Part shown: piece by piece, positions 1 to 35,624 of the stretch | Layout of the letters: every line of letters starts with the position of its first letter | Position numbering within the stretch: the stretch's first letter is position 1 | Translations under genes and position numbers: made by a program | Origin: DATDCY01 sp031406795 [NCBI: Candidatus Rokuibacteriota bacterium] | GTDB taxonomy: Bacteria; JAUVQV01 | NCBI GenBank assembly: GCA_031406795.1 | Contig: JANOHV010000265.1 | Span: 1-35,624 of the forward strand | Direction of reading: 5' to 3' | DNA length: 35,624 nt | The notes under the pieces: generated by a model | Databases searched by the model: none | Seen by the model: the letters and a program-made list of their open reading frames with translations, nothing else | Told to the model about the DNA's origin: nothing

Positions 1-235
1 GCCGGGCCTCGTTCACGACCATCTTGCGGCCGTCGAGTTCAAAATCGTTGAAGCGCTGGATCGCCTGCGAACCCTCGGAGGAGGATTCCATTTCGACGAA
101 GGCGAACCCCCGCGACTGCCCGGTGAACTTGTCCGACACCAGCTCGCAACTGCCGACTGCGCCCGCCTGCTCGAAAATCGTGCGGACATCCGCCTCCGAA
201 GTCGAGAAAGCAAGGTTTCCCACATACAATTTCAT
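1..235 (-). CDS. RRM-type RNA-binding protein, 3' part cut by window edge
   Basis: The first 78 codons of a single-RRM RNA-binding protein are present; the gene runs off the left end. The N-terminus begins MKLYVGNLAF, which holds the RNP2 motif (LYVGNL), and RNP1 follows as RGFAFVEM near residues 43-50. These are the aromatic strands that bind single-stranded RNA in the RRM fold. Small one-RRM proteins of this kind are common in bacteria and are thought to act as RNA chaperones. The ATG at 235 is preceded by AGGACAGG at Shine-Dalgarno distance, so the start is well supported. Only the RRM is visible; whether a Gly-rich tail follows cannot be seen. Confidence 0.9.
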   Translation of the reverse strand, partial: MKLYVGNLAFSTSEADVRTIFEQAGAVGSCELVSDKFTGQSRGFAFVEMESSSEGSQAIQRFNDFELDGRKMVVNEAR

Positions 236-325
236 GCTTGTGCCTGTCCTTTCTATCGCCGTTTGCCGGCCCGTTGCGCGATCATACCACGCCCGCGCCC
301 GTGCCGCCGCGCTGAAAATACGAAA

Positions 326-352
326 GGGACGCGGCGTCGCACGCCGCGCCCC
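326..352 (-). terminator. Probable intrinsic terminator after the ACT-domain gene
   Basis: A strong hairpin lies 20 bases past the ACT gene stop. The 7-bp perfect stem GCGGCGT/ACGCCGC has a 3-base loop and extends by further G-C pairs with one mismatch. On the minus strand it is followed by a broken T-rich tract (CCCTTTCGTATTTTC). The tract is imperfect, so the call is moderate. Confidence 0.5.
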
Positions 353-372
353 CCGATACCGGATTGAGCACC

Positions 373-795
373 CTAGAGACCGGCAATGATCTTCATCGCC
401 CTGGCAGCGGCCGCAGTCGTATCGACGGCCACGTGAGCGACGAACTTCTTGCCGATCGCCGCCGCGGAGAAGCCGCGGAGGTTGACGCCCGCCTCGGCCA
501 GCGCGGCCGCGATCTTCGCGCCCTGCCCGGGCTTGTCCGGCCCCTCAACCCGCACGGTGTGCAGGCTCGGGGTCTTCTTGAAGCCGGCCCGCTTGGCAGC
601 CGCCAGACCAGCCGCGCCGGAGATCGGCGTGACGAAAACGACACCCGTGCCCGGCTTGTCGGGCGACCGGCGCGCGATGACGAACTCCAGATTGACCTTG
701 GCGGCGGCCAGCGTTTCGAGCTTTGCCGAAAGCCCGCCCGGCTGATCCTTGATGGTTGCTGCCCAGGTATCGACCCGTTCCACCTTCAGTGCCAT
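373..795 (-). CDS. ACT-domain protein (140 aa)
   Basis: This encodes a small protein with two ACT-like halves. The first spans about residues 1-68 and includes DQPGGLSAKLETLAAAKVN, a typical ACT ligand-loop pattern. The second spans about 70-140 and includes GPDKPGQGAKIAAALAEAGV. ACT domains bind small ligands, usually amino acids, to regulate enzymes; free-standing ACT proteins of this size are common but mostly uncharacterised. I chose the ATG at 795 rather than a longer upstream frame because GGGAGGG lies six bases before it and the protein then starts MALKVERVDTW, directly in the ACT fold. The substrate cannot be told from sequence. Confidence 0.8.
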   Translation of the reverse strand: MALKVERVDTWAATIKDQPGGLSAKLETLAAAKVNLEFVIARRSPDKPGTGVVFVTPISGAAGLAAAKRAGFKKTPSLHTVRVEGPDKPGQGAKIAAALAEAGVNLRGFSAAAIGKKFVAHVAVDTTAAAARAMKIIAGL

Positions 796-922
796 GCCAC
801 CCTCCCGGTTTCGCGATTGATACAGTACCGCACCCCGCTGGGAGCATACCGTGAGGAGCAAACCGGGTCAAGCCTGAGTCCAGACCTTTTCGGGGACCAC
901 CGGTCCCCGGAGTCTACTGCTT

Positions 923-1096
923 TCAGCTGGTCACACAGCGGGGACGGGTGCGGGCCCTGAGCCGGGCCTGATCCGGCGCCATATGGCAGCGTTTGTATTT
1001 CACGCCGCTTCCGCACCAGCACGCATCGTTGCGCCCGGGCGTCTTCTCAACAGCCGGGACTGCCCTCTCGCCGAACAATCTCTTCAACCACTGCAT
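923..1096 (-). CDS. SEC-C metal-binding motif protein (57 aa)
   Basis: A very small protein with a SEC-C zinc-binding motif: GRNDACWCGSGVKYKRCH, in which the Cys-x-Cys and Cys-His pairs provide the metal ligands. This motif is best known from the C-terminus of SecA, where it binds SecB, but it also occurs in many small stand-alone proteins of unknown role. The ATG at 1096 is preceded by GAGGAGGCGGC, a strong ribosome-binding site, and gives MQWLKRLFGERAV. The tail after the motif is Arg-rich. It lies alone between the ACT gene and the repeat region. Confidence 0.75.
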   Translation of the reverse strand: MQWLKRLFGERAVPAVEKTPGRNDACWCGSGVKYKRCHMAPDQARLRARTRPRCVTS

Positions 1097-1182
1097 GCCG
1101 CCTCCTCGATTCCACCAGACTGCCAAACAAAATTGCAACTGATCCCTATGATGCCGTTAAGAAGAATTAGACTCTGCCAGTA

Positions 1183-1338
1183 ATCGTTCAGTGAAGTACG
1201 GCAACTTTTCCCGTTCGTGGTGAGCCGTGAGCTTGACGAACGGTCGAACCACGAACGGGAAAGAGTCCACATACAAGCGCCCTTCGACGGGCTCAGGGCG
1301 AACGGTGCTGATCGGGCCACCATTCATTCACTGGTTAC
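1183..1338. repeat. MITE-like dispersed repeat, copy A
   Basis: About 150 bp that recurs at 8246-8399 with near identity. It holds a perfect 15-bp inverted repeat (arms 1207-1221 and 1248-1262, core CCCGTTCGTGGT), then a second shorter hairpin around CGCCCTTCGACGGGCTCAGG. The ends are imperfect inverted repeats (left AGTAATCGTTCAGTGAA; right, read on the other strand, GGTAACCAGTGAAT). It has no coding capacity, which fits a non-autonomous miniature element or a REP-type repeat. Confidence 0.75.
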
Positions 1339-1777
1339 CTCTGTCAACAGATGCAATTCGCGCGGACTCTAAGTCGCCGCCGATTTTATCAACAGCAGCA
1401 TCTTAAGTCCGTGGAAATCGTGCAATCGTGGGTCTTTGCGATACCGGACGCCTGTGGATATCATGGTGCGCTTGTCGCTCATGGCTGCTGATAGCCGCCG
1501 AACGGAAATGGTTATGTTTATAACTATTTATTGATTAACATTACCAATGTCTTATATGGAATATGATCATTGCCTTTCAAGGGAAATATTTGCGGTATCG
1601 TGCAAGAAATTTCTGATGGACTATGATCAACTTCTCACAGCATGATATTTCAAAGAACTTCAGGCAGTTACCAAGTCAGCGCGCGAGGTGATTGGACTTT
1701 TCAACAGTCTATAGCAACACTATTCTTCAGCCGACGGGCACTCCCCTTGCAGACAGCACTCCCCCCTGCCGGATGCT
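1339..1777. other. AT-rich intergenic stretch without a recognisable gene
   Basis: No coding sequence with a ribosome-binding site or a recognisable product is seen on either strand. Bases about 1510-1665 are clearly AT-rich compared with their surroundings and contain two TATGATCA-type words. This could be old promoter DNA or the remains of transferred DNA. Confidence 0.5.
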
Positions 1778-2464
1778 TCAGCGCGTGCGCTGTGAGCGCA
1801 CGCGGGCGATTGCATCGAGCACGCGGGGATAGACGAGATCGTTGATGACCCGATACCCCTCGGCCGTCGGATGCAGGCCATCGTCCTGATTGAGTTCCGG
1901 GTTGGCCGCGACTCCTTCGAGGAAGAACGGGATCAGCACGGCCTTGTGCCGCTGTGCCAGCTCCGGGTAGACGCGGGCGAAGGCCGTGGTGTACGTCGGG
2001 CCGAGATTGCGCAGCGCCTGCATCCCCGCCAGGACCACCGTCACGCGCTTTTCGGCAAGGGTGGTCAGGATCGCCTCGAGATTCGCGCGCAGGACCTGCG
2101 GGGGGATGCCGCGCAGTCCGTCGTTCGCGCCGGTCTCGAGTATCATGATGTCGGGTTTGAGGCTCAGCACCCACTCCAGGCGGGCACGCGCGCCGCTCGA
2201 GGTCTCGCCGCTGATCCCCGCGTTGACCACCTGCCAGCGAAAGCCCGCGGCACGCAACCGGCGCTCCAGTTGTGCCGGCCAGGCGTCGCGTTCCGCGACC
2301 CCCAGCCCCGCGGTCAGGCTGTCGCCGAGCGCGACGATCACGCCTTCGTCGGGGGCGGCCGCCTGCGCGAGGCAAGTGCCGGGCGCCAGCGCGATGACCA
2401 GAGCCGCGCCGAGTGCGGCGCCGCCAAACACGAACGGGATCCTGAATGCCGCCATGTCGATCAT
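1778..2464 (-). CDS. tesA: TesA-type SGNH arylesterase / acyl-CoA thioesterase I
   Basis: A periplasmic SGNH hydrolase that cleaves acyl thioesters, short-chain esters and lysophospholipids. All four family blocks are visible: ALGDSLTAGLGV (nucleophile Ser), GISGET (oxyanion Gly), GANDGL (oxyanion Asn) and DGLHPTAEGY (catalytic Asp and His). An N-terminal hydrophobic segment ending about AQAAAP is a probable signal peptide. The length of 228 residues is close to the usual size. It follows ybbA-ybbP on the same strand, the classic YbbAP-TesA neighbourhood; in E. coli tesA is transcribed divergently from ybbA. ATG 2464 and ATG 2455 are both possible starts; GAGAAG upstream favours 2464. Confidence 0.93.
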   Translation of the reverse strand: MIDMAAFRIPFVFGGAALGAALVIALAPGTCLAQAAAPDEGVIVALGDSLTAGLGVAERDAWPAQLERRLRAAGFRWQVVNAGISGETSSGARARLEWVLSLKPDIMILETGANDGLRGIPPQVLRANLEAILTTLAEKRVTVVLAGMQALRNLGPTYTTAFARVYPELAQRHKAVLIPFFLEGVAANPELNQDDGLHPTAEGYRVINDLVYPRVLDAIARVRSQRTR

Positions 2465-2548
2465 TCTAGCGAACTTCTCGAGGATTCGGAAATCAGCTCA
2501 CACCGTCTGCATGCAGGCTACGGGGTCCAGACGCTGCGATCCGATGCC

Positions 2549-2574
2549 GGGCGGGGATCAACCCCGCCCCTACA
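2549..2574 (-). repeat. GTAGGGGCGGG-type palindromic repeat, copy 1
   Basis: A perfect 8-bp stem (GGGCGGGG/CCCCGCCC) with a 5-base loop, read on the minus strand as GTAGGGGCGGGG then TTGATCCCCGCCC. A diverged copy in the other orientation lies at 8176-8203. There is no T-run on either side, so it is a dispersed palindrome rather than a standard terminator. It sits between ybbP and tesA. Confidence 0.6.
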
Positions 2575-2642
2575 ATTCTGACGGATCGGGTTCTTTGGTT
2601 GGGGTGGGTTTCCCCCCCTCCCACGCCGCAAATGGGCCCTTT

Positions 2643-5144
2643 TCAGCTGCCGTCACTGGTGCGGAGGAAGTCCGCGGGGCGGCGGCGGAGTACCGGCAGC
2701 GACGCCGCAAGCCCGACCCCGATGGTGATCAGCGTGGTCAGCGCCACCACCGCGAGGCTCGATGACAAGAACGGGTGCCAGCGCAGATTCAGCCGCCAGG
2801 TCGCGATCCCCCAGGTGATCGCCTGCGCGAACACCAGCGCGAGCACTCCGCTCGCCAGGCCGACGAGCGCCCCCTCGAGTGCGAAGACCAGCAGCACGAA
2901 GCGCGAACTGGCGCCGAGGATCCGGTAGTGGACCGCTTCGAGGAGACGGGCGCGCCGCGTCGCGAGCACCGAACTGGCCGTGATCAGCAGTCCGGCCACG
3001 ATCCCGAGCAGCGTGAAGAAGCGGATGATGCCCGAGAGCCGCGCGACCAGCGTCGCGGCTTGCGCGGCCGCGGCGCCGACGTCGACGACGCTCACGTTCG
3101 GGAACGCCGCCGCCACGCGGTTCTGCGCCGGCAGGGTCTCCCCCTTCGGGACGCGCGCGGCCGCGAAGACCGTTTGCGGCGCCTTGCCGAGGACCGCGGT
3201 CGGGAAGACGAAGTAGAAGAACGGCCGCGGCGAGGCGTCGGTGCGCCGCCGGATGCTCGACACCACCGCGTCGACGGAGACGCCCTGGACCCGGAACGTC
3301 ATCCGGTCGCCGATCTTCAGCGGGGCCATCTCGAGAACCTCCTCGAGGATCGAGACCTGCGCCCCGGCGATCCCGGAATCGAAGAGCGCGGGACCACGCG
3401 TCAGCTCCTCGTCGGCCAGCAGCGCCTCGCGATAGGTCAGATAGAAGTCGCGCCCGAAGTTGTCGCGGGGTTTGCGGCGCTCCCGCTCGCGCTCGATGGC
3501 GGCACCGTTGATCGCGGCCACCTGTGCGACGACCACCGGGTAGAATTCCGCCGGCGTCCCGAGCGTCTTCGCGAATTCCCCGAGCTGCGCCGGCTGCAGG
3601 TCGAGGAAGAAGAGGTTGGGCGCGTCCGGGGGGTACGACTGCACGAATTGGGCGTCGAGCGTGCGCTCGAGCAGGCCGATGGCCAGGATCACCGTGAGCG
3701 CCGCGGTGAGCGTCACGATCACCGGCCGCGTGGCGTTGCCGGGCCGGAAGAGACCCCGCAGCGCCTGGCGCAGCGGCAGCGCGCGCACGGGGAGCCGGCG
3801 CGCCAGCCGCAGCAGCCCCTCGGCGCCGAGGGCGGCCAGCGCGATCAGCCCGACCAGCCCGCCGAGCAGCCACAGGCCGAGCTTGAGGTCGCGCACCTGC
3901 CAGAGCACGAGGGCGCCGATGAGCGCCGCGGCGAGGCCCCCGCCAAGCCAGAACGGGAGCTGACGGGGCAGGCGCGCCGGGTCGCGGCGAAAGATCGCAA
4001 CTGGCGAAATCTCGCGCAGCCGCCAGAGCGGCAGAAAGGCGAACAGCCCGGTCACGATCGCGCCGAGGGCGAACCCCTCGAAGACCGTCGCGGCGGCAAG
4101 TTGAGGGCGCAGGCCCCCGGGGATCAAGCCGGAAAAAAGCGGGAAGAACAGCACCTGCAGCAGGTAGCTGCCGGCGATCCCGAGCAGCGTGCCGAGCGCC
4201 CCGAGGATCGCAGCCACCGCCAGGTACTGCGCCATCACGAAGCCTCCCGGCGCACCGAGCGCCTTCATCACCGCCACGGTGTCGCGCTTCTCGCGCAGGA
4301 AGGCCGTCAGCGCGCTCTGGATGCCGATCCCGGAGAGCAGCAGCGTGAAGGTGCCGATCAGCGAGAGGAAGAAGAGGAAGTTGTCGAGGAACCGCTTGGG
4401 GCCGGAACTGGCGGTGAGGTAGGTCTGGACGCGCTCCGCATCGGGGAGGGCTGCTGCGCCGAGACCGGCGGCGACCCGGCCGATCGCCGCCGGGTCGCGG
4501 ACCTTGAGCAGCAGGCGGTAGTCGACACGGCTCCCCTGCCCGATCAGGTCGAGGCGCCCGAGCTCGGACGCGGCGATGAAGACCCGCGGCCCGAGCGAGA
4601 AGAACGTCACCGGACGGTCGGCCTCGCGCACCGCGACATCGGCGATCAGCAGCGGCCGGCCCCCGAGCAGCAGACGATCGCCCACGCGCAGCCCAAGGCG
4701 GCCGAGAACCGTCTCCTCGACGATCGCCGTCCCCGGCTGAAGTATCCTGCCGAAGGGGCGCCCCGACGCGAGCGCGACCTCCCCGTACCACGGGTAGCCG
4801 GGCTCGACGGCCTTCACGTTGGTCAGCAGCGAACCTTCGCGCCCCTCGGGCGTGACCATCGAGTAGAACTCCCAGGTGCGCGCGGCGGAGACTTCGCCCC
4901 GCCGTGACAGCGCGTCGACGGCGCCGGTGAGGCCGGGGGAGAAGTCGCGATGCGCGTGCAGGATGACGTCGGCGGCGTGCAGTCCGCGCGCGTCCTGCAG
5001 CAGCCTCGCGTTCACGCTGCGGCCGAAACCGCGCAGCGAGACCAGCGCGAGCATCGAGAGCGCGACGCAGAGCAGGAAGATGCCGGTCTGGCTCCCGGCG
5101 CCGGAGAACTGGCGGCGGATGAAGCCCGGGTGCAGCAGTCTCAC
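2643..5144 (-). CDS. ybbP: ABC transporter permease, YbbP/FtsX-MacB type (833 aa)
   Basis: A large permease of the type VII (mechanotransmission) ABC class, partner of the ATPase encoded just upstream. It has an N-terminal membrane helix (FLLCVALSMLALVSLRG), a periplasmic MacB-PCD-like domain, a first FtsX helix bundle at about residues 250-440, a second periplasmic domain and a C-terminal FtsX bundle (about 700-820). Two FtsX units plus extra helices is the YbbP layout; the E. coli protein is of similar length. The GTG start at 5144 overlaps the ybbA stop (GTGA), so the two are translationally coupled. YbbAP-TesA is thought to extract hydrophobic compounds from the inner membrane; the substrate here is unknown. 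Confidence 0.9.
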   Translation of the reverse strand: MRLLHPGFIRRQFSGAGSQTGIFLLCVALSMLALVSLRGFGRSVNARLLQDARGLHAADVILHAHRDFSPGLTGAVDALSRRGEVSAARTWEFYSMVTPEGREGSLLTNVKAVEPGYPWYGEVALASGRPFGRILQPGTAIVEETVLGRLGLRVGDRLLLGGRPLLIADVAVREADRPVTFFSLGPRVFIAASELGRLDLIGQGSRVDYRLLLKVRDPAAIGRVAAGLGAAALPDAERVQTYLTASSGPKRFLDNFLFFLSLIGTFTLLLSGIGIQSALTAFLREKRDTVAVMKALGAPGGFVMAQYLAVAAILGALGTLLGIAGSYLLQVLFFPLFSGLIPGGLRPQLAAATVFEGFALGAIVTGLFAFLPLWRLREISPVAIFRRDPARLPRQLPFWLGGGLAAALIGALVLWQVRDLKLGLWLLGGLVGLIALAALGAEGLLRLARRLPVRALPLRQALRGLFRPGNATRPVIVTLTAALTVILAIGLLERTLDAQFVQSYPPDAPNLFFLDLQPAQLGEFAKTLGTPAEFYPVVVAQVAAINGAAIERERERRKPRDNFGRDFYLTYREALLADEELTRGPALFDSGIAGAQVSILEEVLEMAPLKIGDRMTFRVQGVSVDAVVSSIRRRTDASPRPFFYFVFPTAVLGKAPQTVFAAARVPKGETLPAQNRVAAAFPNVSVVDVGAAAAQAATLVARLSGIIRFFTLLGIVAGLLITASSVLATRRARLLEAVHYRILGASSRFVLLVFALEGALVGLASGVLALVFAQAITWGIATWRLNLRWHPFLSSSLAVVALTTLITIGVGLAASLPVLRRRPADFLRTSDGS

Positions 5145-5818
5145 GGCGGGGCGCTGATGCGACCGTCCACCAGGGTGATCACCCGGTCGGCGCGCGCGGC
5201 GATTTCGGCGCTGTGGGTCACCATGACGAGCGCCGTCCCCCGCTCGCGCTGCAGATCGAGCATCAGGTTCAGCACCGAGTGTCCGCTCACCGTGTCGAGA
5301 TTGCCGGTGGGCTCGTCGGCGAAGACGACCGCCGGCTCGTTCACGAGAGCGCGACAGATCGCGACCCGCTGCTGCTCGCCGCCCGAGAGCTGGTGCGGGA
5401 AATTCGCCGCCCGCCCGTCGACGCCGGCTTTCGCCAGCAGAGCCTCGGCCTTCTCGCGCGCCCGCGCGTCCCCGCGCAGCTCGGCCGGGAACATCACGTT
5501 CTCGAGCGCCGAGAGCGAGGGAATCAGGTGATACGACTGGAAGACGAAGCCGATCGTGGTGTTGCGCAGCGGCGCCAGCTGCTCCTCCGAGAGGGTCGTC
5601 AGCTCGCGCCCCTCCAGACGCACCGTGCCCGCGTTCGGACGGTCCAGCCCGGAGAGCAGCGTAATCAGCGTAGTCTTGCCGCTGCCGGAAGGCCCGGCGA
5701 TCACGAGGAACTCGCCGCGGTCGACGTCGAGCGAGACGCCGTCGATGACGGTCAGCAGGCGCTCGCCGACGGGGTAGGTGCGGACCAGGCCGCGGGCTTC
5801 GAGGAGAGCCGGTGGCAC
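5141..5818 (-). CDS. ybbA: ABC transporter ATP-binding protein, YbbA/LolD type
   Basis: A 225-residue ATPase that powers the adjacent YbbP permease. Walker A is GPSGSGKTT, the signature is LSGGEQQRVAICRAL, Walker B is VVFADEPTGNLD and the switch His lies in MVTHS. The sequence around Walker B (DEPTGNLD) is typical of the LolD/MacB/YbbA/FtsE clade. The start is a GTG seven bases after the tyrosine kinase stop, so transcription probably continues from the EPS genes into ybbA-ybbP-tesA. LolD is the main alternative, but the single large two-bundle permease and tesA downstream favour YbbA. Confidence 0.92.
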   Translation of the reverse strand: MPPALLEARGLVRTYPVGERLLTVIDGVSLDVDRGEFLVIAGPSGSGKTTLITLLSGLDRPNAGTVRLEGRELTTLSEEQLAPLRNTTIGFVFQSYHLIPSLSALENVMFPAELRGDARAREKAEALLAKAGVDGRAANFPHQLSGGEQQRVAICRALVNEPAVVFADEPTGNLDTVSGHSVLNLMLDLQRERGTALVMVTHSAEIAARADRVITLVDGRISAPP

Positions 5819-5825
5819 CGACCGC

Positions 5826-6539
5826 TCAGTAATAGCCGTACTTCTTCGGGGTGCTGATGCCGTTGAGGACGACGCCGAGCACCGGGCGGTCCTGCAATTG
5901 CTCCCGGGCGGTCTTGACCAGCTCGCGGGGGGAAACCCGGCCGTCGACCACCAGCAGGATGCCGTCCACGTAGCCGGAGAGCAGCAGTGTGTCGGTGATC
6001 GAGGTCAGCGGCGGCGAATCCACGACCAGATAGTCGTAGCGGGCCGCCAGCCGCCGCAGCAGGGCCGGGGCCTCGGCCGATTGCAGCAGTTCCGCCGCAC
6101 TCTGCGTGGGGGATCCGGCCGAGAGCAGGTCGAGGTGAGGGCTGTTCGAAGCCGCGATCGCGTCCTCCTCCGGGACGCGCCCCTGGAGCAAATCAGTCAG
6201 CCCCGGCGCGCGGTCAATGCCGAAGAGGGTGTGCACGCTCGGCTTGCGCAAGTCGGCATCGACCAGCAGCGTCCGCCACTCCATCTGGGCGAACGAGCGG
6301 GCCAGCGTCGCGGACACCGTCGTCTTCCCCTCCTGCGGCAGGGAACTCGTCACCAGCAGGACCTTGTGGCGTTCGTTCAGTGCGGCGGCCACCCGCGTGC
6401 GCAGGCTGCGGAATTCCTCCCCGTAGCCGTTCCACATCTCGACCGGCATCTTGCCCTTCTTCACCTTCCGGGCGCCCGAGAGGCTCGGGCCGGCGGGAGC
6501 ACTCGCGACGGGAACGGCGGGGGGGATCAACTCGGCCAT
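5826..6539 (-). CDS. EPS tyrosine autokinase (BY-kinase, CpsD/EpsG type)
   Basis: The cytoplasmic bacterial tyrosine kinase that works with the chain-length protein encoded two bases upstream. Walker A is LPQEGKTT (Lys72), Walker A' is LLVDADLRKP (about 91-100) and Walker B is LVVDSPP (about 171-177). The C-terminus KKYGYY is a short tyrosine cluster, the expected autophosphorylation site. At 237 residues it is the stand-alone kinase form, not the Wzc fusion, and it matches the kinase of exosortase-associated EPS loci. Cycling between phosphorylated and unphosphorylated states is known to control polymer length and export in this family. Confidence 0.92.
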   Translation of the reverse strand: MAELIPPAVPVASAPAGPSLSGARKVKKGKMPVEMWNGYGEEFRSLRTRVAAALNERHKVLLVTSSLPQEGKTTVSATLARSFAQMEWRTLLVDADLRKPSVHTLFGIDRAPGLTDLLQGRVPEEDAIAASNSPHLDLLSAGSPTQSAAELLQSAEAPALLRRLAARYDYLVVDSPPLTSITDTLLLSGYVDGILLVVDGRVSPRELVKTAREQLQDRPVLGVVLNGISTPKKYGYY

Positions 6540-6541
6540 GG

Positions 6542-8101
6542 TCAGCGCCCTTTCGCCAGCACGTTGATCACCTGGTCCCAGAAGAGGAAGCCAGCGACAG
6601 CACCTGCGTAGAGAAGGCCGGCGACCGAGAGGGCGATCGACTTGAAGACCAGCTGCGAGTCCTGCTGCTTCGTGCGGTGCCGCGGAATCCCGGCGAGCAC
6701 CTTGAGGCCGAGGGACTTCTGCACCTCCTCGACGGTTTGGAACGAGGTGTCGAGCTGGGCCAGCAGAAACACGAGAAGCGCATTCAGACCCAACCCGGCA
6801 GCGACGCCCATCAGGACCGTCGGAATCCGCTTCGGCCGCGACGGGGTGAGCGGCAGCGCCGCCGCCTGCAGGATCCGGAAGACCTCCCCCTTCTTCGAAG
6901 CCTCGAGTTCCTTCGAGACCTTGGCCTCCTCGAGCCGGCGCAGGAAGTTGTTGTAGATGTCGTTGTTGACGTCGTAGTCCCGCTTCAGCCGCGTCTGCTC
7001 CTGCTCCACTTCGGGGATGCCCTGGACTTTCCTCTCGTACCGGGCGAGCTCCTGGCTCAGTTGCTGATCCCGCGCGCTCAGCGCGCTGACCTGGAGTTCG
7101 AGCTGCTGCAGCTGCCCCATGCTCAACGCATCCTGGACCGACGGCTGCCGCGAGGAGGCGGCCTGGCTGGCCGGAACCGTCGGGTGCAGCGCAAGCTCCT
7201 GCCGCAGACCGGCAATCTCCGCCTTCAATGCCGCGACGTCGGGATAGGTCTCGGAGTAGTCGACGAGCAGCCGTCGCAGCTGCGCCTCCTTGTCCAGCAG
7301 CTGCGCCTGCAGCGGATTGGCCACCATCGTCGTGCCGGCCGCCACGGTGCCCTCCGGCAGCGGGCTGCCCGCCGGCAGCGACTGCTGGCGGAGAAGATCC
7401 CGCTGGAGTTTCGCCTGGCGCAGGCTGTTCTGGACCTCCATCAGCGTCGCCCGCAGCTGGTCCACCCGGGAGAGTTGCGCCGCGCGGTTCGAAGGGAGCT
7501 GGTCGACGTTCCGCTCTTCGAATTGGCGCAACGCGGCCTCCGCCTCCTCGAGCTTCGTGCGATAGACCTCGAGCTGGCTCTGCAGAAACTCCACGGCCGA
7601 CCCCGCCTCGCCGGCCTTGTTCGAGAGGCTGTCCTCGATGAAGATCCCGGCCAGCAGGTTCGTGACGTCCCGGACCTCCTTGGGGTCCTTGCCGCGGTAG
7701 GTGACCTGGAACGTGTCCGTTTCACGCTGCTTCGTCGTGATCTCGGTCTGTTTCATCATCCGTTGCACGAGTTCCTCGTGCTTGAGCGGCGCGGCATTCT
7801 GCGGCTCCAGCGCCAGGCGCGAGATGATCTTGTCGAAGTAGTCCCGGCTCAGGATCTCCTCGCGGATGCCTCGGAGGCGATCGTCCATCTCCGTGCTCAC
7901 TGCCAGCCCGCGGGTCAGCGGGTTGATCAGCTGGCTCTTCTCCATCCGGATCGTCGTCGTCGACTCGTAGCGCTTCGGGATGACCTTCAGGGCCGCGATC
8001 CCCGCCGCCGTCACGACAATCTGGATGCCCGCCAACCACCACGCCCTGCTCCAGGCGTGACGTCCGATCTTCTTCACCAATTCCAGTTCAGCGCTTGCCA
8101 T
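6542..8101 (-). CDS. Polysaccharide chain-length determinant (Wzz/GumC-like, XrtA-system type)
   Basis: An inner-membrane co-polymerase that sets EPS chain length. The first membrane helix is at about residues 20-40, after which RYESTTTIRMEKSQL opens the Wzz domain. A long periplasmic stretch with heptad-like coiled coil (about 160-420) follows, then a second helix at about 426-448. A third hydrophobic segment lies near the C-terminus (about 492-512). Length (519) and layout fit the chain-length protein of PEP-CTERM/exosortase loci. It has no kinase domain; the kinase is the next gene, two bases on. AAGGGA precedes the ATG. Upstream is a 406-bp gap with repeats, so this pair may have its own promoter. 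Confidence 0.9.
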   Translation of the reverse strand: MASAELELVKKIGRHAWSRAWWLAGIQIVVTAAGIAALKVIPKRYESTTTIRMEKSQLINPLTRGLAVSTEMDDRLRGIREEILSRDYFDKIISRLALEPQNAAPLKHEELVQRMMKQTEITTKQRETDTFQVTYRGKDPKEVRDVTNLLAGIFIEDSLSNKAGEAGSAVEFLQSQLEVYRTKLEEAEAALRQFEERNVDQLPSNRAAQLSRVDQLRATLMEVQNSLRQAKLQRDLLRQQSLPAGSPLPEGTVAAGTTMVANPLQAQLLDKEAQLRRLLVDYSETYPDVAALKAEIAGLRQELALHPTVPASQAASSRQPSVQDALSMGQLQQLELQVSALSARDQQLSQELARYERKVQGIPEVEQEQTRLKRDYDVNNDIYNNFLRRLEEAKVSKELEASKKGEVFRILQAAALPLTPSRPKRIPTVLMGVAAGLGLNALLVFLLAQLDTSFQTVEEVQKSLGLKVLAGIPRHRTKQQDSQLVFKSIALSVAGLLYAGAVAGFLFWDQVINVLAKGR

Positions 8102-8175
8102 GGTCCCTTTCGGTCCATTTCGTACTTCTCATACCTTCGATACTACAATGCATTCCACAAACTTTTTGTTCCGGC

Positions 8176-8203
8176 GTAGGGGAGCGGGTTTATCCCCTCC
8201 CGC
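8176..8203 (+). repeat. GTAGGGG-type palindromic repeat, copy 2
   Basis: Reads GTAGGGGAGCGGG then TTTATCCCCTCCCGC, with a stem broken by one mismatch. It shares the GTAGGGG start and the TTNATCCCC centre with the copy at 2549-2574, in the opposite orientation. A second small hairpin follows at 8210-8224. Confidence 0.55.
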
Positions 8204-8227
8204 ACGTTCAAGGCGAATCGCCTTTAT

Positions 8228-8243
8228 TGATTATACCCTGCAA
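8228..8243. repeat. 16-bp direct repeat, left copy
   Basis: The word TGATTATACCCTGCAA occurs here and, identically, at 8419-8434. The two copies flank the MITE-like element, nine bases to its left and about twenty to its right. They may be remains of a duplication made when the element arrived, or two copies of a binding or promoter site. Confidence 0.6.
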
Positions 8244-8245
8244 AG

Positions 8246-8399
8246 TAACCCTCAGTGAAGTGCGGTAACTTTTCCCGTTCGTGGTGAGCCGTGAGCCTGA
8301 CGAACGGTCGAACCACGAACGGGAAGCCTTCATACAAGCGCCCTTCGACGGGCTCAGGGCGAACGGTACTGATCTGGCCACCGTTCAGTGAAGGGTTAT
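8246..8399. repeat. MITE-like dispersed repeat, copy B
   Basis: Near-identical to 1183-1338, including the core inverted repeat CCCGTTCGTGGT/ACCACGAACGGG (14-bp stem here) and the CGCCCTTCGACGGG hairpin. The ends are again imperfect inverted repeats built on TAACCCTCA and TGAA. It lies between two genes of the EPS operon. Confidence 0.75.
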
Positions 8400-8418
8400 C
8401 AATTGCCCCATACTAATT

Positions 8419-8434
8419 TGATTATACCCTGCAA
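8419..8434. repeat. 16-bp direct repeat, right copy
   Basis: Identical to 8228-8243 (TGATTATACCCTGCAA), in the same orientation, on the other side of the MITE-like element. Confidence 0.6.
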
Positions 8435-8507
8435 TTGTTCCCGCTCCACCGACTCCGTTCGTTTTCCTCGCCAAGAATTCACACCTCGCCGCGAGCTCCG
8501 TTCGATT

Positions 8508-10055
8508 TCAGCGCGCGGGTTCCGCAGCGCCGCCGGCATCGCCGGCCTGGGCCGCCCCCCCCGATGGTACGCCGCCCACGACGAGCCGCGAGGCGTAGGA
8601 GGCAGGAATCCGGCCCGCTTCGACGGGCTTGAAGTGAAACGTCAGCTGCGCGAAGTAGAGGTTGTTCGCGTAAGCGCGCAGCGCGTCGGTGGAGTCGTTC
8701 TTCCGGTAGCCGTACCCCAGATCCAGCTGCACCCGTTTGACCAGCAGCAGAACGAGCCCGGCCGCGACCCGCGTCGTGCGGTCCTCGACCTCGGCAAGCG
8801 CCTCCTCCCGGATCGACGTGCTCGTCCAGCTCCCCGCCAGATCGAACGCCGACCAGGGGGTGAGCAGCCAGCGCGCGCCGACAGTTGGTCCCCAGGCCGT
8901 TTCCTCACGGCCGGATTCCCGGAAATCCCGCGTCTCGTGCCACCCCCCGAGATCGAGCGTACTCCCGAGACGGGCCCGGATCGAAACTGCCGCCGAGGCG
9001 CGCCCGGTTTCGAGCGTGTCTCCATCCGGCTGAACCTGTTGACCCAGTTGGTACCCGAGATTCCACGAACCGCCCCGCTCGAGAATCCCCCTGATCTCAG
9101 CGCCACCGAGAAGGTTGGAACGGATCCCAGCAACGGGAGGCACGGCTGCCGCGCCACCGGCCACCGTACCATCGGCCGCAGTTCCCTCGACCGCCGTCCC
9201 CGCCCCCGTCGCCGGTTCGCCGTCCTCCTCCCGGCGCCACTCGAGGCGGTACCGCAGCGAAAGGTGTTCGCTCCACCGCTGTTCCACCGCCAATGACGCG
9301 CGCAGCTCGGTGTAGTCCGGCGCCAGGTCCCGGCCGACCTTGCCGTACGCCGCGCGCAACTCGCTCCCCCAGAGCGGGCTCCAACGGTGGCGGAGAAGCG
9401 CTTCACCGTAGTGCCGCTCCAGCCGGTCGAGTTCCTCGATCACGTCAGCCGCAGAATCCGTCTCCTCTGCAACCGGTGCGGCAGCCCCGCTCGCCGAGTA
9501 AGACTCCAACTCGCCGCGGTAGGCCAGCTCGAAGGTGCTTCTCGCTCCCAATTCCGCTTCCAGCCCCGTCCGCACGGAGAGCAGATTCCTGTCGACCTGG
9601 TCCACCCAGGCCTCCCCCTCCCGCTCCTGAGATCGAGGGACCCGGGAGCGCTCCTCGCGCGCCTCCAGGAAGAACGGAGACCACCGCCGCCAGCTCAGGT
9701 CCGCCGTGACGGCGTGCGTCCAGAAGGAATCCCGCTCTTCGTCGCCCTGGAACATCGAATAGGCGCCGTTGTAGAGCAGTTGCAGCCGATCGCGCTCCCC
9801 GAGCCACATGGCCGTGAGGCCCGGGCTGACGATAAAGATCGTTTCCTTCACCGGTTGTCGCAGCGCGGCCTCACCCTCAGCGCGCTCTTCGACCGCTGTC
9901 CGCGGGTCGAGGTGGAAGTTGTCGTCGATCTGCGCGCCCGCGCCGAGAGAGATGTCGTAGATCAGCGCCGCACGCGCCTCGGAGGGCTGCCCCGCGATCA
10001 GCATGATGCCCGCCGCCAGAGCCCCGAACGCAATTCGGGACTGCCGGAGCCTCAC
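8508..10055 (-). CDS. Outer-membrane beta-barrel protein of the EPS locus
   Basis: A 515-residue exported protein. The N-terminus has a signal peptide (about 1-29, ending near SEARA). The rest alternates polar and aromatic or hydrophobic residues in many amphipathic strands (for example DRLQLLYNGAYSMF, LSLRYRLEWRRE, VQLDLGYGYRKND), with the aromatic-rich strand LYFAQLTFHF near the end. A disordered Ala/Gly tail follows that strand. This matches the outer-membrane protein found in PEP-CTERM-type EPS loci (TIGR03016-like by recollection). Its GTG start overlaps the preceding export gene (GTGA). It is a likely outer-membrane channel for the polymer, because the two OPX proteins upstream lack a membrane-spanning C-terminus. 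Confidence 0.75.
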   Translation of the reverse strand: MRLRQSRIAFGALAAGIMLIAGQPSEARAALIYDISLGAGAQIDDNFHLDPRTAVEERAEGEAALRQPVKETIFIVSPGLTAMWLGERDRLQLLYNGAYSMFQGDEERDSFWTHAVTADLSWRRWSPFFLEAREERSRVPRSQEREGEAWVDQVDRNLLSVRTGLEAELGARSTFELAYRGELESYSASGAAAPVAEETDSAADVIEELDRLERHYGEALLRHRWSPLWGSELRAAYGKVGRDLAPDYTELRASLAVEQRWSEHLSLRYRLEWRREEDGEPATGAGTAVEGTAADGTVAGGAAAVPPVAGIRSNLLGGAEIRGILERGGSWNLGYQLGQQVQPDGDTLETGRASAAVSIRARLGSTLDLGGWHETRDFRESGREETAWGPTVGARWLLTPWSAFDLAGSWTSTSIREEALAEVEDRTTRVAAGLVLLLVKRVQLDLGYGYRKNDSTDALRAYANNLYFAQLTFHFKPVEAGRIPASYASRLVVGGVPSGGAAQAGDAGGAAEPAR

Positions 10056-11137
10056 CGCGGCACCATCACGATGTCGCCGGGGGAGAGCCGCAGGTTCCGC
10101 GACAGGTCGGCCCTTTTCAAAATCCGCGCGAGATCGACGGGCAGCTCCTGCTTCTTCCCGTCGGCCGCGGTGCGAACGACCCTGACGGCGTCCAGATCGG
10201 CGTACTCCGTGCCGCCGCCGGCTTCGACGAATGCATCGAGCAGCGTCAGGCCCTCCCGAAAGGCGATGGTCCGCGGCGTCCGGACCTCGCCGACGACCAG
10301 AACCCGCTCCGGAGGCAGTTGGGGCGGCTTGAACGGAACAATCACGATGTCCCCGGGCGCGATCACGACATTCTTCTCCAGCGCGCCGCTTTTCAGCAAT
10401 TCGTCGATGTCGACCGGGATTTCCACCGTCTGGCCGCTCCCCTGCCGGCGGGCGATCTTGGCGCTCTTCAAGTCGGCAGCCGGCGTGCCGCCGCCGGCGC
10501 CGAGGTAGGCGTCGAGCAGCGTCATCCCCTCCACGTACGGCAGCGCGTGCGGCTGGACGACCTCGCCCACGACGAGAATCCGCCCGAGCGTCACTTCGCG
10601 GGCCGGGATTGCCAGGATGTCCCCCGGCGACAGCAGCGGATTGATGCCGGGCGGCTTCTGTGTCCGCGCGGGGAGCGAGAGGTCGACCGGGATCCGCGCC
10701 TCACCCCGCAGGATGTACGCGCCCGCCAGGTCGGCATCGGCCGTTGCCCCCCCCGCCCGGGCCAGCAGCTGCCGGGCCGTAATCGGACCCGCGAGGGAGA
10801 ACACGCCGTTGGCGATCGCGCCCTGGGTGTAGACGCGGAAGCTGGTGGGGCCGGAGACCGTCACCGTCACGTTCGGCGCGTTCACGAACGACGAGAGCTT
10901 TTCAGCGAGGATCTGCCCCAGCTGCATCGCCGTGAGCCCCTCGGCCTTCACGTCGCGGATCAGCGGCAGCGTGATCTGCCCGTCGGGCCGCACGATGACG
11001 CTCTGGCTGAGTTCGGCGTTCTTCCAGACGTTGATCTGCAGGGTATCGCCGCCGCCGATCAGGTATTCCTGCTGAGTCCGGGCAGGCGCCGACACCAGCA
11101 GAAAGACCAGCGCACCCGACAAGAACCATCGCTTCAT
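10052..11137 (-). CDS. Polysaccharide export protein, OPX/Wza family, multi-SLBB (361 aa)
   Basis: A periplasmic export protein. After a signal peptide (cleavage near SAPA/RTQQ) comes the poly-export (PES) domain opening EYLIGGGDTLQINVWKNAEL (about 24-43). SLBB-type repeats follow, each with a GLTLLDAxxxAGGGT-like motif (two clear ones, one weaker), and the protein ends LSPGDIVMVPR. There is no lipobox Cys and no C-terminal amphipathic helix, the element that forms the outer-membrane pore in E. coli Wza. GGGAGG precedes the ATG at 11137. It is a diverged paralogue of the gene just upstream and overlaps the barrel gene by four bases. Confidence 0.9.
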   Translation of the reverse strand: MKRWFLSGALVFLLVSAPARTQQEYLIGGGDTLQINVWKNAELSQSVIVRPDGQITLPLIRDVKAEGLTAMQLGQILAEKLSSFVNAPNVTVTVSGPTSFRVYTQGAIANGVFSLAGPITARQLLARAGGATADADLAGAYILRGEARIPVDLSLPARTQKPPGINPLLSPGDILAIPAREVTLGRILVVGEVVQPHALPYVEGMTLLDAYLGAGGGTPAADLKSAKIARRQGSGQTVEIPVDIDELLKSGALEKNVVIAPGDIVIVPFKPPQLPPERVLVVGEVRTPRTIAFREGLTLLDAFVEAGGGTEYADLDAVRVVRTAADGKKQELPVDLARILKRADLSRNLRLSPGDIVMVPR

Positions 11138-11168
11138 CCGCGGACCTCCCTGATCGCCATTGCCGTCT

Positions 11169-11987
11169 TCATCGGGGCACCACGACGATGTCCCCCGGAA
11201 GCAGGTTGAGATTCTTCCCGAGTTCGCCCTTCTTGAGCATGCGTGCGAGATCGACCTCGATCTGCGCCTGCCGCCCGTTCGTCCCGAGGCGGAGCACCTT
11301 CGCCGAATCCAGATCGGCGTATTCCGTGCCGCCGCCCGCCGCCACGAACGCGTCGAGCACGGTCAGCCCTTCCTGAAACGGCAGGCTGCGGGGCGTCCGG
11401 ACCTCCCCCGCCACGAGCACCCGACGGGTGGCATTGCGGAAGGGCACGACGAGAACGTCCTCCGGCATCAGCGCCGGGTAGGACTCGGCGGCCGGCCCGG
11501 AACCGGCCCGCGGCTGCAGATCGACCGGAATACGCTCGCCGCCGCGCAGGATGAACGCCTCGGCGGGATCCCCCTCCGCCGTCGGCCCCCCGGCGCGCGC
11601 CAGCAGCTGCAGCACATTGATCGGCGCGGAGAGCGGGAACATGCCGTTCGCCACGGCCCCGTTCGTGTAGACCCGGAAGTTGGTCGCGGTGACGACGGTG
11701 ACCGTGACGTTCGGGGCGTTCACCAGCGCAGAGAGTTTGGCCTCGATCATCTTCCCGAGGTCCATCGCCGACTTGCCGCTCGCCGGCACGTCGCGGATCA
11801 GCGGCAGCGTGATCATCCCGTCGGGACGGACGGTCACGGTCTGGCTCAGCTCGGGGTTCTTCCAGACGTTCACCTGCAGGCTGTCGCCCCCGCCGATGAG
11901 GTAGGCCTGGTCCCCCGCGGCCGCGCCGCTGCACAGCGCCACCAGCCCGGCGAACATCACACCGGCAAACCTCGCGCCCCCGCTCAT
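11169..11987 (-). CDS. Polysaccharide export protein, OPX/Wza family, short form (272 aa)
   Basis: The second OPX protein of the locus. A signal peptide (about 1-25, ending SGAAAG) is followed by QAYLIGGGDSLQVNVWKNPE, the PES domain, one clear SLBB unit (EGLTVLDAFVAAGGGTEYAD) and the end LLPGDIVVVPR. It aligns over most of its length with the downstream 361-residue paralogue but has one SLBB unit fewer. It lacks the pore helix of Wza and has no convincing lipobox. The ATG at 11987 is fixed by GGAGGAG six bases upstream and overlaps the kinase stop (ATGA). Confidence 0.9.
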   Translation of the reverse strand: MSGGARFAGVMFAGLVALCSGAAAGDQAYLIGGGDSLQVNVWKNPELSQTVTVRPDGMITLPLIRDVPASGKSAMDLGKMIEAKLSALVNAPNVTVTVVTATNFRVYTNGAVANGMFPLSAPINVLQLLARAGGPTAEGDPAEAFILRGGERIPVDLQPRAGSGPAAESYPALMPEDVLVVPFRNATRRVLVAGEVRTPRSLPFQEGLTVLDAFVAAGGGTEYADLDSAKVLRLGTNGRQAQIEVDLARMLKKGELGKNLNLLPGDIVVVPR

Positions 11988-14900
11988 GAGCTGCTCCTCC
12001 CGTAGCCGTTCTCCTGCCGCAGACGGACCGGGCTCCCCGGTCCCGCGGCCTGCGTCTGGGGAAACCTCATCGTGAATGTCGTGCCCTTGCCGGGGCTGCT
12101 GCTGACCCGCACTTTGGCGCCGTGGTTCTCGAGGATCTTGTGCACCACGGAGAGCCCGAGGCCCGTCCCCTTGGCCTCCTTGGTCGTGAAGAAGGGATCG
12201 AAAATGCGCGCGAGGATCTCCGCTGGGATGCCGACGCCGGTGTCGCTGAAGCGCACCAGGACCTCCGCGCGCCGCTGCCGCTGTTCCCGCAGACCGTCGA
12301 CGATCGCGCGCACCTGTTCGAGCACGTGAGCATTTTCGAGCGGCCGCGGCAGAACGCCGACGATCCCCGGGATGCGCGCCCAGCGCTGATCGCCCGCCCC
12401 GGCGTCCGCGATGACGAGAATCTTCGCGTCGGGGGCGTATTCCCTGGCCATCATCACGAAGAAGTCCACCCGGTTCGGGTCGGTGTCCGCGAAATCCAGC
12501 AGCAGCACCTCGGGGGGCGTCGCCGGGCTCTGGCGGAAGGAATCGATCGCCTCCCCGTCGCCGCGGAAGAAGCGCACTTCCCACCCGGGAACATCCATCA
12601 GCGCCCGCAGAAAGGCCAGGTCGCCGGCGTTGTCGTACACGACCGCGATGCTCGCGGGTTCCGACCCCGCGGAGGCGGACGCGTCCACCTCGGCGACGAT
12701 GTCGATCGCGCCGCCGGAGGGCATCGCGTCGACGGCGTTGGCGATGAGATTGACGAAGACCTGCTGCAGATCCTGCGCGTTGCCCCAGACGGCCGGGAGC
12801 CCCTCGCCGAAGGTGCGGCGGACCTCGATGCGACGGCGTCCGATCACGACCTGGAAAAGTTCGAGCGCGACATCGATCGCCTCGGGCAGGGCGATCCAGC
12901 CCGAAGAGGCCGCGCCGCTTCGCGAGAACGACAGCAGGTTGCCGACGATGCGATTAATCCGGAGCACGTCCTTGCGGATGCTCTCGAGCACTTCGCGGTA
13001 TTCCGCATCCTTCTCCCGCCGCTTGAGGATTTCCAGGTTGAAGCTGATCGCCCCGAGCGGGTTGTTCAGCTCGTGGGCCATGCCCGCCGAGAGGATCGAC
13101 AGGGAGTTGAGCTTCTCCGAGAGGACCATCTGCTGCTCGAGGCGCTTCTGACCCGAAATGTCCACGAGCAGACAGACGACCGCGGCCTGGTCTCCCTGCC
13201 CGACCCCCCAGGGCGAGAAGGTGATCTGATAGGAGCGGTCTTCGCCGGCCTCGCCCGCGAGGTGGGCGACGCGCCGCTCCACGCCGCCCGAGGCCACCGT
13301 CTCGTGCATGCAGCACCAGGAACAGGGCAGCCGCCGCCGAAAAAGTGCCTCGTAGCACTTGCGGTTGCGCACGTCGCCCTGAAGCTCCGACGCCACCGGA
13401 AACACCCCGCGGTGGAAGAACTGCAGATCGTATTTCGGGTTGACGATGTAGAGCGTCTCCCCCATGCCGCGAATGACGGCCTCCATCTTGCGCTGTTCGC
13501 TCTCGAGGGAGACTCGCAGATCCTTGAACGCCGTGACGTCCCGCATCACCTCGATGGCCGCCGTGACCTTGCCCTCCACGTCGCGCAGCGGGAACGTGTC
13601 GAGACGGTACCAGTGCGTCTTCCCCTCCTCGACACGGGTGATCTCCCGGTTGACCGGGGCGTCCTGCGCGATCGACTCCTCGCAGGCGCAGGTGCCGCAG
13701 ACTGCCGCGCCGTCGACCGACCAGGGGCAGACCTGTCCTTCCAGCGATGCGGGCGAGCCGGCCAGAAGCTGCCGATACGTGGCATTGCAGAACACGATGT
13801 GCCGCGAGGCGTCGACGACGGCGATCCCGTAGCCGATGTTGTCGAAGATTCGCTGGTGCAGATCCTTGAGCTGGACGACTTCCTTGAGCAGACGCTCGTT
13901 CTCCGCGGCCGCCACCGCGAAAGGGTCGAGTTCGCGCTCGAAGGAGAGCAGCAGGTGGCCGGCCTCCGCCCCCGTGTCCGCCGGCGTCAGAAGCGCCTTC
14001 AGCTCGCGGCCGCAGGGAATTTCCAGGGGGTGAATGGCATCCACTTCCCCGGTCAACCCCGGCAGGACCTCCGGGAGGTCGCGCAGTCCGGTGTCCCTGA
14101 GAAGGACAACGGAGGCCGGCTTGCGCCTGTCCGGGCGGGGATCGTCGAGACGCGCGGAGGCGCGCCAGAGGTCGGTGGCGGGAACGGCTTTCATCGGGTA
14201 GAGCACCCGGTCGGGCTCCACCGCCGCCGGGAAGCGCAGACTGCCGTCCGTGCCGATCTCCTCGGGCACCAGCAGGATGAAGCGTCCGTCGCGGCTGCGA
14301 TGCGCCAGCGGGAAGATCGAGAAGGGTCCCAGGCCATCCCCGTCGCGGTCCATCGCGCCCGGATCGAGACCGAGCGCCTCCCGGTAGGCCACGATTGCCG
14401 GCCGACCGTTGCATTCGAGGATCCGGTCGCCCTCGGCGCGGGTGACGAAAAGCTTCGCGCCGACCGGCTCGAAGGAGTGATACCGCTCGAGTGAGAACCG
14501 GAGATCGGTCTTGATCATGGTCAGGACGACCCCGCTCGTAACAACCCGCCCATCGGCCAGGATCGCGGCTCGTGCGCCGCCCGCGGGGAGCGAGAGCATC
14601 AGCAGGGGCACCCGCGAGTGGAGTTTCCGCCGCAGAAAAGTCGCGATCTTGAGCTCCCGCGAATGCCGCTGGCCGGAGGGCGAGATCACCGCCGCAAGCG
14701 CAAGGGAGGGACGGCGGTAGCGGTACCAGTGATAAAGATGCCGCTCGGCGGATGTGGCAGGCATGTCGCGTGCGGACGGGGAGATGAAGGAATCCCGACA
14801 AGCCTCCTGCGCTTCGTGTTCCCACCCCGCCTCGGCGCCATCGCCGACGCCGGTGCCAACCTTCGCCCGAAGATGCCGCGTGGCGAACAGCATCACCCGC

Positions 14901-15154
14901 ACTCCGGCGGGAGCAGGTGATTCACCATCGGCGGGCGTCGGGTCGGAGACCAGGCCCATCAGCGGGCAATCCCCGAGGGACTCGCGTGCGCCGCTCAGGA
15001 TCTCCCCGGCGTCCGGCGTCCCCCGGCCGACCAGCAGGGCCAGCGCGGGCGGCAGCCCCCCTGACTGTTCCAGCGCGGCACGCACGGCCGCACGCCCCTG
15101 CTCGAAGGGGTTCCCTGCCGCGGGCGCGCCGTAGCCGACGAGCAGCCTGATCAT
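11984..15154 (-). CDS. FIST-PAS-PAS histidine kinase with a receiver-like domain inserted in its ATPase domain
   Basis: A 1056-residue soluble sensor kinase. Residues about 1-410 look like a FIST sensor (the FIST_C hallmark NGRPAIVAYREALG lies at 249-262). A PAS domain at about 431-545 has Cys476, 486, 489 and 491; a second PAS at about 553-670 has Cys600, 611, 614 and 615. The dimerisation domain has H694 in MAHELNNPL. The ATPase N-box (NLIANAVDAM, 802-811) is followed by one strand (GGAIDIVAEVD), then about 140 extra residues (826-963), before the matching strand and G1 box (VLVRFSDTGVGIP, 965-977), the F-box FDPFFTTK and G2 GTGLGL. The insert resembles a receiver: D841 for the acidic pair and D887 in VLLLDF as possible acceptor, but Ala916 and Arg937 where Thr/Ser and Lys are expected. 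Reading is continuous. Overlaps of four bases at both ends tie it to the sugar transferase and export genes. Confidence 0.88.
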   Translation of the reverse strand: MIRLLVGYGAPAAGNPFEQGRAAVRAALEQSGGLPPALALLVGRGTPDAGEILSGARESLGDCPLMGLVSDPTPADGESPAPAGVRVMLFATRHLRAKVGTGVGDGAEAGWEHEAQEACRDSFISPSARDMPATSAERHLYHWYRYRRPSLALAAVISPSGQRHSRELKIATFLRRKLHSRVPLLMLSLPAGGARAAILADGRVVTSGVVLTMIKTDLRFSLERYHSFEPVGAKLFVTRAEGDRILECNGRPAIVAYREALGLDPGAMDRDGDGLGPFSIFPLAHRSRDGRFILLVPEEIGTDGSLRFPAAVEPDRVLYPMKAVPATDLWRASARLDDPRPDRRKPASVVLLRDTGLRDLPEVLPGLTGEVDAIHPLEIPCGRELKALLTPADTGAEAGHLLLSFERELDPFAVAAAENERLLKEVVQLKDLHQRIFDNIGYGIAVVDASRHIVFCNATYRQLLAGSPASLEGQVCPWSVDGAAVCGTCACEESIAQDAPVNREITRVEEGKTHWYRLDTFPLRDVEGKVTAAIEVMRDVTAFKDLRVSLESEQRKMEAVIRGMGETLYIVNPKYDLQFFHRGVFPVASELQGDVRNRKCYEALFRRRLPCSWCCMHETVASGGVERRVAHLAGEAGEDRSYQITFSPWGVGQGDQAAVVCLLVDISGQKRLEQQMVLSEKLNSLSILSAGMAHELNNPLGAISFNLEILKRREKDAEYREVLESIRKDVLRINRIVGNLLSFSRSGAASSGWIALPEAIDVALELFQVVIGRRRIEVRRTFGEGLPAVWGNAQDLQQVFVNLIANAVDAMPSGGAIDIVAEVDASASAGSEPASIAVVYDNAGDLAFLRALMDVPGWEVRFFRGDGEAIDSFRQSPATPPEVLLLDFADTDPNRVDFFVMMAREYAPDAKILVIADAGAGDQRWARIPGIVGVLPRPLENAHVLEQVRAIVDGLREQRQRRAEVLVRFSDTGVGIPAEILARIFDPFFTTKEAKGTGLGLSVVHKILENHGAKVRVSSSPGKGTTFTMRFPQTQAAGPGSPVRLRQENGYGRSSS

Positions 15155-16530
15155 GTGCCCTGCGCGAAGAAGACGACTTTGAGCGTCTTGATCGCGATCC
15201 AGATGTCGAGCTTCCAGGACATGTTCTTGATGTAATAGAGGTCGAACTTGAGCTTCTCGATCGCGTCCTCGACCGAAGCGCCGTAGCGGTACTGGACTTG
15301 AGCCCAGCCGGTGAGTCCGGGCTTCACCGAGAAACGCAGCACGTAGTACGGAATCTCGCTCTTGAGCTTTTCGACGAAGAACGGCCGCTCGGGCCGCGGG
15401 CCGATGAAGCTCATCTCCCCTCTGAGCACGTTGATGAATTGCGGGATCTCGTCGAGGCGGGTCAGCCGCAGCCAGCGGCCGACCCGGGTGACCCGGTAGT
15501 CGCGAACGCTCGCCCAGACCGGACCGGTCCCGTCTGCGGCATCGCTGCGCATCGTCCGAAACTTGATCAGATTGAACGGCCGCTCGCCCTGGCCGGTGCG
15601 CTCCTGGCGGTAGAAGACCGGCCCCTTCGAGTCGAGCTTCAGCAGCAGCGCGATGATCCCCAGCAGCGGCAAGGAGAGCGCCAGCCCCACAAGCGAGGCG
15701 GCGATGTCGAACACCCGTTTGAAATGCCGCAGAACCGGCCGCCGGAGCAAGTCGAACCCGCCGCTGTAGAGGAACCAGGAGTCCTCGACGTTCTTGATGG
15801 GGATCTGGCCCATCGCGCGCTCGTAGAAATTCGGCATGTCGATCACTTCGACCCCGCTCATCTTGATCCTGAGCAGATTGCCGATCAGCTCCGCGTTCTG
15901 GATGGACGAAATGGCCATGATCACCAGATCGACCCCGTGCTGTGCCACGGATTGCTGTAGCTGCTGCGCGGTGCCGACCACGCGGACACCCTTGTATTCG
16001 ACGTTCCTCTTCGACATGTCGTCGTCGATCACGCCGGCGACCCTGATGCGCAGCCGCGGCTCACGCAGCGTGCAGTCGATTACCGTGCGGCCCGCCCAAC
16101 CCGCGCCGAGCACCAGCGCGGAGCGCACGACTCGCGCGCGACGCTCCTTCAGCGCGGAAACGAAGCGGACCACGAAGACCTCGGCCGCCATCGCCACCGC
16201 CAGCACCGCGAAGAGCTCCCCCGCGCCCGCGCGGTCGACGGTGAAATAATAGGCGAGTCCGAAGAGCAGGACTACGGCCAGGGTGGCGGCGGCGATCCGC
16301 AGCGAGACCATGGGGGAGCCCCAGGAGCAGCGCGGGTCGTAGAGCTGCGCCACGGCGAGCATCACCGGGAACGCCAGCGCCGAAAGGAGCAGCCAGGGGG
16401 CGCTCAGCAGCACGGCAATCGGGTCGCCGTGACGCGCCAGCCCGTACCCGGCGATCGCGATGACCGGGACGTTGGCGTCGAGCGCCATGTGGATCAGGGT
16501 CGTCCTTCCCGCCGCCGGTGCCTGGAACAT
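15151..16530 (-). CDS. Polyprenyl glycosylphosphotransferase starting EPS synthesis (EpsB/WcaJ type)
   Basis: An inner-membrane enzyme that moves a sugar phosphate from a UDP-sugar to undecaprenyl phosphate, the first step in building the repeat unit. The N-terminal half has several membrane helices and a Rossmann-like CoA-binding-type region (VLGAGWAGRTVI). The C-terminal half is the catalytic bacterial sugar transferase domain: KRVFDIAASLVGLALSLP, GPVFYRQERTG, FRTMRSDA, RLDEIPQF, MSFIGPRPERP and KPGLTGWAQV. The length of 459 fits the exosortase-locus type. No clear Shine-Dalgarno is seen before the ATG at 16530, 15 bases after the receiver stop; an ATG at 16488 is the alternative. Which sugar it transfers cannot be told. 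Confidence 0.92.
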   Translation of the reverse strand: MFQAPAAGRTTLIHMALDANVPVIAIAGYGLARHGDPIAVLLSAPWLLLSALAFPVMLAVAQLYDPRCSWGSPMVSLRIAAATLAVVLLFGLAYYFTVDRAGAGELFAVLAVAMAAEVFVVRFVSALKERRARVVRSALVLGAGWAGRTVIDCTLREPRLRIRVAGVIDDDMSKRNVEYKGVRVVGTAQQLQQSVAQHGVDLVIMAISSIQNAELIGNLLRIKMSGVEVIDMPNFYERAMGQIPIKNVEDSWFLYSGGFDLLRRPVLRHFKRVFDIAASLVGLALSLPLLGIIALLLKLDSKGPVFYRQERTGQGERPFNLIKFRTMRSDAADGTGPVWASVRDYRVTRVGRWLRLTRLDEIPQFINVLRGEMSFIGPRPERPFFVEKLKSEIPYYVLRFSVKPGLTGWAQVQYRYGASVEDAIEKLKFDLYYIKNMSWKLDIWIAIKTLKVVFFAQGT

Positions 16531-16545
16531 GCTTAAGGGGGGGAG

Positions 16546-17016
16546 TTATCGCTTCCAGAAATAAGACAGGATGATGCCGAGGATCATCCACAGGGGGATC
16601 GAGATGACAATCATCCAGATCATCCCCCGGGAAAAATTGAGCTGCGCGACCAATTGCCGCTTCTCGAGACCGCGCTCCAGCGCCGCGCTGAACTTCTCGA
16701 TCGACACCGGCTTCTCGATGTAGTCGTAGGCGCCCAGCGTCAGCGTCTCGACCGCGGAGGCGAGATCCGAATACCCGGTGATTACCATGACGACCACGTC
16801 CTTGTTGATCCTCTTGAGTTCGCGGATGAACTCCACGCCGCTCATGCGCGGCATCTTCAGATCCGCGATGACCATGTCGTAGTCGCCGTCCTGGAATTTC
16901 ATCAGGCCGTCCTGACCATCCACGGCCCAGGTCGACGTGTGCCCCAGCTCCTTGATGATCCGGCCGAGCGCGGTGGCGAAACTCTCGTCGTCGTCCACAA
17001 CCAGCACGGAAGCCAT
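16546..17016 (-). CDS. Membrane-anchored stand-alone response regulator receiver, copy 1
   Basis: A 156-residue protein made of one complete receiver domain and one C-terminal membrane helix. All phosphorylation residues are present: the acidic residues in VVDDDE (8-10), acceptor D52 in VIADLKMP, T80 in MVITGY and K102 in IEKPV. After the last receiver helix the chain enters a hydrophobic segment at about 131-153 (MIWMIVISIPLWMILGIIL) and ends YFWKR, a positively charged tail. There is no DNA-binding or enzyme domain. It matches the product of 25341-25811 without gaps, 111 of 156 residues identical by hand count. GGAAGGAG precedes the ATG. It is the first gene of the EPS unit, so it probably receives phosphate from the FIST kinase two genes on, or from PrsK; that is inference. 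Confidence 0.88.
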   Translation of the reverse strand: MASVLVVDDDESFATALGRIIKELGHTSTWAVDGQDGLMKFQDGDYDMVIADLKMPRMSGVEFIRELKRINKDVVVMVITGYSDLASAVETLTLGAYDYIEKPVSIEKFSAALERGLEKRQLVAQLNFSRGMIWMIVISIPLWMILGIILSYFWKR

Positions 17017-17278
17017 CAGTCTCCTTCCCTGGCCGGTCGCCGAAAAGGGCCCATCTGGTGCGTGCGCCTTGCGCCTGGACCCTCTTGAGCGAACTGCCCG
17101 TTCTTAGAGCTTTCCAGAACCCCGCCAGAACCGACCTTCAGACAATAATCGCAATAATCTTCCGCAACCGGCTTGATTCACACGAAACTGCGGTAATCAT
17201 CGGCAAGCGCACGAGCCCTGTCAAGAGAAAAGCACCGAGCGAAATATTCAGGAAGAACGCGGCGGCCAGCGGCGCAAA

Positions 17279-19348
17279 CTATCTATTCTGCGTCGCCGGG
17301 AACTCCGGTGAGCGTCCATCGGAAACCCGATCGTTCTTCCACAGCAGCGCCGTGTTCTTCCCGGCCACTTTCGCCTGAAGAAGCGACTGGTCCGCCCTCC
17401 GGAGCAGTTCTTCCGCGACAGTCGACGTGTCGGGATAGATGGAAAGGCCGACGCTCACGGTGAACTTCCGCTGAGGGCCGGCGGCCGCGTCGGCCGGCAG
17501 CCCCGTGGACTCGATGAGGGTACGGATCTTTTCGATGGTGTTCATCGCGCCGTCGCCATCGGTTCCGGGGAGGACGAGCACGAACTCGTCGCCTCCGTAG
17601 CGGGCGAGGATATCGACCGATCGCAGCTGCTGCCGGACGGTGCCGGCGATCAGCTTCAGGACTCTGTCGCCGTACTCGTGGCCCATGCTGTCGTTCACGT
17701 TCTTGAAGGAATCGATGTCGAGCATCGCGACGGCCAGCCGCTGTCCGAACCGCTGTGCCCGCTGCAGTTCGATGGTGAGCTGCTCATCGAGGAAGCGCCG
17801 GTTGTGGACGCCGGTGAGGTGGTCGATGGAGGAGGAGACCCGCAGCGCCTGGACCTCCTCTTCAAGCCGGGCCTTGCAGATCGCAGCCGAGGCCTGCAGG
17901 CTCAGCCGTTCGAGCAGCGACAGATCGCGGGGGGTGAAGACCTCCTCGCCGTCGCGCTCCGTGAGATGCAGCACGCCAAGCGCGCTCCCATTGTCGCGCA
18001 GCGGCACCGACATGTAGGATCGCGAGGCATAGGGAAACTCCCGCGCCCCAGTCCGTCCGGGTTCCGGGCCGGTGTCCTGGACCAACAGTGAGCGCCGGTT
18101 GAAGAAGACCTTGTGAGAGACGGAATCGGGGACCAGCTCTGCGATGGTACCGGAGATCGGCGCGTGGTCGCCCCGCAAGGCGTGCGCGGTGATCCGCCCC
18201 TTCTCCTCGGCCAGCAGGATTGATCCCCGCCGCGCCCGCAAGCTGCACATGGCGGCCTCGAGAGCGAGCGGGAGCAGCTCATCGACGCTGTGGGCAGTGA
18301 GACACTTCTCGGCCATCTGGCCGAGCAGCTTCGCCTCCTCATCGCGCTGTTGGGCCCGTTCCCGACACTTCAGGTGCACCACCCGCGCCGCGACGAAGGC
18401 CGCGGCCGATTCCAGCAGCCTCAGATCCCCGACGCTCATCGCCGCAGTGGACACCGCAAGATAGCCTGCGACGCTCGTGCCATGGTCGAGTCGCTGGACA
18501 ACCAGCGGCACGTCGGCGCAATCGAGACCGGCCCTGAGCATCGCCTGGCGATCGGCGAGGACCAGGCGCGATCCCCGACCGTGCAGCTCGAAGATCCGCG
18601 GCCAGTCCTGGTTGGCCAGCACGTGCAGCGTCTCCTCCCCCAACCCGATCGAAGAATGCACTTCGAGCCGGTCGGCCGCATCCCCCGTGAGCAGTATCGC
18701 CGCTCCGGTCATCGCAAAGATCCGGCCGAGCGATTCGAGCACTTCCCTCGTCCCACCCGGACCGCTCTCGTGAAACGCAGTCGCCTGCCGCGCAAAATCG
18801 ATCAGCCCGCGCCTTTGATCGAGCTGGTTGCGGCGATGCGCCAACCGCGTGTCCCCGGCGGTGAACGAGGTCGCCAGGCGCCGCACGAAGGCGGCGATCC
18901 GGTCCAGCTCCGGGGTGCCGAGAGTCCGCACACCGGCCAGGCTCTCCAGGAACAACTCACGGGAAAGCTGATAGCGTTCGATGAACCCGAGGCACTGTTC
19001 CCCGCCGAACACCTCGGTGAGCACCCGCCCGACGAGGATGACCGAATGCAACCGATTGCGCCTGCGGATCGGTATGACACGGAAGTTCAGTCCGGCATAG
19101 CACCGGCCGGAGAGGATCTTCCGGGCATCCCGGCACCTCGCAACCTTGCTGAAACAGTCCTTCTGACAGGCCGCCTGCGTTTCGGGGTACCGCTTGAAGA
19201 AAGCGCACAGCGCCGGGAGCTTCGGGGGTGCGTGCACGACGATCCCCTTTGCATCGAAGACCTGGACGGAAAGGCCTGCGAACTCCGAAAAAATGTTCTG
19301 GAATTCGGACCAGAGACCGTCGCTGTTACCGATGCGCGTCGCCGACAA
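17279..19348 (-). CDS. Diguanylate cyclase with PocR-like and GAF sensor domains
   Basis: A 689-residue cyclic-di-GMP synthase. Residues about 8-165 resemble a PocR ligand domain, with Cys48, 61, 65, 72 and 83 and CYAGLNF typical of that family. Two GAF-like modules follow (about 200-325 and 350-490). The GGDEF domain (about 505-670) has an intact active site, RYGGDEF (583-589), and an RSVD inhibitory site at 576-579, so it should be active and product-inhibited. No membrane helix is seen. The start is TTG at 19348, fixed by AAGGAG eight bases upstream. It lies just upstream of the EPS operon on the same strand but 262 bases away. Cyclic-di-GMP commonly switches on EPS synthesis; a link here is inference. 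Confidence 0.9.
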   Translation of the reverse strand: MSATRIGNSDGLWSEFQNIFSEFAGLSVQVFDAKGIVVHAPPKLPALCAFFKRYPETQAACQKDCFSKVARCRDARKILSGRCYAGLNFRVIPIRRRNRLHSVILVGRVLTEVFGGEQCLGFIERYQLSRELFLESLAGVRTLGTPELDRIAAFVRRLATSFTAGDTRLAHRRNQLDQRRGLIDFARQATAFHESGPGGTREVLESLGRIFAMTGAAILLTGDAADRLEVHSSIGLGEETLHVLANQDWPRIFELHGRGSRLVLADRQAMLRAGLDCADVPLVVQRLDHGTSVAGYLAVSTAAMSVGDLRLLESAAAFVAARVVHLKCRERAQQRDEEAKLLGQMAEKCLTAHSVDELLPLALEAAMCSLRARRGSILLAEEKGRITAHALRGDHAPISGTIAELVPDSVSHKVFFNRRSLLVQDTGPEPGRTGAREFPYASRSYMSVPLRDNGSALGVLHLTERDGEEVFTPRDLSLLERLSLQASAAICKARLEEEVQALRVSSSIDHLTGVHNRRFLDEQLTIELQRAQRFGQRLAVAMLDIDSFKNVNDSMGHEYGDRVLKLIAGTVRQQLRSVDILARYGGDEFVLVLPGTDGDGAMNTIEKIRTLIESTGLPADAAAGPQRKFTVSVGLSIYPDTSTVAEELLRRADQSLLQAKVAGKNTALLWKNDRVSDGRSPEFPATQNR

Positions 19349-19356
19349 GTTGCCTT

Positions 19357-19362
19357 CTCCTT
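19357..19362 (-). promoter_or_regulatory. Ribosome-binding site fixing a TTG start
   Basis: AAGGAG on the minus strand, eight bases before the TTG at 19348. No in-frame ATG or GTG near the start has a comparable site, so the diguanylate cyclase probably begins at TTG. Confidence 0.7.
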
Positions 19363-19393
19363 CTATGAACAGTTCTCGTTACGGAGGTGGTTA

Positions 19394-19409
19394 TGCAATA
19401 AGCGTGCTC
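19394..19409 (-). promoter_or_regulatory. Candidate sigma54 (-24/-12) promoter for the diguanylate cyclase
   Basis: Read on the minus strand the site is GAGCACG-4 bases-TTGCA, against a sigma54 consensus of TGGCACG-4 bases-TTGCA. The -12 box and the spacing match exactly; the -24 box has one of its two key Gs replaced by A. The predicted transcript would start about 34 bases before the TTG. Exosortase-linked EPS loci are often under sigma54, which makes it plausible. Confidence 0.4.
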
Positions 19410-19727
19410 GAACAGCATCTCTCTGGCGCTTCCCTTCCCTCGTAACGATTTGTTTTTGTAGCTTTATTTCTTGGGGCATTCTTGTGCATGTTCACCCATT
19501 CACGTCTACACTGGTCAACTGTAAGTATTTCCGACACTTCCCGTAGACTTGACGCCGAATCAAGCGTCCCGGGGATGCCGCGAAAATCAGTTTCCCGAGT
19601 GCTTCTGTTGCATCTGTTGCATCAATACCAATCGTCATCCTGAACAAGAGGAATTCTGCTAGAATAATGCGCGAACTCGGCTTTTCTGTATGCGTGACCC
19701 GCAGGCAAACGGGAGGAACTCGTCCCC

Positions 19728-20759
19728 ATGACCAAACGCATCCTCGTGACGGGCGGCACCGGCTACATCGGCTCCCACACGGTCGTCGAGTTGCAGAAGG
19801 CCGGCTACAATGCCCTCATCGTCGATGACCTTTCGAACTCCAACATTGGCGTGCTCGACGGCATCCAGGAGATCACCGGCATCCGGCCGGCCTTCGAGCG
19901 GTTCAACCTGCAGCACCGCGAGAAGGTCAACGGGCTGTTTTCATCCTACGGCCCCATCGACGCGGTCATTCATTTCGCCGCCTCGAAATCCGTCGGCGAA
20001 TCGGTGAGCAAGCCGCTCGACTACTATCGGAACAACCTGATTTCCCTGATCAACGTGCTCGACGCGATGCGCACCTACCGGACCGCCGGCATCGTCTTCT
20101 CATCGTCGTGCACCGTCTACGGCCAGCCCGGGACACTGCCCGTCACCGAGGAGGCGCCGTTCCAGAGGGCGGCATCGCCCTACGGCAACACCAAGCGCAT
20201 TTGCGAAGAGATACTCCAGGACGCCATCGCCGCCGAGGACTTCCTGCGCGGCATCGCGCTGCGCTATTTCAACCCCATCGGCGCCCACCCGAGCGCACTG
20301 ATCGGTGAGTTGCCTTCAGGGATCCCCGACAACCTCGTCCCGTACATCACGCAAACCGCGATCGGAGTCCGGAAGGAGCTGCGCGTCTTCGGCGACGACT
20401 ACAATACGCCGGACGGCAGCTGCATCCGCGATTACATCCACGTCGTCGATCTTGCGCAGGCTCACGTCGCCGCCGTAAGCCGGCTGCTGGAGAACCGGGC
20501 AAAGTCCGCATTCGAATACTTCAATATCGGCACCGGCACCGGCTATTCGGTACTCCAGGTCGTCCGCGCCTTCGAGAAGGTCTCGGGGGTCAATCTCAGC
20601 TACCGCATCGTCGATCGCCGCCCCGGCGACATCGAGCAGGTCTGGGCCGACACGAGCCTCGCCAATCGCGAGCTGGGCTGGAAAGCCGAACGCGGCCTCG
20701 AGGAGATGCTGGCGTCAGCGTGGAAGTGGGAGCAGCGCTACCGCAAGCGGTCGGTGTGA
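19728..20759 (+). CDS. galE: UDP-glucose 4-epimerase
   Basis: A cytoplasmic short-chain dehydrogenase-type epimerase that interconverts UDP-glucose and UDP-galactose (or the N-acetyl forms), supplying sugars for the polymer. The NAD-binding GGTGYIGSH lies at 9-17, the catalytic Ser is in SSSCTVYG, the YxxxK pair is YGNTK, and LRYFNPIGAHPS is a typical GalE block. At 343 residues it is full length. It is the only EPS-type gene on the plus strand in this half. Its last 45 bases overlap the 3' end of mntA on the other strand. A copy of its 3' end lies 2.6 kb downstream (see 23357-23378), which suggests that DNA was inserted at this point. Confidence 0.96.
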   Translation: MTKRILVTGGTGYIGSHTVVELQKAGYNALIVDDLSNSNIGVLDGIQEITGIRPAFERFNLQHREKVNGLFSSYGPIDAVIHFAASKSVGESVSKPLDYYRNNLISLINVLDAMRTYRTAGIVFSSSCTVYGQPGTLPVTEEAPFQRAASPYGNTKRICEEILQDAIAAEDFLRGIALRYFNPIGAHPSALIGELPSGIPDNLVPYITQTAIGVRKELRVFGDDYNTPDGSCIRDYIHVVDLAQAHVAAVSRLLENRAKSAFEYFNIGTGTGYSVLQVVRAFEKVSGVNLSYRIVDRRPGDIEQVWADTSLANRELGWKAERGLEEMLASAWKWEQRYRKRSV

Positions 20760-21059
20760 CGCCAGGATAATGCGGCGGAACGATTCACTCGTCGCCGCCC
20801 ATTCAACCAGATCAACACGGAAAGGAAGGTCGCTTTCTTCGAAGGCCTCCTCGAGACCGGTACGTACCCCTCGAGGGAGCGGATCGTCTCCGAGGACAAC
20901 CAGGTCGAGATCAGAATAACGTTTGACCGTTCCCACAGCCCGGGAACCAATCACCCACACCTCGCGTCCGGGGATGTGATCCCGGATAATCCGCCGCACC
21001 AACTCCGCGTGAACCGGTTCGAGATCGATCACCCCCGCCACTTCAGTATCATTCGCCAC
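20715..21059 (-). CDS. mntA: MntA-type minimal nucleotidyltransferase (antitoxin of HepT)
   Basis: A 114-residue nucleotidyltransferase with the exact MntA signature GSX10DXD: G38-S39 in WVIGSRAVG and D50-L51-D52 in RYSDLDLVV. A further acidic residue in FRVDLVEW fits the third catalytic Asp. In characterised HepT/MntA pairs MntA adds AMP to a tyrosine of the toxin and silences it. The start is taken as GTG at 21059, overlapping the hepT stop by 11 bases; GTGs at 21041 and 21032 are alternatives. Gene order (hepT then mntA) is as in known modules. Its 3' end overlaps galE tail to tail. Confidence 0.88.
   Translation of the reverse strand: MANDTEVAGVIDLEPVHAELVRRIIRDHIPGREVWVIGSRAVGTVKRYSDLDLVVLGDDPLPRGVRTGLEEAFEESDLPFRVDLVEWAATSESFRRIILASHRPLAVALLPLPR
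20724..20745 (+). repeat. 22-bp direct repeat at the galE 3' end, left copy
   Basis: This stretch, starting AAGTGGGAGC inside the last codons of galE, matches 23357-23378 in the same orientation at 21 of 22 positions. Both copies encode KWEQRYR; the right copy is followed by two codons and a stop. Duplicated gene 3' ends flanking an accessory segment are the usual mark of integration. Confidence 0.6.
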
Positions 21060-21468
21060 GGCGTGCCTGCAAACGTGCCAACAGATCGGTGACTTCGCGT
21101 TCGAAACCGGCGATGACGGCGTAGACCTCGGCCGCCTTTCTTGCATTGTAGGTGTGGGCCGTGAGATTCCGCTTTTCCCGAAACTCAAACCATGCCGGGA
21201 CATCGACTATGAGGCCCCTTTCCCCGGCAACCCGAAAAAGCTGCTTGAAAGAATAGCCGTCGATTTCCGCCGAACTCATAGCCTCGCGCTCCATCTGGCG
21301 CTTCAACATCTTCCAGGCAAGCTCGAAGGTGTACTCGAAACGCTGGATGCAGGCATCGCGCAATTCCTCATCCCCTGGTGTGCCGGCTGACCGCAAAAGT
21401 GCGCGGCGCAGGCTCGTCAGCGCCCCCTCCAGCGAGGTGAAATCAAGTGGGGCCGGAGAGTTGCTCAT
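21049..21468 (-). CDS. hepT: HepT-type HEPN ribonuclease toxin
   Basis: An all-helical HEPN protein of about 139 residues. The catalytic and modification motif RX4HXY is complete: RNLTAHTY near residue 97. The His and Arg form the RNase site and the Tyr is the residue that MntA modifies in the characterised systems. FEYTFELAWKMLKRQME is typical of the nucleotidyltransferase-substrate (HI0074) family. The gene is followed by mntA with an 11-base overlap, so the two are co-translated. The start at 21468 (MSNSPAPLDF) is my choice; ATGs at 21489 and 21498 are possible. Confidence 0.87.
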   Translation of the reverse strand: MSNSPAPLDFTSLEGALTSLRRALLRSAGTPGDEELRDACIQRFEYTFELAWKMLKRQMEREAMSSAEIDGYSFKQLFRVAGERGLIVDVPAWFEFREKRNLTAHTYNARKAAEVYAVIAGFEREVTDLLARLQARRGE

Positions 21469-21541
21469 CGATCGCTCGATCCCTTCCATGCCTTGCATTC
21501 TAACTTATATCCCCCGTTGAATGCAGCCTCACGCCTTGAGT

Positions 21542-21566
21542 CGCGTACTCGTTCTCCCTGACCAGG
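21542..21566. repeat. 25-bp exact direct repeat inside vapC pieces, left copy
   Basis: Identical to 23246-23270 and in the same orientation. On the minus strand it encodes LVRENEYA of the PIN protein. Here the PIN N-terminal half lies to its right and unrelated sequence begins directly to its left. Confidence 0.8.
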
Positions 21567-21771
21567 TTCCCCGCTGCCTCGAGCACCTCCAGGGCCAGAT
21601 CGAACTCGAGCCGCCCGGCCCGCATGCCGGTCGCCAGGACATTCCGGAACTCACTGCGCCAGAGCAAGGGAACCGACCCAAAGGGTCCCTGTTCAACACT
21701 TGCTCCGCTATCCCGGTTCCAGTCGATGGCAGGTAGAGACCGACAATGAGGGTGGTGTCGGCAACGATCAC
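21542..21771 (-). pseudogene. vapC-like PIN toxin, N-terminal half, frameshifted
   Basis: The minus strand from the GTG at 21771 encodes VIVADTTLIVGLYLPS, the first PIN strand with its metal-binding Asp, then AEQVLNRDP. After that the frame breaks: eleven bases separate RDP from PLLWRSEFRNVLATGMRAGR in another frame, where the family needs twelve, so one base is missing. The second frame runs on through LEVLEAAGNLVRENEYA and then loses all PIN similarity at the 25-bp repeat. The C-terminal half is found 1.5 kb to the right (23066-23270). An antitoxin-like end may precede the GTG, but it is too short to name. Confidence 0.75.
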
Positions 21772-21828
21772 GGACGACCCGTGTGCCGTGCTTCGGCGAT
21801 CTTTTCCAACGACAGGGGATGACCGCCC

Positions 21829-21851
21829 ACACTGGTAGAGGCCGATCCCGA
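21829..21851 (-). other. Fragment resembling the PrsK kinase G2 box
   Basis: 23 bases that match 25945-25967 inside prsK at 22 positions, same strand, encoding LGIGLYQC in both. This G2 box is unusual among histidine kinases and typical of PrsK. Nothing else of the kinase is recognisable around it. It may be the last trace of a second prsK copy; chance is not excluded. Confidence 0.35.
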
Positions 21852-21937
21852 GGCGGGGCAACTTCAATTTTCTACCATGGTCGAAAATAGCCGTGAGTAT
21901 ATTTGACACCAGGTGAAAATCACTGTATCTTCAACAC

Positions 21938-23056
21938 ATGGTCAATGTCCGCCGGTACCTCTTCGGCCAACTGCGACGCGACCTCGCGCGCAAGATGGTC
22001 TTCGTCGCCGGACCGAGACAGGTCGGTAAAACCACTCTCGCAAAAAGCCTGCCGGGCGCCGCAGCCGGTTACCTGAACTGGGACATCGCAGAGCATCGGG
22101 AACGAATCCTCAGGCGCGAGCTGCCGGTGGGTCCGCTCTGGATCTTCGATGAGATACATAAATATCGGCCCTGGCGGAATTACCTCAAGGGTCTTTTCGA
22201 TGCTCGACGCGCGGGGCAACACATTCTCGTGACAGGCAGCGCGCGGCTGGATCTCTACCGCCGCGGCGGCGACTCCCTCCAGGGACGTTACCATCTCCTG
22301 CGCATCCACCCCTTCTCGGCCAGGGAACTCGGAATCCGCTCCCCGTCGGAGTTGCGCGATCTGCTGGTCCTCGGTGGCTTCCCCGAGCCGTACTTCAGTG
22401 GGTCGGAAGCCGAGGCCCGGCGCTGGTCGCGGGAATACCGCACTCTGATTGTGAGAGAGGAAGTCGCGGATCTGGAGCGGGTCCAGGACCTCGGCACCCT
22501 CGAGTTGCTCGCCTTACGGCTGCCCGATCTCGTCGGGTCCCCCCTCTCCGTCAACGCCCTCCGGGAAGACCTCCAGATCAGCCACAAGACAGCCTCGCGC
22601 TGGATCGATATCCTGGAACGCCTCTATGCTGTGTTCCGAATACCTCCCTTCGGAGCGGCCCGCATCCGCGCCGTGAAGAAGGAACGGAAGCATTACCAGT
22701 GGGACTGGTCAACGGTACGCGAAGAACCAGCCCGCTTCGAGAATCTGGTCGCCGCTCACCTGCTCAAATGGGTGCATTACCGTCAGGACGTGGAAGGGCT
22801 TGATATCGAACTGCATTACTTCCGGGACACCGATGGACGGGAGGTGGACTTCGTGGTCGCCGAAAACCGCACCCCGACCCTGATGGTGGAGTGCAAATGG
22901 GGCGATCAACCCGTCGACAAGTCCCTGTTCTACCTCAAGGCCCGTTTCCCGGACTGTCCCGCCTGGCAGGTGAGCATGACCGGCATCAAGGACTACCGCA
23001 CTGTGGAGGGCATCCGGGTCGCGCCGGCACTCGCGCTTCTCGGGACATTGGTGTAA
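21938..23056 (+). CDS. AAA+ ATPase of the AAA_14/DUF4143 family
   Basis: A 372-residue protein with an N-terminal P-loop ATPase: Walker A GPRQVGKTTLAKSL (about 25-38), Walker B LWIFDEIHK and a sensor segment ILVTGSARLDLYRRGGDSL. A helix-turn-helix-like linker (VNALREDLQISHKTASRWI) is followed by a C-terminal DUF4143 domain whose REVDFVV and LMVECKW recall the D...ExK core of restriction-type nucleases. Members are abundant in mobile and defence-rich regions, and no general function is agreed. It lies on the plus strand between the two pieces of a vapC gene. No Shine-Dalgarno is obvious before the ATG. Confidence 0.88.
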   Translation: MVNVRRYLFGQLRRDLARKMVFVAGPRQVGKTTLAKSLPGAAAGYLNWDIAEHRERILRRELPVGPLWIFDEIHKYRPWRNYLKGLFDARRAGQHILVTGSARLDLYRRGGDSLQGRYHLLRIHPFSARELGIRSPSELRDLLVLGGFPEPYFSGSEAEARRWSREYRTLIVREEVADLERVQDLGTLELLALRLPDLVGSPLSVNALREDLQISHKTASRWIDILERLYAVFRIPPFGAARIRAVKKERKHYQWDWSTVREEPARFENLVAAHLLKWVHYRQDVEGLDIELHYFRDTDGREVDFVVAENRTPTLMVECKWGDQPVDKSLFYLKARFPDCPAWQVSMTGIKDYRTVEGIRVAPALALLGTLV

Positions 23057-23065
23057 TCCAAAACA

Positions 23066-23270
23066 ACTCGCTCGGCCCCCGACAAAAACCTCAGGCGCCA
23101 CGGCCCTCTCGGGAAATGCCTTGAGCACCTGGCAATCCGACGTCACCTGCAAGGCGTTCAACCCTTCCTCCAGGGCGACAAACTCCCAGTCGTACGCGCT
23201 GCGGCCGCTCACGGCGGCCAACTCCAGGACCTTTTCGTCCGGAACCGCGTACTCGTTCTCCCTGACCAGG
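23066..23270 (-). pseudogene. vapC-like PIN toxin, C-terminal half
   Basis: The minus strand reads LVRENEYAVPDEKVLELA, then SGRSAYDWEFVALEEG and a TSDCQVLKAFPERAVAPEVF ending: the second half of a VapC PIN domain, with its acidic residues in YDWEF and TSD. It starts abruptly at the 25-bp repeat; upstream sequence (23271-23345) has no PIN N-terminus. Joined at the repeat, this piece and 21542-21771 would make one PIN protein of ordinary length. The 3' end abuts the DUF4143 gene. Confidence 0.75.
23246..23270. repeat. 25-bp exact direct repeat inside vapC pieces, right copy
   Basis: Identical to 21542-21566. Here the PIN C-terminal half lies to its left and unrelated sequence directly to its right, the mirror of the left copy. 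Confidence 0.8.
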
Positions 23271-23356
23271 CCCCGGGGGACCGCCCACCCGAGCCCGCAG
23301 ACGACGTGCGTTGACGAGAGCATCCTCGACCCGGACCACCACCGCGAACGGGATCC

Positions 23357-23378
23357 AAGTGGGAACAGCGCTACCGCA
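23357..23378 (+). repeat. 22-bp direct repeat of the galE 3' end, right copy
   Basis: 21 of 22 bases match 20724-20745. In the galE frame it encodes KWEQRYR, followed by Ser, Asn and TGA at 23384-23386, a believable galE C-terminus. It marks the possible right end of the segment inserted after galE. Confidence 0.6.
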
Positions 23379-23386
23379 GCAATTGA

Positions 23387-23682
23387 CCTCTACGTGCCTC
23401 CGTCATCTATTGCTTTCATGAAAAAGAGATTCCTTGCGTCTGTTCAGGGTGCTCTCAATTGAATCCAAGTCAATCCTCTTCTGTATAGTCCGGAGACGCG
23501 GAGCCATTCAGCTATCGTGCTCTTCGGCTAAGGTTGCTCCCATGCTCTTCGGATGGAGTCTGGCTCTAAGCCGGACACGTGGGGTGTCAACCCTCAATGT
23601 AAAGGCTCTCACAGAAGCCATGGTCTGGGCTATGACCTGTCACCAGATCATTCGCACCTGCTCCCCTGTCTCCGGTTCCCTG
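23387..23682. other. Intergenic stretch without a recognisable gene
   Basis: Between the galE-end repeat and the DIP1984-like gene. Short frames exist on the plus strand, but none has a start site or a similarity I recognise. It may hold degraded mobile DNA. Confidence 0.4.
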
Positions 23683-24222
23683 TTACTCGTCCTGATAATC
23701 CACCACCGCCTCAAAAGACGCGCGCCGCAGCTTTCTGTTCAGCTCTCTGAAAGCCAACCTCGCCTCTTCCAGATTCTTGACGCATTCAACGTAGGGAACT
23801 TCACTTTCCTCGATAATGTCCCGGCCCTCCTTGTAAATCACCCGCTGGTAGGCTGAGCTCACAACCTGAGTGTGGAGCTCGCCGATCCTTTCGTTTATCG
23901 CCTTGCGAGCATCCAGGGCTTCGCTCAAATTCACGGCTTCACCGCCAAGGTCGATACGGCAATCGAAGTTGGCCTTCTGGATCGAGCTGTTGAGTTTGCG
24001 CCGCTTATATTCCAATTTCCTGAGCTGCTCGCGCGTCTCGGACACATCGAAGGTAGGGCTGGGACGCCGCATTCCCTCATCTTCTCTCGACAACATGAAT
24101 TTGTTCTTATTCTGTTTCGATTCAGGCAGGCAGTCTTTTAGAGTCTTGGTCCTGGCGTCGTACTCGGCCCGGAGTTCCAAGGCCTCGTACAAGTACAATC
24201 GTTTCTTGATAGCGTCGACCAT
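23683..24222 (-). CDS. DIP1984/septicolysin-like conserved protein (179 aa)
   Basis: A mostly helical, charged protein. The core EQLRKLEYKRRKLNSSIQKAN and EALDARKAINERIGELHTQV resembles the DIP1984 family (sometimes annotated septicolysin), whose members share the pattern of a long helix, an I-x-x-x-N turn and a second long helix with RRxxLxxRI-like spacing. No signal peptide, membrane helix or catalytic motif is seen, and its role is unknown. GAGGGGGG lies upstream of the ATG at 24222. Codon use is less GC-biased than in the EPS genes, in keeping with transfer. Recognition is from memory of the family pattern, so moderate. Confidence 0.55.
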   Translation of the reverse strand: MVDAIKKRLYLYEALELRAEYDARTKTLKDCLPESKQNKNKFMLSREDEGMRRPSPTFDVSETREQLRKLEYKRRKLNSSIQKANFDCRIDLGGEAVNLSEALDARKAINERIGELHTQVVSSAYQRVIYKEGRDIIEESEVPYVECVKNLEEARLAFRELNRKLRRASFEAVVDYQDE

Positions 24223-24324
24223 GTCAAATCCCCCCCCTCGCCGTGGAATGTGGCAAAAGCGACGTCGCTTCGAGAATCATAATGCCAGCAAAATCTCTTC
24301 GTGACCACGCTTTCATGCGATTCT

Positions 24325-24693
24325 TCAAACTGCCATCCCCGCCAGCGCGAAACGCTCCAGCATCCGGCGCGGCCACCACTTTTTCGTCCCCTCCAGAGTC
24401 AGGGCGGGCACGTCGTTGCGGACATAGGCGGTTGTGGTCACCACGTCGTACACGGGAGCCATGGTCACGGGCCCCTCGGGGGATGGGTACAGGACACCGA
24501 AATTTTTCAAGTGCGCATCGCCGTTCCTCACCATCACCGAAAGAACAAGCGAAGAAAAGAACTGCTCCCTGGCCGCCAGGAGATGCTCGCCGTGTATGAA
24601 GTCGCGAATGCTCTTCGCCACCCGCTCGTAGCTGCTGGTGTATTTTTGCGGCGTCCCCAAGGCCTGGAGGCTGCAAAAATCCTCAAAACCCAG
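24325..24693 (-). pseudogene. hipA: HipA-type kinase, C-terminal fragment
   Basis: The reading frame opens directly after the pemK stop with EDFCSLQALGTPQKYTSSYE and holds the HipA catalytic loop VMVRNGDAHLKNFGVLY and the metal-binding APVYDVVTT. HipA toxins are about 400-440 residues; here only about 120 remain. The N-terminal lobe with the ATP-binding loop is missing and the end (FALAGMAV) is earlier than normal. No start codon with a ribosome-binding site is seen and no hipB lies nearby. It is a broken gene, probably truncated when the Phd/PemK module or its neighbour arrived. Confidence 0.8.
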
Positions 24694-25053
24694 CTACAGT
24701 CCGAAAACGTCCCGCAGACCCAGCTTCACGCGCGCAAAATCCTCCGGATGGAGTGTCCCGAGAACGCGCTTGATCAGTGCCTTCTCGACGGCAAGAATAT
24801 TCGAGATCCGCGCCGTGCTGGGATGCTGCAGGCCGACAGCCTGCCAATGTTTCAGAGGATAGTCGCCGGCACCCGGACTGCGGTAGTAGCGCGGTTGGCT
24901 GCTGATAGGGACTACAATCACGTCCGCGATCTTGTCGTGGATCGCAACCACGCTCACCACGAGCGCCGGACGCGGCTTGGCTCCCCCCTGACCGGTAAAG
25001 GGGACGTTCACGACGACCACCTGACCGTGTCTACAGGTAGTCGTAGAGGGCAT
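24694..25053 (-). CDS. PemK/MazF-type endoribonuclease toxin
   Basis: A toxin of about 119 residues. GQVVVVNVPFTGQGGAKPRP is the typical MazF/PemK opening (the GxxxxxxFP-like strand and the KxRPxxV loop), followed by ALVVS and DVIVVPISSQ, which carries the conserved Ser/Thr region. This family cleaves mRNA. The ATG at 25053 overlaps the end of the antitoxin gene by 23 bases, the usual coupled arrangement, and GAAGAAG precedes it. It is followed without a gap by the hipA fragment. Confidence 0.85.
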   Translation of the reverse strand: MPSTTTCRHGQVVVVNVPFTGQGGAKPRPALVVSVVAIHDKIADVIVVPISSQPRYYRSPGAGDYPLKHWQAVGLQHPSTARISNILAVEKALIKRVLGTLHPEDFARVKLGLRDVFGL

Positions 25054-25258
25054 CTTCTTCGTTTTCCCATGCCCGAGCAAGCTTCCTCCCGGCAAGCTGC
25101 TTCCACTCCAACTCCTCAAGATCCTTCTCCGACAGTGGCTGAATGATGGCATAGGGCTTGCCGTGGTGAGTGACAACGATAGGCTCGCTGTTCTTCCGGG
25201 CTCGCGCAAGATATTCGGACAGCCCGTCCCTCACCTCCGCCACGCTCGCAAAACGCAT
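25031..25258 (-). CDS. Phd/YefM-type antitoxin
   Basis: A 75-residue antitoxin. The N-terminal part MRFASVAEVRDGLSEYLARA followed by EPIVVTHHGKPYAIIQPL is the Phd/YefM DNA-binding and dimerisation fold. The acidic C-terminus (ARAWENEEDALYDYL) is the segment expected to wrap the toxin. AAGGAG precedes the ATG. It forms a pair with the PemK-like toxin, which overlaps its 3' end, and probably represses the pair's own promoter in the 82-base gap before the receiver gene. Confidence 0.88.
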   Translation of the reverse strand: MRFASVAEVRDGLSEYLARARKNSEPIVVTHHGKPYAIIQPLSEKDLEELEWKQLAGRKLARAWENEEDALYDYL

Positions 25259-25340
25259 CGGGATTCTCCTTGTTATTGTCTAGCCAGAAGTATAGCCATA
25301 TCTTCGAGAAGCATCAAGAGCCTTCGCGGCCGGAAACCAC

Positions 25341-25811
25341 CTACCTCTTCCAGAAATACGCGAGCATAATCCCCAGAATCAGCCACAGCGGTATGGAAAC
25401 GGCGATGGTCCAGATAGCTCCCTTGGCGAAACGCAGCTTCGAGAGCAGGTGCTTCTTCTCGAGTCCCCGCTCCAGGGCGGCCCGGAACTTCTCCACCTCG
25501 ACCGGCTTCTCGACGTAGTCGTACGCCCCGAGGTTGATCGTCTCCACCGCGGTGGAGAGATCAGCATAACCCGTGATGACCATGACCACCGCATCGCGGT
25601 CGATCTTCTTCACCTCGCGGATGAACTCGATGCCACCCATGCGCGGCATCTTGAGGTCGGCGATCACGACGTCGAATTCCCCGTCGTGATACTTCGCGAG
25701 CCCATCCTGCCCGTCGACCGCCCGCTGTGAGGTGTGGCCGAGTTCCTTGACGATCCGACCCACCGCCGTCGCAAAACTGTCGTCATCGTCGATAATGAGT
25801 ACGGAACCCAT
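25341..25811 (-). CDS. Membrane-anchored stand-alone response regulator receiver, copy 2
   Basis: A 156-residue twin of the product of 16546-17016. The receiver is complete: acidic residues in IIDDDD, acceptor D52 in VIADLKMP, T80 in MVITGY and K102 in VEKPV. The membrane helix spans about 131-153 (AIWTIAVSIPLWLILGIML) and the chain ends YFWKR. Differences from copy 1 are mostly conservative and concentrate in 121-130, just before the helix, a possible specificity segment. It lies 33 bases downstream of the PrsK kinase, in the place where the DNA-binding regulator PrsR is normally found. PrsK is therefore its likely kinase. What the phosphorylated form does at the membrane is unknown. Confidence 0.88.
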   Translation of the reverse strand: MGSVLIIDDDDSFATAVGRIVKELGHTSQRAVDGQDGLAKYHDGEFDVVIADLKMPRMGGIEFIREVKKIDRDAVVMVITGYADLSTAVETINLGAYDYVEKPVEVEKFRAALERGLEKKHLLSKLRFAKGAIWTIAVSIPLWLILGIMLAYFWKR

Positions 25812-25844
25812 GCCGCGCCCCTCCCCCGTTGACTACCGCGCACA

Positions 25845-27917
25845 TTACGAGCAATCGACCGGAAAATAAACCGTAAAGATCGTGCCCTTCCCGACCTGGC
25901 TCTGTACGTCGATCCTGCCGCCGTGCGACTCCACGATCTGGCTGCACTGGTAGAGGCCGATGCCGAGACCGCCGTCCTTCGTCGTGCGAAACGGCCGGAA
26001 CAGGTGGTTCTTGAGAAAGTACTCGTTCATTCCGGAGCCGGTATCCGCCACGCTGACGAACGCCTTGCCGTCCTGCGTACCGGTCTTCACGCGAATCTCG
26101 CCCCTCTCGCCAACGGCGTCCGCCGCGTTGAGGATGAGGTTCAGCACGACCTTCCCGATCTCGGCGGCGTCACCGCATGCCCGGGCTTCCCGAACCTCGC
26201 AGGCCAGGTCGACCCCCGGCTTCAGGCCGTTGAACTTTCGGACCGTTTCCTGCGCGATGAGGCCGAGATCGACGACCTCCGCGTGCGACATCGCCAGCTT
26301 CGGCAGCGCTCGCAATTTCAGGATCAAGCCGTTCATCTTCGACACCGTGCTCTTGATCGATTTCAGCAGATCCCGCTGGAAATCCTCTTCGCCGATGTAC
26401 TTCTCGGCGTTTTCGAGCATCAGCGAGAAGGTGTAGGCGACGTTCTTCAGATCATGGACCACGAACGAGGAGACCTTCGCGATGGCGGCCATCTCCCCCG
26501 CTTCCGTGAGTTCGGCCGAGAGACGGTAGCTCATCAGCGAGAGGCCGGCCTGGCGGGCGAGCGTCTTCATCATGTCGAAATCCTCGAACGTCAGCTTCTC
26601 CCGCATCAGACGCTGGCGGAAGAGCACCACACCTTCGAGAAAGGCCGGGCTGACGATTGGTATCGCGAGCCAGGCGCCCGACTTCCGTAGGCACTCCAAC
26701 TCCTCAGGAGAAGGGCGGTACGCGGAGTCCTCGATGGTCAAGACCCGGTTGTTCTCGAGGAAATAGCGCCACAGCCCTTCGGACACCGGGAATACGGCGG
26801 GGAGATCGGCTTCCCGCTCGATGGTTGCGAGCGCGAGCGGAGCGCCTTTCCGGTTGTGAAGGTAGAGAGCCGTTCCCTCGATCCCGAACACGGCGCTGTA
26901 AGTCTGGACGATGACTTCGTTGACGTCCCGCGCGCTGCGGCAACGCGCGAGCCGCTCAGAAAACCGCAGCCATTCCTGGCGATAGTCGTACTTCTGCGCG
27001 TAGAAGTGCTTGTTGACGAAGACCTTGATCCGGCGCCGCACCTGTTCCGAGAAGAGCAGCAGCAGCAGCAGGATCGTCGAGACGATGAACACGAAGGTCC
27101 GCGCCTCGTCCGCGTACGGCAGTTCGAGATAGCGGATCCCGCTTCCCAGGGCGCCCAAGGCCACCAGATAGAGGCCGACGACCATCAGCGTCACGGAGCG
27201 ATAGGCGATGTAGCGCGAGACCACGATGCGGGCACCGCCCCCGCGGGCGAGCCGCGAGTAGCCGACAAGGACCGCGCCGAGGATGAACACCCCCGAGCGG
27301 ACGGGGATGAGGTTCATGTTGACGGACTTGTACAGCAACCCCTGGCTGAGATAGAAAACCAGCATCCCGAGAAGGGCGACGGCCCCGAAGAATTCATACT
27401 TGATCTTCCAGCGCCCGGCGCCCGAACTGCTCCCGAACGTGGCCTCGAGATTCACCAGCGCGGCGATGCAGTAGAGCATGATGCCCAGGTAGAACCAGTA
27501 GCCGGTCCGGCCGAGCATCAAGAGCCCGGTCTCGCGAAAGGAATCCCACTGGTAGAACTGCCCGATCGGGATGATGAGAATCGCGGCGGGGAACACCAGG
27601 CCGAGGGCCGAAATCACCGACCAGAAACGCGCCGACTTCCCGCTTGGCCGCTCCCTGGCGAACAAGAGACTGTAGGGCAGCGCGATGATCGGGATCAGCG
27701 ATTTCAAGAAGAGCACCACCGCCTTATGTCGGGTGGGGTCCGCCGCCGCAGCGATGGAGAACCGGTCGAAGATCTCCATGAGGGCGAGGACAAGGAATAA
27801 CGCCGCCAGCAGCAGATCGGATGACGAACGCCGCTTCAGGAGCAGCAGCGAACTCAGCCCGGCCAGGATAAGCGCGGATGCGAAGGAGAGGGTCATTCCC
27901 GCAAGCAGGTGCTCCAT
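25845..27917 (-). CDS. prsK: PrsK-type histidine kinase of the exosortase/EPS system
   Basis: A 690-residue membrane sensor kinase. The N-terminal 290 residues hold about eight membrane helices. A GAF-like domain follows (about 315-455), then a dimerisation domain with H488 in FVVHDLKNVAYTF and an ATPase domain (N-box NLILNAADAV at 593-602, G1 ADTGSGM at 624-630, G2 LGIGLYQC at 651-658). The HDLKN motif and the LYQC G2 box are typical of PrsK, the sensor found with exosortases. The ATG shares one base with the exosortase stop (TGATG), so the two are coupled. PrsK normally pairs with the sigma54 activator PrsR; none is present here. Confidence 0.92.
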   Translation of the reverse strand: MEHLLAGMTLSFASALILAGLSSLLLLKRRSSSDLLLAALFLVLALMEIFDRFSIAAAADPTRHKAVVLFLKSLIPIIALPYSLLFARERPSGKSARFWSVISALGLVFPAAILIIPIGQFYQWDSFRETGLLMLGRTGYWFYLGIMLYCIAALVNLEATFGSSSGAGRWKIKYEFFGAVALLGMLVFYLSQGLLYKSVNMNLIPVRSGVFILGAVLVGYSRLARGGGARIVVSRYIAYRSVTLMVVGLYLVALGALGSGIRYLELPYADEARTFVFIVSTILLLLLLFSEQVRRRIKVFVNKHFYAQKYDYRQEWLRFSERLARCRSARDVNEVIVQTYSAVFGIEGTALYLHNRKGAPLALATIEREADLPAVFPVSEGLWRYFLENNRVLTIEDSAYRPSPEELECLRKSGAWLAIPIVSPAFLEGVVLFRQRLMREKLTFEDFDMMKTLARQAGLSLMSYRLSAELTEAGEMAAIAKVSSFVVHDLKNVAYTFSLMLENAEKYIGEEDFQRDLLKSIKSTVSKMNGLILKLRALPKLAMSHAEVVDLGLIAQETVRKFNGLKPGVDLACEVREARACGDAAEIGKVVLNLILNAADAVGERGEIRVKTGTQDGKAFVSVADTGSGMNEYFLKNHLFRPFRTTKDGGLGIGLYQCSQIVESHGGRIDVQSQVGKGTIFTVYFPVDCS

Positions 27918-28849
27918 CAGCGTCCGTCAGGACTACCCGCGAGAGAGTCCGCCGGCCCCGAAACTGCCCCATCCCGTCGCGCCCGCGTTTCGGCTCGCCG
28001 GAGAAGCAGCAGGCTCCCCCCGAACAGCGCCAGCGTTATCAGGAAAAAGACAAACCCGCCGCTGCTGTGCAACCAGTGCCCGGTGAGAAAGCGCATGTCG
28101 ACATACTGAGCGAGGAGCGTCAGCGTCGCGATGCGGATCGCATTCTTCACCAGGGCGAGCGGGATGGTAATCAACACGAGCGTCGACCGGCTCCACCAGC
28201 GGTTGAGAAACAGCTTGGCCGCAACCGTCCCCGTGATCAGCAACGCCAGGCTGGAGCGGATGCTGCTGCACTCCGGCGCGATGTGCACGCTGACCCGCGC
28301 CAGGTGAAAGCTCAGCCCCTCCCGCAGATAGGATATCCCGAGAGACTTGAATATGAGGTCCGTCACTTCCGCCGACCCGTTCTGCAGGAACGGCACGATC
28401 TGATCGACAACCGCCTCCGGCAGCGGGATCATGAAAATCAGGAACGAGAGCGGAAAGAGTGCCTCCTTGAAGGCCCGGCTTCCGAAAAACAGGAGGAAGC
28501 CCCCGACGAACGTCACCCATGCCGAGAAGATGGAAAGAGTTAGTCCGCCCGGCTGGGCTAAAGCCGAACCTTGCAGCAATCCGAAACCGTACGCTACAAT
28601 CCCGACTGCGACTACCGCCACGCCAGCACCAAGAGCAGGTCTGATCGAGGAGAAAATGGTGCGCCGCTCTTGGAAAAGAAAATACGCGCTCACGAACGGG
28701 ATCAAAACCGTGTGGGAATACAGATCGCTGCGCCCAGACATCAGGACAAGCTCGCGCATGGCCGTGAAATAAACCGCCAGCCAGACCACCATGTACACAC
28801 CGAAGCCCCGCCACAGCTTGCTGGCGTTGATCATCTTGTCGTTATCCAT
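27917..28849 (-). CDS. Exosortase (transpeptidase-like membrane protease)
   Basis: A 310-residue protein with about eight membrane helices. The three catalytic residues are in their expected settings: C194 in APECSSIRSS, R239 in KNAIRIATL and H261 in HWLHSSGGF. SDLYSHTVLIPFVSAY near the N-terminus is a further family mark. Exosortases cut C-terminal sorting signals (PEP-CTERM and relatives) and pass the protein on to the cell surface. The usual partner EpsI (DUF3485), often fused or adjacent, is not here; prsK follows directly. No protein in the window carries a recognisable sorting tail. Subtype not resolved. The 5' end overlaps the divergent VanZ gene. Confidence 0.93.
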   Translation of the reverse strand: MDNDKMINASKLWRGFGVYMVVWLAVYFTAMRELVLMSGRSDLYSHTVLIPFVSAYFLFQERRTIFSSIRPALGAGVAVVAVGIVAYGFGLLQGSALAQPGGLTLSIFSAWVTFVGGFLLFFGSRAFKEALFPLSFLIFMIPLPEAVVDQIVPFLQNGSAEVTDLIFKSLGISYLREGLSFHLARVSVHIAPECSSIRSSLALLITGTVAAKLFLNRWWSRSTLVLITIPLALVKNAIRIATLTLLAQYVDMRFLTGHWLHSSGGFVFFLITLALFGGSLLLLRRAETRARRDGAVSGPADSLAGSPDGR

Positions 28850-29939
28850 GATGGTTGCCTGCCTCTGGCCCTTCGAGTTTCATCCGCACAACGATGTCGT
28901 GTATGTACCGGGTGAACAAGCTCTGCGTTTTTATGGCCTTGGCACTGCCTACAGCCGGGAGCCCTTCCCTTCTCTCCCAAGCTTGTCTCAATGTAATGAA
29001 CTCACCATAGAAATGACCATTAGGCCCGCGCGCATCTTCAATTCGGGTGTGCCCTGCATACTCTCCTTTGTTCCCGAGCAGGGTCCGCCGGCGCTGGTCA
29101 TAGGGGCCTGGAAGAAATCGCTTGTCGTCCGTCTCGGACGGCCGAACAATGCTGGCTGGAAGAAATACCGTGAAATCGGGATCGACAACGTCTTCGTCGC
29201 CGGCCAGACCGTACATCTGGCAATCTCCTTTGGTCCTCATGGCACCACAATCTTCGTGGACGGACGTTTCGGGCGCTTCTTTCCCGACGCATCTCTCAGT
29301 CCGGTTAAAACACCACTCGGCCGTCTTCTTCTCGGCAACTCATCCAAGGGGGGCAGTTTGTGGAAAGGCGACATCCTTGCGCTTGCCTTGTCCGATCGGG
29401 GCCTGGTGCCTACAGAAACAGCCACGGGTGCGGCGACAGGGGCACACCCCGATTACATAGTGTCTAATGGTAACCTCATCGCACACTACCGTCTCGACAA
29501 CATGAAGGGCAATCTCATTCCGAACACTTCCAGCCCAGGATATAACATCGTCATACCGCCGTTCTTCTCCCCGCTGCGTCGAACCGTTCTCGAGCCTCCA
29601 CGGTGGGGCGTACGGCTGTCATTTTCTTCCCTCCATGACATTGTTCTCAACATCCTGGGATTCATGCCCTTCGGTTTTATCGCAATGCTGTATGTCAGTT
29701 CGGCGGGAGTCATCCCCCCCCGCCTGCAGTCCTCGCTGGTTGTACTCGCAGGATTCCTACTCAGCCTGTCTGTCGAATTAATCCAGGTCTTCATCCCGAC
29801 ACGGAGTTCGACATTGACGGATCTCTCTACCAATACCCTCGGTTCCGCCCTCGGCGTTATCTTGTATGCTTTTGTCATCGCAGTTACCGCCCGGAACTCT
29901 GGAAGTCGGAAATTGTTGTTGAGACAATCGTGGTATTGA
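28791..29939 (+). CDS. LamG-VanZ membrane protein
   Basis: A 382-residue protein. An N-terminal helix (LLALIILSLSMMVACLWPF) is followed by a concanavalin/LamG-like domain (about 40-215, with WKKYREIGIDNV and TTIFVDGRFGRFF) and a C-terminal VanZ-like bundle with NILGFMPFGFIAM and the family segment ELIQVFIPTRSSTLTDLSTN. The fusion is seen in several exosortase loci; its function is not known, and recognition of surface sugars is one guess. The ATG at 28791 lies 59 bases inside the exosortase 5' end on the other strand; TTG 28818 is an alternative, but even that overlaps. No clear Shine-Dalgarno is seen. Confidence 0.8.
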   Translation: MYTPKPRHSLLALIILSLSMMVACLWPFEFHPHNDVVYVPGEQALRFYGLGTAYSREPFPSLPSLSQCNELTIEMTIRPARIFNSGVPCILSFVPEQGPPALVIGAWKKSLVVRLGRPNNAGWKKYREIGIDNVFVAGQTVHLAISFGPHGTTIFVDGRFGRFFPDASLSPVKTPLGRLLLGNSSKGGSLWKGDILALALSDRGLVPTETATGAATGAHPDYIVSNGNLIAHYRLDNMKGNLIPNTSSPGYNIVIPPFFSPLRRTVLEPPRWGVRLSFSSLHDIVLNILGFMPFGFIAMLYVSSAGVIPPRLQSSLVVLAGFLLSLSVELIQVFIPTRSSTLTDLSTNTLGSALGVILYAFVIAVTARNSGSRKLLLRQSWY

Positions 29940-29969
29940 AACCCGGATGCTCTCTCACTTCGAGGTGCA

Positions 29970-31259
29970 CTAGGGATGAGAGCGACCGCCATTGAGCGGC
30001 TTGCGGTAGCCTCGGGTCAGGATTCTCCTCGCAGTCCCCAGGAACGATCGCGCCTTTCCCCCGACGGGCAACTCCATCCAGTTGGAGAGCAGGGGGAAGC
30101 CCTCATAATCCGGGGTTGGCAGCCCGAATGCTTTCATGGCGGCAATACGTCCCCACACGGCTCTACGCTTGTTCAGGAGATTGATCTGCGATCCTTTGAT
30201 AATTTTTGGGTCAGCTTTCTCAAGATTTAGATATCCTGCTTTCAAGGCTGCCTGGAGAATCTCCCTACCTCGTTCGGTTCGCACCAACACCATCGATCTT
30301 CCAGGATCACCGCCTGACGGTTCACGGTACCAAGGATCACCGCAGGATATGTCAGCGAACTCGCTCGTGCCGTCAGGGCAAAGGGAGCAACGAAATGGCC
30401 TATATCTATTGAGAAAGCCCCATGACTCGGCATAGCTGAGGCTAGGAGAACGCCCATGTCCATTTCTGAGCCCAACCGAGAATAAACCAGGCCACCCCTT
30501 CCCGCGAAATCTGATATCCTGAACATCGTTTCTTGAGGTTTGCAACTTGTCCAGAAGATCCAACAAACCCTGCGTCGAAGGGGTACCCGCGCAGAAAATA
30601 CCAATCGCCAGCGTAATGGATTCTTTCAGACGCGTCCGCTGCATTTGAAGTTTTCGGAGTCCGTGCATGTCGCAGGGCTTTCCCACGAATGCGAAGGGTG
30701 AAGATGACTGCTCTGCCAACCCGAGCCCCTCACACGGAGATGCCGGGGAATACCGTGATCCGGTGTTTGACAAGAGTTCTGCGCGACTTCGGCTAACCAT
30801 AGTCCTGTTACGCCACGGCTCGCCCTGGTCTTTCCCGACGTGGAGGACTCCTTCGACAAGCCCCTGCTCGACACAGAACAAAGCTAGCGCGGTTGCAGCG
30901 CCTCCCGATGAACCCAAGAACCGTATCTCGGGGTCTGTAGCGTACCCTTCCCATATTTCCAGAAACGAGCCCCAAGATTTTCGAAAGCTTTGCGATGGAT
31001 CACCTTCATCGGATCCCTCATATGCTATACCCAACCCCGGACATGCACGAAGACACATTCCGCACCTGTTGCACCGCGAACCGTCGACAAGGGGTCGCAG
31101 GCCTTGATCGCAGATATCCTTCATCGTAATTGCCTTCTGATCGCACGACACAACGCACGCACCACAGCCAAGACAGAGCCGCCACTTCGCGACGTCGTCA
31201 ACTCTTGCTATCTTCTTGCAGCCCATTTGCAATGTCGACGAATCAACCTCGTTGGTCAT
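29970..31259 (-). CDS. Coenzyme F420 hydrogenase/dehydrogenase beta-subunit family protein
   Basis: A 429-residue FrhB-type iron-sulfur flavoprotein. Two 4Fe-4S sets are visible: C29, C32, C35, C39 in [11 protein letters not shown] and C63, C66, C69, C73 in [12 protein letters not shown]. The catalytic core includes [22 protein letters not shown] and the C-terminal [20 protein letters not shown], all typical of the family. In polysaccharide clusters such proteins are frequent and are suspected to reduce or modify sugars rather than use F420. The ATG overlaps the acyltransferase stop (ATGA), so it belongs to the wzx-acyltransferase unit. Confidence 0.9.
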
Positions 31260-32002
31260 AAACTACTCTCCTGCTCCGAGAACAACATCTTGATGCGTTC
31301 TTCGATTACAATGTCAGTAAAAAGGTGAAGATGCGGCAACAATTCAACGATATCGTAGTCCCACCACTTTGTCTTCTTAACCAAGGCTTGGAGTTCGACC
31401 GGGTAACGCCACCCTATAACTTTTGCCGGGTTGCCGACGACGATGGCAAACTCCGGCACGTCATGCGTCACGACAGCACCGGCACCAATAACAGCGCCGT
31501 CCGCAATCTTCCTGCAATTTGGAAGGAGAATCGCGTGCGCACCGACCCAGACATCGTTGCCAATTTCCAGTGGGTTGTCCTCGTCGCGGGCAATCGTGTC
31601 CGACGTCACTACACCACAATTGTAGTTGTAAAAGAAAGGATGGAGTGAAATCCGCGCCAGCGGATGATTGCGCCGAAATACGAGGAGTTGGGGCCCTAAC
31701 GATGTGTATCGGCCAATCCGTGTCCCCCGGGGGAGTCCTCCAGGCATAAGGCAAGGACCATAGGTGTATCGTCCAATATCGACACCGTGATGTTGCGAAA
31801 GAATGCGACGCAGGGTCCTCGAGTACATACCTCCCCCCTCCAACCAGAGGATCAATGGGGTGAGAAGACGCCGAATACTCTTGAGTGCATAGGGCAGCAA
31901 CAACAAGCGTGCGCTGTCAGAACGGCGTTCGACTGAGCGTAGCCTCTGCAGCGTGAACGACTCTCGTTCGACCCCCGATCCTACGCCACCATGTTCATTC
32001 AC
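31256..32002 (-). CDS. Left-handed beta-helix acyltransferase (CatB/Vat-like)
   Basis: An O- or N-acetyltransferase of about 248 residues with hexapeptide repeats: [28 protein letters not shown], then [16 protein letters not shown] and [14 protein letters not shown], ending [10 protein letters not shown]. The catalytic His is probably in [10 protein letters not shown]. It would add an acetyl group to a sugar of the repeat unit. The start is uncertain: GTG 32002 follows the wzx stop by 16 bases; TTG 32038 would overlap wzx. The region before residue 60 is not conserved in the family. Confidence 0.85.
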
Positions 32003-32018
32003 AGCGCTACCGGGTCTT

Positions 32019-33488
32019 TCATACAGGCCGACTGCCAAGGGTCCTACTGCGAAGTCGCTCTCGCAAGCCGGATTGAATTTGTTTGGTCATTCCCCACGCA
32101 TCCGCAAAACTATGCAACAGGAATAGACTGCACAGAGCGCCCATGACCAAACCAATCCCGATCGAGACCATGGGTGGCCAAAGGTGCGCCCCTGCCATCA
32201 CAAGCGAGCCGGCCATTGCCAAGCCCCCCCAACTGATCACTGCAGGGCGTAGTGTGTAACCGAGCGGGACGCTGTCGCGTCGATAGAGGCGGTAGAGTGT
32301 GCCGGCGAAGGCTAATCCTTCCCCCAGAAGGCCAACCGCTGCCACAACCCAGATTGGCTGCCGCGATACTGCCGCGATGACAGCAGGAACTAGAGCAACT
32401 GCCCTCAGGATATTGGAAAAGAGTTGATTTTTTGAGTCTGCTCTCGCCAAAGCCGCCAGCGCAGGTGCAACGCGCAATAAGCGAAAACTATTGGCAGCCG
32501 AAAGCCAAGCGAGAAGAACACCGCCGCCGGCATATTTAACGCCATAAACAAGGGTCATGAACGCCTCCGCGCCGACGACGAGCGTGAGAGCGTAGAGAAC
32601 CGCGAACGCGGCGACAAACTGCGCACTGAGCAGATATTTTCGGCGAAATGCGTCCGAATCGTCTTGAACCCTCGCTAGTACCGGCAGCATAATAGAACTT
32701 ATGACATTAATAAACATGCTTCCTGGTATAAGTGTCAGTGAAGCGGCGGCCGCATAGACTGCTAAGTCACCCATAGAGTAATTAACCCCAACCAGCACTT
32801 GGTCGCCTTGCAGCACCCCGAACATCAGCAAGCTGTTTAAGATGAGCGGCCACCCAAAAACAACAATCCGCTTTGCATACTTGCGGACCATACTCCAGCG
32901 GTAGGACCGCTCGGCGAAAAAATGTGATGCCATGAGGGAAAGAATCGCTTTGGCCACTAGGAGAACAAGAACAACCCGATAATCGCCAAGCCAGATACCC
33001 AACGGGAATACTGCAAGCGTAATAAGTACTTGGGGGATAACATCCGACATGACCCCGGGCAGAAATTTTAGCTCACGCGCCATTCGTCGCACGTCGAGAT
33101 TCTCAAATCCCTTGCACAAGGGCAAAATTGCTAACCACTGAAAGGCCCAGACACGATCCTCGACTTTGAGTACTGTGGCAATCGGTGCTGCCATAACTAG
33201 AATGACCAAAACACTTACCATACCTGCAAGAAATTGGATGAACTGTGCAGTAGCCAAGAACTGAGGTCGGTCGCCATCCCTATCTTGAACCACCAGTTGC
33301 CCGATGGCCATCTTGCCGGCCATTTCCAGCAGTGACACAAACAATGCGAAGCTCGCTGCAACGCCAAAGTCTACCTTCGTCAGAAGGCGCGCCAGAAGCA
33401 TGTTCCGCAGGAACGATGCACCGTAGCCCAAGGCTTCGCCAAAGGCGAGGACCACGGATGCACGCCATATTGTATTTTGAGATTTCAC
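32019..33488 (-). CDS. wzx: Wzx-type polysaccharide flippase
   Basis: An inner-membrane transporter of the MOP superfamily that flips the lipid-linked repeat unit. From the GTG at 33488 the protein has about 489 residues and 12-14 hydrophobic helices, starting [20 protein letters not shown] then [15 protein letters not shown], the family's opening motif, and [21 protein letters not shown] in the middle. A longer form from TTG 33560 adds 24 polar residues that the family does not need. It is less GC-rich than the left half of the window, as usual for serotype-type genes. It precedes the acyltransferase and FrhB genes. Confidence 0.9.
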
Positions 33489-33859
33489 TTTACACCATAT
33501 TCGGTTGTCAGAGTATTCCTTGCGTGGCACTACCCTGGAGCAAGTTACTCTGTTGGCCAAAAATCAGCTTACATCCGAGTTGAGGTTCCCGGCTGCATAG
33601 AGATAAGGTCGTCGCACGGAAGTTGTTTGACCAAGTGGGCCTCCCGGGACGACCGTCGTGGTAGTTTCGGACGGGCCTGCTGAAATTCCTGCACGGCGGT
33701 ACGATTATTCAACAGAACTAGCGATTTCTAACCGACAGTTGCATTGCTATATACAATAGGGACCGTAATTGAAACTTCCTACCACAAATATCGAGCAGAC
33801 ATTTTCCGGCGGAGATCGAGAATAGACCTCAAACACAAGTCTAGCGCGGGGAAGTCCGA
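33489..33859. other. Intergenic stretch upstream of wzx
   Basis: No gene is recognisable between wzx and the beta-helix gene. A TATATA word at about 33749 on the minus strand, with TTTCAA upstream, could be a promoter for wzx; weak. If wzx starts at 33560 the gap is 299 bases. Confidence 0.4.
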
Positions 33860-35254
33860 CTATTGCGATCTAAGCCCCTTTGGCGGGTTAATAGACGAAG
33901 ATTTAGGAGGTGGTGCTATGATGACAAACTCATATGCACCAATGTCCCACGCGGCACCTTGAGGCCGGGACGTCCCGGCGATATCAACTGCATATGCCAA
34001 GTCTAATTCCATTCCTCGATCGATGGCTTCAACTGTCGGCAAAAGACTGAAATCTCTTGGGGCGTCCACAAATGGTGCCCTCGTGCCATTGATCTGTCCC
34101 TTCTCCGCCGCGGGAACATTACCACCAGTGTTACCAAAGTAGAAATTGTTGGTCGAATTCGCGTTACCGTTAGGGAACTGAAAATCGCAGTTCACGTAAA
34201 TGTTGTTCCTGTTTTCCGGATTCGTGATGACGTCTCCCATCATCCAGTAATTCGGGTTCTTGACATTGTAGAAGGTATTATTATAGCTTAAGACATTCGA
34301 TTGAGATGTACCCTCCCTCCCGAACACCGCGGCCGGCGAATAGCTGTACCTTATGTTGTCGGTAGACCACAACACATTCCCATAGAAGAAAATGTCCGAG
34401 TACATCCCGGAATTGGAGCCCAAAAGCGCCAAGGCCGCCGTGCCGGCGATGTCCACAAACTGGTTGTATCTGACCGTTATTCCACGCATGGGAGGCCCAC
34501 TGAGTTGAATAGCTTGGCCGTGAATGTTGGGATCCCCCGGATGGAGACGCTCGATCCTGTTGTGCTCGACGAGCGTGTCTCCGACATTCTGAGAGAGCGT
34601 AATTCCGTTACGACTCAGATCATGAATGTACAGATAGCGCACATGGATACCACTGGTCGGGGCGGTGTTGTTATTGTAGAAACCATCGTTGGCGTAAAGG
34701 ATATCCTCGCCGCAGTGCTGGACCTCGATGTGCGATACGTGGACGTTACCTGTGTTGGCGGCGACATAAATACCCACCGCGGGAAAAGTGTAACAGTCCT
34801 GGACGATCACCTTGAAGCCGTGCCCCGAATTTTCGCTCCCAGTGAGCCCGTCGACGACGATGTACGGACTATATATATTGATCCGCCCGTTGATGACACT
34901 CTGTGCCCCGTAGGCATCATTCCAGCCATCGTCCGTTCCGTGCGATGACACAGTGGCTTTTTTTACATGAATCCAAGTCGACCCCGACGCCGCCCGGTTA
35001 ATTGTCAAGTTGCCAATGTATGTGCCGCCGCCGACATAATAGGTATCCCCACGCGCCCACACTACAGAGGAAAAAGACGACCACGCATTACTCCAGTCAG
35101 TGCCGTCACCTCTCCCCAACGCCCCAACCGAAATGTAGTGATCTGCCGCGTGAGAAAGAGTAGTAGTAAAACATAACGCCCCGGCCAGCAAGAACAGAAG
35201 CACGCCGACACACCTTAAAGCACATGCCCGACCGTCAAACCCGACCTTGCTCAT
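33860..35254 (-). CDS. Secreted right-handed parallel beta-helix protein
   Basis: A 464-residue exported protein. A signal peptide (about 1-36) ends SHAAD. The body is built of beta-helix coils with regular NxxxxNxI-type turns (for example HDLSRNGITLSQNVGDTLVE and GITVRYNQFVDI), as in pectate-lyase-like enzymes. Near the end WDIGAYEF is the block seen in choice-of-anchor Q proteins. The tail is Pro/Ser-rich (APPPKSSSINPP) and charged, with no PEP-CTERM-like helix. It could trim or bind the exported polymer; no catalytic residues can be named. It is oriented with wzx and the downstream genes but separated from wzx by about 300 bases. Confidence 0.82.
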   Translation of the reverse strand: MSKVGFDGRACALRCVGVLLFLLAGALCFTTTLSHAADHYISVGALGRGDGTDWSNAWSSFSSVVWARGDTYYVGGGTYIGNLTINRAASGSTWIHVKKATVSSHGTDDGWNDAYGAQSVINGRINIYSPYIVVDGLTGSENSGHGFKVIVQDCYTFPAVGIYVAANTGNVHVSHIEVQHCGEDILYANDGFYNNNTAPTSGIHVRYLYIHDLSRNGITLSQNVGDTLVEHNRIERLHPGDPNIHGQAIQLSGPPMRGITVRYNQFVDIAGTAALALLGSNSGMYSDIFFYGNVLWSTDNIRYSYSPAAVFGREGTSQSNVLSYNNTFYNVKNPNYWMMGDVITNPENRNNIYVNCDFQFPNGNANSTNNFYFGNTGGNVPAAEKGQINGTRAPFVDAPRDFSLLPTVEAIDRGMELDLAYAVDIAGTSRPQGAAWDIGAYEFVIIAPPPKSSSINPPKGLRSQ

Positions 35255-35365
35255 TTGTCGTCGCCCCGCTTTCCCCTACCTCTAATTTTACATCACGGCC
35301 TAACAATGCCGTGACGAATATCACACCAGACCCGACGAGCGTAAAGCCCCACGTCTATGTTGATC

Positions 35366-35624
35366 TCAACCTGCCTGATTCACGGAAAACTCCGCTGACA
35401 AGGTTGTCACCTCGTGCCTAATAGAATATTTGTACAAAGCGGCAAACATGGCAAGCAGCAGATACCAGGAGACGTTTATCTGGTCGAAGTAAGCAACCGA
35501 CATGAAAGTGACAACATGCCCGAACAAGGAGCAGCCTACCGCCCATACCAAGAACCGTTCAGAGAACGGCCAATCGACGCGATCCCTGACAATCCTCCCA
35601 ACAGCCTTGAAGCACCTGACTATG
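35366..35624 (-). CDS. Integral membrane protein, C-terminal part (possible Wzy/O-antigen ligase type)
   Basis: The last 85 codons of a gene that enters from the right edge. The visible part has two hydrophobic segments (FLVWAVGCSLFGHVVTFMSV and WYLLLAMFAALY) separated by AYFDQINVS. A short loop plus two helices at the C-terminus, in an EPS locus that otherwise lacks a polymerase, would fit the end of a Wzy or O-antigen ligase-like protein. Too little is present to be sure. Confidence 0.55.
   Translation of the reverse strand, partial: IVRCFKAVGRIVRDRVDWPFSERFLVWAVGCSLFGHVVTFMSVAYFDQINVSWYLLLAMFAALYKYSIRHEVTTLSAEFSVNQAG

What the first reader, a model, noticed from the sequence alone, without database searches (positions are those of the whole stretch)
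12266..12679. Receiver-like domain nested inside the ATPase domain of a histidine kinase
In the 1056-residue kinase encoded at 11984-15154, residues 826-963 separate the N-box strand from the G1-box strand of one ATPase domain. All ATPase motifs on both sides are intact and in frame. The insert has receiver-like strand/helix spacing with an Asp at the acceptor place (D887) and one acidic residue (D841), but Ala and Arg replace the conserved Thr/Ser and Lys. A receiver placed at the beta-hairpin turn of the catalytic domain could act as a built-in lid or docking site that turns the kinase on or off. I know of no described kinase with this layout.
Basis: partly seen in the sequence, partly recalled or inferred. 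Interest (0 to 1): 0.85.

Follow-up and report, generated by a model that had tools for sequence, protein, structure and literature searches.

The report
Kinase ATPase domain holding pseudo-receiver
A bacterial signalling enzyme encoded among polysaccharide genes carries a degenerate receiver domain inserted in the middle of its own ATP-binding domain, which may be an unusual built-in control of the enzyme; what it does is untested.

Summary
N-box to G1 spacing is 160 residues; the median of 55 motif pairs in held loci is 28. The insert (826-962) is in frame with codon composition like its flanks. The gene overlaps both neighbours by ATGA. AlphaFold2 gives one CA domain around a beta-alpha-x5 insert (ZraS Z 22.3). 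The insert alone folds likewise in the best model (pTM 0.75), though only 2 of 5 models are confident. A receiver HMM scores it 21.1 bits against 6.8 for the best of 2000 shuffles.

It is a pseudo-receiver: DD1, T and K are replaced; DD2 (D841) and acceptor D887 remain. The 'lid' idea is disfavoured: the hairpin is at the strand end far from the G1 Asp. Best guess: a phosphorylation-independent regulatory or docking module joined through its last helix to the G1 strand, working like ShkA's pseudo-receiver. No second case was found, but sampling was limited and the lineage is unknown. New variant of a known kind.

The parts
11984..15154 (-). Histidine kinase gene, 1056 aa: FIST - PAS - PAS-like - HisKA - HATPase with an inserted pseudo-receiver
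   Evidence: GC by codon position; ATGA overlaps
14402..15031 (-). FIST N domain (residues 42-251)
   Evidence: Pfam PF08495 E 1.1e-10
13523..13846 (-). PAS_4 domain (residues 437-544); PAS_4 matches in two stretches in the protein
   Evidence: Pfam PF08448 E 1.2e-18
12914..13096 (-). HisKA dimerisation/phosphoacceptor domain (687-747), acceptor H694
   Evidence: Pfam PF00512 E 5.1e-16; H694
12680..12787 (-). N-terminal half of HATPase with N-box 802-811 (residues 790-825)
12269..12679 (-). Inserted pseudo-receiver with linkers (residues 826-962); fold roughly 834-959
12494..12496 (-). D887, at the place of the receiver acceptor Asp
   Evidence: alignments; position
12053..12268 (-). C-terminal half of HATPase (963-1034): G1 969-976, F 985-992, G2 996-1002
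15151..16530 (-). Upstream gene in the operon: XrtA/PEP-CTERM-type sugar transferase, overlaps the kinase start by ATGA
   Evidence: TIGR03013 402.3 bits, cut-off 393.35
16546..17016 (-). Receiver protein with a hydrophobic C-terminal segment; candidate partner of the kinase (inferred from position only)
   Evidence: Pfam Response_reg E 1.3e-26; sequence
11169..11987 (-). Downstream gene: polysaccharide export protein-like, 272 aa, start overlaps the kinase stop (ATGA)

Best explanation
The insert is a pseudo-receiver domain placed in the beta-hairpin between the N-box strand and the G1-box strand of the kinase's CA (HATPase_c) domain. SHOWN by sequence and prediction: in-frame insert, intact kinase motifs, one CA fold predicted around it, receiver-like sequence and predicted fold, three of five active-site residues lost. 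INFERRED: it is not a working phosphoacceptor but a phosphorylation-independent regulatory module or docking site. Its last helix (942-959 in the model) runs with a link of about four residues into the G1 strand (964-971) that ends in D971, so a ligand or partner bound to the module could shift or immobilise the CA domain relative to H694 and set the balance of kinase and phosphatase activity. Candidate inputs, from gene position only: c-di-GMP from the GGDEF protein at 17279-19348, or the membrane-anchored receiver at 16546-17016. Output: control of the polysaccharide/exosortase gene cluster in which the gene lies.
For: Split HATPase with contiguous ZraS match and one predicted CA domain (model 8-355 against 9jfj Z 22.3, rmsd 1.8, 150 aligned, low-confidence stretches trimmed). 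Beta-alpha-x5 order inside it and alone. Receiver HMM and hhalign; the insert's matches in 8 of the 10 fetched loci that I read are true receivers of PilB-like and NtrC-like proteins. Pocket lost at DD1, T and K with Asp at T+1 and no Y-T pair (meaning of these positions from PMC12632262, sections 4 and 7 read). Precedent: ShkA and CikA pseudo-receivers inhibit autophosphorylation and bind ligands (PMC12632262 passages; PMC7010744 passages). Operon context.
Against: No function was tested. No homologue with the insert was found, so no conservation shows that the insert is under selection. D841 and D887 remain. Only 2 of 5 models of the isolated insert are confident (mean pLDDT 78.7, 76.9, 44.2, 41.4, 37.0). 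The best Foldseek hit is a Rab GTPase (3.7e-4), ahead of the receiver-like CpaE (9.3e-4), and small GTPases are interleaved with receivers. Pfam and NCBIfam do not recognise the insert. The DDR motif of ShkA is absent from residues 826-1056. The model's relative placement of the two domains was not available.
Confidence: 0.45

Rival explanations
1. Passive or neutral passenger: a receiver copy landed in a tolerant surface hairpin, where its two termini fit, and is decaying without a role, or serves only as a spacer.
For: Three active-site residues lost; hairpin far from the ATP site (inferred); no homologue with the insert found. Relatives with FIST-PAS-kinase layout have an undivided HATPase and a C-terminal receiver (L148, L150), so the insert is not needed for the layout.
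Against: The reading frame, fold prediction and hydrophobic pattern of the insert are intact and the acceptor Asp is kept, which decay alone would not favour.
Confidence: 0.27
2. Nested hybrid kinase: the insert is a real phosphoacceptor, D887 taking a phosphoryl group from H694 (in cis or from the partner subunit) or from another kinase, as in hybrid kinases.
For: D887 and D841 remain. FIST-PAS relatives L148 and L150 are hybrids with a C-terminal receiver, while this protein has none.
Against: T is A916, K is R937, DD1 is Y840, T+1 is Asp; D+4 is not Pro and D+8 not Gly. These positions serve phosphotransfer (PMC12632262 section 7).
Confidence: 0.15
3. One reading: the insert covers the ATP site and opens or closes it.
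For: Position between two motifs of the ATP site in sequence.
Against: In the predicted strands the joint is at the end of the G1 strand away from D971; the ATP lid proper is the separate stretch between 985-992 and 996-1002 (motifs; role recalled). Orientation itself not seen.
Confidence: 0.08
4. Assembly or recombination artefact that fused a receiver fragment into the kinase.
For: No second example found; window from an unknown source with no genome held.
Against: Insert in frame at both ends, codon composition like its flanks, ATGA overlaps with both neighbours, no long direct repeat at the joints (one search lists none involving them).
Confidence: 0.05

Closest known systems
ShkA (Caulobacter), pseudo-receiver REC1 between CA and REC2
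   Same: A pseudo-receiver next to the CA domain of a HisKA kinase; regulatory role proposed by analogy (PMC7010744 and PMC12632262, passages).
   Different: There the pseudo-receiver follows the CA domain and precedes a true receiver; here it interrupts the CA domain, no true receiver follows, and the DDR motif is absent.
Hybrid histidine kinases with FIST-PAS input (L148, L150)
   Same: FIST, PAS, HisKA, HATPase and a receiver-like domain in one protein.
   Different: Their HATPase_c is whole and the canonical receiver is C-terminal.
Rec-controlled kinase LvrB (Rec-DHp-CA)
   Same: A receiver domain regulates the kinase (PMC13269768, abstract and passages).
   Different: Its receiver is N-terminal and is phosphorylated; here it is nested and degenerate.
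ZraS (PDB 9jfj), HisKA core
   Same: Best solved match of the kinase core by sequence and by predicted structure.
   Different: No insert between the two matching stretches.
CpaE/TadZ atypical receiver domains
   Same: Best receiver-like Foldseek match of the isolated insert (4n0p, E 9.3e-4).
   Different: Stand at a pilus-assembly protein, not in a kinase; 18-19% identity.

Membership tests
HisKA-type histidine kinase | HisKA domain with acceptor His | tested here: met
   Pfam PF00512 5.1e-16, H694
HisKA-type histidine kinase | HATPase_c with N, G1, F, G2 motifs forming one domain | tested here: met
   motifs; predicted single CA fold around the insert, 9jfj Z 22.3
Receiver domain (Pfam PF00072) | Match to the Pfam model | tested here: not met
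   no Pfam family at E <= 1 for the insert
Receiver domain (Pfam PF00072) | Five active-site residues DD, D, T, K | tested here: not met
   2 of 5 kept, D841 and D887
Receiver domain (Pfam PF00072) | (beta-alpha)5 fold | tested here: inconclusive
   predicted order met (2 of 5 models confident in 46); fold matches mix receivers and small GTPases
Pseudo-receiver (definition of PMC12632262) | Computed to be a receiver relative | tested here: met
   own HMM 21.1 bits against 6.8 for the best of 2000 shuffles; hhalign 95.6%; standard libraries silent
Pseudo-receiver (definition of PMC12632262) | Lacks at least one of the five residues | tested here: met
   DD1 Y840, T A916, K R937
Hybrid histidine kinase | Receiver C-terminal to the CA domain | tested here: not met
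   no Response_reg match in the protein; protein ends 22 residues after the HATPase match
Hybrid histidine kinase | Phosphotransfer from kinase His to receiver Asp | not testable with these tools
   needs biochemistry
ShkA-type c-di-GMP kinase | DDR motif after the pseudo-receiver | tested here: not met
   no DDR in 826-1056
ShkA-type c-di-GMP kinase | Binds c-di-GMP | not testable with these tools
   needs binding assay

The most novel reading that the evidence does not exclude
A new topology of kinase control: a pseudo-receiver built into the CA domain, its alpha-5 helix continuous with the G1 strand, so that a ligand or protein bound at the module acts directly on the nucleotide-binding strand rather than through the helical bundle.
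Probability: 0.3. Interest if true: 0.75.

Novelty: new variant of a known kind. Interest (0 to 1): 0.55.

Why it matters
Sensor domains of histidine kinases are usually thought to act through the helical dimerisation domain, and receivers sit before or after the kinase core. A receiver relative built into the ATP-binding domain would show that the CA domain itself accepts a regulatory module, would be a natural case of the domain insertion used by protein engineers, and would give pseudo-receivers, whose mechanisms are described as a mystery in PMC12632262, a case where coupling can be tested by deletion.

Tried and rejected
Relatives: P0001 in genome contigs (46 pattern matches, no relative) and viral contigs (2 matches, no relative). 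Insert in 148 genomes of the phylum of G002: 84 have a match at E <= 0.01, best 4.1e-7; the 8 of 10 fetched loci that I read are receivers outside any kinase ATPase domain. Insert in plasmids: one record, E 0.05, a FixJ-like response regulator by my reading. Insert in PDB sequences: 8 matches up to E 10, best DivK 0.055; 3 of 8 are receivers, the other 5 are unrelated enzymes.

The tool warns that an empty answer without a positive genome shows nothing. Control in a script: 55 of 55 chimeras (11 kinases, 5 receivers) give one spanning alignment of 62.7-145 bits, 0 of 11 plain kinases do; 11 of 55 fall below 84.5 bits, so a diverged natural case could be missed at these cut-offs. Phages: 68 records, none covering 80%; the top one, read, is an ordinary kinase. 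Plasmids with the whole protein: 1989 records, none covering 80%.

Lineage: not found. Sugar transferase relatives are at most 56% identical in the best segment and from many phyla; PrsK relatives in 21 of 247 genomes, best 35%; neighbourhoods of 8 of these show no FIST kinase with the insert. FIST-region matches in the phylum of G004 were few and L146/L147 are a different FIST protein.

Rejected ideas: recent duplication of a window receiver (no long repeat with the insert in 10000-15200; insert 13% identical to the window receiver). Lid over ATP: see rival.

Literature: search listings only; papers opened: PMC12632262 (outline, passages, sections 4 and 7), PMC7010744 (passages), PMC13269768 (passages).

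Full report
What was claimed.

The gene. The ORF and numbering are right. Pfam finds FIST 42-251, PAS_4 (two stretches, best 437-544), HisKA 687-747 and HATPase_c in two stretches. H694, the N-box (802-811), G1 (969-976), F (985-992) and G2 (996-1002) are intact. ZraS (9jfj) aligns at 669-823 and 963-1033, which are residues 8-163 and 166-235 of that chain. None of the 60 best PDB sequence matches shown has a best stretch that spans the insert. N-box to G1 spacing is 160 residues; in 55 motif pairs of held loci the median is 28 and the four above 50 are mis-assigned by my reading.

Is it an artefact? The insert is in frame and its G+C by codon position (0.76/0.46/0.88) has the same low-middle, high-third pattern as its flanks. 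The kinase start overlaps the stop of the sugar transferase gene (15151-16530), and its stop overlaps the start of the export-protein gene (11169-11987), each by ATGA, as expected of a translated operon gene. No reads were available.

Is it a receiver? Pfam and NCBIfam are silent on the insert, and phmmer against the PDB gives nothing significant (DivK 0.055; 3 of 8 listed are receivers). More sensitive tests are positive: an HMM from 14 receivers scores 21.1 bits against 6.8 for the best of 2000 shuffles and -0.3 for the best of 15 other segments of the same protein (E-value 1.2e-8 there is for a single sequence), hhalign gives 95.6%, and in a sample of 148 genomes the insert's matches reach 4.1e-7, those read being receivers. 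AlphaFold2 on 680-1045, with nine kinases from viral contigs that leave the insert nearly without aligned rows, gives strands 815-824 and 964-971 of the CA domain flanking beta-alpha-beta-alpha-beta-alpha-beta-alpha-beta-alpha at 834-959 (mean pLDDT 74.6, pTM 0.59). The CA domain aligns to ZraS across the insert with Z 22.3, rmsd 1.8, 150 residues. The insert alone, without alignment, has the same order with pLDDT 78.7 and pTM 0.75, but only two of five models are confident. Its structural matches are receivers (NtrC1 Z 13.2, ComE 13.0, NtrX 12.4) with small GTPases close behind (RAB43 12.4); Foldseek puts a Rab protein first and CpaE second. The fold evidence alone would therefore not decide; with the sequence evidence a receiver relative is by far the likeliest.

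What kind of receiver? From the alignments, DD1 is Y840, DD2 D841, D is D887, T is A916, T+1 D917, K R937, K-3 V934, D+4 T891 and D+8 R895. By the definition in PMC12632262 (any of the five residues missing) it is a pseudo-receiver. The loss of T and of the aromatic residue at K-3 removes Y-T coupling, and a large residue at T+1 hinders phosphorylation (sections 4 and 7 of that paper). Pseudo-receivers more often lose DD2 than DD1 (about 80% and 20% non-acidic), so this one, which lost DD1, is not typical.

Relatives. FIST-PAS-HisKA-HATPase kinases exist elsewhere: L148 and L150 are 1092 and 1197 residue frames with a whole HATPase_c and an ordinary C-terminal receiver. Fifteen kinase loci match the joined kinase core without an insert. 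No insert-bearing relative was found in any search (see Tried and rejected for each sample and its limits). So the layout is known from one gene, and its conservation cannot be judged.

Surroundings. Upstream to downstream on the minus strand: PocR-GAF-GGDEF protein (17279-19348), receiver with a hydrophobic tail (16546-17016), XrtA/PEP-CTERM sugar transferase, the kinase, two export-protein genes, an outer-membrane protein, chain-length determinant and tyrosine kinase. Further on lie PrsK (25845-27917), a second receiver with a tail (25341-25811) and an exosortase (27917-28849). The kinase thus probably controls polysaccharide production (inferred from position).

How it may work. The two CA strands that hold the insert end about seven residues from D971, so the insert hangs at the end of the sheet away from the nucleotide (inferred from the predicted strands; coordinates and PAE were not returned). 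In receivers the termini lie at the opposite end from the active site, so the pocket with D887 would point away from the CA domain (general knowledge of the fold; active site at the C-terminal ends of the strands is stated in PMC12632262). This speaks against a lid and for a module that is read through its base. The last helix enters the G1 strand through about four residues, whereas the entry linker (about 825-833, DASASAGSE) looks flexible. A ligand or partner at the module could therefore act on the G1 strand or restrict the CA domain. [quoted passage not shown] CikA's is also inhibitory. That is a likeness in working, not membership: the DDR motif is absent and the position differs.

Verdict. 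Observation confirmed; interpretation partly supported; a new variant of a known kind (pseudo-receiver in a histidine kinase) with a layout I could not find described (listings, openly licensed papers only). Function is untested and may be nil.

Noticed in passing
16546-17016:- and 25341-25811:-: Two 156-aa proteins of a canonical receiver plus a hydrophobic C-terminal segment ending in WKR, 74% identical over the receiver, one near the FIST kinase and one next to PrsK.
   Followed up: partly
10052-11137:- and 11169-11987:-: Tandem polysaccharide export-protein genes (repeat copies up to 84% identical); the ORF listing shows the second only as a longer ORF 11169-12584 that overlaps the kinase in another frame.
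   Followed up: partly
kinase residues 476-491 and 611-615 (window about 13310-13729): Two cysteine clusters in the PAS region (C476, C486, C489, C491; C611, C614, C615), possibly redox or metal sites; L148 has a similar PCELCP stretch.
   Followed up: no
17279-19348:-: PocR-GAF-GGDEF protein upstream of the operon, a possible local source of c-di-GMP.
   Followed up: no
24694-25209:- and 21938-23056:+: PemK/MazF-like protein and an AAA_14/DUF4143 ATPase between the two receiver-kinase groups.
   Followed up: no
27917-28849:-: Exosortase that passes the general EpsH model (125.8 against 105.55 bits) but none of the type-specific cut-offs listed.
   Followed up: no
L146 6499-9369:- (and L147): FIST protein with GAF-like middle and a HisKA_2-like kinase end by my reading, a different FIST-kinase layout.
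   Followed up: no
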